Origin: Aurantiochytrium sp. KH105
Taxonomy: Eukaryota; Sar; Bigyra; Thraustochytrida; Thraustochytriidae
NCBI GenBank assembly: GCA_003116975.1
Contig: BGKB01000014.1
Span: forward strand, 204,601-268,600
Length of the DNA stretch: 64,000 bases
Reading direction: 5' to 3'
A program made the position numbers and the translations under genes. Each line of letters opens with the position of its first letter. The first letter of the stretch is position 1. Below are positions 1 to 64,000 of the stretch, in pieces. The notes beneath the pieces are model-generated. The model worked only from the letters and a program-made list of their open reading frames with translations, was not told where the DNA came from and did no database searches.

Positions 1-14
1 ACATACCATACCCA

Positions 15-215
15 TCACCAAGCGGAGCTTGCGAGGGCGCCCTTGATGGCGAGCTTGGCGCTTTCGGGCTCGTCGCCTGTAAAGTCGGGAGTCGTCGAGG
101 CCCTGCACCCGTTGCCGCCGACCATGGTCTGGCGCTGCTCGTCGTCATGGATCGTGGTGTTTCGCCCAGTGCAACGCGACTCGATGCATGTCGTTGCCGA
201 CTAGTCTCTTTGGCC
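15..215 (-). CDS. Possible C-terminal coding exon, unrecognised
   Basis: On the minus strand a frame open from about 215 ends at a TGA at 15-17. It contains a charged, mixed-composition stretch (for example TPDFTGDEPESAKLAIKG) that looks more like real protein than the alanine/arginine-rich noise of the other frames here. There is a stop just upstream in the same frame at about 216, so if this is coding it must be a terminal exon; the AG of that TAG could be the acceptor, but no good pyrimidine tract precedes it. No family is recognised. The upstream exons are not identifiable and chance is a serious alternative. Confidence 0.15.
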
Positions 216-512
216 TGCGCTGCCAATGCCGACAGGTTCGATGCAGAAGATGGCGAAGGCGCCAAGCCTTGCAAACCTCCTGGTGATCGTACCGGTGCCG
301 CGTACTCGAGGCTCTCAGATGAGGGCATCTCAACAGTCAGCGCGTCAAAGACAGCCGGTAGTGTCTGAGGTCGCGACGCTGCGCCCAAATAGTGGTGCTG
401 TGGAGGCGCACGCGTCGCTTGCCTTGACGCAGGCACTTGTGCTGCTGTCATTGCCGCAGCCGAAGAAGCAGCAGCTGCAGCAGCTCCTCCGCCGCCTGCG
501 GCAGTTGCCTTT

Positions 513-995
513 GTGGCGTTCGCGGGCGGCGCTGTCGTGGGCGGCCGTACCGTCATGAAACCTTGCGATTTTGCTGTCGGTGATCGTGATGGAGTTGGCG
601 ACAAAGGACCCGTCGGTGACCGCAGCGCTGCCAAAGCGGATGGCGATCTTGGTGCAGACAATGACGATAATGCTGTAGGCGACCTTGGTGCAGACAGCGC
701 TGTAGGTGACCTTTTTGACAACGGTGTCGTCGGAGACCGCGGCAGATGTGGCGACCCTTGTGCCGCTCCACTCGAGCCTATTGCTGGCGCGCGCAGCGGT
801 GGCTGGTTCTGCACCTGCGTCATGCCTGCGTTTTTACCCTTGCCCTTGTTACTTGTTCCATCTTCATCTACAGCCCAGTGGCTCGTGTTGAGCCCTGCCC
901 TTGCCACCGGCGTCGTCGCCATAGCCGGCAACGTTGCCGACGGCGGCCTCATGCGCTTGTCTGCCCTCGACTGGCCGGGCAGACCCGCGTCTTGA
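513..995 (+). CDS. Open frame with GD-rich quasi-repeats, doubtful
   Basis: A 160-codon frame with an imperfect glycine/aspartate repeat of the VGDLGAD type in its first half and a hydrophobic second half. The DNA underneath is itself repetitive (two copies of a gtaggcgaccttggtgcag-like segment), so the frame may simply reflect local repeats. No homologue is recognised and no start context or splice signals support it. Listed only because it is the longest frame in a gene-free stretch. Confidence 0.12.
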   Translation: MAFAGGAVVGGRTVMKPCDFAVGDRDGVGDKGPVGDRSAAKADGDLGADNDDNAVGDLGADSAVGDLFDNGVVGDRGRCGDPCAAPLEPIAGARSGGWFCTCVMPAFLPLPLLLVPSSSTAQWLVLSPALATGVVAIAGNVADGGLMRLSALDWPGRPAS

Positions 996-1282
996 GTCTC
1001 CGGTGTCTCCATGCCGCCCCGTTCGCCACGCCAAACTTGTAAATAAAAAAATAAATTAACGTGTGCGTGTGCGTTTGCCTTGCCTCTGGGTGGCCGCTCG
1101 GGTCACTCGCTCATTGACTGACACCTGCTTTCAAAAGGCCTCAGGAACCCGCGTTTGTGAAGAAACATACATGAGCCTTCGCACCGGCAGCCGTGTTGCA
1201 ATCCAGACGAGCCTAACTTTAGCCAAAAAAACATTGGCCGAGTGAAAATCGGACATATGTTATACTCGACTTCGACTCGGAA

Positions 1283-1305
1283 AAGTAGCCGTTCAACGGC
1301 TACTT
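1283..1305. terminator. Perfect 11-bp hairpin followed by a T-run
   Basis: AAGTAGCCGTT and AACGGCTACTT are exact reverse complements separated by one base, and a T-rich run follows within 15 bases. A second, weaker pairing (CCGAGT near 1238 with ACTCGG near 1274) lies just before it. It could be an RNA 3'-end structure, but no transcript can be assigned to it. Confidence 0.3.
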
Positions 1306-1535
1306 TACATTATTTTTTTCTTTCTCTTTTTATCTTACAAAAAAGGCCCAGGTCCTAACGCTGGTCTTTCTTTTCCTCCACACCACATTTGCAGGCATGC
1401 ATGTATGAGAAATCCCAGACACAGCGTGGTGCCAGTCCAGTGACAATTTGTTGCAGGCTCACGAAAATAAAGTCTACCTGATGTAGACACAAAAGTACAG
1501 CAACGCCTCTCCGCAAAAAAAACAAAAAAAAATCT

Positions 1536-1631
1536 CAGCTGGCTAGCGAGAAGAATCGTTTTGGTCCCCAAAAAGAATACTTCACAGCTAGCCAGCGAGA
1601 AGAATTGCTTGGCTCTCAGAAGGAATGCTCA
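1536..1631. repeat. Diverged local duplication, period 48 bp
   Basis: Two successive segments start with cagct(g/a)gctagc/agccagc followed by gagaagaat and later aagaat/aggaat. The second copy starts at 1584. The copies are clearly related but diverged. No coding meaning is seen. Confidence 0.45.
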
Positions 1632-1746
1632 CACATTCCTAAAATCAGAGGCTCTTTCTACAAACGCCCTCTTCCCCCCCCTGTTCGACCACAAAGATTG
1701 GAGGTATCATCAACAACCCCCTTTCCTTCCCAGTGCACCTTGCTGA

Positions 1747-2895
1747 TTACCAGGAAAAGTTGGCCCATGCACGCAAGTTATCTTCGTCTCGCGTTACAAT
1801 ATGCTCGTTAAAAATGGAAAGACACGATTCCACCGTCGGCAAGGGGATCTCGACCTCCTTTGCAGGTGTGTCCAGAAGCGAGACGTCGAATGTCGGGGAA
1901 AGTGCTCGGCAAATGGCTTCAACACCTCGCGTGGTGGCCTTGCCCGCTGCAAGCTCGGCAAACTCATCCGCAAGGGCCGCTGCAAGTCGCTTATCGGCCA
2001 CGAGCTGCGTCAGCATATCTTGCGCTTCGTCGCGATCCAGTGCAGGACACAGGATTCGCTTGTCAAAACGGCGTCGTAACCCAGCATCCAAGGCCCAAGG
2101 TCTACTTGTTGAACCAAGAACGAGGAGTCCTCGAAAATGATCATTGTTGGTTTCACGAAGGCCATGGAAAAGCTCACTACGAACTGCCGCAACGCGCCTT
2201 TTGCAGGCCTTGAACTTTCGTCCACCTGATAGATGGACAACCTTGTCCTCGTCCACCACTTGCTCATTGAGAAAATCAAGATCTTCGAGAATGAGGACGC
2301 TCGTACGCTCGTCACGTTGTCTGCGAGCTGCATCTTTGAGCGCTTCTTGCATCAATTGAACGCCTTCTGAAGCAGACGTCACCAGCTCCTTGCATCGAAG
2401 AATGCGTACAGTTGTTGCTGGTGCGAGTGGCTCAAGCATTCGAACAAGATCCTCGAGTAGAAGCGTCTTGCCGCAACCGTGAGGGCCATACAAGAGGCAA
2501 GCGTTCCAAAATCTTCTCTTCTTCGTGTACAGAGATGGGAATCGCGCAGGTAGGATGATTTGTTCACGTACGAATGTTAGGGCCTCGCGAAGACCAAAGA
2601 TCCTCCCCGATCCTGTGAGCAATGGTACTTGAGACGCTGCAATGCCTTTGTCTTGTTGGTCCTCTTTCGCAGGCTTTTGCATCTGCAAGGACAGCTCTTC
2701 GAGAAGATGACTTCGGATCTCGTTCTTGCGTCTTTCAAGGGCAACGAGCAGAGATTTCACCTCATGTGCACTTGAATCAACTGCGCACATATCGGCTAGC
2801 ACTAGCACTGCCTCTTCATAGATTTGAGCCGCTCGCGAAAACTCTCCAGCTGTATCGAGTCGCAGCGCCTCTTGCACGGTACGCTCAACATCCAT
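1747..2895 (-). CDS. VPS4-like MIT-AAA protein with degenerate ATPase motifs
   Basis: The 382-residue protein starts with an MIT-like helical region (about residues 1-75, with the AGEFSRAAQIYEEAV helix) followed by one AAA module laid out as in VPS4: GLREAL-VREQIILPARFP, then Walker A GPHGCGKT (137-144) and LRRRFDKR with the arginine fingers (about 273-280). VPS4 disassembles ESCRT-III on endosomes and at the cytokinetic bridge. Several signature positions differ here: the Walker B pair is Glu-Asp (204-205) instead of Asp-Glu, sensor-1 Asn is Ser (264), and the aromatic pore-loop residue seems lost. I infer a specialised or inactive paralogue rather than the housekeeping VPS4. The ATG at 2895 is chosen because an open extension upstream offers only a GTG. 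Its 5' end faces the CAMTA gene across about 970 bp. Confidence 0.7.
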   Translation of the reverse strand: MDVERTVQEALRLDTAGEFSRAAQIYEEAVLVLADMCAVDSSAHEVKSLLVALERRKNEIRSHLLEELSLQMQKPAKEDQQDKGIAASQVPLLTGSGRIFGLREALTFVREQIILPARFPSLYTKKRRFWNACLLYGPHGCGKTLLLEDLVRMLEPLAPATTVRILRCKELVTSASEGVQLMQEALKDAARRQRDERTSVLILEDLDFLNEQVVDEDKVVHLSGGRKFKACKRRVAAVRSELFHGLRETNNDHFRGLLVLGSTSRPWALDAGLRRRFDKRILCPALDRDEAQDMLTQLVADKRLAAALADEFAELAAGKATTRGVEAICRALSPTFDVSLLDTPAKEVEIPLPTVESCLSIFNEHIVTRDEDNLRAWANFSW

Positions 2896-3865
2896 TTTCT
2901 GAGTCACCGCGGCGAAGGTGGGTGGGGGGGGGGGAGGGTGGGGCAGGGCAGGGCGATCTTCGTTTGACTATCTTGAGAGATAATCAGGCAGGGGGCTCGT
3001 TTGTCCCCAGGATCCTCCTTTTTCGGCGTCGGTCAATGAACCTGCGAGAGGTCGACGCCCGTTCTCCCGGCGAACCCCTCAACCTTGAGGTCCCAACTGC
3101 GAGGCCTGTTGCCCGCGAGAGTCTGGCATCCAAGAATGTGTACGGACGCACGCCTTGCCGTGGTACGCAAGCTCGAGCCACGCCCGATGCATCACTGGAT
3201 ATTGATTTATTTATTCATTCATTTATTCATTTCGTGTCACTCCGCGTCCTTCATTCATTCATTTGCCCGTTATTGTGGCAGGTCTAGGCCCTACTACCAC
3301 GGCGTATAGGCCTATACTTCAAGTTGCGCCTGCCAGTGACTGCCAGTGTCGCGTACTACTGCAATAACCCTCTTGCAAACCGGCTTATCGTCCCCACTTT
3401 CACAGTATACAACAATCTATTCCCACCACCGGGTTCCCGGCCGCTGGCGAGTGGCCGGGGCGGCCGGCGGAACGGTCGCGGCGGCCTGACAGTGAAGGAA
3501 GTGAAGAATCGCTCATAAAACCCTGTGGCGGCGCGTCCCAAGTCGCGCTTGGCGCCCGCCAGACAATGAACTTGAAGGTTTTCTCGTGTTCTGTTCACAA
3601 TGGTAGCGGTATACCGTATACTTTCTCGAGGGCTGGGCCTGGAGAAAACAGGAAAACGGGAAGAAGAAGAAGAAGCTGACTGTGAGTCTGACTGACTGAC
3701 TCCGCCGGGAGAGAGCAAAGCAACAGACCACGCTCCCACGCTCGCTCCCGGCGCCCGCTCGGTGTCCGCCGGCGCACGCGCGGCGGCAGCGGCAGCCGGC
3801 GGCGACTCCGGCGACCCGCCCGGCGCGGCCCCGCGCAGCGCGCGGCGAGGCAGCCCCGCGGCGGG
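2896..3865. promoter_or_regulatory. Divergent intergenic region, VPS4-like / CAMTA
   Basis: 970 bp separating two genes transcribed away from each other, so it should hold both promoters. It contains a G-run (2925-2945), an ATTC/ATTT simple repeat (about 3205-3265) and a GC-rich near-palindrome around ggccgctggcgagtggcc (about 3440). No intron, RNA gene or known promoter motif is recognised. Confidence 0.5.
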
Positions 3866-6800
3866 ATGCAGAACCGTCATCAGAACGTGCGAGGGCTCCA
3901 CGGCGGCATGCCGTACTACGGACACGTGGGCATGGCGCCGGCGGCGGCGGCGGCGCAAGGGTACATGGCGCCGCACCCCGGGTACGGCATGGGCGTCCCG
4001 TACCACCCGCAACAGGCGCAGCAAATGCACATGATGCACGCTCACGGGTACGTGCCGCATCCCCATCACGTGCACGCGCAACAGGCTTGGGCTGCCTCCA
4101 ACGCCGCGGCCTCGGCGGCGGCTGCAGCCTCCGCGAGCAAGAGCAAGAAACGCGGCAGCGGCGCCCGTAAAAACTCTCCAGCCACAAAGAAGAACGGGAA
4201 TAACGCGAACGATCGCTCCGCAGGCTCTGCAAAGGGTATCGTCACCTCGAAAGTAGAGCTTCGCTTTATTGTCGAGGCCGCCAAGCGAAGGTATCTCGAC
4301 GCGCACGCCGTGCTGTTTCTGCTCGAAATGGGCGCCAAGGGCGACATCCAGCCTCTGCAAAAGGTCCAGCGGAGACCGCCCAGTGGTAGCATCTTTCTCT
4401 ATGACCGCTCGCGGACACCTCAGTTTCGCGTCGACGGCTACGACTATGTAAAGAAGAAGGGAAACGCTGCTGCTGTGCGCGAGGACCACGTCAAACTCAA
4501 GTACGCCCACGAGGAGCGCATCTATGCATGCCATGTGCACTCGCAAGAGCGCGAATCCATGCATCGTCGTAGCTATTGGGACCTCAAGAATCGCAACAAT
4601 CTCATTCTCGTGCACTATTGGGACAGCGCTGTCGGTGCGCATGAAACCCATCCCATGGACTGTATCTGTATTGGCTGCACGCTCGAAATCGAAGAAAAGG
4701 GACCTACGTCGGCCAGAGCAGCGCCCGCCGTGGTCCAATCGAGCGCCTCAGCAAAGACTTCGACCACTCACCACACTCATGAAACTGACGCCGCAAGTGC
4801 GACGGATAAGCACGCGCTGTCGCAAACTTCGGGTTCGGCGTCGCGTCCTCCCGCCTCGCAAACATCATCCCGGCCCTCGGCGCTGCAGCCTGCAGTTCAG
4901 GGACTTTCGGGCACACACCGAGACGACGATCCACTTGGCGATTTACACGATGACGATGATTTCGAAACGCTGAAACTGGACGACCTCAAGGACGATCCGC
5001 AATTACTCCCACATCACCACGATGAACCTTCCGATTTGTCGGGGAGCGTGTCTTACGTCAAACCAGAACCTGAACTGTACCCCTTATCCGAAGCGGAGAG
5101 CGCCGCGCAAACGCGCGATGATGACGAAGCAGTGCACGACTTTTTGCACGATTTGAATGCCTTCGACATGGGGATGCCCCGGTCGCCAGAGGTCGTTTCC
5201 TTGGTTGACGTGAGCTCTCTCGAGGTTCAAGATCTGGCTCCTGACGTGGCGAGTGTCAACGGAGGCACGAAGATGCTCATTTCTCTTGCCAAGATCGGCG
5301 GCGAGCCCTTTTCAAAGTCTATGCTTTCGGTCACTGTCGAGAACGTCGACGTTATTTTCGGGGACTCGTCCGTGGTCAAAGGCTTCATAATGGCCAATGG
5401 AGTCGTTCGCTGCAAGACGCCCTCAATACGCCGCAACACTCGCGTTCCTGTCCAAGTCGCAATCAACGGTATGACCATTTCGCCTCGCGGAGGGTCGCCG
5501 CCACTGTGTGTTCACTTTTGCCTGTACGATAGACTCGAAGTCGCTGCTCCACCACCATTGAGCAACCTCCGCACGCGCCTAAGCGCCACGAGTAGCGCAA
5601 GTCCCGCCGGGACGCCGACTTCGCAGAACTCAGCCCCGCGCAGTTTGCTAAAGCGCAAACGGAGCCGGAAGCTACTGTCGCCCGTCCCAGGGGCAAGCTG
5701 CAGTGAAGGCGAGGACGGAGACGACCCAGATATGGACGAACTCAATGACGAGGAACTCACGGAACTTTCCGAGTCTCTTCTCGAACGTGTCGTCAAGGTT
5801 CTGGTGGATCTTTGTAGTGAGGAGAATGATTTGCTTGGTGAGCTCGACGCGCTCGACGATTCTGGCTTTAATCTTCTGCACTATGCGGTGGCCTTTGGCC
5901 ATGTCAAGCTGGTCAAGCTGCTTCTTAATCATGGTGCGGATCCAAACAAGGTCACATCAACGGGTGATGCGCCGCTTCATTTGGCGGCGGAGGTCGCCGA
6001 TATGGATGTCGTGGGCGCCCTCTTGCACGCGGGAAGCGACACCAGTTTGCGCGACGCCTCGGGACAAACCCCGGGAGACCTGGCCGAAATGCACGGTGTT
6101 CCAGAGCTTATTCATTTGCTGCGCAACGAAGGCGCCGTGGCGCCGACCGGCTCGCCCGATGACGGCGGGCAGAATCCGAAAGAGTCACTCGAGGACAAGC
6201 AGCAAAAGATGCTTCGAAAGGCGCTTGCCTCGATGAGCCTCAAAGACCGCTGCGCCCTCTCCCTTGGCGTACGTGATGGCGACGTGGCCTCGGTGACAGG
6301 GAGTGGGTCAGAGCCCAGCCACTCACGGACGAGCTCGTTTGCGGGCCCAAGCCCCGACGCAAATCCAAGTACCTCTGGCGGGGCTTCGCCCGGTGCTAAG
6401 AGCGTTGGTCTTGGCGCCATGGCCGCGTCTTCGTCGTCATCGTTCTCGTCTGCCTCTCTCTCCTCCATGGCGGCCGCGAACCTCGACGGCGGCGAGGCCA
6501 GAACATCGTTGACGCCAATCAAGAGCGAGTCACTCGAGCACCCACGCGAGTCTGCCAAAGTAAAGCAGATTGTATCGGAGCAAGAGCCAAACCTGGTTGC
6601 GGTCATGTCAAGTTTGAATGACGAGGAGCGTCAAGAGCTCGAGGTTGAGGCGCGAATCATCCAGTCAAACATTCGTCGATGGCTTTTGCGTCGCAGCGTG
6701 CAGGCCACGCGCAAGGTGCAAACAGAAACAAAGGGTTTTCGCAAGGAAAAGGAAAAGGAAAAGGGAAAGCTCGATATCGAAGAAAAGGCCACAAAGGTGC

Positions 6801-7330
6801 AGGCCGTGAGTAAGGGATTTCTTGCTCGCAAAGAGTATCGCCAGGCTCGCCAGGATGTAATCCAGGTCCAGGCGGCAACGCGTTGCCTCTTGGCGCGTAA
6901 AAACTTTCACGCTTGGCGCCGACAACTGAGCGCTACCCTTGTCATTCAGCGCTCAATCCGAGAAAGGCGTCGACGTATCCACGAGCAGGAGTCTGCAGAT
7001 CACCAGGACACGCTCGCGGGTCACCAACTGGATACGTCTGCGGATCATCACATGGAAGCATCTGCCGAACATCACATGGAGGCACCTGCTGATTACCACA
7101 TGGAGGCATCTATCGATAACCACATGGAGACATCTGCGGAGCACATTGTGAAGACCCCTGCGGAACACCATGACGACAGTTTGATGGAATCTGCTGATCA
7201 TCCTGGCGCTTTGGGAGAAACAACAAGCTATGAATACGGCAGTCTGATGGGGCCTGCGGATCATCAAAGCAACCAACTCATGGAACCTGCGACTTTTGAA
7301 GACAATGTCATGGAGTCAGCGGAACCCTGA
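3866..7330 (+). CDS. CAMTA: CAMTA-type calmodulin-binding transcription activator
   Basis: The 1154-residue protein has the CAMTA order of domains. After a His/Ala-rich start and a basic stretch (KSKKRGSGARK, about 90-100) comes the DNA-binding CG-1 domain (about 130-255, with RFIVEAAKRRYLDAHAVLF, KVQRRPPSGSIFLYDR and RRSYWDLKNRNNLILVHYWD). A TIG/IPT fold follows at about 450-560, ankyrin repeats at about 665-760 (LLHYAVAFGHVKLVKLLLNHGADPN) and IQ motifs at about 925-1040. CAMTAs are nuclear factors that couple calcium/calmodulin to transcription. The acidic segment at about 355-430 may be an activation region. The C-terminus carries an unusual repeat, listed separately. The gene has no intron. 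The ATG at 3866 opens the frame; the region before it is extremely GC-rich. Confidence 0.9.
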   Translation: MQNRHQNVRGLHGGMPYYGHVGMAPAAAAAQGYMAPHPGYGMGVPYHPQQAQQMHMMHAHGYVPHPHHVHAQQAWAASNAAASAAAAASASKSKKRGSGARKNSPATKKNGNNANDRSAGSAKGIVTSKVELRFIVEAAKRRYLDAHAVLFLLEMGAKGDIQPLQKVQRRPPSGSIFLYDRSRTPQFRVDGYDYVKKKGNAAAVREDHVKLKYAHEERIYACHVHSQERESMHRRSYWDLKNRNNLILVHYWDSAVGAHETHPMDCICIGCTLEIEEKGPTSARAAPAVVQSSASAKTSTTHHTHETDAASATDKHALSQTSGSASRPPASQTSSRPSALQPAVQGLSGTHRDDDPLGDLHDDDDFETLKLDDLKDDPQLLPHHHDEPSDLSGSVSYVKPEPELYPLSEAESAAQTRDDDEAVHDFLHDLNAFDMGMPRSPEVVSLVDVSSLEVQDLAPDVASVNGGTKMLISLAKIGGEPFSKSMLSVTVENVDVIFGDSSVVKGFIMANGVVRCKTPSIRRNTRVPVQVAINGMTISPRGGSPPLCVHFCLYDRLEVAAPPPLSNLRTRLSATSSASPAGTPTSQNSAPRSLLKRKRSRKLLSPVPGASCSEGEDGDDPDMDELNDEELTELSESLLERVVKVLVDLCSEENDLLGELDALDDSGFNLLHYAVAFGHVKLVKLLLNHGADPNKVTSTGDAPLHLAAEVADMDVVGALLHAGSDTSLRDASGQTPGDLAEMHGVPELIHLLRNEGAVAPTGSPDDGGQNPKESLEDKQQKMLRKALASMSLKDRCALSLGVRDGDVASVTGSGSEPSHSRTSSFAGPSPDANPSTSGGASPGAKSVGLGAMAASSSSSFSSASLSSMAAANLDGGEARTSLTPIKSESLEHPRESAKVKQIVSEQEPNLVAVMSSLNDEERQELEVEARIIQSNIRRWLLRRSVQATRKVQTETKGFRKEKEKEKGKLDIEEKATKVQAVSKGFLARKEYRQARQDVIQVQAATRCLLARKNFHAWRRQLSATLVIQRSIRERRRRIHEQESADHQDTLAGHQLDTSADHHMEASAEHHMEAPADYHMEASIDNHMETSAEHIVKTPAEHHDDSLMESADHPGALGETTSYEYGSLMGPADHQSNQLMEPATFEDNVMESAEP
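7003..7190 (+). repeat. 24-bp coding repeat at the CAMTA C-terminus
   Basis: About seven imperfect 24-bp units encode an octapeptide close to SAEHHMEA (ADHHMEAS, AEHHMEAP, ADYHMEAS, IDNHMETS, AEHIVKTP). The His- and Met-rich repeat directly follows the IQ motifs and is not part of the usual CAMTA architecture. Confidence 0.75.
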
Positions 7331-7682
7331 GAGGTGAGCGGAAACACAACGTTGGATGAGCTTTAGTGCACCTCGCCTCTTCCACGCACTTTGCCTGCAG
7401 CAGACCAGAGCATTCTTTTCTGCAAAAGACGTCAAAAGAGCAGGAAAGTAAACAAACAAGCAAGGCGATCCATGTTGACCATATCTTTGCAAATTAATCA
7501 CGAGATGTCTCGTGTAATATCAGATCGCATGGTTGTGTGTTATCTGTTCGAAAATGAATATGAAAGGTGATGGCTGCGTAAAATAGAATCAGTGCGTAGC
7601 TGGCTCCTGTGTAGAACCGCTTCTCATCTGTTACTTTTGCAGAAAGAAAAAGAAGAGGATGAAGGTGGGCGGGAGGTTCAAC
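7331..7682. other. Convergent 3' flank, CAMTA / ALAD
   Basis: 352 bp between the stop codons of two converging genes. The sequence is AT-richer than the genes and has no open frame of note. It should hold both 3' untranslated regions; no clear polyadenylation signal can be named. Confidence 0.6.
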
Positions 7683-8720
7683 TTAACGCCACTTGGGAAT
7701 CATGTCGAGGAGCTCCGGTGTAAAGTAAGTAATGAGAATTGAAGCTCCTGCGCGCAAGAGACCAACATGCGACTCCTTGAGAACGCTCTCCAGATCACCA
7801 GCACGCTTTGCGTAGTCTTGAAGCATGACGTACTCGCCGGAAACGATGTAGCAGGCGATGGGCAAAACCGAACGCTGTGCATACTCCTTGATAATATCGC
7901 CGTAGAAAAGCGCTGGTTTGACGAGCACAACGCTCGCGCCCTCGGACTCATCGCGCGCCAATGCCTGCCTCGCGTGCAGAATGGAGCCCACAGGCTGCTG
8001 ATACCGCTTGCGATGACCCGTAAAGGTGGAATCAACGGCGGCGCGAAAGGGCGAGTACATGGTGGAAGCCTTCTTGCTCGTGTACGCCATCACGCCCACA
8101 TGACGAAAACCATTTTGGTCGAGCTTCTCGCGAATCGTGTGAATGCGGCCATCCATCATATCACTTGGGCACACGTACTCGGCGCCGGCCTGAGCGTAGG
8201 CAAGAGCGACGTCGGCGAGAATGTCAATGGTGCGCTCGTTATCAATGACGTCCTCGTGATCGCCTGCAACCTCGCGCAGCACACCACAATGCCCATGGCT
8301 CGTGTACTCGCACATGCAGACATCGCACATGACGAGCATCTCGGGCAAAGCAGCCCGGATCGCTTTGGTGGCCACGATGACCGGAGTGTCGTCGGCAGCT
8401 GCCATGGATCCTTCAGGGTCCTTGTCCTTGACGACGCCAAAGAGCATGACGGAGCGAAGACCCTTTTCCCCGAGCTCGCGCAGATGCTTGATGAGACCCG
8501 GGTATGGCTCGGCGCCATCCCCGACACCCCACTGCATATTGGGCGAGAAACCTGCGATGGGCTTGTCTTCCGCCTCGAGCGTCACAAAGAGGGGGTACAC
8601 GAGTTGGCTTGCGTGCAGGTGCGGCTCGGTCCATTCACGCGACACCGAAGAGTGCAGGCTGGCGTGCAGGCCGGTGGCCCGGCCGCTGCCGGCCTCCGAA
8701 AAGCTCCTCGAGGGCTCCAT
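7683..8720 (-). CDS. ALAD: Delta-aminolevulinic acid dehydratase (porphobilinogen synthase)
   Basis: The enzyme condenses two 5-aminolevulinate molecules to porphobilinogen, the second step of heme synthesis after ALA. The 345-residue product has the zinc triad in CDVCMCEYTSHGHCG, the two Schiff-base lysines in MAYTSKKAST and VLVKPALFYGDII, and the ending AGASILITYFTPELL. Cysteine ligands mark the zinc-dependent animal/fungal type; plastid enzymes have aspartates there and use magnesium. This fits a host without a plastid and a cytosolic enzyme. The ATG at 8720 is used because the longer frame begins at a TTG. It lies upstream of, and on the same strand as, RPL8. Confidence 0.93.
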   Translation of the reverse strand: MEPSRSFSEAGSGRATGLHASLHSSVSREWTEPHLHASQLVYPLFVTLEAEDKPIAGFSPNMQWGVGDGAEPYPGLIKHLRELGEKGLRSVMLFGVVKDKDPEGSMAAADDTPVIVATKAIRAALPEMLVMCDVCMCEYTSHGHCGVLREVAGDHEDVIDNERTIDILADVALAYAQAGAEYVCPSDMMDGRIHTIREKLDQNGFRHVGVMAYTSKKASTMYSPFRAAVDSTFTGHRKRYQQPVGSILHARQALARDESEGASVVLVKPALFYGDIIKEYAQRSVLPIACYIVSGEYVMLQDYAKRAGDLESVLKESHVGLLRAGASILITYFTPELLDMIPKWR

Positions 8721-9297
8721 GACAGGCAGTGGAATCGGTTCTCCGCGCTGCGCTGCGCTGCGCGTGCAAGACGAGGTGACCGACAAATAGCGGTGCGTGC
8801 GTCCGCAAGCAAGCGAGTGGCGTATGCACGCGAGGTGATCTCGCTTTTCGCCGATGAATGCGCTTTGCCTGAAAGCGAGCGGTAGGCCGACGTCTGAACA
8901 CTACAAGCAAATCTTTCTTTCTTTTCTTTTTTCTTTTTCTTTTTTTCTTTCTTTGCGTGCTTTCCTCTTTGAGGGCGGGGTCAAGTTCTGTGGCCACGAT
9001 GATCGTGCGAGCGGACTGTGGCCATGCCGAGGAGCGAGGTCCACAGACCTGACTCGATCTTGATGAGAAAGGCGTGTGCATGGGCAACCGCTCTGCTCGA
9101 CTTCTTGCCAAACATCAAGCGTGTGCAAGCAAGCAAGCAAGAGAATCAACAAGTGGACAATTCCAGAGGGACTACTTGACTCAATCAAGAGGGAGGTCCC
9201 CTTGGTAGACCGTCTAAAATGAACAAGAAGAGTCGTCAAGAGAGGGAATACTTCAAGGAGAAATCCGGCAAACGTAAGAAAGAATAAGTGCACTCGC
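8721..9297. other. Intergenic region between ALAD and RPL8
   Basis: 577 bp between the ALAD start and the RPL8 stop, both genes on the minus strand. It must hold the ALAD promoter and the RPL8 3' end. A 45-bp T/C-rich tract (8905-8960) and an AGCA/AGCAAGCA simple repeat (9120-9142) are visible. No further gene is seen. Confidence 0.5.
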
Positions 9298-10538
9298 TTA
9301 CTCGTCCTTGGCAGCAGTGCGACCACGGTGGAGACCAGTGCGGCGGGCGGCGATGAGACCGACGCGCTTACCGGCGGGTGCGTCACGCTTGACGGTGGAA
9401 GCATGACCAATGTGCTGGTGGTTACCACCACCGTGGGGATGCTCAACAGGGTTCATGGCAACACCACGGACCTTGGGCCACTCGTTACGCTTCACGCGGT
9501 ACTTGTGAAAGGCGGCGCCAGCCTTGAGGAGAGGCTTGTCCATGCGGCCACCACCGGCGACGAGGCCGACCATGGCGCGGCAAGCCGAGGGGAGGATCTT
9601 CTTGTTGCCCGAGGGGAGGGCGACCTGGGTCTTCTGGTTGTCGACGTCGTGGATCTTGATGGTGCAGTACTCGCCAGATGCCTTGGCGATCTTGCCGCGG
9701 TCACCGGCGGTCTGCTCGAGGCAGCACACGACGGTACCCTCGGGGAGGGCGCTCAGGGGGAGGATGTTGCCCACATCCATCTTTGCCTTGGCACCGGCGT
9801 AGATGAACTGGCCAGTGTAGGTGCCCTCGGTGGCCACCATAAGCTCCTTGTCCTTCTTGAACTTGTACGGGTTGCGGAAGTGCACGACGGCAAGGGGGGC
9901 ACCACGACCGGGGTCATGGAGGATGTCCTTGACGACACCCTTGAGGTAGCCATGGCGCTCACCGTAGTCGAACACGCGAAGCTTGGCAGCACCCTTGCGG
10001 GTGTGCGTGTGCGACTGTAATCATCAAAGAGGGTTAAGAGAAAGCGTGGTCAGTCAATCGTTCGTTCATCCAATCAATCCTTTGCTGGATCGTTCTTTCG
10101 GTCGTCCATCTTTGCTCGCTCGGCTAGCTGACGGTCTACGTGGGGAGCGATAGACTAAGCGTCATGGCCTCACAGCACGCAGGTAGCCAGCCATCCAGCC
10201 AGCCAGATGTACAGCCAAAAGAGACATCTCTCTCAATCACCGCGACCTCGTCCTCATCGCGACACACGCAGACACTGGGTCACGCAGGCAGGGAGGTAGG
10301 CCAGCAGACGCGCACGTCGTCCTGTCCTCTCGTGGCCACCAAGAGCCACGACGGCCTCGCCTGGCCTGGCCTGGCCTGCCCGCCCGCATGCCCAGATGCC
10401 CATGTCAATGTCGCCATCGCGCCGGCGCGTCCGTCTGCGCGAGGCGGACGGACGCGAGGCCCGGGCCCCGCCCGCGCTGCAACCTACCCTGAAGATCGGC
10501 GAGGCGCCCTTGCGCTGCGCGCGGATGATGCGGCCCAT
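9298..10538 (-). CDS. RPL8: 60S ribosomal protein L8 (uL2), two exons
   Basis: Exon 1 (10488-10538) encodes [17 protein letters not shown] and exon 2 (9298-10014) continues [23 protein letters not shown], giving 255 residues, close to the 257 of human RPL8. The join restores the family sequence exactly. The 473-bp intron (10015-10487) starts GTAGGT and ends TTACAG after a CTTAAC branch-like site. uL2 lies at the peptidyl-transferase centre; the conserved histidine loop [16 protein letters not shown] is intact. The gene is head to head with TYW1 and has CACTTGCGC boxes 165-220 bp upstream of the ATG. Scanning for open frames alone would miss exon 1 and start falsely at a GTG. Confidence 0.95.
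10015..10487 (-). other. RPL8 intron
   Basis: Phase-0 intron after codon 17, donor GTAGGT, acceptor TTACAG. The intron is very GC-rich in its 5' half and contains AGCCAGCC/CTGGCCTGGCC simple repeats. No snoRNA box pair was recognised in it, although ribosomal protein introns often host such RNAs. Confidence 0.85.
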
Positions 10539-10700
10539 GCTGCCTGCTGCTCGTGCTTGCGGCGCTGCTGCTGCGCTGCGCTCCTTCGGTTTTGCCTCTT
10601 GCCGCCGCCAGGGCGCGCCCCGCCGCCCGCGCCTTCGGGTGCCCCGCGGGCCCCCGATTTGCGTGGCCCGCCCCCGCGCCGCCCCCCGTTCCCCGCGCCC

Positions 10701-10757
10701 GCGCAAGTGCCGCCGCCGCGCATTCTTCACTTGCGCGCCGCCATTCCCCACTTGCGC
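10701..10757. promoter_or_regulatory. CACTTGCGC box cluster between RPL8 and TYW1
   Basis: Three copies: reverse orientation at 10701-10709, forward at 10728-10736 and 10749-10757. The two forward copies are 21 bp apart and each is preceded by cattc (cattcttCACTTGCGC, cattccccCACTTGCGC-like). The same box in the same spacing recurs upstream of V-ATPase genes in this window. Confidence 0.55.
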
Positions 10758-11336
10758 CCGCCGCCGCCCGCCCCGCGCCTAGCGCGCGCCTAGCGGGCCC
10801 TAGCCAGCCGCGCCGCGGGGGGCGGCCTACCCTAACCCTGGGTGCGCAACGCGGAATGGCAGGCGTTCTCCGTTCTTCCCGGGGCGCGCGGGGCGCGCAA
10901 GGCGCGCAAGCAGGGCGGGGGAGAACGTTCCGGGGCGGCGGGGGCGCGAAGGCGCGCAAGCGGGGGGCGTTCTGTTCCGGGGCGGGGGCGGCGCAGAGCG
11001 CGGCGCGGATCCGCGCCGGTTCCGCGCCGGTGCCGCGCGAGGGAGGAATTTGGGTGGCACGCACATCGTCGCTCGCGGCGGAGTTCCGGGCGTCGAGACT
11101 GGCAGACCGAGACCGCGAGCGAGGCTGGCGCGCCGGCGAGCGGGGGCGGCCTGCGCAGAGACGCGGGCGGGCGGGCGAGCGAGCGAGCGAGCGAGGGTTT
11201 TTCTGCGCGGATTGGGCTGGTTGTTCACGCCGAAGAGGCTCGCGGACGACTCGGGGCTCTTGGACACGGGATTCTGCAACGAGAAGACCTTGCTTGGCCT
11301 TGGCGAAGAGCGAAGACGTTGACGACGAGGAGGAGC

Positions 11337-11367
<31 letters not shown>

Positions 11368-11442
11368 CGGGAAAAGGTGCAAAACGTCGGTGTCTGCGTG
11401 CACGTGATTGTGTGGATCTTGACGCTTTGCGCAGAAGATATC
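10758..11442. other. GC-rich leader region upstream of TYW1
   Basis: 685 bp of very GC-rich, simple DNA: gcgcgc runs, a GCGA repeat near 11170-11192, and an AGGAGC repeat at 11336-11366. Long open frames on both strands here are a by-product of composition. It probably holds the TYW1 promoter and leader. No other gene is seen. Confidence 0.5.
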
Positions 11443-13548
11443 ATGTCGGAGACGGGTCGCGCCGTGGCCGTCGGCGTGGCGGCCGCTGTCGGCGTGGCTG
11501 CGATTCTGGGCTGGAAGGGCGTCCTTGCTGCGCGTGAATCTGGCGCCGTCGAAGAAGCCATCGAAAAGGCCGCCGGGGCAGTACGCGACGCCGCGGAAGC
11601 CACCGTGAAAGCCGTGAACGCTGCCGCGACCCCGCTCTTGGCGAAGCAAGAGGATGCCGGCGCTAAGACCAAGGTTGTCTACGCCACGACGACGGGGACG
11701 GCGAAGCGCGTTGCAGAGATTATAGCAGAAGGTATTTCGGGAGGCGAGGCAGTGTCCGCCGACGTCTACAGCTTCGCCGACGACCTCGAGGATGAGGCGG
11801 TGGTCATTTTTGTCATGCCCACCTGGACCGACGGAGATGCCCCGGAAAGCGGGCAACCCCTGTTGGCGTGGCTGGAAGACATGGTGCAGGACTTCCGCGT
11901 TGACAAGTCGCGTTTTCTTGGCAAGGTCAAATTCGCAGTCGTGGCCCTGGGCAGCAGAGAGTATGGCAAGGGCCTCTTTTGCCGCACGGGATGGCGGCTC
12001 GATGAGGCGGTCGGGAAACTTGGCGCGCAGCGGCTCTGTTTGCCGATTCTTGTCGACGATTCGGACTCCCGCGCCAAGATCGACAATTTGGGCGGCCGCG
12101 TCCGTGCCGCAATTGAGCGCAATGAGACGGTCGCCTTGCCTGAAAAACCAAACAGGGGCCAGCGACGCAAGGCTATGCTTGAGGAGACAAAGGCAAGCCC
12201 GTTGGACGACCAGGAGGACCGTGTGAACGAGATGATGCTCGACGATATGGAGGACATTGTCGTCGTTGGCAACACTGCGGCCGAGCCGGGGGCAGAGAGG
12301 CCCGACATGGTGACGAGCTCGCAGCGCAAGGCTCTTACCAAGGAAGGCTACAAGATTATTGGAACGCACTCTGCTGTCAAGCTTTGTCGCTGGACGAAGC
12401 ACCAGCTTCGCGGGCGCGGCGGCTGCTACAAGCACACCTTTTATGGTATCACTTCATATCAGTGCATGGAGGCAACGCCCAGTTTGGCTTGCGCCAACAA
12501 GTGCGTCTTTTGCTGGCGGCATCACAAGAATCCCGTGGGTCGAGAGTGGCGCTGGAAAGAGGATGAGCCTGATGCCATTGTCGAGCAGGCCGTGGACCTG
12601 CATTGCAACATGATCAAGCAAATGAAGGGTGTTCCCGGCGTCAAGCCCGAGCGTCTGCAGGAGGCCTTCAATGTTCGTCACTGCGCGCTCTCGCTCGTGG
12701 GTGAGCCCATCATGTACCCTCGTATCAACGAACTTATCGACGAGCTGCACGCCCGTCAGATATCCACCTTTTTGGTCACAAACGCCCAGTTTCCGGACGC
12801 CATCCGTAATCTGCAGCCCGTGACGCAGCTGTATGTGAGCGTGGACGCTGCGACCAAGGACGCTCTCAAGGAGGTTGACCGGCCTCTTTTCAAGGATTTT
12901 TGGGAGCGCTTCACAGGAAGTCTCGAGTCTCTTCGTGATAAGGGCCAACGGACGGTGTACAGACTGACTCTGGTGAAACAGTGGAACATGATGGAGGATG
13001 AGCTTGATGGATACGCCAAACTTATTGAACTTGGTCAGCCGGACCTAATTGAAATCAAGGCTGTCACCTATTGCGGCAAGTCGGACGCCTCGAACTTGAC
13101 GATCGAGAATGTGCCGTGGCACGAGGAGGTGCGAATGTTCGCCGAGGCCATTTGCAAGCGCACAAATGGGGCTTATGGTACCGCCTCCGAGCACGTACAC
13201 TCTTGCTGCACGCTGCTTGCGCGCAAGGATATCTACCTGGCGCCGGACGGCGAGACGTGGCGCACGTGGATCGACTACGACCGCTTTCACGAGCTTGTGG
13301 CCGAGTACAAGGCATCCAATGGCGAGAAAAAGTTCACTTCTCGCGACTACCTGGCCGACACGCCCGAGTGGGCCGTCTGGGGCGCTCCCGAAGAGGGCTT
13401 TGATCCGGTTGAAAGTCGATTTCGTAAAGCTCGCAAGTCAACGGCTGACGATGCTTCGACCGCATCCGTGCGTCCGCCCGTGGGTCTCCCGCCCTCTAAA
13501 GCACGCCTTGCCCGTGAGTCCAAGAATCTCGAGGATGTCGCCGAATAA
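11443..13548 (+). CDS. TYW1: tRNA wybutosine-synthesising protein 1 (TYW1)
   Basis: TYW1 uses S-adenosylmethionine radical chemistry and pyruvate to turn N1-methylguanosine-37 of tRNA-Phe into 4-demethylwyosine. The 701-residue protein has a flavodoxin-like FMN domain (about 75-235, starting KVVYATTTGTAKRVAE) and a radical SAM domain whose cluster ligands are C350, C354 and C357 (CANKCVFC). HCALSLVGEPIMYP, LYVSVDAATKDAL and EIKAVTYCGKSDASNL follow in the family order. The first 25 residues form one hydrophobic Gly/Ala-rich segment (GRAVAVGVAAAVGVAAILGW), a likely membrane anchor, as in animal TYW1. The ATG at 11443 is preferred to an upstream GTG. The C-terminal 40 residues are polar and not conserved. 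Confidence 0.93.
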   Translation: MSETGRAVAVGVAAAVGVAAILGWKGVLAARESGAVEEAIEKAAGAVRDAAEATVKAVNAAATPLLAKQEDAGAKTKVVYATTTGTAKRVAEIIAEGISGGEAVSADVYSFADDLEDEAVVIFVMPTWTDGDAPESGQPLLAWLEDMVQDFRVDKSRFLGKVKFAVVALGSREYGKGLFCRTGWRLDEAVGKLGAQRLCLPILVDDSDSRAKIDNLGGRVRAAIERNETVALPEKPNRGQRRKAMLEETKASPLDDQEDRVNEMMLDDMEDIVVVGNTAAEPGAERPDMVTSSQRKALTKEGYKIIGTHSAVKLCRWTKHQLRGRGGCYKHTFYGITSYQCMEATPSLACANKCVFCWRHHKNPVGREWRWKEDEPDAIVEQAVDLHCNMIKQMKGVPGVKPERLQEAFNVRHCALSLVGEPIMYPRINELIDELHARQISTFLVTNAQFPDAIRNLQPVTQLYVSVDAATKDALKEVDRPLFKDFWERFTGSLESLRDKGQRTVYRLTLVKQWNMMEDELDGYAKLIELGQPDLIEIKAVTYCGKSDASNLTIENVPWHEEVRMFAEAICKRTNGAYGTASEHVHSCCTLLARKDIYLAPDGETWRTWIDYDRFHELVAEYKASNGEKKFTSRDYLADTPEWAVWGAPEEGFDPVESRFRKARKSTADDASTASVRPPVGLPPSKARLARESKNLEDVAE

Positions 13549-14571
13549 GTAATCTATTTGCAAGCATCTTGTATTTTGTGTAGCATGGAGAGTCTTCTTT
13601 ATCCTTGGTCGCGTGGAATTTCTACGAGACTGCAGGCTGCGGCTGGCCTGGCTAACGTTCTATCATCGATACTGCTTGATGCAAACTAGCAAATCAGGAC
13701 GCGAGCTGCCGAATTGCAGCTTTGCAGCGGCAAGCTGCAGCTTTAGTTCGAGAATGTTTGTCAGCCAAGGTCGCATTGCGGCGGCAAAGTCCAGATCCGC
13801 ATCGCAGCGGCAGCTGCAAGGAGCGACGTCGGGTTTGGGATGTATCCATGCACGCTCGGAGTCAGCAAAGGTCGTGGCCACAACAGGCTCACGGCGGCCC
13901 TCGAAACGTTCCTACTTGAACCAAGACGATTTGTGCGGGTGTTACCAACGCGAGAGCTCTGCCCTGCACTCATGTCGCATGGGGCAACATTAAATTCAGA
14001 AACGGATGGCCAACCTGCCATGCTAGATGGCCGTGCAACCATTTCATGTTGACGGTGCTCCTTTGCAATGTGGTAATGGCATACTTGACACCGAAGCACT
14101 GCGTCACTGCAGCGGCACAGTCTCCTTCGTTGTCCAAGAGGATGTATAAACTGCACAATATGAAAGTTGATCGCCGTCGACGCTTTGACAAGGTGGCAGC
14201 TTTGCATCCCGATTGACATAACGTAAAACAAAGCTGGGGAGAGGGCTATGTCAAGATCGCGGGTGAAATCCTGCAATAAGGGCATGACGAAGCCCGCGAG
14301 AAAGTGACTTTTCCGGAAACAACGACACGGTCTTTCTCTCTCAAGGGCCGGTATCTGAAGCAAGGCTTAATCCGCTGCGCAGCATGATCTGTTCGTATCC
14401 TTTCAAATTTCAAATAAGAGAGCGAGAGAATATAGATTTTACGCTTAAGGTTAACCTTGCTTGAGTATCATGCCTGGGGTGCATTCGAAGTTATGCAACC
14501 GAGTCATTTTGTCTTGAATTTTGATCGTGGTGATGGGTGTGGTTGATGAGCAAAGATAGAGGGACCTTTTA
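13549..14571. other. Intergenic region downstream of TYW1
   Basis: About 1 kb of lower GC content than the genes. A 200-codon minus-strand frame at 13761-14363 has no recognised domain and its composition is unlike the neighbouring proteins, so I do not call it. GCAGC/GCTGC-type short repeats occur at 13690-13830. Nothing else is seen. Confidence 0.5.
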
Positions 14572-14610
14572 TTAGAACCAGATGATTGGGACGAAGATGG
14601 GAATGATCAT
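14572..14610 (-). CDS. Micro-ORF M1 (MIIPIFVPIIWF)
   Basis: Twelve codons from ATG to TAA on the minus strand. It is the most diverged member of the short-frame family: it shares IFVPII and the terminal F with the nine-codon members but has extra residues on each side. It lies at the left edge of the tandem array. Translation is not shown. Confidence 0.3.
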   Translation of the reverse strand: MIIPIFVPIIWF

Positions 14611-15121
14611 TTTGAAAAGTTTTTTCGACGTGGCAAGAGCTTCAATTCACGACGAGAGCAGAGTTGCAGGTTTGGAGCTCACTTATGAGCCATCGCATGC
14701 TCACAGCGTCATGGCGTCACGAGGCCACGTTTCAGCTGATTCTTTCGATTTCATTTTCCGCAAGCAAGGCCTATTCCTCAGAAAGGAAAAGCTCACGCGC
14801 TGATAGTACCGCTTTTGCATACGTGCACGGTCTACAACGTTGGGCCAAATCGCGTATTGAGCTGAATGAACGTGCCCCGCATCCGCCAGGGCACTTTCGG
14901 CTCTTTTGTCCATTTGGGGGGATTCACTGTGGGGAAATATTCAGCGTAAAGTGGAAGTCCCAGGAAAGTGCCGAATGCGGGCCTCCGACCCGATTGAGAG
15001 ACCATCCGTGGAAGTCGAGGCGATGATGAAAGCAAATCTGCAACCTCAAGCACTCCATCAAGCCAAACAAGTCCTTACGATCAGCCACCGATCACTCTAA
15101 AGCAAGAAACCCCAAAGCATC

Positions 15122-15151
15122 ATGTGGATCTTCGTCCCGATCGTCTTTTAG
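15122..15151 (+). CDS. Micro-ORF P1 (MWIFVPIVF)
   Basis: ATG to TAG, nine codons, in the diverged left end of the array. The tail frame has a stop shortly upstream. It pairs tail to tail with M2, whose stop lies about 390 bp to the right. Confidence 0.35.
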   Translation: MWIFVPIVF

Positions 15152-15538
15152 ACACTCAAGTGACTCGAAATTCACAAGTATCGTCGAGAACATGCAATCA
15201 GCCCTGAGCTCTATCCTCCTGCTCATGCATCTCTTAAAAGTCAGCTGACAAGAAGCGCAATAATATTCTATCTATCTGTTCTTTTCTACGCATTCTCATT
15301 GTTGTCCCCCGTGACGCGGTCACCCGTTCGCGCCCCTATCTGTCGCTATTGCCACGTCGCTTGGAGTCGCTATGGACAGCATCAAGTCTCGCGCCAGTCT
15401 CGGCAAAGAATAGCGTTTCTGTGCTTTACAAGTGCTTTACAAGTTGTGATTGAACAAGTTGATAAATTTTCAAAAGCGAGATGAAGATGACTTTGGGGTT
15501 CTTAGCAGTTTGCTATCTGTCCAAAGCTGCCTGGGCGC

Positions 15539-15568
15539 CTAGAAGATGATCGGTACGAAGATCCACAT
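15539..15568 (-). CDS. Micro-ORF M2 (MWIFVPIIF)
   Basis: ATG to TAG, nine codons. The same frame stays open about 35 codons upstream (ending ...SQVETSQKN before the ATG), so this could instead be the C-terminal tail of a longer, possibly spliced protein. Confidence 0.35.
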   Translation of the reverse strand: MWIFVPIIF

Positions 15569-16054
15569 GTTCTTTTGCGAAGTCTCGACTTGCGAGCTGC
15601 TTTGCTTGACTTGATTTCTTGGCTTGTGCTTGAGGCTCTTGCTGTTGTGGGTTTGCTTCGTTCGAGGACGAGCTTATCCACCACAACCTCGACCGCTTGG
15701 CATGGTCACCATGATCGATGGGTCGGAGGCCTCGTTTCGGCGCGGGCAGACTCGAGATCCTTCTCGTTGCTGAACAGGCTCTCATTGCGCGCATGCCTTT
15801 TCACCCGACGCGATCTGATTCTTCGTGTGACAAATGTCAGCCTGTTTTTAAAAGTGACTGTGGGAATGGTTCAGCGCGCATGAGAAGTCCCAGCCGCAAG
15901 CGCCGAATGAGTGACTCCAACCCAATCGAGGTACGATCTTGGAGAAGCGGAGCGAGCAGCCAAAGCAGACCTGCAACCTCGAGCACTCCATCAAGCCAAA
16001 CAAGTCCTTACGAGCAGCCACCGAGCACCCTAGAGCAAGAAACCCCAAAGCGTC

Positions 16055-16084
16055 ATGTGGATCTTCGTCCCGATCGTCTTTTAG
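16055..16084 (+). CDS. Micro-ORF P2 (MWIFVPIVF)
   Basis: ATG to TAG, nine codons. A possible short intron could join an upstream exon ending SDSNPIE (donor GAG/GTACGA at 15930) in frame to SKKPQSV-MWIFVPIVF (acceptor CCCTAG at 16032). The acceptor is not preserved in P1 or P4, which weakens the spliced model. Confidence 0.35.
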   Translation: MWIFVPIVF

Positions 16085-16472
16085 ACACTCAAGTGACTCG
16101 AAATTCACAAGTATCGTCGAGAACATGCAATCAGCCCTGAGCTCTATCCTCCTGCTCATGCATCTCTTAAAAGTCAGCTGACAAGAAGCGCAATAATATT
16201 CTATCTATCTGTTCTTTTCTACGCATTCTCATTGTTGTCCCCCGTGACGCGGTCACCCATTTGCGCGTCCAGCTGTCGCCATTGCCACGTCGCTTGGAGT
16301 CGCTATGGACAGCATCAAGTCTCGCGCCAGTCTCGGCAAAGAATAGCGTTTCTGTGCTTTACAAGTGCTTTACAAGTTGTGATTGAACAAGTTGATAAAT
16401 TTTCAAAAGCGAGATGAAGATGACTTTTGTAGTTGTTAGCAGTTTGCTATCTGTCCAGAGCTGCCTGGGCGC

Positions 16473-16502
16473 CTAGAAGACGATCGGCACGAAGATCCAC
16501 AT
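16473..16502 (-). CDS. Micro-ORF M3 (MWIFVPIVF)
   Basis: ATG to TAG, nine codons. Like M2, the frame continues upstream as a lysine/glutamine/serine-rich stretch to a TAA. Confidence 0.35.
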   Translation of the reverse strand: MWIFVPIVF

Positions 16503-16988
16503 GTTCTTTTGCGAAGTCTTGACTTGCGAGCTGCTTTGCTTGACTTGGTTTCTTGGCTTGTGCTTGAGGTTCTTGCTGATGCGGGTTTGCTTCGGTCGAG
16601 GAAGAGCTTATCCACCACAACCTCGACCGCTTGTCATGGTCACCATGATCGATGAGTCGGAGGCCTCGTTTCGGCGCGGGCAGACTCGAAATCCTTCTCC
16701 TTGCTGAACAGGCTCTCATTGCGCGCATGCCTTTTCACCCGACGCGATCTGATTCTTCGTATGACAAATGTCAGTCTGTTTTTAAAGGTGACTGTGGGAA
16801 TGATTCAGCGCGCATGAGAAGTCCCAGCCGCAAGCACCGAACGAGTGCCTCCAACCCAATCGAGGTACGATCTTGGAGAAGCGGAGCGAGCAGCCAAAGC
16901 AGACCTGCAACCTCGAGCACCCTATCAAGCCAAACAAGTCCTTACGAGCAGCAACCGAGCACCCTAGAGCAAGAAACCCCAAAGCATC

Positions 16989-17018
16989 ATGTGGATCTTC
17001 GTCCCGATCGTCTTCTAG
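16989..17018 (+). CDS. Micro-ORF P3 (MWIFVPIVF)
   Basis: ATG to TAG, nine codons, with the same upstream context as P2, including the CCCTAG acceptor-like site. Confidence 0.35.
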   Translation: MWIFVPIVF

Positions 17019-17389
17019 ACACTCAAGTGACTCGAAATCTACAAGCACAGTGGAGAACATGCAATCAGCCCTGAGCGTTGCTCTCTCGCTCATGCAGGTT
17101 TAGAAAGTCGGCTGATAAAAAATGGAAATATTCTATCTATCTATCCTTTTTCACGCATTCTCATTGTTGTTTTCCGTGACGCTGTCACCCGTTCGCGCTT
17201 CCAGCTGTCGCCATTGCCACGTCGCTTGGAGTCGCTATGGACAGCATCAAGTCTCGCGCCAGTCTCGGCAAAGAATAGCGTTTCTGTGCTTTACAAGTGC
17301 TTTACAAGTTGATAAATTTTCAAAAGCGAGATGAAGATGACTTTTGTAGTTGTTAGCAGTTTGCTATCTGTCCAGAGCTGCCTGGGCGC

Positions 17390-17419
17390 CTAGAAGACGA
17401 TCGGCACGAAGATCCACAT
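17390..17419 (-). CDS. Micro-ORF M4 (MWIFVPIVF)
   Basis: ATG to TAG, nine codons, with upstream context as in M3. Confidence 0.35.
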   Translation of the reverse strand: MWIFVPIVF

Positions 17420-17905
17420 GTTCTTTTGCGAAGCCTTGACTTGCGAGCTGATTTGCTTGACTTGATTCCTTGGCTTGTGCTTGAGGTTCTTGCTGATGCG
17501 GGTTTGCTTCGGTCGAGGAAGAGCTTATCCACCACAACCTCGACCGCTTGGCATGGTCACCATGATCGATGAGTCGGAGGCCTCGTTTCGGCGCGGGCAG
17601 ACTCGAAATCCTTCTCCTTGCTGAACAGGCTCTCATTGCGCGCATGCCTTTTCACCCGACGCGATCTGATTCTTCGTATGACAAATGTCAGTCTGTTTTT
17701 AAAGGTGACTGTGGGAATGATTCAGCGCGCATGAGAAGTCCCAGCCGCAAGCACCGAATGAGTGCCTCCAACCCAATCGAGGTACGATCTTGGAGAAGCG
17801 GAGCGAACGGCCAGAGCAGACCTGCAACCCCGAGCACCCCATCAAGCCAAACAAGTCCTTACGAGCAGCAACTGAGCACCCTAAAGCAAGAAACCCCAAA
17901 GCATC

Positions 17906-17935
17906 ATGTGGATCTTCGTCCCGATCGTCTTCTAG
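17906..17935 (+). CDS. Micro-ORF P4 (MWIFVPIVF)
   Basis: ATG to TAG, nine codons. The upstream acceptor-like CCCTAG of P2/P3 reads CCCTAAAG here, so an in-frame splice is not available although the nine codons are intact. Confidence 0.35.
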   Translation: MWIFVPIVF

Positions 17936-18314
17936 ACACTCAAGTGACTCGAAATTTACGAGCACAATTGAGAACATGCAATCAGCCCTGAGCTCTATCC
18001 TCCTGCTCATGCATCTCTTAGAAGTCAGCTAATAAGATACGCACATTCTTTCTATCTATCCTTTTTCACACATTTTCATTGTTGTTCCCCGTGACGCGGT
18101 CACCCATTTGCGCGTCCAGCTGTCGCCATTGCCACGTCACTTGGAGTCGCTATGGCCAAATCAAGTCTCGCGCCAGGCTCGGCAAAAATAAAACGTAAAA
18201 CGTTTCTCTGTTTTACAAGTTGTGATTGAACAAATTGATAAATTTTCAAAAGCGAGATGAAGATGACTTTGTGGTTCTTAGCAGGTTGCTTTCTATCCAA
18301 AGCTGCCTGGGCGC

Positions 18315-18344
18315 CTAGAAGATGATCGGTACGAAGATCCACAT
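18315..18344 (-). CDS. Micro-ORF M5 (MWIFVPIIF)
   Basis: ATG to TAG, nine codons, in the diverged right end of the array. The upstream region shared by M2-M4 is interrupted here by a CTGG/AGCC expansion and an in-frame TAA, yet the nine codons are unchanged at the protein level. Confidence 0.35.
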   Translation of the reverse strand: MWIFVPIIF

Positions 18345-19945
18345 GATTTCTTGATAAGTGCTGGCTAGCTGGCTGGCTGGCTGGCTGGCTAGCTCGCTGG
18401 CTGGCTTGACTTATTCTCTGGGTTTGTGCTTGAGGCTTCCGTTGTTGCGGATTTGTCTCATCTGCCGCAGCCGCCAGCCATGCCTATAAATGGGTCGGAG
18501 GCTTCGTTTCGGTGCTCGTGGACTCGCACTTCTTCTCGTTCTGAACCTTGGCCCTCGATCGAACTCTCGAGCGTAATATATTAACATGTAAGTGAGTGTC
18601 TCGGGGGTGCAACTACGATCGCGCACGCGACTGCTCGTTCAGTTACATGAGTGTCCCATCCCTGCCTGCATCTTCTCCTAACTGAACTGCGTTCCGTGCC
18701 CTGGGCAACACAGCATAGTCGATTCATTCCATACTGTCAAAATACAGAACAGCGCGTTCGATCGAATCCTGAGCTTTCATACGCTCGATCCCGTACTCGT
18801 AATCAAGTTCAAAAGAGGACCTTCGACCGCCGCCGAATACGCGAAAATGTGTCCCAAACGGAAGAGCCAGAACTTCACACTTTTTGTTTGCAACCCAAAA
18901 TGGACAGTACTGAATCGTGGCCTTGTTGATAAAACATCTCAGACTATCGGCAGCAGACAGCAGCCAAACTTTTGCTCGCCTCGTCGGAGTACGTGTTTCG
19001 TTGCTTTGCTCTGAATGCGATTCGTCTTGCCATACATTACAGCCAAGAAGAAAGAGGGGTAACACAGGGAAGAACGAAGAAGGCCCTGGGCACCGAACTT
19101 GCGCTTCTGATGCATCGAGGAGCTGACAGGCGGTGCCGGCAGTAGCTCGGCATCTGGCCAAGCAAATCCGCAACTACAAAGCCTCAACGCGCAAAAGCAA
19201 GACAAGCAAGACACGCAGATCAAAACGAGACAACCCACCTTACAAGAACCATGTGGATTTTCGTTCCCATCATCTTCTAAATGGCCGTCCCACATGGATC
19301 GCAAAGCCTTGTGGTATAAGCGTAAACCATAATTTATTGATCCTCTTTGGTTGTTCAATATTCTTTTGTCCGCGTGCTTGCGATCTGTTCAACGTGTTAT
19401 TGCTGGAGAAAAGGCATGGGTCCACAGATTTTCGCTCTCGGCAGGACTGAAAAGGGCACGAGAGGTCGCGTGAATCGAAAAATCCTGACATGCGCTGGTT
19501 TGAAAGGCTAGTGTTCAGAGAGCTTATCCAATGGCCCCCTTTCGGCTTGCCATCTGAACGTGAGACGACACGACACTTGCTCATAATCCAAGACAAATTC
19601 ACAACTCTGCATTCCAAGGCATATCTCACCAGCTGCAATCCGTCTCCTATATCGTTGCTATTTCACGCACCGGCCATCGTCGTCGCCATCGCCGTCATTG
19701 CCGCCAACGTGCACGCGGGATGCGAGCTCAAGACGGTCTTCGAAATAATGATAGTCCTTCGCAATCCTAAGATAGCAAACCATGTTTTCGTTCGAGGACA
19801 GATACCTGTCTGAACAACGTTGCCACTCCCGCTGGAAAAGGGTGAAAGCTCTCCGTCACGTCATCGTGGATGGTATCTCTCCGACTAGAAGAGAAAGAAC
19901 GAAAAGCAAGAAAAAAAAAAAAGGCAAAACCGCAAAAGGCGGGCC
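18345..19945. other. Right flank of the array; no recognised gene
   Basis: About 1.6 kb. The first 220 bp are a decayed array copy. A CTGG/GGCT simple repeat covers about 18360-18412. A 92-codon plus frame at 18651-18929 and a 105-codon frame at 19133-19450 have no recognised domain; the latter runs through micro-ORF P5 in another phase. The last 150 bp before 19946 are A-rich and probably form the leader of the next gene. Confidence 0.5.
19251..19280 (+). CDS. Micro-ORF P5 (MWIFVPIIF), outside the array
   Basis: ATG to TAA, nine codons, about 0.7 kb beyond the last array copy. The flanking DNA is unrelated to the array units, yet compared with M2 the frame differs only at third codon positions (ATC/ATT, GTA/GTT, CCG/CCC) and in the stop codon (TAG/TAA). 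Confidence 0.4.
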   Translation: MWIFVPIIF

Positions 19946-21580
19946 ATGGAGGCGGGCTTGACGCAGGGGTCCGCGACAGTGGCTTTCACGCGTGCGCCTG
20001 CGGACCTTCTCTTCGTCGCCGTCAGGACCGGGTGGCTGCACACCACCGAGGTGCTACCCGTGGCGACGACTTGCCGTGAGCTGGCCGTTCGCGTGGACGC
20101 CTATCTTCGTCATGACGCTCTGGAGCTGCGCGTCAGAAATGCGAGGCCGCGCGAAGACGTGCTCGTGAGGCTTCTCGAGCGATGCCGCGCCTTGCAGGCC
20201 GTGGAGCTCTGCAACTGCGGCCCCGACCTCTCGGACTTGGCGCTCTTTGCCATGCACGGCCTGCGGCTGCGCGAGCTACGTCTCGCAGATTGTCCAGGAC
20301 TCTCGGCCGGAGGCGTGCGAGAAGCCGTGCTCCGACAAGCAAGCTTTGCAGAGGCGATCCGCATCCTCGACGTCGACATCGCACCTCTTTACGTCGCCGA
20401 CGAGCCAGATTTACCACACATTGTGGAATTTGGTGCACAAAGTCATGGTTCCAATGATGAGGCTGCTGCTGTTGCAGCCAAGGTGGTGCGTGCGTCCGCG
20501 GGATCTCTGCGCGTGCTTCGGCTCCGAGGATTCGAACTGCAGCAGATACCCGTTATCTTGGCCGCGGTGCCTTCTGATTCAGATTTGCCAGGACGACTTG
20601 ATGCATTGCATGTCATTGGAGAACCGTCATACACGGAGGATGATCCCGTGATGGGCGTTGGCGCCATCGGGATTCGACTTGGCGAGTTTACCTGTGATGG
20701 TCGCTTTTGTACAAATTCTATCCTCTCGCAGGTGGCGAGAGGCTCAACATCGAGCCTTCGCATTCTCAAGTTAAGCGGCAAGGGCTTGTGGACATCGCTC
20801 GAGTCCGTTGCTGAAAATTGTCCAGGGCTTCGTGAGCTGGACATCCGGGACCGAGCTCTTCTTGGCGACACGGTGATCTCCCCTGTGCTGGCACACTGCC
20901 ACGCGCTCGAAAGGCTGTGCGTCTTGGGAGCACGCGGTCTGACGTCAATTTCGGTGCGAAGTGCGGCGGTATCGTGCCCGAACCTCTCGCGTCTCGATCT
21001 TGCAGGCTGTGAGCTCGTTGACGACGGTGCTTTGCATGCGCTTGCAGAGTATGCGCGATGCATCGAGGAGCTCAGTCTTTCTGGCTGCAAGCTCATTACC
21101 AACAATGGTCTAAAGGCACTTGCCAAGAGTCCCTTGGGGCCGCGCGTGCGTAGATTGGAGGTTGCAAATTGTAGCAAGCTCTCTGATGAGGGTTTTTTGG
21201 CCGTGGCGCGTTGGATGCGAGCCATGCGCCGTGTCGATTGCTCATGGTGTACTCTTGTGACCCCCTTTTCGCTCGAGGAAGTCATTCTCGAGTGCCCAAT
21301 GCTCGCGAGTCTGTCGATGCACGGCATTTCCATTCCCTCGACCGACGCAATTGTTCTTGCGAAGCGTTCGCAAGGTCCCTTTTGCCTCGATCTTGGAGCT
21401 GGGGCTACATTTCACAGTTCTGGGAGACCTCGTGGTTCGGGCGAGCCGTCCAAGCCGGCAATTGATCCTGCCACAGTGCGTGCGCGCCGCCATGCTGCAG
21501 CTCGGGCGAAAAGCAAGCGACGTGCCAAGAGTGACCTTCGCAAGCTTGAGCAGACCTTGCTCGAGAACGGCCTGGCCTGA
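19946..21580 (+). CDS. FBXL-like leucine-rich-repeat protein
   Basis: The 544-residue protein is built largely of cysteine-containing leucine-rich repeats of the FBXL/AMN1 type, seen at about 85-120 (LQAVELCNCGPDLSDLAL, LRELRLADCPGLSAGGV) and strongly at about 270-450 (LRELDIRDRALLGD, LSRLDLAGCELVDDGAL, IEELSLSGCKLITNNGL, VRRLEVANCSKLSDEGF). The N-terminal 60 residues may be a diverged F-box (PADLLFVAVRTGWLHTTEVLPVATTCRELA). Such proteins usually act as substrate receptors of SCF ubiquitin ligases; the substrate is unknown here. A basic, alanine-rich tail (ARRHAAARAKSKRRAKSDLRK) could be a nuclear signal. The ATG at 19946 starts the frame just after an A-rich leader. Confidence 0.7.
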   Translation: MEAGLTQGSATVAFTRAPADLLFVAVRTGWLHTTEVLPVATTCRELAVRVDAYLRHDALELRVRNARPREDVLVRLLERCRALQAVELCNCGPDLSDLALFAMHGLRLRELRLADCPGLSAGGVREAVLRQASFAEAIRILDVDIAPLYVADEPDLPHIVEFGAQSHGSNDEAAAVAAKVVRASAGSLRVLRLRGFELQQIPVILAAVPSDSDLPGRLDALHVIGEPSYTEDDPVMGVGAIGIRLGEFTCDGRFCTNSILSQVARGSTSSLRILKLSGKGLWTSLESVAENCPGLRELDIRDRALLGDTVISPVLAHCHALERLCVLGARGLTSISVRSAAVSCPNLSRLDLAGCELVDDGALHALAEYARCIEELSLSGCKLITNNGLKALAKSPLGPRVRRLEVANCSKLSDEGFLAVARWMRAMRRVDCSWCTLVTPFSLEEVILECPMLASLSMHGISIPSTDAIVLAKRSQGPFCLDLGAGATFHSSGRPRGSGEPSKPAIDPATVRARRHAAARAKSKRRAKSDLRKLEQTLLENGLA

Positions 21581-21974
21581 TGGCATTTCTACGACATTTG
21601 TGTACTTTTTTGCAAAAGAGCTTTGGCGTCCCTCTTTTGCCTGTGCCTTGCAAAACTAGGCCCAATGTATTATACATCAATCCCTTGCGTTTTTTGCTGT
21701 ACCACCCCTTGCATGTTCTGCTTGTTTTCTTGAATTCAGAAGTCCGGTCTTTGACGGTTTCAAGGGGCTATACCGTGAGAGACTTGGGCCAGCAAGGAAA
21801 GAAAAACGAACAAAGCGAAAACACCCATCGACAGAATCGATCGATCGATCGACTTGACTGATCCGCTGGCGGGGCCACCGAGAGCGCAGTGGCGTCTCTG
21901 ATCAAGGGCGAGCGCGCGTGACAAGACTGCACGAGGGCACTCTCAGAGGTAGTTTTGAGTAAAAAAGGGCCACG
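21581..21974. other. Intergenic region, LRR protein / centrin
   Basis: 394 bp between two genes on the plus strand. It contains a short TCGA repeat (21837-21853). No further gene or known promoter element is recognised. Confidence 0.5.
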
Positions 21975-22439
21975 ATGAGCGGGAGGATGCGCGCCGTCAA
22001 ACTCACAGAGGACCAGCGACGCGAGCTTCAAGAGGCGTTTGCGCTCTTTGACGTCGAAGGTACCGGGACAATCGATTACCATGAGCTCAAGGTGGCCCTG
22101 CGCGCACTCGGTTTCACTATTACCAAGAAGCAAGTGATTGCAATCGCAAGCGAGTATGACGTTCAAGACACCGGTCGGGTTGCCCTGGAGGACTTTATGC
22201 ACATTGTGGCGCGCAAAAAGGCCGAGCGAACGCCCGAAGAGGAGGTCTCCAAGGCCTTTGAGCTCTTTGATGAGCAAGGCAAGGGCAAAATATCGCTTCG
22301 AGATTTGCGCAAAATTTCACGCGAGCTTGGTGAGAACCTCTCCGAGCACGAGCTCCAGGCCATGATCGATGAGTTTGACCATGATCTCGATGGTGAAATT
22401 AATCGGGAAGAATTCAACATCATCATGAGTCAGCACTGA
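21975..22439 (+). CDS. CETN3: Centrin, centrin-3-like
   Basis: Centrins are calcium-binding proteins of basal bodies and centrioles. The 154-residue product has four EF-hand positions. Loop 1 ([12 protein letters not shown]) and loop 4 ([12 protein letters not shown]) keep the ligand pattern, while loops 2 ([12 protein letters not shown]) and 3 ([12 protein letters not shown]) are degenerate. The wording [15 protein letters not shown] and [24 protein letters not shown] matches the centrin-3/Cdc31 branch better than centrin-2. The N-terminal extension is short. It fits with the ciliary genes at the right of the window. It is a single exon. Confidence 0.88.
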
Positions 22440-23000
22440 TGGATAGGCGCCTTGCGCTGTTGAGCATTCATTCACCACACGGATGGGTTGTCACACGAAA
22501 AAGTTGAAAAGTCAAACCGTGACTGCGTCATTGGATCGATCAAGTAGTATCGTGATGAAACTTGTAGCGTGATTAGCGCGTGATACAAGATTCCTGCCGC
22601 TGCTTCCGAAGGATCCATCTTTTACTTTCAATTACGACAAGAAGCTTCTTCGCACGTTGCGAAATTCTGTCGCGTGTAAAGCAAGATTTGTTCATCGACA
22701 AGGAAAGACGAATGTGTCTATCTGTCTGTCTATCTGTCTGTCTATCTGACTGTCTGTCTGTCTGTCTGGGCTGGCTACCTGTGCACCAGGATTCATGACG
22801 ACTTTTGTAATCAATAAAGCGACATATTTGTGAAGAACTAAAAGGCTGAGAGACTCTTCTGAGGATCTCATCCAAGTGCCTCAAATGCGATTTTTGTTGG
22901 TTTTCTAAAAGTGACAACGCGCAAGATCTCGCACATGCTCTCGATATGAGTGTGAAAAAGCAAAGCATTGATTTCTTGGCCATTGAATCAAGATCAGCAG
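22440..23000. other. Intergenic region with TCTG/TCTA microsatellite
   Basis: 561 bp between converging 3' ends. A TCTG/TCTA tetranucleotide repeat lies at 22716-22768. No gene is seen. Confidence 0.55.
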
Positions 23001-23346
23001 TTACTTGGAGGCGTCGCGCTCGTCGAGGGCGCGCAGCAAGAACTTGACGCGATATTGCAGCTTGCCAACCGTTTCTTTGAGCTTTGCATTCTCCGACTGC
23101 GTAGAAACACGATTGCAAAGCGAACTTGTGTGTCAATGAGTACGTGGTCCAACGTGTCAAGGCCCACCTTTCTAGCGCCACCCTACGAGTGGTGGCTAGC
23201 CCGCTATGGCTTGTAGTGCAACTTACACGGAGCTCTTCATCAAGCGCAGCCTCGCCAAGTCCGCTGCCTTCGAACTTGGGTCCAAGCAGCTCGAGACGCT
23301 GGAGGCGGTCCTCCACCGACAGCGCGGGCGCAGCAGCCTCGCTCAT
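23001..23346 (-). CDS. Small two-exon coiled-coil protein, 71 aa
   Basis: Exon 1 (23227-23346) encodes MSEAAAPALSVEDRLQRLEL and on to DEELR. The donor CGT/GTAAGT is a full consensus, and the acceptor TACGCAG joins in frame to exon 2 (23001-23096), SENAKLKETVGKLQYRVK followed by FLLRALDERDASK and TAA. The 130-bp intron is phase 0. The joined protein is a short acidic N-terminus plus a heptad-like helix that runs across the splice junction (DEELR-SENAKLKETVGKLQYR), which supports the model. No family is named with confidence. Without splicing the frame reads into low-quality sequence. Its role is unknown; it sits just downstream of the V-ATPase A gene on the same strand. Confidence 0.75.
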
Positions 23347-23886
23347 CGTTGTTGCTATCTGGCTCAGGATTGGGGCGCAACCTCGCTGCTGCTTTTTGTT
23401 TTGGTGCCCAATAGTTATGAACGAATGAACGAACTACAAGCCTTGAGACAGCTTCGCAAGCTGAAGAACAGACTTGCAAGGCAAGGTAAAAAGCTTCAAT
23501 GCTTGCGATGAGAGCTGGAGGATGAATGGAGTCTATGTGAATCCTTGGAAACCATTTTCATATTGGCTTGCAGCGCAGTGTGAAGCAGTGTGAAGTGATT
23601 GACAACAGATGGATATGCAGCATAGACTTGGAAAATGTACGTTTATCGATGCCTTGCACAATCGTTGCCTGCGAACTGCCGAAAAGCAAATGGCATCGCT
23701 AGCTTTATCGCAGAGATCGGGAGATGAAAAAGGTGAGAGAAACAGCTGCGTCCAAAGTCGAGCATCACCGTTCATCACATCCCGAACAGCGGGAAAGAGA
23801 TATAAAAGGGAGTAAGCTTATCTTGTGTGTAAATTATCTTTTTGGATTCACGGAGGACGAAGAAGTAAAAGGAGAAGAACGAGAAC
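23347..23886. other. Intergenic region, small coiled-coil gene / V-ATPase A
   Basis: 540 bp that should hold the promoter of the 71-aa gene and the 3' end of V-ATPase A. No open frame with recognisable content and no repeated promoter box is seen. Confidence 0.5.
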
Positions 23887-25743
23887 TTAGTTCTTGAGAG
23901 CCTCGAAGCGAGCCTCGATGTTGGCGAGGAGGGCGTTGGTCTTATCGTCAACCTCGGCAGGAGACGTGGAGGGCGGGATGAACTTCATCTCAGTGAGCTG
24001 CACAATCTCCGAGTCGAGGGTGTTGCGGATGAGAGACCAGGTGACGCGCTTCTCGGCAGGGCTCTCCTCGATGGCCTTGACGGCCATCTCGTAGAACTTG
24101 ACAATGGCCTTGAGGATAGCGACGGATTTGTGGAGCGGGCACGTGTAATCGTAGTCGGAGAAGGCGTTCTGCTGAAGGTGATCCTCGCGAATGATACGCG
24201 CGACCTCGAGGGTAAGCTTTTGATCCTCAGAGAGAGAATCCTTACCGACGAGCTGGACAATTTCGGCAAGCGAAGACTCATCGGAGAGGATGCGCTTAGT
24301 GGCCTGCTGCAGGGCACCGTACTCGGGGGCCATGCGCTCGAACATGGGGCCAAGCACGTTCATGTACTTGGTATAGGAAATGTTCCAGTTGACCGAGGGA
24401 AAGTGCTTGCGCTGAGCAAGCTTCTTGTCGAGGCCCCAGAAGACCTGCACGATGCCGAGGGTGGCCGAGGTGACCGGGTCGGAAAAGTCACCACCGGGGG
24501 GCGAGACGGCACCGACGACGGTGATGGAACCCGGGCGCTCGGGGGAGCCGAGGCAACGGACGCGGCCGGCACGCTCGTAAAAGGCAGCCAGACGGGCACC
24601 CAGGTAGGCCGGGTAGCCGGAATCGGCAGGCATCTCTCCGAGACGACCCGAAATCTCACGAAGAGCCTCGGCCCAGCGCGAGGTGGAGTCGGCCATCATG
24701 GCGACGTCGAGACCCATGTCACGGTAGTACTCGGCGAGGGTGATACCAGTGTAGATACTGGCCTCGCGAGCGGCCACAGGCATGTTCGAGGTGTTGGCCA
24801 CGAGCACGGTACGAAGCATGACAGGGTACTCCTTGCCCTCCTTCTCCATCATGAGCTCCGGGAACTCGGCCAGGACCTCAGCCATCTCGTTGCCGCGCTC
24901 GCCGCAGCCGACGTACACGACGGCCTGGGTGTTGGAGAACTTGGCAAGACTCTGGGAAATGACGGTCTTGCCGCAACCAAAGGCACCGGGGACGGCGCAG
25001 GTACCGCCGAGCACCGAGGGGAAGAGGGTGTCGATGACGCGCTGGCCGGTGACGAGAGCCTGGTTGCCGGCAAGCTTCTCGGCGACGGGGCGCGGGGTCC
25101 GCACGGGCCAGAGGTGGTACGGCTTGATTTCGTGGACGGCGCCCTTCTCGTCCTTGACCTTGAGGACGGTGTCGTCGAGGGTGACCTCCTCATTGCCGTC
25201 GGTGCCGGCGCCGTACATCTCGACGACGGTACCGCGGATGTTGGGCGGGCACATGATGGAGTGGGCGTTCATGACCTCGTTCTCAAAGACCTCGGCGAAG
25301 ATGTCGCCGCCGGTGATGACATCGCCCTGGCTGATGTTCTTGGGCTTGTAGAGCCACTTCTTGTCGCGGTCGAGGGCGTTGCAGGTGATGCCCTTGTCGA
25401 TGAAGACGCTGTCCTCGGAGATTTCGCAGATGCGCTCGAGGGGGCGCTGGATGCCGTCAAAGATCTGGTTCATGATGCCAGGTCCGAGCTCGAGCGAGAG
25501 GGGAGCCTTGGTGCGCTGGATGGGATCGCCGACGGTGAGGCCGCTGGTATCCTCGTACACCTGGATACTGGCGGTGTCGCCCTCGAGCTTGATGATCTCG
25601 CCGACCAGCTTTTCATTGCCGACGCGGACGAGCTCGTACATGGCGGATCCGCCCATGCGCTCGCCGACCACCAGAGGGCCGCTCACGCGCAGCACGAAGC
25701 CATAGTCCGACTCGCTGTCGCCGGCCGTGTTCGGGTCGCTCAT
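23887..25743 (-). CDS. VMA1: V-type proton ATPase catalytic subunit A
   Basis: Subunit A hydrolyses ATP in the V1 sector and drives proton pumping into vacuoles and endosomes. The 618-residue protein has the family's usual length and layout: a beta-barrel start ([28 protein letters not shown]), the P-loop GAFGCGKT (about 250), the catalytic-glutamate region [45 protein letters not shown], and the helical end. No intein, unlike some fungal VMA1 genes. Single coding exon. Two more V-ATPase subunits, c and G, lie within 14 kb. A cluster of CACTTGCGC boxes lies 350-510 bp upstream. Confidence 0.97.
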
Positions 25744-27502
25744 CCTGCCTTTCTACTCGCGCTGCTCGAGCACGCTCGCGTCGCTCTCCTGCTTGGACTC
25801 GCCGTGCTTGGCTTCTCTTTCTCCTCGTGCGTTCGCTCGCTCGCTCGCTCGCTCGCTCGCTCGCGGCGCCGGCGGGGTCGCGCGCGCGGGGGAGGGAGGC
25901 GGGGTGCTTCGCTCCGCGCCAGGCGGGCCGCTCGCAGCCTGCGTCGCCGTCGCCGTCGCTCTCGAGGCCGAGCTGCTGCAGCAAGATCGCGGGCTGCAGC
26001 GACTGCACTGCGCCCTCGCATTGCTCTGCGCTGCTCTTCCCGCGTGCACTGCAGTGGCAGGCAGGGAGGGGCGCCCGCGGCGCGGATAGCGCACTTGCGC
26101 CGCCCGATAGCGCACTTGCGCCGCCGGATAGCGCACTTGCGCCGGCGTTGGCGGCGGCGGGCGCGTGCGGCGCGCAGCCGGCGTGTGCAGCGGCCATAGC
26201 GCACTTGCAGGCGGCCATTCCGCACTTGCGCGCGGGTGCAGCAAGTGCGCTATCCGGCGGCCAGAGGCAGAGGGGGAGGGGGGCACGGGGGGAGTCCCCG
26301 CCGCAGGAAATGAATGATCGAAAGAAAGCTAGCCTGCCTCGAGGCCGCCCTCCCTCCCTCCCTCCCTCCCTCCCGCGCCTCCCTCGCCGCAGCCCGGCCC
26401 TCGCTCTGCCTGCCTGCCTGCCTGCCTGCCTGTCTGTCTGCCGCGCCCGACGCCGGCGCGCCGCGCTGCTGCTGGCTGGCCGCGGCGGCTCCCGGCCCGG
26501 CGCGGCTGCGGCGGCGGGCGCAGGGGCCGCCGCGACCAGGTACTTTTCGGGGTCACTCCGAGAGCGAGGGGATAGTGCAGTGTAGCGAGGGCGAGGAAAC
26601 CGGCAAAGCTGACTTGTGCCGAGGCCGGCAAGTCGAGGTATCCAGGGCGAGGAACAGGGACAAAGCGCAGGAACAAGGCGAAGAAAAAGAAAGAAAGAAA
26701 GAAAGTAAGAAAGAGCAAGAATGAAAGGGCAGAAAGAAAGCGAGAAAGAAGGAGGGAGCACGGGAGGAAAGAAAGGCTGCGAACGTGAGGCGGCCAGCAG
26801 AGGCAGGCAGGCAGCTGCAGGCAGAGGCGGCGCGGGTGGACGCGGCGGCGCCGGGCTGGAGCCGAGAGCACTGCAGGGAGAGGGAGGCAGAGAAAGGGGG
26901 CGAGGAGGGAGAGGGACACTTGGCACGCTTCCGGGCACTTTCAAGGTCGGCGGCGCAGCGCGGCGTCGCGCGCAGTGGAGGGGAGGGAGGGTGTGGGGAG
27001 GGGTCAGCACTGAAGAGCTCTAAGGTAAGGAACTCTGGAGAGACACTGAGCAGCGGCGGGGTGGGAAGGGCGGGAATGGATGGGAGAGGGGGGAAAGGGG
27101 GGAGCTGAGGGCACGAGAGGTTGAGAAAATTGAGCCAGGAGGGGGCGGTGCAGCGATCGTGAGCGGTGGCGAGAGGGCGGATGCGGGGCGCGCAGGAGGC
27201 GCGACAGCGCGTAGAGGAGGTGGAGGCAGAGGGAGCTGAATTGCGTCAAATGCGAGCGCGCACGCGACGTCCCAAGGAGGCGCGGGAAAAGGTATCTTGG
27301 CCCGGGCGAGGAGGGCGAGCTCAAGGCGCGCGAGGGGGAGCGCAGGAGCAGGAAGGCGGTGGATAAATGTTGATGAATGCATCGGTTATGAATGTTAAAG
27401 ATCTCAGGACATCGTCATCCCGCCCGGGGCTTGATGCGAGCACGCACGCGCACGCGGCGCCCGCTGGGTGAAGGAAAGAATGAACGAAAAAAAGCAGACG
27501 AC
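25744..27502. promoter_or_regulatory. Long GC/AG-rich region upstream of V-ATPase A
   Basis: 1.76 kb between the V-ATPase A start and the V-ATPase c stop, both minus. It contains simple repeats (GCTC at 25845-25862, CCTC at 26348-26374, TGCC at 26406-26434, GAAA at 26685-26712) and a cluster of CACTTGCGC boxes. From about 26550 to 27360 the plus strand is strongly purine-rich. Long open frames here are compositional; none shows a domain. Confidence 0.55.
26092..26254. promoter_or_regulatory. CACTTGCGC box cluster upstream of V-ATPase A
   Basis: Three perfect units of 21 bp (gatagcgCACTTGCGCcgcc-like) put boxes at 26092, 26113 and 26134. Two more follow at 26202 and 26223, again 21 bp apart, and one inverted copy (GCAAGTGCGCTATC, 26241-26254) closes the cluster. 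The extended form is GATAGCGCACTTGCGC. Confidence 0.6.
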
Positions 27503-28027
27503 TTAGCCCTGGGAGAGCACGAGGGCGACAATGAGGCCGTAGAGAGCGACGGCTTCTGCGAAAATGAGGATAAGAATCATACCGACAAAGAGGCGGTCCT
27601 GCTGACCGACGGCACGCACACCAGCATCACCGACAATGCCAATGGCCATACCGGCACCGAGGCTGCTGATGCCACAGCAGAGGCCCGAGGCGAGGGCGCG
27701 GAAGCCATCAGCGTACTTGAAGCACTCGCCTGCCGGGCAGATGGTGCCGTCCGTAGGTGCGACGGGCGCCGAGATGGTGCCGTTGAGCAGCACAGCCACA
27801 ATGAGGCCGTAGATACCCAGGATACCAGCCATGACGGCGGGAATGATGTTCTTCATCACCAGGTGCGGCGAGACGACACCCATGGAAAGGATGCCGACGC
27901 CGGCCTTGGCGGTACCATAGGCAGAGCCAAGGTTCGCGAACACGATGGCGGAAGCCGCACCGATGTACGCGAAAAAGTATGCCGACGGGCCCGTCAGCGA
28001 GTTAAGAAGCTCGGCCTCGGTGCTCAT
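27503..28027 (-). CDS. VMA3: V-type proton ATPase 16-kDa proteolipid subunit c
   Basis: Subunit c forms the proton-carrying rotor ring of the Vo sector. The 174-residue protein has four hydrophobic helices and two homologous halves. The proton-carrying glutamate is E158 in [20 protein letters not shown], and [12 protein letters not shown] and [14 protein letters not shown] mark the two ring helices. The luminal loop between helices 2 and 3 is slightly long and has two cysteines ([17 protein letters not shown]). Single coding exon; a 5' leader intron is likely and is listed separately. Confidence 0.96.
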
Positions 28028-28035
28028 TTTGCTCG

Positions 28036-28566
28036 CTGTTGCTTGACTCTTGTCGGTGAAAAGCGCAACTCTTTTTTAGGTACGAGAGAAGCCTCTGTGT
28101 TTGGCTGCTGTGATCGTTGTCGTCGAGGTCAGTTAGTTCATTCCTTCGTTCATCCTTACTCCAACGGAGCAGCCATGTATGTAATCCATCTCATGTAATG
28201 CAATGTGTACGACCGCCTTCTTCTCGCCTGCCTGCTTCAGCCTCGCGCGCCCGCTCCGACGCCTCGCTGCGCGGCCCCGCGGAGCGAGGGGGCGGGGGCG
28301 TCCGCTCGGGCAGAGCGTCCGGCAGCGGCTGCGGCGCGGCAAGAGCGAGGGCGGAGAAGGCGCGGCGGAGCAGCAGCGGCAACAGGAGAAGAAGATGATA
28401 CCAAGTCCAGCGAGTCGCCGCCAACCCCGACCGCGCGCGGCGACGGGCGCAGGCGCGCGGCGCGGAGAGCGCGGCGGCGGAGAGCGCGGCGGCAGAGAGG
28501 GCGGCCGCGGCCCCCGCGGCGGCGGCGGCGGCGGCGGCGGCGCGCGCGGCGCGGCGCGGCACGTAC
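28036..28566 (-). other. Putative 5' leader intron of V-ATPase c
   Basis: On the minus strand ACAG/GTACGT at 28566 is an excellent donor, and AGCAACAG at 28036, eight bases before the ATG, is a possible acceptor. The 531-bp interval is extremely GC-rich and has no in-frame coding role. The V-ATPase G gene shows the same design with the same GTACGT donor. The acceptor choice is uncertain. Confidence 0.45.
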
Positions 28567-29928
28567 CTGTCGGCGAGAAGGGTGCGAGATAGATGCAGGT
28601 ATGGCTTGCCTGGCCTGGGTGGCCGAGGCGAAGCGCTGCACAGGGAGGCCGGGCGCGCCTCGAGAGGGCGCGGGCCCAGTGGTTCACTGCAGTGGCGTAG
28701 GTTAGACCGTCACTGCATCTCGCCACTGAGAGTTAATAATGGGGCTGCGGGTGAAACGTTAGCCACAGAGAAAGATCGGTGGGAGTAGGAACGCAGAGGC
28801 AGGAGCGAATGGGAGGCGAGGCTGCGGCGGCGCGAGGCGTGGCTGCGATGGGATCAGAGGCAGTGGAGATGAGAGGAAGGGGCGAGCGTGCGGGCGAGGG
28901 GCTAAGGGGGGAAAGCGGCGCGCAGTGCATGTACCGGGTCCGCGAGCGAGCGATCTATGGTCCGGTGGAGTGCGCACGGCAGGACAAGGATCTGGCTGCA
29001 GGCTGCATGGCACTGCACTACTGATGGTGCTGCCGACAGCGAGGCTCTCGGTTCTCTCTTGAGCAGCAATAGCCGCAGGTGTAGGCCTGTAGCAGCCGCA
29101 GCAGCAAGACCAGCAAGAACAACAACAGTAGGACGAGGCAACTTGAAGTTGAAGAGCACGAGCTACATCGAGGGCACCGGCAACAACAGCAACACCACCA
29201 GCAAGTATAGCTCTGTATCGGCAGCGGATGATTGTTGAGGGGGGCGAGATCTATCTGCCACTGGCGAGAAGTTGAACTTTGGGGTCGAGAGCATGCTTTC
29301 CTCGATCGAACAAAGGATTGAGCAACCACTCAGCTGATGATAATCTCTACTCGCCTTCACCAAGTCTATAGTCATTCAATCGATCGACAGCGAATACAAA
29401 GGGGAGTGTGCTGACACCGATGATGCTGCCATGACGACGACAGTGATGATGACGCCGCCGCGATCGCCACATTTATTAGGTCGTCACAGTCTTCATTCTC
29501 ACCCCCCACTTTTTCTTTCCGTCGCTTTTTTCTTTTCTTAGCTTTTTACTTTCTTTCGCCTTCTTTTTTCTTTTCAGTCTTTTTACAAGAACATCGCGTT
29601 ACCGGTTTTTCCGCAAGTGGCGGCCTAGGACCATTGCAACCGCCAGAATGAATGACTGACTGACTGACTGACTGATTACCAGGAGCCCAATGCGACGACG
29701 CGAGAAACGTGCAACTTCAACGCGAGTCGAGAGACCTCTCTGCCTGCGTGACCGAACGTCGCGAGCGAGCCCACAAGTTGCCTCACGTTGCGGGCTGACT
29801 GACGGTGGTGATTCATTCAGGTCAGGCGGCTCGGCTCGTCAAGCCCGATCGTTCGAGCGAACGGAACCCAAACAGACAGACAGACAGACACGCACCAAGG
29901 TCCACGAAAGCTAAGAGGCAAGGAGAAG
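28567..29928. promoter_or_regulatory. Divergent intergenic region, V-ATPase c / myosin
   Basis: 1.36 kb between two genes transcribed apart. It is mostly GC-rich at the left and contains AGCAGCAGC/CAACAACAG-like simple stretches (29090-29200), a T/C-rich tract (29505-29590), a GACT repeat (29652-29675) and a GACA repeat (29871-29891) just before the myosin ATG. No CACTTGCGC box and no gene are seen. Confidence 0.5.
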
Positions 29929-32900
29929 ATGGACGAGCTCAATGAGCTGCCTCAGCTCGACGAGGACGTCGTCGTGAATGCCCTCGAAGCAAGGTTCCGT
30001 GGCGATAAACCATACACGTCAGCCGTAGGCATGTGTATTGCTGTAAATCCTTTCTTCAGACACGAAAACCTCTATGCGCCCGAAACGCAAGAAGCTTATG
30101 CCAAAGAACTTCTCGACAAGAAAAATGATCAAGAGACACATGCAAAGCTCCCGCCGCACTTGTACCGCACGTCGTGTGCAAGTTACGCCGACATGCGCAC
30201 CAAGAATAGGTCGCAGAGTATTCTTGTCAGCGGCGAATCCGGCGCCGGCAAAACCGAGTCCACCAAGATTCTTATGGACCACCTCGCTTTCATCAGCGAC
30301 ACCGCGGGTGACGCGACAGCGTCCGCGGCCAATCGTCGCACTGTAGCGCGCATCCTTCAGTCCAACCCGTTGCTCGAGGCCTTTGGCAATGCCAAGACCG
30401 TGCGTAACGATAACAGCTCGCGCTTTGGCAAGTTCATCGCGCTCCAATTCAATAAGAACGGGCTTCTCGTAGGCGCCGCCCTGTCGACATACTTGCTCGA
30501 AAAGAGTCGCATCGCTCATCAGGGTTCGCAAGAGCGTACTTTTCACGTGCTGTATCAGCTCGTCAATGGCGGTCTCGACGAAGCCTATGCGGCCTCCACA
30601 TTTGCAAATCTGCAAGACCTCAATAGTCTGCCCAACAATGATGATGTCGATCGCGACAAGGTCCAGGGCACAGCCACCCGCGCCGCTCTGCGTGCCATCG
30701 GCCTTGGGGACGGCCACAACTTTGACGGCATTCTCAGCGTTCTCTCCACGGTCCTCTTTCTGCTCGAAGTCGACTTTGTCGATGCACCCGACAGTGGCAA
30801 CGCAGCGAACGTCACGGAATCTTCCAAGGCTGGCATTGTTCCTCGACTTCTTTCTGCAATCTCACAGAGCGATGACGATAGCGACGCTTCGTGGCTGTCT
30901 CTGGAGCGCGTCCTCACACACCGCGACATCAAAGTCGGCCCAGAAACGATATCCAAGCCGCTCGATGCCAGCGCTTCCCGCGCCAACGCACAAGCTCTTG
31001 CGAAAGCCCTGTACGCCTCGCTCTTCGACTGGCTCGTCGCACGCATCAATTGTAGTCTCTGTGTCGATGCTGACACCGACAGCAATGTCGACACCAAACT
31101 TGCCAACGCAAAGCAAACCATTGAAATACTCGACATCTTTGGCTTCGAGTGTTTTGAAAAGAATTCTCTGGAACAGCTTTGCATCAATTTCACAAACGAG
31201 CGTCTTCAGCAGGTCTTCAATGAAAGCGTGCTGCATGAGGTTCAGATCGAGTACGAGCGCGAAGGGGTTCCTTGGAAGCGTATCGAGCACAACGATGGCG
31301 CCGAAATAATCGCTCTGATTCAGGGAAAAAATGCAAGTGTCTTTGGGCTCTTGCACGAGGAGTCTGTACGCCCGAACGGTTCGGATCACGCCTTTGTGGC
31401 CAAACTTACTGCGGACACCGCTCGCAAACATTTGCTTCGTCGCGATCGATTTGACAAGCACATCTTTTCCATCGAGCATTTCGCGGGCGCAGTATCCTAC
31501 GATGCGCGCAATTTTGTAGACATCAATCTCGACTCCCTCAACGAGGGACTCGGGGCCTATGTGCGAGACTACGGATCACCTTTTGCGGCATCGCTCATGC
31601 CCTCACCTGACCAACCAAAGTCCGGGACACGTGCGCTTACGCTGACCTTCAAGTTTCGCCAGCAGCTTGATGAGCTCATGACGGCCATCGCCGCGACCAA
31701 TACTCACTTTGTACGCTGCATCAAGCCCAACACAAGCATGCGTCGTGACATCTTCGACCAAGACATGGTGCGCGAGCAGCTACGTTGCAGCGGTGTAGTC
31801 GAGGCGATCCGCATCTCACGCGCTGGCTACGCTGACCGCTTGCCGCATGCAGAAGTGCTGCGAAACGAGGTCACAGGCGTGGCCAATACTCTTGACGATG
31901 CTCTTCGCTACTTTCTCGACACTGAAAAGTACTTTATCGGCAAAACGCGAGTCTTCTTTGTGCACGGGGCCCTGCAGGAGCTTCGTACACGCCGCAAACA
32001 GCTCCTTCATCAGCGCGCTTTGCGGATTCAGACGATGGTGCGCGGCAAGCTGGCCCGAAACCTTGTGACGCGTCTTCGTGCAGCTCTTTGTCTGCAGCGC
32101 ATTATGCGGGGCCGTCAAGCCCTTGCGCGGTTCCGTGCCCTAAGGGTCGCAGTTGTGCAAGTGCAGGCGCTTGAGCGGGCGCGGCGAGGTCGTCAAGACT
32201 TTTGTCGCATCGTGCACCATGTTCGGGTTCTGCAGCGCATGGGACGACGCATCGTTGCGCACAACGCAAGACTCGCTTCTGCCGCATCACGCATCGAGGC
32301 CTGGACTCGCATGATATCGTGCCGCATTGAATTTTTGCAATGCCGTCGCGGCATCGTGCAATTGCAAGCCCGCGCGCGAGCCGTGCTCGCCCGTCAGCGT
32401 TTTGTGCAACTTCTTGCAGCGTACCGAGAGTCGCAGTCGATTCGCGGCCTACAAGCCGAGGTGCGAGCGCTCAAGGCGCGAATTGCAGAGCTCGAGACGA
32501 AGCCGCTCGCGAATAGCGAACACGTCGAGCAAGCGGCCGAGAACAAGCCATTCCTCCACAAAGATTGGGTACCTGTTGCCACTGCGCGCAAACTCAAGTC
32601 TGCTCTCGTTCGTCTATCCCGAGAGAATGCGCGCCTCAAGACCCTTGTTCAAGACCAAGATGAGCAGTTGACGCAATTGCGAAATGATTCCATTTCGTCC
32701 AAGGAGCAGGAGTCCAAGGGCGAGGATGGGCCCAAGGTCCAGGATTGTGACCAAGAAAATCAATGCGCTCAAGCCAATGTCGTGCCGCGAAACGAAGAAC
32801 CTGCGCTTCGAGGCACAGGATCGTTCATCTTGAAAAACATTGTTTCATCGGGCGAGTCGCTGCTCCGGACGATGGAGGGTGTTGGCAAGTTTTTGCTCGA

Positions 32901-33036
32901 CGAAATTGACCCGCTCGAGTTCGAGTCCCAACGGAATGCAAATCGCGCCAACGCCCAAGACCCCCATCAGGAGAACCGTCGTCAGCGTCGAGCTCGTGCG
33001 CAGAGTAGAAATTCGCAGCCTGGTAGCAGCTCGTAA
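29929..33036 (+). CDS. Unconventional myosin heavy chain with IQ neck
   Basis: The 1035-residue protein starts directly with the motor domain (DELNELPQLDEDVVVNALEARF) and lacks the N-terminal SH3-like barrel. It has the P-loop GESGAGKT (about 102-109), switch I NDNSSRFGK (about 161), switch II/relay DIFGFECFEKNSLEQLCINFTNERLQQ (about 402), and the actin-binding end HFVRCIKPN (about 594). About six IQ-like repeats (690-840) follow (IQTMVRGKLARNL, LQRIMRGRQALARF), then a short coiled coil and a tail ending in GESLLRTMEGVGKFLLDEIDPLEF. No MyTH4, FERM or SH3 domain is visible. The class is not assigned. Single exon; ATG at 29929. Confidence 0.9.
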   Translation: MDELNELPQLDEDVVVNALEARFRGDKPYTSAVGMCIAVNPFFRHENLYAPETQEAYAKELLDKKNDQETHAKLPPHLYRTSCASYADMRTKNRSQSILVSGESGAGKTESTKILMDHLAFISDTAGDATASAANRRTVARILQSNPLLEAFGNAKTVRNDNSSRFGKFIALQFNKNGLLVGAALSTYLLEKSRIAHQGSQERTFHVLYQLVNGGLDEAYAASTFANLQDLNSLPNNDDVDRDKVQGTATRAALRAIGLGDGHNFDGILSVLSTVLFLLEVDFVDAPDSGNAANVTESSKAGIVPRLLSAISQSDDDSDASWLSLERVLTHRDIKVGPETISKPLDASASRANAQALAKALYASLFDWLVARINCSLCVDADTDSNVDTKLANAKQTIEILDIFGFECFEKNSLEQLCINFTNERLQQVFNESVLHEVQIEYEREGVPWKRIEHNDGAEIIALIQGKNASVFGLLHEESVRPNGSDHAFVAKLTADTARKHLLRRDRFDKHIFSIEHFAGAVSYDARNFVDINLDSLNEGLGAYVRDYGSPFAASLMPSPDQPKSGTRALTLTFKFRQQLDELMTAIAATNTHFVRCIKPNTSMRRDIFDQDMVREQLRCSGVVEAIRISRAGYADRLPHAEVLRNEVTGVANTLDDALRYFLDTEKYFIGKTRVFFVHGALQELRTRRKQLLHQRALRIQTMVRGKLARNLVTRLRAALCLQRIMRGRQALARFRALRVAVVQVQALERARRGRQDFCRIVHHVRVLQRMGRRIVAHNARLASAASRIEAWTRMISCRIEFLQCRRGIVQLQARARAVLARQRFVQLLAAYRESQSIRGLQAEVRALKARIAELETKPLANSEHVEQAAENKPFLHKDWVPVATARKLKSALVRLSRENARLKTLVQDQDEQLTQLRNDSISSKEQESKGEDGPKVQDCDQENQCAQANVVPRNEEPALRGTGSFILKNIVSSGESLLRTMEGVGKFLLDEIDPLEFESQRNANRANAQDPHQENRRQRRARAQSRNSQPGSSS

Positions 33037-33333
33037 ACCCATGTTCAAATGTATCGATTTTTCATTTCATGTTTGTTGTACGTGTCAAGCTCGAATCATG
33101 CAGCTCAAAAGGCGGGCGGGTGTACCAGGACGGATCACAATGATCTGAACTCAAATCGTACGGCGTCTTGGTGGAGAGAGAGAGAATGCAGGCTGTTGCA
33201 AAGTTCCAGAAGCGTGAACGTGATGATGGCGAACGGAGAAACATTTAAGCCTTCTCCAAACAAAAAGTATTGCAATGTGAGAACAATTTACAAGTTAAAA
33301 TGTCAAACATACATCAACAAGAAAGTCAAAGTT

Positions 33334-34062
33334 TCATGAAGGTGATACACAGCGGAGCTCGTGCGGCCTGGGAGGTGCCAGAGCGAACCACATCACGAGC
33401 AAAAGCGTAAAGAAAACATCTCGCCTTGATATTGGCTTCGCTTGCAAAACAATCTTGACCCCAACGATACAAGTCACTACCGCCCATGGTAGCAATAGGC
33501 TGGGAAAGACGTAGGCTGCCAGCAAATAGATTACAGAGAGCACAAGGGTGCCGTTTTTGTCTGCGCCCGCCTCGTGATGAGCTAAAGACAAGTTCACGGC
33601 CCGCACCACACACGAAAGTCCAGCAAGCTCCAAAATACTCACTGTCAAGGTGCTACAACCGACCTCGCGCTCTACAAGGTCCTGGACCGAGGGCCACAAG
33701 AGCGCCGCATACGCAAGCTGCCGCACTGCCGCATTGAGACTGGGCGCTTGTCGCTGCGGCATTGACGATGGCGGCGGCTGCGACGAAGAAGAAGACGACG
33801 ACGACGACGCAGCACTACTACTATTTCCTGGTGGTGACGGAAATGTTGACGACGACGACGACGACAACAACAATGCCCCATCTTCCTTGCGTCGGCTCTC
33901 GCGCCCAGGCCGCGTCTGCCGCGCCAAGAGCGCCTCCAGGTCGAGGTCAACCTCGTGCTCTTGCTCGTCCGCGTCGATGCCCGCCGCCTCGAGGCGGTCG
34001 CGCAAGGCTGCCGCGGAGGCGACCGACGAGCTCGTCGACGTCGCACCGTGGCTCGTCATCAT
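33334..34062 (-). CDS. Serine-rich multipass membrane protein, unknown
   Basis: A 242-residue frame from ATG at 34062. Its first half is polar and low-complexity, with an acidic stretch (ADEQEHEVDLDLEALLARQ) and long serine runs from GAC/TCG-type repeats (33770-33880). The second half has three or four hydrophobic segments (LTVSILELAGLSCVVRAVNL, LVLSVIYLLAAYVFPSLLL, WAVVTCIVGVKIVL, VFFTLLLVMWFALA). No family is recognised. Hydrophobic C-terminal segments of natural composition support a real gene. A longer frame continues upstream but overlaps the DUF4291 gene and is not believed. It is divergent from DUF4291, with 320 bp between starts. Confidence 0.5.
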   Translation of the reverse strand: MMTSHGATSTSSSVASAAALRDRLEAAGIDADEQEHEVDLDLEALLARQTRPGRESRRKEDGALLLSSSSSSTFPSPPGNSSSAASSSSSSSSSQPPPSSMPQRQAPSLNAAVRQLAYAALLWPSVQDLVEREVGCSTLTVSILELAGLSCVVRAVNLSLAHHEAGADKNGTLVLSVIYLLAAYVFPSLLLPWAVVTCIVGVKIVLQAKPISRRDVFFTLLLVMWFALAPPRPHELRCVSPS

Positions 34063-34383
34063 CACCGTGATGCTCGCGCCGTCGCGAGTCCTCGGTCCTT
34101 GCAACGCCCGCACGTTCTCGGCACAGCCGGTTATGCTTTGGTTCTTGCCCAGGTCGGTGATCGTGCAGTGCACGTGCATGCGAGCACAAATTGAGGTCTC
34201 CTTGCTTTGCAGGTAAGGCGGTCGGTCGCTGCACGGCGCTTGGCTAGCCACTGCAGACCCCAAACATTGGGGATCGAACGACTCGGAGAGAGACGCAAAA
34301 GCGTTTCGCCTCTTTGTGACGCAGCTTTGAGCAGACCACAGATCACAAGCATCGGATTCTTGCCGTTGATATCTTTGATAATC

Positions 34384-35154
34384 ATGGCGAAAACACCCAC
34401 GACCTCGACGAAATCTGCCCCAGTGCCCAACCTCACGGACGGCGTACAGGTCTTTCATGCAGACTGGGACGAGCAAGGAGTATACTTCTATCAGGCTTAC
34501 ATGTCTTCCATTGCGGATTGGGCAGTGGAACATGGCAAGCTTGGTGGACCAGACTTCAAGCCTACACGAATGACATGGATCAAGCCTTCCTTTGCCTGGA
34601 TGCTTTACAGGAGCAGCTATGCCTCCAAGGTACCTTATCAGGAGCGTGTGCTTCGCATTAAGCTTTCGCACGAAGGTCTGGCTGAACTTTTGAACATGTG
34701 CGTCTGCAAAACGGGCGGTGGAGGCACTCATGGCCGCGTGCAATGGGATCCTGAGCGAGACATTATGGAGCCAGCACCCAAGGGTCGCGAACCGCGCAAA
34801 ATGCTTCGTAAAAGAGCCATTCAAATTGGCCTCGCCGGCCCGCTTGCTGCCAAGTATGTCGAAAGCATCATTGGGGTTGAGGATGTGACCGAACTGGCCC
34901 ATGCCGTCGGCGCAGCTCACGCGCTTCGTTCCCCGGAAGCGCGCAAGGCTGCTCTCGAATGCCTTTCCTTGCCAGCGGAGCGACCTTACATGCCACGTTG
35001 CTCGCCAGAGCAGCTACAGCGACTTGCCATGCTTCCAGGACCCGTTGCGGACACATACAGTGTGCCATGCGCGCCTTTGCGCCAGCCTGAAGACATCCCA
35101 ATCGCTACGTCTACTTCTGATCCGACCCAAGGACCAAGGGAAGAAGAAGCATGA
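34384..35154 (+). CDS. DUF4291 family protein
   Basis: The 256-residue product carries the DUF4291 signature in order: VFHADWDEQGVYFYQAYMSS, IADWAVEHGKLGGP, FKPTRMTWIKPSFAWMLYRS, QERVLRIKLSHEGL, VQWDPERDI and RAIQIGLAGPLAAKYVESI. The family is common in bacteria and fungi and scattered in other eukaryotes; its biochemical role is not established to my knowledge. The C-terminal third (about 175-256) is poorly conserved and ends in an acidic tail. The ATG at 34384 is chosen because the domain begins about 20 residues later; an upstream extension of the frame overlaps the opposite gene's promoter region. Single exon. Confidence 0.8.
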   Translation: MAKTPTTSTKSAPVPNLTDGVQVFHADWDEQGVYFYQAYMSSIADWAVEHGKLGGPDFKPTRMTWIKPSFAWMLYRSSYASKVPYQERVLRIKLSHEGLAELLNMCVCKTGGGGTHGRVQWDPERDIMEPAPKGREPRKMLRKRAIQIGLAGPLAAKYVESIIGVEDVTELAHAVGAAHALRSPEARKAALECLSLPAERPYMPRCSPEQLQRLAMLPGPVADTYSVPCAPLRQPEDIPIATSTSDPTQGPREEEA

Positions 35155-35560
35155 TCGAGCAAGCTTTGTGACTTTGGTATACAAACCTTCACTACGCGAA
35201 TTTTTGATTTTTTCCACGAAAATGGTTACAAAGGTCTGATGATACCAGGCATACTACTTTGATGCTTTTATAACTCGTTCTGAGCAGGAATGATGAGAAC
35301 GTTTTGTTGTTGGTTTTTTTGGATCTGGGAGACTGCATTGGCCAAGTGATTAGCGTTGGTGGCTGGCAGTAAATGATGCTCTGCAAGCGCTTTGGCATCT
35401 CCAAAATTGGGTGCCTTGGTATCTCTCTTTTTCTTTTTTCTTTGAAAAGAATAATTGGGTGTCTAAAAGCAAGCAAGCCGCCGAAGCAGGGTAAGAAAAA
35501 CCAAAACAAGCTTCTCTTGGACGTGCCAACGCGCGCGCGTGCGCCTTGCACAGAAACACC
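35155..35560. other. Intergenic region, DUF4291 / SAE1
   Basis: 406 bp holding the DUF4291 3' end and SAE1 promoter. A TTTTTCTTTT tract lies at 35425-35445. No other gene is seen. Confidence 0.5.
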
Positions 35561-36711
35561 ATGGCCGGGGACGATGCGGACATCTCCGAGCAGGAGGCTG
35601 CCGTGTACGACCGGCAGATTCGCCTTTGGGGTACGTGATATGGACTCGTTCAAGAGGCGACGCCACCGCGGGCGACCACGAAACGGGGGGAGATGAGGAA
35701 ACGAACTAACCCAACAACCACGACGAGGATTGCTGGCGCGTAGGTGTGGAGGCGCAGCGCCGTATGCGCAGCTCGCACGTTCTGTTTGTAGGCTTTCGGA
35801 CTTTGAATGCCGAGGTCTGCAAAAACACCGTTCTGGCAGGCGTGAGCGTGACGATCCAAGATGCTGGCGCCGTCGAGGCGGCCGATCTTGGTGGCAACTT
35901 CTTTCTCACATCCGAGAGTCTTGGCGCTAACCGTGCCGAGGCCGCTGCACCTGCTGTGCAGGAGCTGAATCCGCTTGTCAAAGTTGGCGCACTCACAAAG
36001 GCCGCTCACGAGCTCACCCTCGAAGACCTCAAGCCTTTCACGATGGTTTGCGCTGCGGACTGTAACACGCAGACGCAAGTGCATCTTAATTCGCTTTGTC
36101 GGACGCTCAAAATTGGCTTCTTGAGCGCACGGAGCTTTGGATGGTCAGCTGCCATGTTTCAGGACCTTGGCGATAAACACACGTACCTTGCAAAAACAAC
36201 CACGAATAAAGTTGATGCAGACGGCGAAAAGGAAGTGGCATACGAACCTCGGGAGGTCTCGTTCTGCCCGCTCGAGACCGCACTCGCTGTTCCAATCGCA
36301 GAAATCGCTCAAACGAAGCGTAAGCGTCGCCGTGCCAAGGCTATTCGGGATGCGGGCCTTGCTGTAACCGAGCAATTCTGCGCGCTTCAGGTGTTGCAGC
36401 GCCTAGAAGCAGAACCCGCAGGGGAAACTGCGTTCAACGAGGCACGTGCGCGTGAGGCCTTGAGTCAAATCGCCGGTGGAGCCAGCGACAACGAGAGCAG
36501 CCCCCCGGAGGTCGATCATGAGGCTGTCCTTGAGCTCGTGCGGGGCGCGCAGCTTGGGACGGAGCTGTCGCCAACATGCGCTGTTGTTGGCGGCATTGTC
36601 GGTCAAGAGCTTCTCAAGGCAATGAGCGGGAAGGACGCTCCTCTCGACAACTTTTTCTTTTTTGACGGCATCTCTGGCGGTGGTATCGTGCGTCGCATCA
36701 TCGGCAAGTAA
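35561..36711 (+). CDS. SAE1: SUMO-activating enzyme subunit 1 (AOS1/SAE1), two exons
   Basis: SAE1 pairs with UBA2 to form the SUMO E1, which adenylates SUMO. Exon 1 (35561-35630) encodes MAGDDADISEQEAAVYDRQI followed by RLW; exon 2 (35744-36711) continues GVEAQRRMRSSHVLFVGF. The 113-bp intron has donor GTACGT, a consensus ACTAAC branch site (35705-35710) and acceptor GCGTAG. The 345-residue protein equals human SAE1 in length. It keeps the inactive-adenylation-domain features: LNAEVCKNTVLAGVSVTIQDAGAVEAADLGGNFFL, with no catalytic cysteine expected in this subunit, and the C-terminal PTCAVVGGIVGQELLKAMSGKDAPLDNFFFFDG. Exon 1 is too short to be seen by frame scanning. Confidence 0.95.
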
Positions 36712-37127
36712 GACTTTCTTTTCCAAAAAAAAAATGAAGAAAGAGAAATCCGGCGCAGGACGCGAGGGGGGGGGGGTGACCAAGAGCTGAGAATAGTGCC
36801 GGTTCGTAGAGGATTGATTGCCTCTTGCACGGGCCAAACAAAAACTTGAACGAAAAGAAGAGTCGTGTTCAACTTTCCGCAGGATAGTCCTGGGCCGACC
36901 TATAGATTGGATAAATCAAGTCTGTTTGTTTCTCTTTTGACATCATTTTCGTTTTGGCAGCGCACATCAATTATCGGTGAACAAAACGGGTTGCACGAAA
37001 GTCTTTCAGAGAAAGTAGGTCTTCACCAGAGCTAATGCAAGATAACTTCATCTGGTGCGAGTCAACGTGAAATGAAAAAAGATACCAAATCAAACATAAA
37101 TGATACGCGTGCAGCAAAAGATCATCT
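36712..37127. other. Convergent 3' flank, SAE1 / V-ATPase G
   Basis: 416 bp between two stop codons of converging genes. It contains an A-run (36726-36734) and a G-run (36767-36776). No gene is seen. Confidence 0.55.
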
Positions 37128-37478
37128 CTACACCTTGGTCTTGACGCCCTTGCGCGAGGCCGGGACGTCAAGGTTGACGTCAGTGACAACGTCAATCATC
37201 ATCTTGACGATAGCGTCCGAGTTCTTCTGCACATCCGACTTGAGCGTGGAGATGTCCTGGTCTGCCTTGGAGGACAGCTCGCTAATTACGGTGTTGTCGT
37301 CGCTCTGGTTCTTCTCAAGGTCCGCAAGGCTCTTCATCTGCGAGTCGCGGTACGCCTTGATCTCAGCGTCGGCATCTGCGCGGGCCTGCTTGAGGGTGGC
37401 GGCGCGCTGCTTGCGCGCGGCCTCGACCTGCTTCGTGGCCTCGTCCTCGGCCTTCTTCAGCTTCATCATGTCCGCCAT
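37128..37478 (-). CDS. VMA10: V-type proton ATPase subunit G
   Basis: Subunit G pairs with E in the peripheral stalks that hold V1 against Vo. The 116-residue product matches the family in length and in its helical start (MKLKKAEDEATKQVEAARKQR, LKQARADADAEIKAYRDSQM), which is the conserved end; the C-terminal half is variable as usual. The DNA upstream reads CTTGCAG/GAAAGAAC 27 bases before the ATG, an intron acceptor. With V-ATPase A and c it makes three pump subunits within 14 kb. Confidence 0.92.
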   Translation of the reverse strand: MADMMKLKKAEDEATKQVEAARKQRAATLKQARADADAEIKAYRDSQMKSLADLEKNQSDDNTVISELSSKADQDISTLKSDVQKNSDAIVKMMIDVVTDVNLDVPASRKGVKTKV

Positions 37479-37505
37479 TTTGCTCTACGACGACCTTGTT
37501 CTTTC

Positions 37506-37780
37506 CTGCAAGAAACAAGCAATCCGAATCAAGTCAACCTGCGCAGTGCGAATCCGTCTCGTCAGTTCTCCCGCCTTGCCGCTCTTCCCGGCGCGCTTCT
37601 CGTCCTCCTCGCCGCAGCTTTCGGCACATTAAATCTCCCTTCCATTCCTCGCCTGCCGCCATCCATCCATCAATCCCCGCGCGACCGGCGCTCGCGCGCC
37701 CGCGCGCGTGGGGGAGGGGAGGGCGGCGCGCGGCGGAAGGGCCCGCGGCGGCGCGAGCGCCCGCGCGCGGCGCGACGTAC
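37506..37780 (-). other. 5' leader intron of V-ATPase G
   Basis: Donor CAG/GTACGT at 37780 and acceptor TTGTTTCTTGCAG at 37506 bracket 275 bp on the minus strand. Both sites are strong. The interval is GC-rich and non-coding. Confidence 0.65.
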
Positions 37781-37994
37781 CTGGGCTCGTGCGTGCGTGC
37801 TTGCTTGCGTGCTTGCTTGCTTGCTTGCTTGCTTGCGAGCGTGTTTGTCGCGGGCGCCTTTTCGCCCTCTTTGCACGCGCAGCCGCTCCCGCCTTAAAGC
37901 GCCGCGCTGCGAAGGCGCCGCGACCCGGCGCGGAACTGCTGGTTAAGGCGGCAGGCGCAAGATCCTTTTGGCCAAGTACCATCTCGCGGAGGCG

Positions 37995-38068
37995 CACTTG
38001 CGCGGCGGATACCCGACTTGCGCGCGCGCATTGTGCACTTGCGCGCCCGAGCTTTGCCCCACTTGCTG
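37995..38068. promoter_or_regulatory. CACTTGCGC box cluster, V-ATPase G side
   Basis: Boxes at 37995 (CACTTGCGC), 38015 (GACTTGCGC), 38036 (CACTTGCGC) and 38060 (CACTTGCTG), spaced 20, 21 and 24 bp. They lie 215-290 bp upstream of the predicted leader-exon donor of V-ATPase G. Confidence 0.55.
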
Positions 38069-38376
38069 GTTGTTTTTTTTCTGGAGGGTGCAAATGGAGA
38101 GAGAGGCGGGCGGGCCCGTGCCGCCTCGAACGGGACGAGGACGAAGAGCAGGGCGTGCAGCCGGCCTCGGGGCCTCGCGAAATCGTAGGATGCAGAGGAG
38201 CGGGGGAGACATTTCCGTCTGATAATCTGGCAGTACGCCGAGCTCGCAGCACAGCAGTCTGTCTGCCGCTGCAGATCGTCGCGACGGGGCCGGAGACACG
38301 CATCGCACACCCATCGGCATTACATTGTAATACGTAGTACGGCCTTCCACCACCAGTCCAACAAACTTCTATAATC

Positions 38377-38430
38377 CACTTGCGCGCCGCGAAAGGTCGA
38401 CTTGCGTCCGCGCCAATTGTCGACTTGCGC
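38377..38430. promoter_or_regulatory. CACTTGCGC box cluster, ASL side
   Basis: Boxes at 38377 (CACTTGCGC), 38399 (GACTTGCGT) and 38422 (GACTTGCGC), spaced 22 and 23 bp. Weaker relatives continue at 38695, 38708, 38728 and 38771 (CACTTGCAT, CACTTCCGC, CACTTGGCG, GCGCTTGCG), some again preceded by CATTC. Confidence 0.5.
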
Positions 38431-38837
38431 TGTGCACCTCATCATTATCATCATCATCATCGTCATCATCATCATCATCGGCCCTCTTCCTCTTCCCTCG
38501 TGCAGCGCAGCGGAAGCGCAGCGAAAGCGCAATGAAAGCCCTTTTCCGCCTCGTGGCGCTCGCCAGCACTGGCTGCTCTCGCGGCGGGGCGCGGGGCCTG
38601 GAGGGTGGATGCCGCGGCCAGGATTGGGTGGCCTCGCCTCGCCTCACCTCGCAGTGCAGTGCACTGCACTAGTGCACTGCACTGCGCTGCACCGCACTTG
38701 CATTCTGCACTTCCGCTCTGCATTCCGCACTTGGCGCCCGCGATTTCGCCCTTCGTGGCCGGCGCATTGTGCGCTTGCGGAGCTTGCGTTTGCATTGCAT
38801 GGCTCTTGCATTTGCAATGCACCTGCATTTGCCATGG

Positions 38838-38909
38838 TTGCATTTGCATTTGCATTTGCATGTGCATTTGCATTTGCATTTGCATTTGCATTTGCATTTG
38901 CGTTTGCAT
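38838..38909. repeat. TTTGCA hexanucleotide repeat
   Basis: About 12 near-perfect copies of TTTGCA in the region upstream of argininosuccinate lyase, with a few substitutions at each end. The diverged surroundings (38800-38840) show older copies of the same unit. Confidence 0.85.
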
Positions 38910-39052
38910 GCGCGGTGCGGGTCGCGCTTGCACAAGGCGCGCGAGCAGCAGAAGCGAAAGCAAAAGAGCAACGCGGACGAGGAGCGGCGCAGCGGCACGA
39001 GCAGCGGCAGCAGCAGCAGCGCGAGGCAGAAGCGGAGGAGAAGCGGAGGAAG

Positions 39053-40576
39053 ATGCTCTCCCGCGCGACGCGCAGCGGGCGCCTGGCGCTCGCAGGGTGC
39101 AGGCAGCAGCTGGCGGCGGTGCAGCAGACGCAGACGCAGCGGCGGCTGCTGAGCGGGAGCAAGTCGGAGGATGAAGGCCCCAAGCTCTGGGGAGGAAGGT
39201 TCACGGGCGCCGTGGACCCGCTGATGGAGAAGTTCAACGCGTCGATTGGGTTCGACAAGCGCATGTGGAAGGAGGATCTCCACGGGTCCATGTGCTACAC
39301 GCGCGCCCTCGTGCGCGCAGGCCTCCTCACCGAGGAAGAGGGATCCAAGATGCAGGAGGGCCTCGAACTCGTGCACAAGGAGTGGGCCGCCGGCGACTTC
39401 AAGATCAAGTCCAGCGACGAGGACATCCACAGCGCCAACGAGCGCAGGCTCACTGAGCTCATCGGCAGCGATGTCGCTGGCAAGCTCCACACCGGTCGCT
39501 CGCGCAACGATCAGGTCGCCACCGACGTCCGCCTCTGGCTCAAGGCCCAGGTCAAGGACCTTCAGCAGGAGCTCGTCCAGCTCATGCGCACCGCCACCAA
39601 CCGCGCCGAGGCCGAGGTCGACATTATCTTCCCCGGATACACCCACCTCCAGCCGGCGCAGCCCATCCGTTGGGGCCACTACCTCATGGCCTACTGCAAC
39701 ATGTGGAAGCGCGACGCGGAGCGTCTGCAGGATCTCCTCAAGCGCGTCGATGTCATGCCCCTGGGTTCTGGTGCCCTCGCCGGACACGCCTTCCTCGGCC
39801 CCGATGACCGCACTGCGCTCGCCGAGGACATCGGCTTCTCCCAGGGCCCCTCGTGGAACTCGCTCGACGCCACTTCGGATCGTGACTTTGTCGTCGAGTT
39901 CCTCTTCTGGGCCAGTCTCACCGGTGTACACATTAGCAAGTTCGCCGAGGACTGCATCATCTACAGCAGCAACGAGTTCAAGTACATGGCCATGTCCGAT
40001 GCCTACTCGACGGGCTCCTCGCTCATGCCCCAAAAGAAGAACCCGGACGCCTGCGAGCTCCTCCGCGGCAAGTCTGGCCGCAACATCGGCAACCTCACCA
40101 CCATGCTCGTCGCGCTCAAGGGTCTTCCCTCCACCTACAACAAGGATCTCCAGGAGGACAAGGAGCCCCTCTTCGACTCGGTCGACACCATGAAGGGCTG
40201 CCTTCCCATTGCCACCGGCGTCCTCGCCACCCTCAAGCTTAACACCGACCGCATGCAAAAGGGTCTCTCTGCTGACATGCTCGCCACCGACCTTGCTGAC
40301 TACCTTGTGCGCAAGGGTGTTCCTTTCCGCGAGACGCATCACATTTCTGGCCAGGCTGTGCAGATCGCCGAGAACCAGAACAAGCCCCTGTCCAGCGTCA
40401 CTCTTGAAGAGCTCAAGACCCTGCACTTGGCCTTTGAGGAGGATGTCGAAAAGGTCTGGTCGTTCGAGAGCTCTGTCGAGTCCCGCGACGCCCAGGGCTC
40501 CACCTCGAGGCGTTCCGTGCTTCAGCAGACCGCCGCCATGAAGGAGTGGCTCGACAACTACGAAAAGTCGGCCTAA
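39053..40576 (+). CDS. ASL: Argininosuccinate lyase, probable mitochondrial form
   Basis: The enzyme splits argininosuccinate into arginine and fumarate. The 507-residue product contains LWGGRFTGAVDPLMEKFN, HTGRSRNDQVATDVRLW, YTHLQPAQPIRWGHY and the fumarate-lyase signature GSSLMPQKKNPD. The catalytic core starts at about residue 48, so there is an N-terminal extension rich in Arg, Ala, Gln and Ser without acidic residues before the core (MLSRATRSGRLALAGCRQQL, TQTQRRLLSGS). This looks like a mitochondrial presequence; the enzyme is usually cytosolic. The ATG at 39053 is chosen because the frame open further upstream is simple-repeat translation (poly-Ile, Ala-Phe repeats) with no conserved residue. 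Confidence 0.93.
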   Translation: MLSRATRSGRLALAGCRQQLAAVQQTQTQRRLLSGSKSEDEGPKLWGGRFTGAVDPLMEKFNASIGFDKRMWKEDLHGSMCYTRALVRAGLLTEEEGSKMQEGLELVHKEWAAGDFKIKSSDEDIHSANERRLTELIGSDVAGKLHTGRSRNDQVATDVRLWLKAQVKDLQQELVQLMRTATNRAEAEVDIIFPGYTHLQPAQPIRWGHYLMAYCNMWKRDAERLQDLLKRVDVMPLGSGALAGHAFLGPDDRTALAEDIGFSQGPSWNSLDATSDRDFVVEFLFWASLTGVHISKFAEDCIIYSSNEFKYMAMSDAYSTGSSLMPQKKNPDACELLRGKSGRNIGNLTTMLVALKGLPSTYNKDLQEDKEPLFDSVDTMKGCLPIATGVLATLKLNTDRMQKGLSADMLATDLADYLVRKGVPFRETHHISGQAVQIAENQNKPLSSVTLEELKTLHLAFEEDVEKVWSFESSVESRDAQGSTSRRSVLQQTAAMKEWLDNYEKSA

Positions 40577-40960
40577 AGATTTTGAAAAGTGTGACAGGAA
40601 CAACAGGAACGAACCATCTCATCTCATCTCATCTTATCCCCGTTTCTGCGACACCGCGTGCCCCCAAGGCGCCGCTCGCGACACACATACCTACACGTAT
40701 TGAATCTTTGACCATGTTTTGTTTCCCCCTTCACTATTTCTCGGCTCCATCTCGATCGCGTGGCGGAAAGCGTGAACAATGAGCAAGCTCACTGGTCAAC
40801 AACACTTCGTGCTACGAGTTATTCTTTTTGACAGTTTGGAAACACGTGATTCCCGTCCCGCCCGTCACCGCCTTCGCCTCTCAGCGCCTCTCAGCGCCTC
40901 TCAGCAAAAAGAAAACGACAGCAGCTGAATGAGTAAATGCAAGATAAGTTACGAGACTAT
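40577..40960. other. Convergent 3' flank, ASL / dynein heavy chain
   Basis: 384 bp between converging stops. It contains an ATCTC pentanucleotide repeat (40617-40637) and three copies of GCGCCTCTCA (40880-40905). No gene is seen. Confidence 0.55.
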
Positions 40961-43900
40961 TTACTGATGCGGATCCATGAGCAGCACGGTCTGGAGCAAG
41001 ACCCACTTTTCCGGCGGATGAAGCTTTGACAAGAGGCTCGCCGTGAAGATGTACGTTCCTGCCCGTGCCTGCGTCCGGTACACTGGCGTGTGGTACATTT
41101 TGGCACTTCGTGTGGCCTCCTCGGTCAGCGGCACAGCGCGAACGTTGATTACAGGCATTGCTTGAATCGTCTCCTTGGGCCGTGAGGGCATTAGTGTCCC
41201 GTTGGCCGTGTCCCATGTGGCACCCTCCAAAAAGAGACCCGTGATGAAACGTCCATTGTGTGAAGGCTGATCCACCTCCTCGGGCTGGCGCTTCGTGACC
41301 TCCGTCACAATGACAAGCTTATCCAGCTCGGTCTGCGCCTGTCGTGCGCTGGCCTGCAAGACCGCCGTCAAAAATGCGTTCGGGTTGAAGAAACCAGAAA
41401 TCCACGTGCACCGCGGCTCCGCAAAAGGATCCATGCAGAACTCCTGTAGTTGTGTCACACGCAGCTGCAAATCCGCCAACCACACTCCGAGGGGACGCTC
41501 TGAGGGATACGAAATGCGCCGCCATAAATCAGGCACACGGTCTTGGTACAGGGCATACATAAGACGTTCCATCGGTTCTGTCATGGTCAAGTCGCCCGTG
41601 AAACCGAGCTCCAGCTCCGTGAGCGTCTCGACCATTGTTTTCATCAGGGCCTCCATTCGCGCGCATTCCTGCAGGTACATGTTCTGAAATGGTGTCATCT
41701 CCTCGTCTTCCAGCGCCGCGAGGACGCTTGCCGTGTCGAGATGCAGATCTCGGTATGTCTCGAGCATGTCTTGCAGCATCGCCTCGGCCACGTGCTGCGC
41801 CGACTGCCCGTCGCCCTCCTCCTCGAGCTCGCTCGGTTGTAGCGAATGCAACAGACCCAAGATACGCGCGTTCGCGTCGGTGCGAAAACCAATCTCGGCA
41901 TTCGGGTGCAGACCGTAGGCCAAGGGCGTCTCTTTGGGTGTCAACGTTGCAAGAACGTGATCTGCATACCTTTCGTGCGTCTGAAGACTAGGCACGATAA
42001 AACTCGTCATGGCCCCACCCAAGGCACGGTCTCCGCCATCCATAGCCCCTCCTCCGCCTGTCGCATCCTCGTCAGAGAGCAACGCCGACGAGGATGACAT
42101 TGTGTTGCGATCCACGTACGGAAACATTTGCATATCATCAAAGAGCTCGTCTCGCATGTAATAGGAAAGGTAGACTTTGCAAACACGGCGATCGAAGTCG
42201 TCAATGATGTGCCCTCCGTACATGATTTCTCCAAAGAGATAGCGCAGATCCTCCCACGGAACCTTGGTCGAAGTATGATTGTCCATGTAATTGCGAAGCA
42301 CCATCGCGCACGCCGTCAGGTCCTGAGTGCTGATGGGGTACTGCAGATTGAAGCCCTTTGTAAGATAGGTTTTCCGCTCGAGCAACACCGAGTGAAAGTA
42401 GCACAAACCGAACAAAATGCTCCGCGATTTGGAGTCTAGATTATCGACATCTTCAGGTGCGAATTGGGCCCACGCTCGCGTCAAATTCGCTTTGAGTCCC
42501 GCCGGGGGCTCATTCGTGAGCCGAATGGACCGATTCAGCAGCGCGACGGGGATATCTGGGCAAGGATCAGAGCTAAGGAAGAGCCGAAAGTCTTCATGCT
42601 GGCCCATGCGCGCAAAGCTTTCGAGTTTCTTGACGAGCTCGTGGAGCCATCGCGGCATAAGATGGACATTGTTCAGAAACACCCAGCCGCCACGCTTATT
42701 TGCGTGCTCGAGTGCTTTCATCGCCACGACGTCCTGTCCCTGACCGAGACTAATGTTCACATATGTGCTTCCCTCGAGCAAACCAAAGCGTCGTGCCAAG
42801 CGATCCACGTCCGCAGCAACATTTGCTCCCGGTGAAAGCACAAAGTAAACGGGCGTGTCTGGCCGGCTATCTGCGTACGCCTGCTCGAGAATCTGAAAAG
42901 AGTTCACCTGGGCATCGCAATCCACGAAATGATCTCCGTGTGGCAATGTGCGTCGTACAAAGTTCGAAAGCGCCACCATCACACGATCCGGCCGTAACGC
43001 ACGCAGAACCAAAATTTTCATGAACGGTCTCTTCTCGAGCTCGCGCCACTCCAGAGGGAGCTTTTCCGTTTCAGGGCACACACTGTTGTACCACTCACGA
43101 AAGCGCGGCTCCGACTCAATCATGTCGGCTGGCAGCTTCTCAAACCCAGCTTGCTCTGCAAGAGCACACACACGCTGCCACAAGGTCTCCGGAAGCCACT
43201 CAATCTCGTTGGCTTGCTCAAAGCGTTGTGGTGCGCGAAGAAGAAAGTCAAGCCCCTCCGCATCGAAGCGGTCCTCTTTGAATCGAGGCTTCACCATTCC
43301 GCGCCGCAAAAGATTAAAGGTAAGTTGCACAAGAAAGACAGTCTTGTGCGTCTCAAAGAGACCGCGCGAGACCATCTTGAAGATGGTCGCGCGCACAGAG
43401 CGCACAAGTCCACGAACCCGACTTTTTTCGGCATTGTCTGGCTCGTCATCACCGCTGCCCGCTGTGCTCGCACTCATACTCGAGCGAGTGGCTTCCAGAC
43501 CATCGGCCTCTGCGTCTGTATTGGTGCTGTCACCGTCGCGCGCGCTGTCTTTCTGACGTTCCGCACCATCTGCGTGCATGGCATCGCGCAACGCCTTGTC
43601 GAAAAAGCGAATGAAGATGTCCAGCGAGTACTGGTACATGTGGTCCACGGAGGCAAGTTGCAGCAGCATAAAGTACAACATGCTAGCCTCCACCGCCACG
43701 GCACGATACACCTCCCGCGCTTCATTGATGCCCTTCTCTGTCTCGTGGCCTCGCTCCACAGCCAGAGCCACCTCGCTAGCTGTGGCCTTTGTGGCCTCAA
43801 GGCTCTCGATGAGGGGCACATCGGAAAGAATATCCGGAGGCGCGTTCGACAGCTTCTCGAGCAAGGTCTTCTCGAGCTCCACGAGCTGGATCTTGTACCT

Positions 43901-46900
43901 GTTGAAGGCCAGTTGCAGTTCTTGCTTTTCCTTTTCGAGTCCAGACTTTTCGAAGCTCACAACGCGAGCCAACAGCTGATCTTCCAGACCGCCTTCAGTG
44001 ACAATAAAATTGATGAGCGTGCACTGTGCCAGCACCTCGGGGCGGAAGTGCGGGTTGCTCAAACGAGTCGTCATAACGAGACGAAATTGCGAGTTGAACT
44101 CTACCTCGTGTCCTCCAAGCTGGAGGAATGGTTGTCTACCCTTGAGCGTGAATGAGCGAGCCAGGAGAGGTGCGAGCGTCGCGTCGAGCTCCTCATCGAC
44201 GCCTTCAAGAATGACCGTGCGTCCATGTTCGATTGCCCGCAGCAGCGTCTGCACAAGCGTAGGCGAGGTGGCATGCACTTCCATGAGCTGAGGAACCTCG
44301 CTCTCTTCGACAAAGAGGTTACGCCGGCTCTGCATGAGCTTGCTCATTTGCTTTCCCTTGGTGGACATGCGTCTGCCTCCCATAGTGTGGCCCTTGAAAG
44401 AGTCCCGCCGAAGGCCGCCGCGCGAGCTCTTTTTGCTGTCCAAAGAGTTTGCAGCTGCCACAGCATGCACATCCGCACTGCTGGAATTTTCCTCTTTGGT
44501 CCCAAAGTGAGTGCGCAGCCACGAGGCCGCCTGCATTTGCGGATCCACGACCAGTGGCCAGCGTGACGTGGCGCTGGCAATGATTGCTCCGTTCTCAAGC
44601 GAAAAGGCGTCCACAGGAAGACCCTCCATGCCCCATTGCGCGAGGTCAGAGTCCGCTGCGAGCACGCTAAGTGGTGTGACACCCTCTGTGAGAGGAATTT
44701 CGCGAGACAGAATGTCATTGGTCCAAATGTCACGCCAAAGGCTCGAGCGCGTCACGCTGTCAAAGGCTCCGATATACGAAACAAATGCCGCGGCGAGCAG
44801 CGAGTCCCCGACAAGGGTTTCACTTCGGTTCTTGAGGGCTTCAATCTGACGCTCCCAGCGGCTATTTTCGCTCGCCAGGCCCTTAACGAGCCGTTCCGCA
44901 AGTGCAAGTCGGTCCGTAACCTGCGCAGCTTCGACCTCCACCTTGGATTTCTCGTTGGTGGCGAGCTTGAAGTTGTGCTGGAGCTCTTCAAGCCGCTGCT
45001 CGGCGTCGCGAAGTTGCGTCTCGACCCGGGCGAGGTCCGCCATCGCATCTTCCTTGGACGCACGAGCAGCCTCGAGTCTGTCCATCAGCGGCTTGACCTT
45101 TTTGTAGATCTTATTGTACGCGCAGATATTGATCACCCAATTGGCCATGTTAGCTGCCGCAGATGACTTTTTCGCAAGCTTTTCAAAAGTAAAGTCGGCG
45201 TCGCTCACGATCGGCGCGATGCGCTCGATAAGATCTTCGGGGATGTTCTTCGCGTCGTACTCCTCAAGACTCTGCTTGAACTTGTCCGTGTTATTCATCA
45301 TGCGCTTAGCATTGTCCCAACTGAAGTTCCGTTTTTCGTTCTTGATCATCATCAAGACACAGGTCGTGACCTTGTCCACGCCCGCGGGAGGTTTGGTCAG
45401 AGACTTGAGCTCGGTCAGTGAGGCCTTGGTGAGGCAGTTAACCGCCTCTTCAGCCTGAGCCATGGCCGGCTGCGCGGCTGCTAGCTCGGTTTCGGCATCC
45501 TCCTCGATCTCTTTGGCTTCTGTTGCAAACGTCTCTGCGCGAATCCGCTCTTTGGAAGCGATCTTTTGCTGCGCTTCTGCCTCGCCGCGCTGCTGAGCCA
45601 TTTGCGTCAGCAATTCCTCCGTCGCATCCTTTCGCTCTTCAACACGAGCCATAGTCTCCTTCAAGTCTTCTTGGAGCCCGGCAACGTCGCGAGCCGTGCC
45701 ACGAAGGGTGTCAAGACCTGCACTGAGCCGGTCAAGATCCTGGTGAAGAGCAGCACGCTTCTTGCTAAGGAGCCCGCGGTAAAAACTCAACATCTCCAAG
45801 AAGGTTTTCGGGGTCACGTAGTTGTACCGCTTTTGCACCTCCAGGTACCGCTGGCTCACCTCCGTCACGCTGAGATGCACTTCGGCAATGTGATGCATGA
45901 CATTTTCAGCAATATCTTCACTCGCAAAGCCAGCGCCCTTGAGGAAGCGTCCCGCCACAGCGACGAGGGCTTCACGGGGCCAGGGATGGAACCAATCAAT
46001 CGAAGTGCAATTCACCAGACCTGGGAACCGCCGCGCTCGCACACGAAGAGTCTCGCCCACTGGCGAATGGCACAAAATGATGTGCAAGGTTCTCTTGACA
46101 CGCGCCACGAAATAGTCGGCCATGCTCGATCTGCTCGTCGTCTGAATCCCGGCCATTTTCGCCTCTGCGCGGAGTGAGGCAAATATGCCATCGAGTTCGT
46201 CAGCGGAAAAGAGGTCTGGAACAGACCCGCTTGAAAGAACGTCGTTGATATAAACGAGGAAACGCTCGTCGACAATCTGCGCATCGGTCAGCAAGAGCAC
46301 CACTGGGGCGTGTGTGCGCAAGCCCGCTCGACGATATAGCGCTTTCAGGCTCTCTTGGAAGTCTGCCAGACCAAAGTCGCTCGTTACAGGAATTTGGACC
46401 ACCTCGTAATTACAGATGAAAGCAGCCAGACGCGAAAGGCTCTGCTTACCGGAGCCGCCCACGCCAACCAAGAGGGCATTGCCTCCGGGAGTACCGATGA
46501 TCCGCGCGATACGGCAGACGTGTTCGGCAGCGAGCTGAAAGAGAACCAAGTCCATCTTCGCCTTCGACTTGTTGTACGCCATCAAGTGATCCTCGAGGCA
46601 CGCTTGGACATCTTTCATCGATGAAGCCCCCACGTAGGGTCCCGAACGTTTGGTGATGGTTGTTGAGTCGATTTGCGAGACAGACTTGCGCCCCCCTCTC
46701 TGCCCCACAGCAGACTGGCCCCTTTCTCCTGTCGCAGACGTGTCTGTTGAAGTTGACGAATCGTCGTTAGGTCTGAGAGAAGCCCGACCAAAGCTTGAGG
46801 CTAAAGGGAGCGGCGCGGACTCGGTGACCCGAGAAGGATTCAGCGGGCTTGAGACCGCTCCAGCACTTCCCGTAACCGCACTGGCCGCCAGCAAAGCTTG

Positions 46901-49900
46901 CGAAGACGGACGCACAAAGTCCGCAAATAAGAGAGGCTCCTCGAACATGTCGTCCTGCTCCTCTTCAAAGTACTTCTTGGACACACCCACAAGCAATGAC
47001 CGAAAGTTGGTCATGTCTTTTTCGGAGACGAGCCGATCGGAGAACACGCGCATGCTTTCATGCAAGAAGAGACGCACAAATGACAACGGAGTTGTGTACG
47101 CCTCGTGGGATGAGCGGCAGAGGCCCTGCACCACGCTCGAAAGATTGCGCATGTTAAAATTGTAGTGAAATCGCGTCGCCGAAGGTAAGAATTTGGCACA
47201 CATGAGCTCATGCAGCTCGAGAAGAGCGTCCACGCACCTCTGCGCTTGTGATTGTATCGGAAGAACAAAGTGGTCGAGGTGCGATGACAGAATTGTGCCG
47301 TAGATGCGCTGTAAGTCGGCATACTCGGGCATTGAGCACGCGACTGCGGCAAGGTGGCGCTGCAGGCGAGGATTGATCGTAAATGATCCCGCCTTGTGAT
47401 TCATTGCGGCAACGATCTGCACATCCCGGATTTCCTTCTTCACACCGAGATCGCCTCGGTCGAACCATTGTCCGTAATCAAGAAACTGGCGAAGCAGTGC
47501 AAGCGGTGTCTGCGTGCCGTACTCTTCGACGCGTGCCATGTTGAGGTCGTCGACAAAAAAGACGAGCTTCTTTTCTCCCGGCGGACCATAGATCTTACCC
47601 GAGCGCTTGTCAACATGATGCTCGAGTTGCGTTTGCAGCACGGCCGCGTCCGTGTAGTAGTTGACGTTGATCGTTGCGCTTGCGAATTCCCCGCTCATTG
47701 TCCGTAGAAACTCGCGCATCACAGTCGTCTTTCCCGTGCCTGCTGATCCGATTAGGCAAACCGGATGATGCTGACGCGAAAGCTGCCTCAGCACATATGT
47801 GCATCGCACCGAGTCTATCGTTGAAATAACAATGTCTTGGAAGTCAACCTCGGCAATTGGGGTGTGCTTATCGAGCATCGTTAACCATGGCACGAGAGCC
47901 CGAGACTTGGTGCAGTAAAAGTAGTCAAATACATTTGTCTGCGGCTGCTCGGTGGCCGTACTGATGCCTCGTCGCGAGTGATCCTCTTCCCCAGATGCTG
48001 CGGACCCGATTGCGTCCTCGGGTGAAGCAGCAACTGGGGCTTGCCACACGAGTCCTCGATCCGAAAAGAGTTTGAGCCAGGCTGAGGAGAACTTTTTCCG
48101 GTCAACCACTGAGCTTCCTGTTCCCCAAATTACCGCGAAAACAAAGAGATGCTCGAGCTCAGACTTGGTCAGCATCTCGGGTTCGTGCACTTCGTCAAGA
48201 AGGCACTGCAAAAGGCGGCACGTCGTTTGCACAAGGTCGACCTTGCCGCGCGGCACAATGTGTTGCAGCGTTGGCGTATCGTCAAAGAGCGCGAGTGTCG
48301 GCTGCATGTAGACTCGAAAAAGTACCTGAAGCTGGGCCAGAACCTTGGCACTCTGGCTGCACACTTGGAGCCAGGACTCGACCAACGGCCCCCAACCAAC
48401 GTCGTCTTCATTGATGAACAGAATGCCAGCGCGAGATACCGTCGCAGGAGTAGCATTCTGGAGCGAGTTTACCTCGAAAAGCATGCGCATTTTGTGCGTC
48501 AGCTGAATTCGCTCATTGCTAACGAGCGTGAGCACCTTGTTATCGTCCATCACGGTGTTCATGGATTCGATCCAGATTGCATCAATATCGCCGTCAAGAA
48601 CAATCCAATGATGACGCTGGTAAGGATGGTAGGGCGCGTCTTGTTGCGACATGTTTCGCATGACAATGCTGAGAGCACCGTCTCGCCAGTCACGCTGCAG
48701 CGTCATATATCCATACAACTCGTTGCTAGTCAGAGCCTTCGGGTTCAAAACCTCGGTGACGCACGTCGGCTTCGTCTCGCCATTGTTGTGCGCGTCAGCA
48801 AGGGTTTGCCAGATTGAGGTCTTGCCGCACCCAGGAGGACCAAGCAGCATCACCGAATGCCGCACCTCGAGAATTTCTTGAAGATTGACCACCTTGTTCA
48901 GAAAGTCCTCTTCAGGCTGCAAGACGCTTTGACGAGCGGCGCCCACAGCCGGAGCAAGCGTGTCGTCCTCGTCTTCAGCAGTCGCGTCGGTGGGCGCATC
49001 GAGCCCCCCTTCGAGTAACGATTCGGAGCCGCCCTCGTCGACCGATTCACCTCCAAGTGTCGAAGACCCCGCGCTCACTCGCGCCGCAGCAATCGCAAGA
49101 TGAGCGCGACGGTTGCAGGCGTTCTTTGCACGCTCCTTGAGCGTCTCATCAAATTTGGGTGGAATAGTAATGCCAGGGAAAAGGTCGCCAACAAGCTTGA
49201 GGAAGATCGGAAGGTCGAATGCCGGAAGCTTGGGGACGTTAAAGTCGCGGAGCGCGCGCATCAAGATAGCTGTCTCATCCACGTCAAGCTCTCCACGTCG
49301 CAAGATGCCGGCCACGCGGAGCACTGATTTGACGTTTCGCAATCCCCAATCGTAATGGGGCTGCTGCGAGAGCAGCTCTGCGCTCAGCTTGTACAAGGTG
49401 ACAAACTTTACCGAGAGCGGCGCTGCGCTCACGAAACCCTCGGCCATGAGCATGTTTTGGCAAATGGGCTGCAGATCGGGTCGAATCATGGCACAAGACC
49501 GAAAATGCGCCTTGAGGTTCTCCGGAAGCTCTGTGCGCCCCGCGTAGCCAGGGTTCATCGTGATGAAAAACCCAGTGGTAGGCACGAGCTTCAGCGAGCA
49601 GCCCATAAAGTCAAAGGAACCCACAACAGTGGGCGGCTTGCCGGACGGCACATCGGACGCATACTGTGCGTCACGATTTGCGGGGTCTGCGAGGTAACGA
49701 ATCGCGTCTAGAATGGTCTTGACCTGCGTAGCCACGACACTGAGAACCTCGATTGGAATTCGATTGAACTCATCAAAGCAGCCCCATGCTCCTGTCTGCG
49801 AGAGTCCCTTGAAGATGTCGCCGATTGTTTGGTAATTCATCTGGTCTGAGCAGTTAAACACATAGCAGGGAAGACCAAGACACTTGGCAAGGTCCTTTGT

Positions 49901-52900
49901 GGTCTCCGTCTTGCCCGTACCCGCTGGGCCCGCAGGCGCGCCACCCAAATTCAGCCTGAGTGCCATCGTAAGCGTGATATAGCAGCGATCTGTAAGGGGT
50001 GTAATGACCAAGCGATCGACGTTGCCCACATACTCGAACGAATACTGCGTGTGAAAGTCCGTGATACTGATCGCACACGAGTCATCCTCGTCGCTCCAAA
50101 AGTAACGCAGCTGTGATCGCCACGAAAAGTCGTCCGGAGATTCGACCTTGCGCTGGATGAGATTCTCGACGACCTCTTTGCCGTGTACGTCGAGCGTGAG
50201 CAGAGCTATGATCTTGACGCGATCCTCCTTGCTCAGAGGGTTCTGGACCAGCTCAATGAGATTCTGCAGACGCTTTGTGCAGACACTATGGTACTTTTCC
50301 AGGGCATCTTCTTGCCCTGCTTCGAGCTCTTCAATAGCGGTTCTGCACTCATCCGTCCACATAACCTGCGCGGCGAGTTGAACAACCTGGGCCGGAAATT
50401 CCAAGGCCCACTTGTGACGCGGTAGCTCGGCAACCCACCCGGCAGTCTTGCTGAGTGCCTGACTCGTTTCTGATCGCAGCGTCTGATGCATTGTGGAGGC
50501 GAGGTCCTGTAGCCAGCGTTCCACGGGCCCAGTTAATTCGAGCGAGGAAGGAAAATCGACACGCTCGCCGTCAGGGGCTGTCATAGCGGTTGCGGTCTCC
50601 CACACTTGCCGTCCACGTCCCGAACTTGCGCGAGACTTTGGCCTCCGTTTCTCTTCATCCGCAGCACGTGGCGCAACAAAGTCGAGCGAATCAATGCCGT
50701 GGAAGCAAGCGCTGAGATGTGGTATGATCTTGCGAGGTTCGTTGCCGTTGGAAAGAATGTCGAGGAGCGCGAGGTTTGACACGAAGAAGAAACGCGGAAA
50801 GATGTTCTTCTTCTGGTCCAAGTATTCGTTGAGCGCACGCTGGCAGGTCTCGAGAGCACGCCACATTGCGTCCAAAGCAGTAAAGCGACCTGGGTGACAG
50901 CATGCCTCCTTGGCATTTGGCGTCGCCACAGCACTTGTCATGAGCGCACGAAAGCTCTCGTCGAGCTCCTCGAAACGTTTTGTATCCTCCGGGAGCTCGG
51001 AACGAATGTCGGAACCCGAGAGGAAGATAGCCTCGAGCGAAGCCCATGTGCGCTGCACGCGGAGCCAAAGCGTGAGTGTTGACTCGATAACGCCAAGCGT
51101 GCGCTGCCACGTAGTGACTCGCTCTCGAAAGTATTCCATGAACTTGCCAAGGCCCGCCAAGGTCTGAAGTTGAAGCTGGTGCTCCTCGAGAGCCTCAATG
51201 GTGACCTCTGCAGAAGCAATGATTTTGAAGTCAGGATCGGCAGCCTTGTAGGCTTCAAAGTGCAAATCGTGTTTTGCCCACGTGTCTTCGATGGCCTTGA
51301 GACGCTGGTCGACCTTGAGTTCCTTGGTGGCAACCTCAACGATCTCGGTGACTTGATCTGCAAACCTGTGAAGCTGGAGATCAAGCGCATTGACAAAGCA
51401 GAATTGCGCATTCTTTTCCACTTGGCTGCCTGTGATGGCCATCACTTGCTTCCAGTGTCGATCGCGTAGCGCAGGCGAGTGCAGCTCGTGAATCAAAGGG
51501 ATCGTGGTCGCCATATTACTCACGCGGCTGTGCAGGTTCACAAAGACCCCCCACTCATGCACCTGCTCCGGCAATGACGAGTTTACGAGATTAGCAAGTC
51601 GTCTGACCTCACTTTCAAGGCCGTCAGTATCGATGGCGTCCCACGGAATCGGCTTCCAGCTCGAAAAGACCTCATCAACCACTTTGCTCGTATCCCACAC
51701 GCGCTTCAGCAAGGCGAGGTCAGAAAAGATCTCATCGAGTTCCGCAGCACGGCTCACGTTGACCTCGAAAAGCTCCTCGAGAGCGCGAAGGTCGTCGAGC
51801 TCGGCGCTGAATTTTTTCGCACTGGCAGTGTACTGATCAATGGTGTCGTACGCAGCCGTGAGCGTCAGCGCGAGGTTACCGACGCTTCCGAATGGCGCCT
51901 TCTCGAGAAATTCGCGACGGAAAGACTGCAGCCGTCGGTTGAACTCTGCCGACTCCTTTTTGATCCTCGTTGCCATGAGCGTCTGTTTGGGCTGAATGCG
52001 CTCTCTCGCCTTGAATGCATTATTCACGGTAGAATCCCACATTTCAGGAGCGTGCTCGAGGAAGTCGAGAATGGGCTGGCCCCCGATCTCCTCCGCCTCA
52101 AAGGAGATGCCATGTTTCCGCAAGAGTCCAAGCGTCTCCGCCAGGGGGCTAAACAGGCGACCCATCTCGGCCATTCGCTTGCGCACGCTTGCAATGTGTC
52201 TCATGACGGCCATGAGGGCATCATCATCAAACTCCGCGCTATTTAGGTCAAACTCCAATCCACTTTCCACTGTCTGCACAAACGTGTGAAGCTCGCGCAG
52301 CTTGTTCGTCACATAGTCGTGCAGATACTGCGTGAACAGATAGATCCACTTAGTCACCCACGTGGACAAAGCCTGCTTGATGGGCTGCGTATTGACGCGA
52401 AGAAATCCTAGATTCTTGCTTGGTGCGAGCTCGGCAATCTCTACTCGCAGCGTCTGAAAGACATTGATGCGTTCGTCGAACTTTTCCAGGATGGGACGAT
52501 CGCCTTCATCTGGGCCCACGCCTGGAATATCCGCTACTTTGCGGGGCCCGCGGGGCGTGAAGTCATCATCCTCGTCCTCATCTTCTTCGATTTCATCATC
52601 ATCTTCCATTTTCTCATAATTGTCTTGGCTCTCCGTGCCGTCTCTGTCACTACTCACATTCTGCTCGGCGCCACGTACATCTACCACTCGCGATCCATTT
52701 GATGTCGCCCTTCGTCGCGCGATATGAAAGGCAGTGGACAGAAAGGTTGCAAACATTTCATTCAGATCGGTCGTCCAAAGGTACTGGTATTCGCCATAGT
52801 CTTTCTGAAGCGCTTCAGCCAGATTGATTGTGTCGTCGAGACTACAGTGCACTGCTGCAACGAGACGCATGACCGCCGGGTCGCTGGTGATCTCCTTGTT

Positions 52901-55900
52901 GTATGTTCCCGACGGCGAGTCGAGACGCTTAAAGAGTGAACCGATGGCAAAAAAGGAATCGATCCAGTTTTCCACCTCGTCCCGGATCCCATCTCGCTTG
53001 GAAGTTGCATCGAGAGAAGGTGAAAAGAGGACCATACGGCTGCTGAGGATAAGATCAACCTCAATCAGCGGTAACTTGGCCTCGTTCTGAATGACTTCCA
53101 GATCAAGCTCGCGCTGCAAATATGCAAGACTCACGCAAGCCGTCTGGCTGAGCCCGGCAATGACGATGTTGTTGATGAAGTCCACGTAGGTCTTCCAGTC
53201 GGGGAGACCGGCACTGACCTTGAGCTTCTTGACAACTTCCTTGAGGAGCTTGTGGATCTCGCGACCTCCATCGGTAATAAGCTGATACTTTGTCATCACT
53301 TCACGCTTGGCATTGAGATTGAATTCCTCCACAGATACCGCCTTGGTCGTCCTGTGGAGGATAGGAGAGTCTTGCCAGCGCTCCAGAAGCTCCTCAATGT
53401 ACTCCATGTTGTCCTTCATGGTCGTGAGAATATCATCCGCCTCTTGCACAGTCCCCGTGGCCTCATTGATGAAGGACTCGATGCCGTGACTTTTCCACGT
53501 CAGCGTACGAAGACCCTGGCTGATGACTTTGTCAATTCGGTGAAGATGTTGGCGGAGAAGCGGCTTTTCCACGGGCAGCAGTGAAGCGTGCATCTTGTTG
53601 TACTTTTGCACAATTAGCTCGAGATTACCTGTCTCGCGTCGAAAGTCTTCCACCTTTTCATAGATCTCAAGCGCGTTGCTTGGCACGTCGAGGCCAAGCA
53701 GGCGAAAGTACTTTACTTCGCGCAAAAGATGGACGAGTGCAGGGTCAAAGTTGACGATGAGTTGCTGTGTTTCTTCGTTGCGGCGGAGCAGAGGCAGCTT
53801 GAGCTTGCTGATAGACGAGGACTCGATGCTTGCCTCCCAAGCTCTGACATGCTCGTGCTCATACTCTGCAAGGTTGGCAATGAGAGAGGTATAAGCCTTG
53901 ATGGTGTCGCGGGTGCTTTCGCGATCCAAAATAGATGTATTGAGTTCGCGAAGTTTTGCCATGGGAACGCTGACACGATCAAGCAAGCCCCGACACCAGG
54001 CAAGTGCCCCGGCAGTTGGGGGCATGTTAGCTCCAATCGGAGGATCGTCGCGCAGTTCCTGAAACTCTTGCTGGACTGCCTCGAGATCCTTTCCAAATGT
54101 TTCTAGTAGGACAATGTGTTTGTGCTCGAGCTCGTCCTGAATCACAGGTCGCTCAAGAAACTGCTCAAAGGAGTCGAGAAGTTTGAAGCGACCGGTGATG
54201 GTCGGGCAATCCTCAAATCCTTGCGCGAGCACGCTCGCAATCCGTCTCTCGAGCTCCTTAATTTTCACGCGGAACTCGTAAAAGTCATCATCGAAGGCCT
54301 TGGCATCAACATCCATCACATCGTACGAGACCTCCTTCATGGCTTGGACACCATTCTCAAAGTCTGCGTGAACCTGGTGAACTGAGGTTGTCAGCGTCTT
54401 GCCCTTTGTGCCGCCGATCTCGATCTTGTTCAATTTACTAAAGTGCCAAATGGTCTGCGTCAGGTCAAGCAGGTCGTGACAACGCTCGAGAAAGGTATCT
54501 AGACGCGTGAACAATGCAGCATTTTGAACTTTCCACGGGTTGGTGATACATTCTGCATTTGCGCGTGCCTTGTAGTCGAAATACGTCGACTTAAAGGCAC
54601 CAATGACACGGAGAACGCTTTTGAGAGTCTCGTTGGCTTTGGTGTGTTCGTCATTCTCAATCATCGAAAAGAGGCCCGACCCGCTCAAATAGCCGACGCA
54701 TCGCGCAATAACTGCGTTTGCGAGCTGACGCATGAGTACGACAAGGCGTGGCACCGTGTTGTAGTGTTCTGATGTCTTCCAAATGAGCAAGATCGTGTGC
54801 ATGGTTGGGCGAAAAACCTTGGGGAGGTCCAAAAACTCTGAGATGGACGTCAACCTGTCGAGCCAGGGACGGAGAGGTCGAAGGAAACGAACGTTGCTGT
54901 TGGCCTCGTCACGAGCTGCAAAGGCCTCTTTGCAGAGCTTTGCAAATGGTTCGTTGTAGGTTGATTTTGAGGAGTCCAGGTACCGCAGCACCTTGCGCAC
55001 ACGAGGCGTCTGAAGCTGCTCAAAGACTGAGTTCAGATTCGCGGCTTTACGCTTCCAAAACGCAAGCTCCTCGAGAGGTCCGGGGTTCTTGCCCTTTTGC
55101 AGCTTGCTCTCCGGATCGAGACGCAGCACATTTCGAATTTGCTTCGTCCACGTAATGAGGCAGCCCTCAAAGACGTGAATGCGCTCCTTTTGAATCGAAA
55201 GTGCATATCCTTCTGCCTGAGGGCTCGTAACCGTTGTAATCGCTGGTGCGCTTGCCGTCAAATGAGGAGCATTGCGGCCTGCGAAGAGACCAAGAGCGCG
55301 CTGTTTCGTGAGTCTCTCCTTTTCTTCCCGACGTTCGTCCTCGCTGGCTTCGCGAGTCCTGCCGATGTTCTCTTCGCCCCGACGCGAAGGCGAAGACGGC
55401 GAGGTCGGGTCGCCGCCCCCTGCAGCGATGCCCGCCTCGTCTTCTTCCGGAAGCAGCGAGAGATTTGGCAAGGGCAGAAACGTCTCGCCCCGCATGAGCC
55501 CTGACGTGATTTGAACGCTGGACACAAAGCTGTGAACGTTGTCCATCATCTCTTTGCGCATGGCATCGGACCAGGACGCTTGGTTCGCCGTATTGCTTAA
55601 AAGCGGCATGAAGACGTCTTGTGTGACGAGCTCAAGTTGCTGAACCGGATCCACATTGCAATCTCCGACAAGGATCTCGCTGGTATACTTTTCCCGACTC
55701 ACTGGTCCATCGCCGAGCTTTGTGAAGTAGAGCATGCGCTCCCCGCGCCGCTCCGCGGAGGAAGGCACCTCGGATGACACCCTTAGCGAGGCACCTTGCT
55801 CGACGACGTAGAGAGTTTGTACGCCATCAGAGTCAAGCAGACCCTTAAGTTTTCGCAGCGTGTCCTCGTCCTCGGCGAACTTGTCGAGCGTATGCGAGCG

Positions 55901-56119
55901 GAAAAAGTCACTGACAAGGCCAGCCACCCAAGCGATGCGAGGGTCTTGGCTTCTTGCTCGAGCGACAATGTCCTCGTTCTTGCGCATGTCGTCTGCATCG
56001 GCAAAGGCGTTGCGAAGCAGTTTGTTTTCGCGCTGTGTGTCGCCTCCTTTCTTGTCGGCCGCCAAGCCTTTGAGCTCGCGACGCTTGGGCGACCCACGCG
56101 AGCGAAATGACTTGTCCAT
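40961..56119 (-). CDS. Axonemal dynein heavy chain, outer-arm beta-like
   Basis: A single 15.2-kb exon encodes 5052 residues. The tail (about 330-1500) precedes a linker and six AAA modules: P-loops GPAGTGKT (AAA1, about 2063), GPPGCGKT (AAA2, about 2425), GSAGTGKT (AAA3, about 2790) and GVGGSGKQ (AAA4, about 3215). A coiled-coil stalk spans about 3470-3760 with the microtubule-binding tip near 3566. AAA5, AAA6 and the C-terminal domain follow, ending PVYRTQARAGTYIFTASLL. The end and the tail read closest to the outer-arm beta group (DNAH9/11/17), an assignment I hold moderately. Extra length comes from low-complexity inserts: an acidic one at about 1145-1190, Ser/Thr-rich ones at about 3085-3160 and 3890-3930. 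ATG at 56119; head to head with IFT139. Confidence 0.95.
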   Translation of the reverse strand: MDKSFRSRGSPKRRELKGLAADKKGGDTQRENKLLRNAFADADDMRKNEDIVARARSQDPRIAWVAGLVSDFFRSHTLDKFAEDEDTLRKLKGLLDSDGVQTLYVVEQGASLRVSSEVPSSAERRGERMLYFTKLGDGPVSREKYTSEILVGDCNVDPVQQLELVTQDVFMPLLSNTANQASWSDAMRKEMMDNVHSFVSSVQITSGLMRGETFLPLPNLSLLPEEDEAGIAAGGGDPTSPSSPSRRGEENIGRTREASEDERREEKERLTKQRALGLFAGRNAPHLTASAPAITTVTSPQAEGYALSIQKERIHVFEGCLITWTKQIRNVLRLDPESKLQKGKNPGPLEELAFWKRKAANLNSVFEQLQTPRVRKVLRYLDSSKSTYNEPFAKLCKEAFAARDEANSNVRFLRPLRPWLDRLTSISEFLDLPKVFRPTMHTILLIWKTSEHYNTVPRLVVLMRQLANAVIARCVGYLSGSGLFSMIENDEHTKANETLKSVLRVIGAFKSTYFDYKARANAECITNPWKVQNAALFTRLDTFLERCHDLLDLTQTIWHFSKLNKIEIGGTKGKTLTTSVHQVHADFENGVQAMKEVSYDVMDVDAKAFDDDFYEFRVKIKELERRIASVLAQGFEDCPTITGRFKLLDSFEQFLERPVIQDELEHKHIVLLETFGKDLEAVQQEFQELRDDPPIGANMPPTAGALAWCRGLLDRVSVPMAKLRELNTSILDRESTRDTIKAYTSLIANLAEYEHEHVRAWEASIESSSISKLKLPLLRRNEETQQLIVNFDPALVHLLREVKYFRLLGLDVPSNALEIYEKVEDFRRETGNLELIVQKYNKMHASLLPVEKPLLRQHLHRIDKVISQGLRTLTWKSHGIESFINEATGTVQEADDILTTMKDNMEYIEELLERWQDSPILHRTTKAVSVEEFNLNAKREVMTKYQLITDGGREIHKLLKEVVKKLKVSAGLPDWKTYVDFINNIVIAGLSQTACVSLAYLQRELDLEVIQNEAKLPLIEVDLILSSRMVLFSPSLDATSKRDGIRDEVENWIDSFFAIGSLFKRLDSPSGTYNKEITSDPAVMRLVAAVHCSLDDTINLAEALQKDYGEYQYLWTTDLNEMFATFLSTAFHIARRRATSNGSRVVDVRGAEQNVSSDRDGTESQDNYEKMEDDDEIEEDEDEDDDFTPRGPRKVADIPGVGPDEGDRPILEKFDERINVFQTLRVEIAELAPSKNLGFLRVNTQPIKQALSTWVTKWIYLFTQYLHDYVTNKLRELHTFVQTVESGLEFDLNSAEFDDDALMAVMRHIASVRKRMAEMGRLFSPLAETLGLLRKHGISFEAEEIGGQPILDFLEHAPEMWDSTVNNAFKARERIQPKQTLMATRIKKESAEFNRRLQSFRREFLEKAPFGSVGNLALTLTAAYDTIDQYTASAKKFSAELDDLRALEELFEVNVSRAAELDEIFSDLALLKRVWDTSKVVDEVFSSWKPIPWDAIDTDGLESEVRRLANLVNSSLPEQVHEWGVFVNLHSRVSNMATTIPLIHELHSPALRDRHWKQVMAITGSQVEKNAQFCFVNALDLQLHRFADQVTEIVEVATKELKVDQRLKAIEDTWAKHDLHFEAYKAADPDFKIIASAEVTIEALEEHQLQLQTLAGLGKFMEYFRERVTTWQRTLGVIESTLTLWLRVQRTWASLEAIFLSGSDIRSELPEDTKRFEELDESFRALMTSAVATPNAKEACCHPGRFTALDAMWRALETCQRALNEYLDQKKNIFPRFFFVSNLALLDILSNGNEPRKIIPHLSACFHGIDSLDFVAPRAADEEKRRPKSRASSGRGRQVWETATAMTAPDGERVDFPSSLELTGPVERWLQDLASTMHQTLRSETSQALSKTAGWVAELPRHKWALEFPAQVVQLAAQVMWTDECRTAIEELEAGQEDALEKYHSVCTKRLQNLIELVQNPLSKEDRVKIIALLTLDVHGKEVVENLIQRKVESPDDFSWRSQLRYFWSDEDDSCAISITDFHTQYSFEYVGNVDRLVITPLTDRCYITLTMALRLNLGGAPAGPAGTGKTETTKDLAKCLGLPCYVFNCSDQMNYQTIGDIFKGLSQTGAWGCFDEFNRIPIEVLSVVATQVKTILDAIRYLADPANRDAQYASDVPSGKPPTVVGSFDFMGCSLKLVPTTGFFITMNPGYAGRTELPENLKAHFRSCAMIRPDLQPICQNMLMAEGFVSAAPLSVKFVTLYKLSAELLSQQPHYDWGLRNVKSVLRVAGILRRGELDVDETAILMRALRDFNVPKLPAFDLPIFLKLVGDLFPGITIPPKFDETLKERAKNACNRRAHLAIAAARVSAGSSTLGGESVDEGGSESLLEGGLDAPTDATAEDEDDTLAPAVGAARQSVLQPEEDFLNKVVNLQEILEVRHSVMLLGPPGCGKTSIWQTLADAHNNGETKPTCVTEVLNPKALTSNELYGYMTLQRDWRDGALSIVMRNMSQQDAPYHPYQRHHWIVLDGDIDAIWIESMNTVMDDNKVLTLVSNERIQLTHKMRMLFEVNSLQNATPATVSRAGILFINEDDVGWGPLVESWLQVCSQSAKVLAQLQVLFRVYMQPTLALFDDTPTLQHIVPRGKVDLVQTTCRLLQCLLDEVHEPEMLTKSELEHLFVFAVIWGTGSSVVDRKKFSSAWLKLFSDRGLVWQAPVAASPEDAIGSAASGEEDHSRRGISTATEQPQTNVFDYFYCTKSRALVPWLTMLDKHTPIAEVDFQDIVISTIDSVRCTYVLRQLSRQHHPVCLIGSAGTGKTTVMREFLRTMSGEFASATINVNYYTDAAVLQTQLEHHVDKRSGKIYGPPGEKKLVFFVDDLNMARVEEYGTQTPLALLRQFLDYGQWFDRGDLGVKKEIRDVQIVAAMNHKAGSFTINPRLQRHLAAVACSMPEYADLQRIYGTILSSHLDHFVLPIQSQAQRCVDALLELHELMCAKFLPSATRFHYNFNMRNLSSVVQGLCRSSHEAYTTPLSFVRLFLHESMRVFSDRLVSEKDMTNFRSLLVGVSKKYFEEEQDDMFEEPLLFADFVRPSSQALLAASAVTGSAGAVSSPLNPSRVTESAPLPLASSFGRASLRPNDDSSTSTDTSATGERGQSAVGQRGGRKSVSQIDSTTITKRSGPYVGASSMKDVQACLEDHLMAYNKSKAKMDLVLFQLAAEHVCRIARIIGTPGGNALLVGVGGSGKQSLSRLAAFICNYEVVQIPVTSDFGLADFQESLKALYRRAGLRTHAPVVLLLTDAQIVDERFLVYINDVLSSGSVPDLFSADELDGIFASLRAEAKMAGIQTTSRSSMADYFVARVKRTLHIILCHSPVGETLRVRARRFPGLVNCTSIDWFHPWPREALVAVAGRFLKGAGFASEDIAENVMHHIAEVHLSVTEVSQRYLEVQKRYNYVTPKTFLEMLSFYRGLLSKKRAALHQDLDRLSAGLDTLRGTARDVAGLQEDLKETMARVEERKDATEELLTQMAQQRGEAEAQQKIASKERIRAETFATEAKEIEEDAETELAAAQPAMAQAEEAVNCLTKASLTELKSLTKPPAGVDKVTTCVLMMIKNEKRNFSWDNAKRMMNNTDKFKQSLEEYDAKNIPEDLIERIAPIVSDADFTFEKLAKKSSAAANMANWVINICAYNKIYKKVKPLMDRLEAARASKEDAMADLARVETQLRDAEQRLEELQHNFKLATNEKSKVEVEAAQVTDRLALAERLVKGLASENSRWERQIEALKNRSETLVGDSLLAAAFVSYIGAFDSVTRSSLWRDIWTNDILSREIPLTEGVTPLSVLAADSDLAQWGMEGLPVDAFSLENGAIIASATSRWPLVVDPQMQAASWLRTHFGTKEENSSSADVHAVAAANSLDSKKSSRGGLRRDSFKGHTMGGRRMSTKGKQMSKLMQSRRNLFVEESEVPQLMEVHATSPTLVQTLLRAIEHGRTVILEGVDEELDATLAPLLARSFTLKGRQPFLQLGGHEVEFNSQFRLVMTTRLSNPHFRPEVLAQCTLINFIVTEGGLEDQLLARVVSFEKSGLEKEKQELQLAFNRYKIQLVELEKTLLEKLSNAPPDILSDVPLIESLEATKATASEVALAVERGHETEKGINEAREVYRAVAVEASMLYFMLLQLASVDHMYQYSLDIFIRFFDKALRDAMHADGAERQKDSARDGDSTNTDAEADGLEATRSSMSASTAGSGDDEPDNAEKSRVRGLVRSVRATIFKMVSRGLFETHKTVFLVQLTFNLLRRGMVKPRFKEDRFDAEGLDFLLRAPQRFEQANEIEWLPETLWQRVCALAEQAGFEKLPADMIESEPRFREWYNSVCPETEKLPLEWRELEKRPFMKILVLRALRPDRVMVALSNFVRRTLPHGDHFVDCDAQVNSFQILEQAYADSRPDTPVYFVLSPGANVAADVDRLARRFGLLEGSTYVNISLGQGQDVVAMKALEHANKRGGWVFLNNVHLMPRWLHELVKKLESFARMGQHEDFRLFLSSDPCPDIPVALLNRSIRLTNEPPAGLKANLTRAWAQFAPEDVDNLDSKSRSILFGLCYFHSVLLERKTYLTKGFNLQYPISTQDLTACAMVLRNYMDNHTSTKVPWEDLRYLFGEIMYGGHIIDDFDRRVCKVYLSYYMRDELFDDMQMFPYVDRNTMSSSSALLSDEDATGGGGAMDGGDRALGGAMTSFIVPSLQTHERYADHVLATLTPKETPLAYGLHPNAEIGFRTDANARILGLLHSLQPSELEEEGDGQSAQHVAEAMLQDMLETYRDLHLDTASVLAALEDEEMTPFQNMYLQECARMEALMKTMVETLTELELGFTGDLTMTEPMERLMYALYQDRVPDLWRRISYPSERPLGVWLADLQLRVTQLQEFCMDPFAEPRCTWISGFFNPNAFLTAVLQASARQAQTELDKLVIVTEVTKRQPEEVDQPSHNGRFITGLFLEGATWDTANGTLMPSRPKETIQAMPVINVRAVPLTEEATRSAKMYHTPVYRTQARAGTYIFTASLLSKLHPPEKWVLLQTVLLMDPHQ

Positions 56120-56864
56120 GGCGCTACTCTCGCGTCCTCGCCGGTGGCTCCTTCTTCGCTATCGGAGCGCTCGCGCTCGCGGCCTCGCGCCTCGCCCGAG
56201 GCCCGCCTGGCGCCGTTCTCACTCTATCACCGCTTGACGTTGGTCCTTATAGTCTCAAGACTCTCTATTCTTCCTCCGGCGGCTACCGGCCCGGAGGACG
56301 GAGACGGACGAGAAGGCCCTTGTTTCTCTCAAGCCTCGGCCCGTGTTTGCGATGCGGACGCGCCCGCACGTACGCTCGCACGCACGCATGTATGGACGCT
56401 TGCGTGCCATGCATCATTCGTGGCTTCGCAAGCCCACGTAGCGACCAGAATTCCGTTGCCTCGATAGGCCTCTAAGAAAGAGGTTCAACGGTCCTTTTCG
56501 AGAGCGCTCTCTTTGGAGGGCAAGGCCGCCTGCTGCAGCCCAATGCAGGTGCAAGCCAAACGAGCTCAGACGAAGACTCGCGCACGGACGTGCGTGCGTG
56601 CGTGCGAGCGTGCGTGCGTGCAAGGGTGCGTGCGAGCGAGTGAGTGTGCGCCAGCGTGCGTGCGAGGCGAGCGGGCCGGCGAGCAAGCGAGCAAGTGCGA
56701 AAGCGTGCAGGCGAGTTGAGTCGTCTGGCGAGGCTGCCTTTGTGCGCTTGACGTAAAGTCAACCATCGCAAAGCTTCAAGACGGGGAACAACGACGCCGT
56801 GAACAACAACTAAAGAGCAAGCAAAGAGGCGAGACAAACAAAACAAATAAAACGGGTCAGCAGA
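56120..56864. promoter_or_regulatory. Bidirectional ciliary promoter region, dynein / IFT139
   Basis: 745 bp between the starts of two ciliary genes. It is GC-rich at the left and has a GTGC/GTGCGTGCGA repeat at 56585-56670. One GCAAGTGCG (reverse of CGCACTTGC) lies at 56691. No RFX X-box is recognised. Confidence 0.55.
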
Positions 56865-59800
56865 ATGGCGGACATTGACGCGCTCGTGAACTACTTTGTG
56901 GGCGAAAAGCTCTTCAGACATGTCCAAACGGCGTGCGGCGAGGCCGCAGCCAAACGTGGCTGGGATGGAAAGCTGCTATTCTGGAAATGCTTTAGCATGG
57001 CGCAAGAGGGAAATGTAAACCAGGCGATTCGAGAAATGGAGACCCTTCGCCATAAGCGCGATTTTGAGTATGCCGCAATTGAGGCGCTGTACCATCTCCA
57101 TGGTTCCGTCAAACTGCAGGATCATGCTGCGATTGCCGAGCTCGATGATTCCCGAAAAGGTGCACAGGAACGGGCCTCTGATGTGGGACTTTTACTCGCG
57201 GCCACCTTTCTTATGCACGTCCAGGAATTTGGTCGCGCGAGACGAATGGTAGATCGCATTCTGGACAAGAATCCTATGAATGTAAAGGCCGCGACCCTTC
57301 GAGGTTGGATCGAGCTGCGTTCGAAAGAGCACGCCGGACAGCAGACACATCAAGCACACCAGCAGCAACAGGGCCAGAAACAATCTTCTGGTCTGCATTA
57401 CTTTGAGCAAGCACTCAACAGCGACCGTTCTGGCAAGAAGGAGCTTGACGCACTGATGGGGCGTGTGACTGGACTATGCGCCGAAGGCAAACTTGCAGAG
57501 GCACTTGAGACGCTCGATCACGTCACCATTACATTTTCTTGGTTTTTGCCCGCCCTCGTCGAAAAAGCCAAGCTCCTCATGCTTCAGGGTAGCTGGGAGA
57601 TGGCGGTAGAAATTGCGGAACGAGTCCTTGAAGAAGATCGCAACAGCCTTGCGGCTCTCCGAATCATTGCGACGTACCGGCTTGCGACCGGCAACGACAT
57701 GGGGAATGCCTGCATGGCGATCCAGACACTCGGTGACGCCCTCGAGCAGCAGGAGCCCGAAAATCCAGATCTTTGGGTTGAAGCGGTCAAGCCTCTCGCG
57801 CGTCTGGCTGAACGAAACACCGAGGTGCTTCGAAAGACCGTACGTATTGTAGAAAAAGCCAAGCGTAAGCGACCCGACAGCTTGGAAATCGCGACAGAGC
57901 ATGCATACCAGCTGTCGCTTGCGGGAAAGCTCGATGCTGCGTTTTCGGCGTACATGAGCGCCTCTCAGCTCGATGAGTCCGACAGCACGGCCCTTTTCGG
58001 TCAAATTTACTGTCTTGTACAACGTGGCGATCTCGAGGAAGCCTCTCAGCAGCTGGAATTCCTCGCTGTCCTGCAAGAAACAATCGGCCGCAATGCCCAA
58101 ATGGCATTTTTGGAATCCCTACTCGCATGGCGTCGTGACAGCAAGCAGAGAGCCTCGCTGAAGCTTCTCAATGAAACGGTGCAGATTCATGTGCGCGCAT
58201 TTCAGGCGCAGCGCGCCACCTCTGTATACGAAAGTATCATCCGCTTTAATCCTGATTTCATGCTCGAAATTGCGCGCGAGTATCTTCAGCACGCAGGAAC
58301 GGAGCCTCTCGACTCGACAGAAAGCATTCCACAGTTTCTATCAAACGGTATCAAGCTACTGGAAAAGACGGTCAAGTTCGTGCCTTGCATGATCACCGCC
58401 GAGCTGCAGCTCGCTCAAGCCAAATACGTGAGCAACAATCTCGAAGCGGCGACAAAGGCTGCCATGCATTGCCTCAGCCTTGACTCTGGTTTCGCGCCGG
58501 CTCATTTGGTGATGGCTCAAATCCAGCTCCACAGCGAGGACTTTCATGGCGCGCAATCCTCATTGGAGCAAGCGCTTTCGCTCGACTTTAACATCCGAGA
58601 TAGCATCACCTACAAACTCGTAAAGGCGCGCTGCTTACATGCCACGGGAGATCTTGGCGAGGCACGCTCATTGCTCGAAGCCACGCTCATGATCCCTGGT
58701 ATTCGGACAGAGGCCACTGCAGGCAGCGCAAGTCTCGATGCGCTTTGCCAAGACAACAATGCCGCGTCATCCTCTGACGCCCGACGCGGAAGTACGAGCA
58801 GCACGCGACGCCGCGGGTCGTCAAGGCAGCGCGTTGGAGTCAGCACACAAGAGATTTGCTTGCACGACCGAGCCTCTGTTTTTGTGGAACTGGCGGCCGT
58901 GTACATTGCGCTCAAGGAGGAATCCAAAGCTAAGACTGTCATTCGCGGTGCCCGCAAGGAATTCGCCGGCACATCGCAAGACGTACGCGTGATCATCGCA
59001 GATGCGGAGATTGCCCTTCGTCGTAATGATGTCAAGGGCGCGCTTCGAATGCTTTCGGCAGTTCCTGTCGACTCTCCTGCCTTCACCAAGGCCCATCTCT
59101 TCAAGGCGAGAATTTACCTTTCGCACCGCAATGACAAGGATGCTTTCGTGCAATGCTATGTGGAGCTTGTTGAGCAGAGCCCGTCCGCGCAGGGCCACGT
59201 GTTGCTTGGCGAAGCATACATGCGTGTGAATCGGCCTGACGAAGCCATTGCAGCCTTTAAAGAGGCGCTCAAGCGAAACCCCAAGGACGGTGCTCTCGCA
59301 CAACGCATAGGCAAGGTCCTCATTGCGACGCACGACTACGCGCGTGCGGTCGACTACTATAAGTCTGCGCTGCGCAGCGCAGAGAGCGGGACCAGCCGCC
59401 ACTCTCTCCGCTATGATCTGAGCAAGTTGTACTTTGACCTGAGCAAGTTTTCCAAAGCAGAAAAGGAGTTGCAGGCATCCCTGGGTGACCTTGAGAACGA
59501 AGCAGCAAATGACGGCAGTAGCGAGTCGAAAGGTAGTAGCCGTCGTAGCTCTATGGTTGCAGATACGGGTCTTGGTAATCTGTTGGCGCAGGTGAAGGCT
59601 CTCAAGCTGCTGGCCAAGGTACACGAAGCAGAGGGTGAGCAGGAAAAGGTCGTGGAGGCCCTGAACCAGGCCCGCAGCGCACAAAGCCGTGCCGTGAGCT
59701 CGACGCGAGGCGTGCTCGGAGCCGAGGCCGTGCAGCGCGCCAAGACGGAGCTGGCGGCCATTACAATGCTGCTTGCGCAACATTTTGAGCGCGTTCAAAA

Positions 59801-61031
59801 GGATGAAGATCAGGCGATCGCGCTGTATAACGAGGCTCTGCGTCATGACTCGAGTAACGTTCCAGCCATGTTGGCGCTCGCCAAGCTGCATCTGCGTTCG
59901 GGCGATCTGGAACGCTGCCATGCACAGTGCGTGACAACGCTGCGCGTCGATGACCAAAACGAGGAAGCCTCCATGATGCTCGCGGACCTCATGTTTCAGC
60001 GCAACGAGGTCAAAGTCGCCATTTACCATTACCAACAGCTCTTGGAACGGAATCCGGCCAACTTTCCCGCGCTTGCTCGACTTGTCTCGCTGTTGTACCG
60101 CGGCGGCGAGCTCGAGACGGCCAAACGTTACTTCCAGTTGGCAGAGTTTAAGTCGCCTCAGGTCGTGCACGCGCCCGGCTTTGCGTACTGCAAGGGCGTC
60201 TTTCACAGATACGGCAACGAAATCAACGAGGCAATCTCGCAATTCAACAAGGCGCGCCGCGACGTTGCCTGGGGTGAACGTGCACTTTCGCAAATGGTAG
60301 AGATCTATCTCAACCCGGACAATGCTAACCTTTGGGAAGACGAAGGATCGATTGTGGACGCTGCGGACGATATCAATCAGCAGGAGGCTGTGCGCACCGC
60401 CGAGAAACTTCTTGAGGAGTATCCGGACAAGGACAGCGTGAACTATCGTCTGCTTCAAAGTTATGCCACCATGTCTACCAAGAAGCGCCCCGACGTGGAG
60501 CGTGCTTTTCAGCAGCTCGTAGAAGTGGTGCAGGAGAACCCTGACCACGTGCCGAGCTTGCTTGCGCTGTCGACCGCTTTGATGATGATGAAGCAGACAC
60601 CGAAGGCGCGGAATCAACTCAAGCGTATCTCCAAGATGCCTTATGATCAGGAACAGGCAGACGCCTTTGAAAGGTGCTGGCTCTTGCTCGCGGATATCTT
60701 TGTGAGCGCTGGCAAGTATGACCTTGCCCAGGACCTTTGCAAGCGCTGTCTGCAATACAATCGTTCTTGCGCAAAGGCGTGGGATATTTTGGGCGTGATC
60801 ATGGAAAAGGAGGCATCGTATGCTTCTGCTGCCGAACATTATGAGCAGGCCTGGAAGTATGAGGGCATGGCTTCTGCAACGGTGGGATACAAGCTTGCCT
60901 TTAACTATCTCAAGGCGAAGCGATATGTCGAGGCGATCGACATTTCGAATCAGGTTCTCAAGCAGTATCCGCAATATCCCAAGATTAAAAAGGAGATTCT
61001 CGACAAGGCGAGAGGCCTTATCAGGGCATGA
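56865..61031 (+). CDS. IFT139: Intraflagellar transport protein 139 (TTC21B)
   Basis: IFT139 is a TPR scaffold of the IFT-A complex, which drives retrograde transport and membrane-protein entry in cilia. The 1388-residue protein is TPR repeats from end to end. It opens like the family (LVNYFVGEKLFRHVQTACGEA, GNVNQAIREMETLRHKRDF) and closes like it (ASATVGYKLAFNYLKAKRYV, PQYPKIKKEILDKARGLIRA). A serine/arginine-rich insert at about 635-665 and a Gln/His insert at about 165-180 are likely loops. Human TTC21B has about 1316 residues. Single exon; the ATG at 56865 follows an A-rich leader. Being head to head with a dynein gene suggests joint expression. Confidence 0.95.
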   Translation: MADIDALVNYFVGEKLFRHVQTACGEAAAKRGWDGKLLFWKCFSMAQEGNVNQAIREMETLRHKRDFEYAAIEALYHLHGSVKLQDHAAIAELDDSRKGAQERASDVGLLLAATFLMHVQEFGRARRMVDRILDKNPMNVKAATLRGWIELRSKEHAGQQTHQAHQQQQGQKQSSGLHYFEQALNSDRSGKKELDALMGRVTGLCAEGKLAEALETLDHVTITFSWFLPALVEKAKLLMLQGSWEMAVEIAERVLEEDRNSLAALRIIATYRLATGNDMGNACMAIQTLGDALEQQEPENPDLWVEAVKPLARLAERNTEVLRKTVRIVEKAKRKRPDSLEIATEHAYQLSLAGKLDAAFSAYMSASQLDESDSTALFGQIYCLVQRGDLEEASQQLEFLAVLQETIGRNAQMAFLESLLAWRRDSKQRASLKLLNETVQIHVRAFQAQRATSVYESIIRFNPDFMLEIAREYLQHAGTEPLDSTESIPQFLSNGIKLLEKTVKFVPCMITAELQLAQAKYVSNNLEAATKAAMHCLSLDSGFAPAHLVMAQIQLHSEDFHGAQSSLEQALSLDFNIRDSITYKLVKARCLHATGDLGEARSLLEATLMIPGIRTEATAGSASLDALCQDNNAASSSDARRGSTSSTRRRGSSRQRVGVSTQEICLHDRASVFVELAAVYIALKEESKAKTVIRGARKEFAGTSQDVRVIIADAEIALRRNDVKGALRMLSAVPVDSPAFTKAHLFKARIYLSHRNDKDAFVQCYVELVEQSPSAQGHVLLGEAYMRVNRPDEAIAAFKEALKRNPKDGALAQRIGKVLIATHDYARAVDYYKSALRSAESGTSRHSLRYDLSKLYFDLSKFSKAEKELQASLGDLENEAANDGSSESKGSSRRSSMVADTGLGNLLAQVKALKLLAKVHEAEGEQEKVVEALNQARSAQSRAVSSTRGVLGAEAVQRAKTELAAITMLLAQHFERVQKDEDQAIALYNEALRHDSSNVPAMLALAKLHLRSGDLERCHAQCVTTLRVDDQNEEASMMLADLMFQRNEVKVAIYHYQQLLERNPANFPALARLVSLLYRGGELETAKRYFQLAEFKSPQVVHAPGFAYCKGVFHRYGNEINEAISQFNKARRDVAWGERALSQMVEIYLNPDNANLWEDEGSIVDAADDINQQEAVRTAEKLLEEYPDKDSVNYRLLQSYATMSTKKRPDVERAFQQLVEVVQENPDHVPSLLALSTALMMMKQTPKARNQLKRISKMPYDQEQADAFERCWLLLADIFVSAGKYDLAQDLCKRCLQYNRSCAKAWDILGVIMEKEASYASAAEHYEQAWKYEGMASATVGYKLAFNYLKAKRYVEAIDISNQVLKQYPQYPKIKKEILDKARGLIRA

Positions 61032-61201
61032 GCTTATGCAACAGAAGTGAGCAAGACCATACGCAAGGTTAAACGTATAAAGAAGACAAGAAAAAGAAAA
61101 CGACAATATTTTCCGGTCTATAACGTCAATCAAGGCATCTTCCTCCTTGTATCTGCTGCTTCGGCAACAAACTTTTAAGATGTTGATCACCTTTTCTTTG
61201 T
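61032..61201. other. Short convergent 3' flank
   Basis: 170 bp between IFT139 and the small coiled-coil gene. A-rich at the left (61078-61110). No gene is seen. Confidence 0.5.
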
Positions 61202-61429
61202 TTATCCACGATGCGGGTATGCGGGTTTGAGCAGTGCCGAGGACTTGACTCGAAATGGGCTCTCAAAAACCTCGAGTTCGATTTTGCTGCGCTCTGCATT
61301 GACTTCTTCCATCTTGGACTTGAGCTCGGCGGCGCGCCGGCTGAGTTCATCAACGCGGTCGTCGACGTTGCCGATTTTCTGGCCTGGGAAGTAGACCTCG
61401 CTCCAATTTTCAAACCATTTGTCTGACAT
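61202..61429 (-). CDS. Small coiled-coil protein, 75 aa, ciliary context
   Basis: An intact frame from ATG to TAA encodes 75 residues. The first 18 are aromatic and distinctive (MSDKWFENWSEVYFPGQK); a heptad-like acidic helix follows (VDDRVDELSRRAAELKSKME), then a short basic tail. The family is not recognised. It lies between IFT139 and an LRRC43-like gene, so a role in cilia is possible, but only by position. The balanced composition and the clean start argue for a real gene; its length and the lack of a known homologue argue caution. The codons are spread normally, unlike the compositional frames elsewhere. Confidence 0.5.
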   Translation of the reverse strand: MSDKWFENWSEVYFPGQKIGNVDDRVDELSRRAAELKSKMEEVNAERSKIELEVFESPFRVKSSALLKPAYPHRG

Positions 61430-62209
61430 GGTCTATTTCATTCGAGTACTGTTAGTTGCAATTTTTGCCAAGCAGAAAGTCTCTCTCAAGTTCTCTCTTT
61501 CTTCTCTTTTGTTGGTCTTTCTCGCATGCAACAGACGCCACGTACCAGTTCTTTCTCGCAATGTGCTGCCCATTGTTTCATCACATTGATGGGGTTCGGC
61601 TGCGTGCCGGATGCCGCACCGGCATTGCGCGACATTGTTGGCTTGTGCTCTGTGGCACTGAAAGGGCGCTTTCGCCTTGCGCTCGCTTGCGCCGCTGCTC
61701 GTCGGCGTGTCTTCGCGCAATCTCAAGCAAAGCTACGCGTCTTCGATTCAAGCGGAAATCCAGTTTGACTGGCACGGCACACCTTGTGGTGAGCCGGGCG
61801 CGGTTCTAAGGTGGCTCTTTCGCGCAAATTGGCCCTAATAGTTAGTAGTTATAAATGGTCGGGCTGACTTATCTCGAGCGCGCAATCTCCTCTGATGTAT
61901 CACTCGGTGAACATTTGTCCATAATGTGCGATTCGTGAGTGCTCGGAAGGGAAAATCCAAGGCAAATTCATAAACCAAAGTCTCTGCTTGTTGTTTCGTG
62001 GGTTTTATGCTTTTTCAGGAGCCTCACCGCGTCTTTTTGGTCTTCAACGGATCTCTTTGCAAGAACACTTTTTCACTCTTTTCTCGCATAAAAGACGCGC
62101 GCACGCGTTCATTCACATGAAGCGACCAGAGAGCGCGCGCGCTCATTCACGCGCGACGCGAGCGCGCAGCTCAGGTGGGGGTAGTTTGTGAACGGATTCG
62201 GTGAGCATC
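61430..62209. promoter_or_regulatory. Divergent intergenic region, small coiled-coil gene / LRRC43-like
   Basis: 780 bp between two starts. Overlapping 117- and 80-codon frames at 61456-61809 lack any recognised content. A TATAAAT-like stretch at about 61848 and GCGCGC runs near 62130-62165 are visible. No further gene is called. Confidence 0.5.
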
Positions 62210-64000
62210 ATGAGTGTTGGCGTGACGGTCACGGAGGCTCTTCGAAAGAAATTAGACCTCACAATCGGCAGATCTGAGACAGAACGTGAAGCCCTTGCAG
62301 CCCTTGCTGCAGCGTCCGGGAGCTCGAGAGAGACGCAGTCTGCATCATCCAGAAAATGGAAAGCAAACGAAGGACAAATTCGCGATCCGGGCTTCAAGCT
62401 TGACAGTAAACGTGCCAATGATCGGGCAACATCCCGCAGACAGCAGGCTGAGTTTGAACGTCGACTTCGTGAAATGCACCTCGGCGAAGAAGATAGCAGT
62501 GATGACGAAGATCTCGTAGCTGAGGATGACGACGAAGGTATTTGCAGTGGCGAAAAGTCAGGTCCCACCACCACCACGACTATCCCTAAAGGAAGGGTCA
62601 CTGCGGATTTAGAATGGAGCGAGCAGTGTGCCGAACTGGATTCCATGGTCCGATCGAGGCGCAACAAATCGAAGACGAGCTTTTCGGAGATCTGCAGTCG
62701 TCTGCGTACGTTAAAGCTTCGTAACTGTGGCATTACTGAGATGGACGACAACATGCAGAGATTCACAGCTCTCGAGGAAGTCAACCTTTGCCGCAATCAG
62801 CTCCGCTGCGTGAAAAACTTGCCCGGGTCCTTGGTGAGTCTTCAGGCATTCGATAATCGTATTTCTCGGCTAGAACTTAGCGACTCTCCAGTTGTATCTT
62901 CCACGCTGATTCATCTTGGCTTGGGCTTCAATCAGATTTCAAGTCTTACCCCGTGGATTCAAGACTGCTCAGCTCTCGTCTCACTCGATCTGAGCTATAA
63001 CGCGCTCTGCAACTTGGGTGGTACTCTTGTGGCCCTACAAGAGCATCTATGTCAGCTTCGCGATCTTCGTCTCGAAGGCAATCCTATTGCTCTCGTGCCT
63101 CAGTACCGTGAACGTGCGTGTCTCGCGTTACCGCATCTTGTATCTCTGGATGGCATTCCTTTGGAAGTTGAGGATGGGGAAGTCGGCGACAACGACCTCG
63201 AGGGCCTCATCGATCAACCCAGTGAGGAATTGATCCTCATGTCCTGCACAATTTGCGCACTCAATGTGAACGCCGTCACAGACGCACATCACACGGATAC
63301 GACTTTAGAAGAAGGGGAGTCAAAGGAAGAGGAGATCAAGGATGGGGGAGCCGCTGAGGAGGGGGATGTTGCGGACGAAGTCGCTCCAAAGGCTTTCACG
63401 CGTCGCTTCCTTTCGGTTCGTGCAACCCTTCCCGACGAATACTCTTTCGAAACAGACTGTTTTGCATGGCCACTTCAGGATCACAAAAAGGATGAAGCTG
63501 CCGACGTTGATGTCAAAAGGCAGGACAAGAAAAGTAAAAACGCGCCTGCTGTCTCCGAGGCTGATGACGATGCGAGTACCGGGATTTCTCATTTTGACAT
63601 TAATTTGGCTGTACCAAGAACAGCAAGACCCAGCGTGGCGCTGCGAGATGGCATTGATCTTTCCGGGGTCAGCTTTGACCTTATTTGTACTTTACAAACG
63701 TGTGTCGAGGTGCAGTGCGAGGTTGACGTTGGCGAAGAAACCGAAACGAGCTCCGCGGTTCCAGACGCGGAGGGCGAAGAAACAAAGAAGGAGCCGCTTG
63801 TGGAGATCACCGCGACGCGGCACATGACACTCGCGCATGGCCAGCTTGTCGTGAGTCGAATTTTCAATCCAGAGCAGCACGGTATGCTGGATATTCCAGA
63901 TGCTGAAATTGCAATGGACGTTGTCGATGATATTCCCGGACAAGATCTCATGATCAGCTCTGCGTCCTTGATCGCAGCTTTTTCGATCAATGTTCCGCCA
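62210..64000 (+). CDS. LRRC43: LRRC43-like leucine-rich-repeat protein, cut by window end
   Basis: 597 codons are open from the ATG at 62210 to the window edge without a stop. After a charged N-terminus with an acidic patch (about 100-115) come LRRs at about 165-320. The run HLGLGFNQISSLTPWIQDC, LVSLDLSYNALCNLGGTL, LRDLRLEGNPIALVPQYRER and LVSLDGIPL is the distinctive LRRC43 pattern, in which GNP-LALVP-YR is diagnostic. Beyond it are acidic and Lys-rich segments and a beta-rich region, as in the animal protein. LRRC43 is a cilia-associated protein in animals; its molecular role is little known. Here it continues the ciliary neighbourhood of dynein and IFT139. No intron is seen in this part. 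Confidence 0.85.
   Translation, partial: MSVGVTVTEALRKKLDLTIGRSETEREALAALAAASGSSRETQSASSRKWKANEGQIRDPGFKLDSKRANDRATSRRQQAEFERRLREMHLGEEDSSDDEDLVAEDDDEGICSGEKSGPTTTTTIPKGRVTADLEWSEQCAELDSMVRSRRNKSKTSFSEICSRLRTLKLRNCGITEMDDNMQRFTALEEVNLCRNQLRCVKNLPGSLVSLQAFDNRISRLELSDSPVVSSTLIHLGLGFNQISSLTPWIQDCSALVSLDLSYNALCNLGGTLVALQEHLCQLRDLRLEGNPIALVPQYRERACLALPHLVSLDGIPLEVEDGEVGDNDLEGLIDQPSEELILMSCTICALNVNAVTDAHHTDTTLEEGESKEEEIKDGGAAEEGDVADEVAPKAFTRRFLSVRATLPDEYSFETDCFAWPLQDHKKDEAADVDVKRQDKKSKNAPAVSEADDDASTGISHFDINLAVPRTARPSVALRDGIDLSGVSFDLICTLQTCVEVQCEVDVGEETETSSAVPDAEGEETKKEPLVEITATRHMTLAHGQLVVSRIFNPEQHGMLDIPDAEIAMDVVDDIPGQDLMISSASLIAAFSINVPP

Follow-up and report, generated by a model that had tools for sequence, protein, structure and literature searches.

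The closest described systems all involve very short frames. ENOD40 of plants specifies a short RNA whose frame spans about 12 codons. The heptapeptide gene mccA of E. coli (microcin C7) likewise encodes a peptide of under ten residues, but it is bacterial, specifies a different peptide, and belongs to the maturation operon mccABCDE, whereas no modification or export gene adjoins our array in a common operon. In insects, the gene tarsal-less / polished rice (tal) was first deemed non-coding, and its function is carried by the peptides of its 11-residue smORFs (PMC3334604). Finally, conserved-peptide uORFs and arrest leaders also have very short frames in which the peptide sequence matters; ErmCL is a short ribosome-arresting leader with the hydrophobic motif MGIFSIFVIS (PMC13410324), and the arginine attenuator peptide stalls the ribosome at the uORF stop (PMC11550727).

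Here we describe an array of micro-ORFs in a 64,000-nt stretch of Aurantiochytrium sp. KH105 DNA (the window), taken from a eukaryotic genome assembly that comprises two haplotypes. Between a TYW1-like gene and an LRR gene, an interval with no frame of at least 200 codons, lie nine exact frames MWIFVPI[I/V]F and one 12-codon relative (Table 1). All nine match the degenerate pattern with 0 mismatches, and they and the relative (read from 14610 down to 14572) translate as originally predicted; 100 shuffles gave no match, even allowing 3 mismatches. The presence of copies on both strands had been recognized, but not that the alternation of strands forms five head-to-head pairs, a series that ends in the 12-codon relative on one side and, on the other, in the outlier p5, whose flanks diverge strongly from those of the remaining plus copies. 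The other haplotype (contig C289) carries seven canonical frames and one relative, in four such pairs. Every one of the 18 copies is a start-to-stop frame of 9 or 12 codons, under the 100-codon limit of smORFs, with start and stop (TAG or TAA) kept. The genome-wide search proposed earlier has now been run: the array locus and its allele account for all 16 canonical frames and both relatives, pattern searches of 76 Mb found no further copy, and neither the viral contigs nor the bacterial and archaeal genomes searched contained an exact match to the degenerate pattern (0 and 0). A ThiF-family gene is present in the window at 35764-36711, 16 kb from the array and past several other genes.

Table 1. 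Members of the micro-ORF array and associated features (window positions)
Feature	Positions	Strand	Remarks
m0, 12-codon relative, MIIPIFVPIIWF-stop	14572..14610	-	left end member of the array
p1, MWIFVPIVF-stop	15122..15151	+	
m1, MWIFVPIIF-stop	15539..15568	-	
p2, MWIFVPIVF-stop	16055..16084	+	
m2, MWIFVPIVF-stop	16473..16502	-	
p3, MWIFVPIVF-stop	16989..17018	+	
m3, MWIFVPIVF-stop	17390..17419	-	
p4, MWIFVPIVF-stop	17906..17935	+	
m4, MWIFVPIIF-stop	18315..18344	-	
p5, MWIFVPIIF-stop	19251..19280	+	right end member of the array; stop is TAA
Divergent region m1/p2	15569..16054		one head-to-head pair; promoter region presumed common to both members, from layout and elements
Convergent spacer, p1 stop to m1 stop	15152..15538		presumed 3' regions; no frame common to all copies seen
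p1 leader block (CAAAYCYGCAAC type)	15033..15044	+	77 nt before ATG; counterparts before other copies
p1 promoter-like element	14968..14994	+	2-3 mismatches to consensus
Plus-strand counterparts of p1 element	15900-15926, 16834-16860, 17751-17777	+	2-3 mismatches to consensus
m1 promoter-like element	15717..15743	-	0 mismatches to consensus
Minus-strand counterparts of m1 element	16651-16677, 17568-17594, 18489-18515	-	0 mismatches

The array resembles tal in that peptides of about equal length carry the function there and may carry it here. However, tal is polycistronic, whereas each array frame apparently forms a gene by itself within a head-to-head pair; frames of the family do not follow in series on one RNA, since the strands alternate and each copy has its own upstream block. 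The nonapeptide is hydrophobic, as is the ErmCL stretch, and to our knowledge its sequence is unrelated to the tal motif.

The six positions reported to vary among the nine copies (9, 15, 18, 22, 27, and 30) were confirmed, and position 12 varies too once the copies of the other haplotype are added. The count of synonymous against non-synonymous changes suggested with the original prediction gave, over the 16 canonical copies, a minimum of 9 synonymous changes and 1 non-synonymous change (Ile/Val; binomial 8e-6, within one genome), with two peptides encoded in all; the remaining two sense frames gave 1 synonymous to 8 non-synonymous changes. Gene conversion makes the copies non-independent, and the safest test of selection compares the two haplotypes where the array ends, in four allelic pairs. 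There, 6 of 129 frame sites differ (one of them between m0 and its allele) and all 6 differences are synonymous, an outcome with a chance of about 0.0002 given the transition share of the flanks, though it rests on these 6 changes only. In the flanks of the same pairs, 203 of 1,969 aligned sites differ (10.3%). The claim of selection on the peptide is thus supported, and strengthened by the other haplotype, as purifying selection observed within one genome. The coding evidence is strong for a frame so short. Conservation within the array is not by itself decisive: across the five full repeat units, the identity of 30-nt windows has its median at 90% and its 95th percentile at 96.7%, and the frames, at 96.7% and 96.0%, are not unique peaks.

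These counts also bear on whether the 30 bp could be open by chance and serve as an element at the DNA or RNA level, such as a binding site, a guide, or a structured RNA. Near-identical copies on both strands and several fairly conserved third positions would fit such an element; we nevertheless consider it improbable, as one codon phase makes 9 of the minimum of 10 changes synonymous, any of the four bases can fill the third position of the Val codon, and the allelic changes point the same way. A structured RNA was rejected: the four stretches tried showed no significant fold (z -1.18 to 1.28, with 24-186 of 200 shuffles folding equally well, the 24 belonging to the best-folding stretch, p5), and no Rfam family matched at gathering score.

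It is very doubtful that another frame is the coding one and the micro-ORF its shadow. One antisense frame has, owing to its register, 7 synonymous to 2 non-synonymous changes, but it was rejected: each of the three forms seen has a stop as its first codon, and in the Val form (11 of 16 copies) the 30 bp contain no ATG in this frame. Some plus copies are crossed by antisense frames as long as 103 codons; the register of the 103-codon frame scores 2 to 8 over the 30 bp, and the frame is shorter in other copies (44, 91, 50, and 31 codons). Plus-strand frames of 140 codons, starting at 15718, 16652, and 17569, run through p2, p3, and p4; they too were rejected, with 3, 5, and 3 synonymous against 18, 21, and 9 non-synonymous changes in pairwise comparison and with counterparts on the other haplotype that stop after 62 and 74 codons. 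Moreover, no candidate accounts for one peptide recurring in the plus copies, the minus copies, and the outlier.

The flanks of plus, minus, and outlying copies had been described as unrelated, which proved wrong: a block near CAAAYCYGCAAC and, further upstream, a promoter-like element near GCRCCGAANNGNRNCCTCCRACYCAWY are common to all 18 copies. That similarity ends at the frame edges holds for gapless similarity, which falls directly outside the frame, but not for these upstream elements. Representatives of the three groups share 29, 25, and 25 of 30 bases inside the frame; elsewhere within 400 nt, at offsets within 40, their best windows reach 20, 19, and 21 of 30. The leader block was found upstream of 18 of 18 copies when scored with a relaxed pattern derived from the alignment (a stricter version matched 1 place), at 75-77 nt from the ATG in 14 copies and at 52-107 nt in the others; in m4, whose longer leader contains a CAGC-type repeat, the distance is 99 nt. 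The interval from block to ATG contains no other ATG in any of the 18 copies. With up to 3 mismatches, the promoter-like element gave 21 reported matches, 13 at the array locus or its allele and 8 elsewhere. A wider regulon was considered and dropped, the 8 outside matches, all at 3 mismatches, being little beyond background (5 for the reversed control).

The original prediction left a choice between a free nonapeptide and a C-terminal tail on different polar proteins; our data favor the former. For the tail or last exon of a longer protein, one may cite the seven canonical minus copies, where the upstream frame is open for 22-101 codons and translates into polar residues, but these residues follow from the CAAG-rich leader DNA. 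In 6 of 18 copies an in-frame stop occurs only 7 codons upstream, in none of the 18 does an in-frame ATG follow the nearest upstream stop before that of the micro-ORF itself, no acceptor-like pyrimidine tract was seen upstream by eye, and the exact WIFVPI pattern is absent elsewhere in the genome. We regard a tail as highly improbable.

A more serious alternative, though still an unlikely one, is that the nonapeptide is translated but acts in cis, holding or directing the ribosome on its own RNA (arrest at the stop, or control of RNA decay), the real output being the RNA or a downstream frame. The conservation reaches the stop codon itself, and the ribosome-arresting leaders ErmCL and the arginine attenuator peptide set a precedent. 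Such leaders and uORFs share their RNA with a main frame that follows them, whereas across the 18 copies no common same-strand frame of at least 15 codons starts within 400 nt of the stop, and a uORF of a main frame was rejected on this ground. Of the 9 plus copies, 4 are followed by an 18-codon frame that begins 40 nt past the stop, but some copies lack this frame and a signal-peptide-like MKMT frame or have them in altered form; the start of the LRR gene lies 666 nt past the p5 stop, outside the 400 nt examined. It would also be hard to explain why a cis element should exist in ten copies that have no target gene in common.

We therefore somewhat favor monocistronic micro-genes that make a free hydrophobic nonapeptide acting in trans. 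The array would comprise ten very small protein-coding genes, arranged as five head-to-head pairs with one divergent promoter region per pair. The presumed mRNA would have a leader of about 75 nt and start translation at the first AUG, giving free, unprocessed MWIFVPI[I/V]F and, from the left end copy, MIIPIFVPIIWF. The divergent unit was probably amplified in tandem, with partial homogenisation of the copies within each chromosome. Gene dosage and the codons used give a hint that output of the peptide may be high. Action in trans is suggested by two grounds only, copy number and the lack of a common downstream frame; the nonapeptide would most likely bind, as a small hydrophobic ligand, to a membrane or a protein. 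It might also serve as a cell-to-cell signal: we tentatively raise, as a minority possibility, a pheromone-like unprocessed hydrophobic nonapeptide encoded by a dedicated, dosage-amplified array of divergent micro-genes in a protist, which would be a kind of eukaryotic gene with a complete coding sequence of 30 bp and no precursor protein.

If translated, these frames would rank with the shortest independent protein-coding genes that any eukaryote has. The test of selection is unusually clean, with many copies on two strands and in two haplotypes and with flanks that have diverged strongly, and the array lets the minimum size of a gene and the abilities of a nine-residue product be tested directly. 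Frames so short fall under the usual limits of gene finding; in a thraustochytrid genome paper, the transcript contigs labelled "putatively full-length" carried frames of 450 bp or more (PMC5924542). A literature search did not find the string MWIFVPI, returned no match on protist smORF or nonapeptide genes in head-to-head tandem arrays, and gave nothing on thraustochytrid genes of such kind among the matches listed.

Some DNA- or codon-level constraint may be mixed in with selection on the peptide, because most Ile and Phe codons of the micro-ORFs stay C-ending, a preference like that of the V-ATPase A gene and exceeding that of the other four genes counted. Finally, the leaders of the nine canonical copies in the window are A/C-rich and T-poor, with 8-15 T per 100. 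This is not special to the array copies: 12 presumed gene starts in the window range from 1 to 26, and the array leaders fall inside this range.

All nine MWIFVPI[I/V]F micro-ORFs of the original prediction are present where it placed them, with a chance expectation of none. The whole-genome pattern search proposed with them, run on the assembly of 76.0 Mb in 367 contigs, in which the window is C14:204601-268600, returned 16 canonical frames with stop, of which the window holds nine and contig C289 seven, a repeat count that can be a lower bound. The 12-codon relative m0 lies on the minus strand, from 14610 to 14572, and a pattern widened to admit it gave 18 matches in the assembly, all at the window array or on C289. 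Allowing up to three mismatches yielded no further canonical copy in the whole assembly, where matches to WIFVPI are confined to the same 16 frames; the string MWIFVPI was not found in the literature searched.

We take C289 to be the second allele of the array locus because, beyond the 94% match of C289:5-3460 to window positions 10955-14431, it runs on from 3468 to 9990 through the array and matches the window up to 21801. Aurantiochytrium sp. KH105 is termed diploid in its draft-genome text, which gives 76.7 Mb in 512 scaffolds, the table of that paper having other figures (PMC5924542); another paper terms all its other strains haploid in the part cited here (PMC11951076). Parts of a PfaA-like polyketide synthase, a family unrelated to the array, also form near-equal pairs on different contigs (C72/C155 and C290/C61), suggesting a diploid genome whose two haplotypes were assembled separately. 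The best match to this family scores 930 bits, short of the curated cut-off of 1010, and below-cut-off matches occur in 11 of 14 control genomes as well, so that these matches, together with the long uninterrupted frames of the window, fit a thraustochytrid only weakly.

The order of minus (m) and plus (p) copies in the window, m0, p1, m1, p2, m2, p3, m3, p4, m4, p5, resolves into five head-to-head pairs, (m0,p1), (m1,p2), (m2,p3), (m3,p4) and (m4,p5), and the allele on C289 has four. Thus the relative m0 and the outlier p5 are the two end members of the array, where homogenisation would be weakest. The span from start codon to start codon is 487 bases in the three inner pairs, 512 in m0-p1 and 907 in m4-p5. 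Among five full repeat units compared, likeness is 92-96% inside one haplotype and 87-88% between haplotypes, a mark of concerted evolution.

Selection on the frame is best seen in the four array-end allelic pairs (p1, p5, m4 and m0 of the window and their C289 counterparts), in which 6 of 129 frame sites differ, all six synonymously, as against 203 of 1,969 sites in the flanks; with a synonymous share of 21-24% for random changes, the chance of this outcome is about 0.0002. The count proposed with the original prediction gave, over the 16 canonical frames, at least 10 changes, nine synonymous and one Ile/Val (binomial 8e-6), these P values being only guides since the changes are minimum counts and gene conversion makes the copies interdependent. 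Of the two tests, the allelic one is cleaner. Of the six possible reading frames across the 30 bp, the sense frame encodes two peptides in all, and sense frames +1 and +2 give 1 synonymous to 8 non-synonymous. The antisense frames give 2 to 8, 7 to 2 and 0 to 9; the second was rejected, as its score follows from the register and it opens with a stop codon. Within the array, where entire units have been copied recently, the identity of the frames reaches only about the 95th percentile for windows of 30 nt. The frame does stand out when the three diverged groups are compared, matching at 29, 25 and 25 of 30 positions, versus at most 20, 19 and 21 in other windows.

The flanks, originally described as unrelated, proved to share two stretches in the upstream alignment of all 18 copies, which contradicts that description. 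A block close to CAAAYCYGCAAC, defined by a loose pattern fitted to this same alignment, precedes every copy, at 75-77 nt from the ATG in 14 of the 18, at 52 in both m0 copies, and at 99 and 107 in m4 and its C289 counterpart, whose leaders are expanded by CAGC repeats. An element near GCRCCGAANNGNRNCCTCCRACYCAWY was found by pattern search for 13 copies and is diverged yet aligned in the other five. No ATG lies between block and micro-ORF start in any of the 18 copies; we infer that transcription starts near the block, in which case the micro-ORF start would be the first AUG. The CAGC-type repeat of the m4 leader (window 18360-18406) differs in length between the alleles, the one on the other haplotype being the longer. 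The leaders are T-poor, as are many gene starts of the window.

Like the T-poor leaders, codon choice may hint at expression. Ile and Phe codons ending in C prevail in the 16 canonical frames (Ile3 ATC, 15; Ile7, 16; Phe4 and Phe9, 14 each), a bias like that of the V-ATPase A gene (ATC 0.81, TTC 0.67) and above that of four further genes whose codons were counted (ATC 0.41-0.53, TTC 0.22-0.41).

We read the array as putative monocistronic micro-genes, each of which would yield a free nonapeptide acting in trans; action of the peptide in cis on the ribosome is the weaker alternative. Nine residues are too few for a membrane-spanning helix, and could not hold both a signal sequence and a product. 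For the trans-acting peptide, a putative hydrophobic ligand or pheromone-like signal, exported unprocessed, would fit the size, hydrophobicity and dosage. In kind the array would belong to the very short translated frames. Such frames include those of the 11-residue tal peptides (PMC3334604), the mccA heptapeptide (PMC11241378) and peptide-dependent uORFs (PMC11550727). To our knowledge, and within the cited parts of these sources, none has the sequence or layout of the array.

The frames of 140 and 174 codons were taken as chance frames. Those of 140 codons cross p2, p3 and p4 in another reading frame, their changes are mostly non-synonymous (3 to 18, 5 to 21 and 3 to 9, synonymous to non-synonymous), and the second haplotype has only truncated counterparts, of 62 and 74 codons. 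To the left of m0, a 174-codon frame begins at 14285 on the minus strand; the frames listed there for the other haplotype have at most 83. A short signal-peptide-like frame (MKMTLWFLAGCFLSKAAWAPRR in the spacer of p4, MKMTFVVVSSLLSVQSCLGA in two units) starts in the convergent spacer and either reaches or enters the antisense of every minus micro-ORF; its reading varies by unit, and it is listed for just one allelic copy. An 18-codon frame, MQSALSSILLLMHLL[K/E]VS, starts 40 nt past the stop of three plus copies; one allelic copy has an 18-codon frame of different sequence at the same place, and the remaining plus copies have no frame of at least 15 codons there.

Additional open reading frames in the array (window coordinates)
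Frame	Positions	Strand	Location
140-codon overlapping frames	15718-16140, 16652-17074, 17569-17991	+	through p2, p3, p4
Short signal-peptide-like frame	15481-15549, 16414-16476, 17331-17393, 18257-18325	+	convergent spacers
18-codon frame	15192-15248, 16125-16181, 17976-18032	+	after p1, p2, p4

Long uninterrupted frames occur in the window. Next to the array is a TYW1-like protein (11443-13548, plus strand) that carries flavodoxin, radical SAM and wyosine domains, a ThiF-family (E1-like) protein of 315 residues is encoded at 35764-36711 (plus strand), and 40961-56119 (minus strand) is one continuous open frame, 5,052 codons long, its N-terminal 2,000 residues matching dynein heavy chain N1 and N2.
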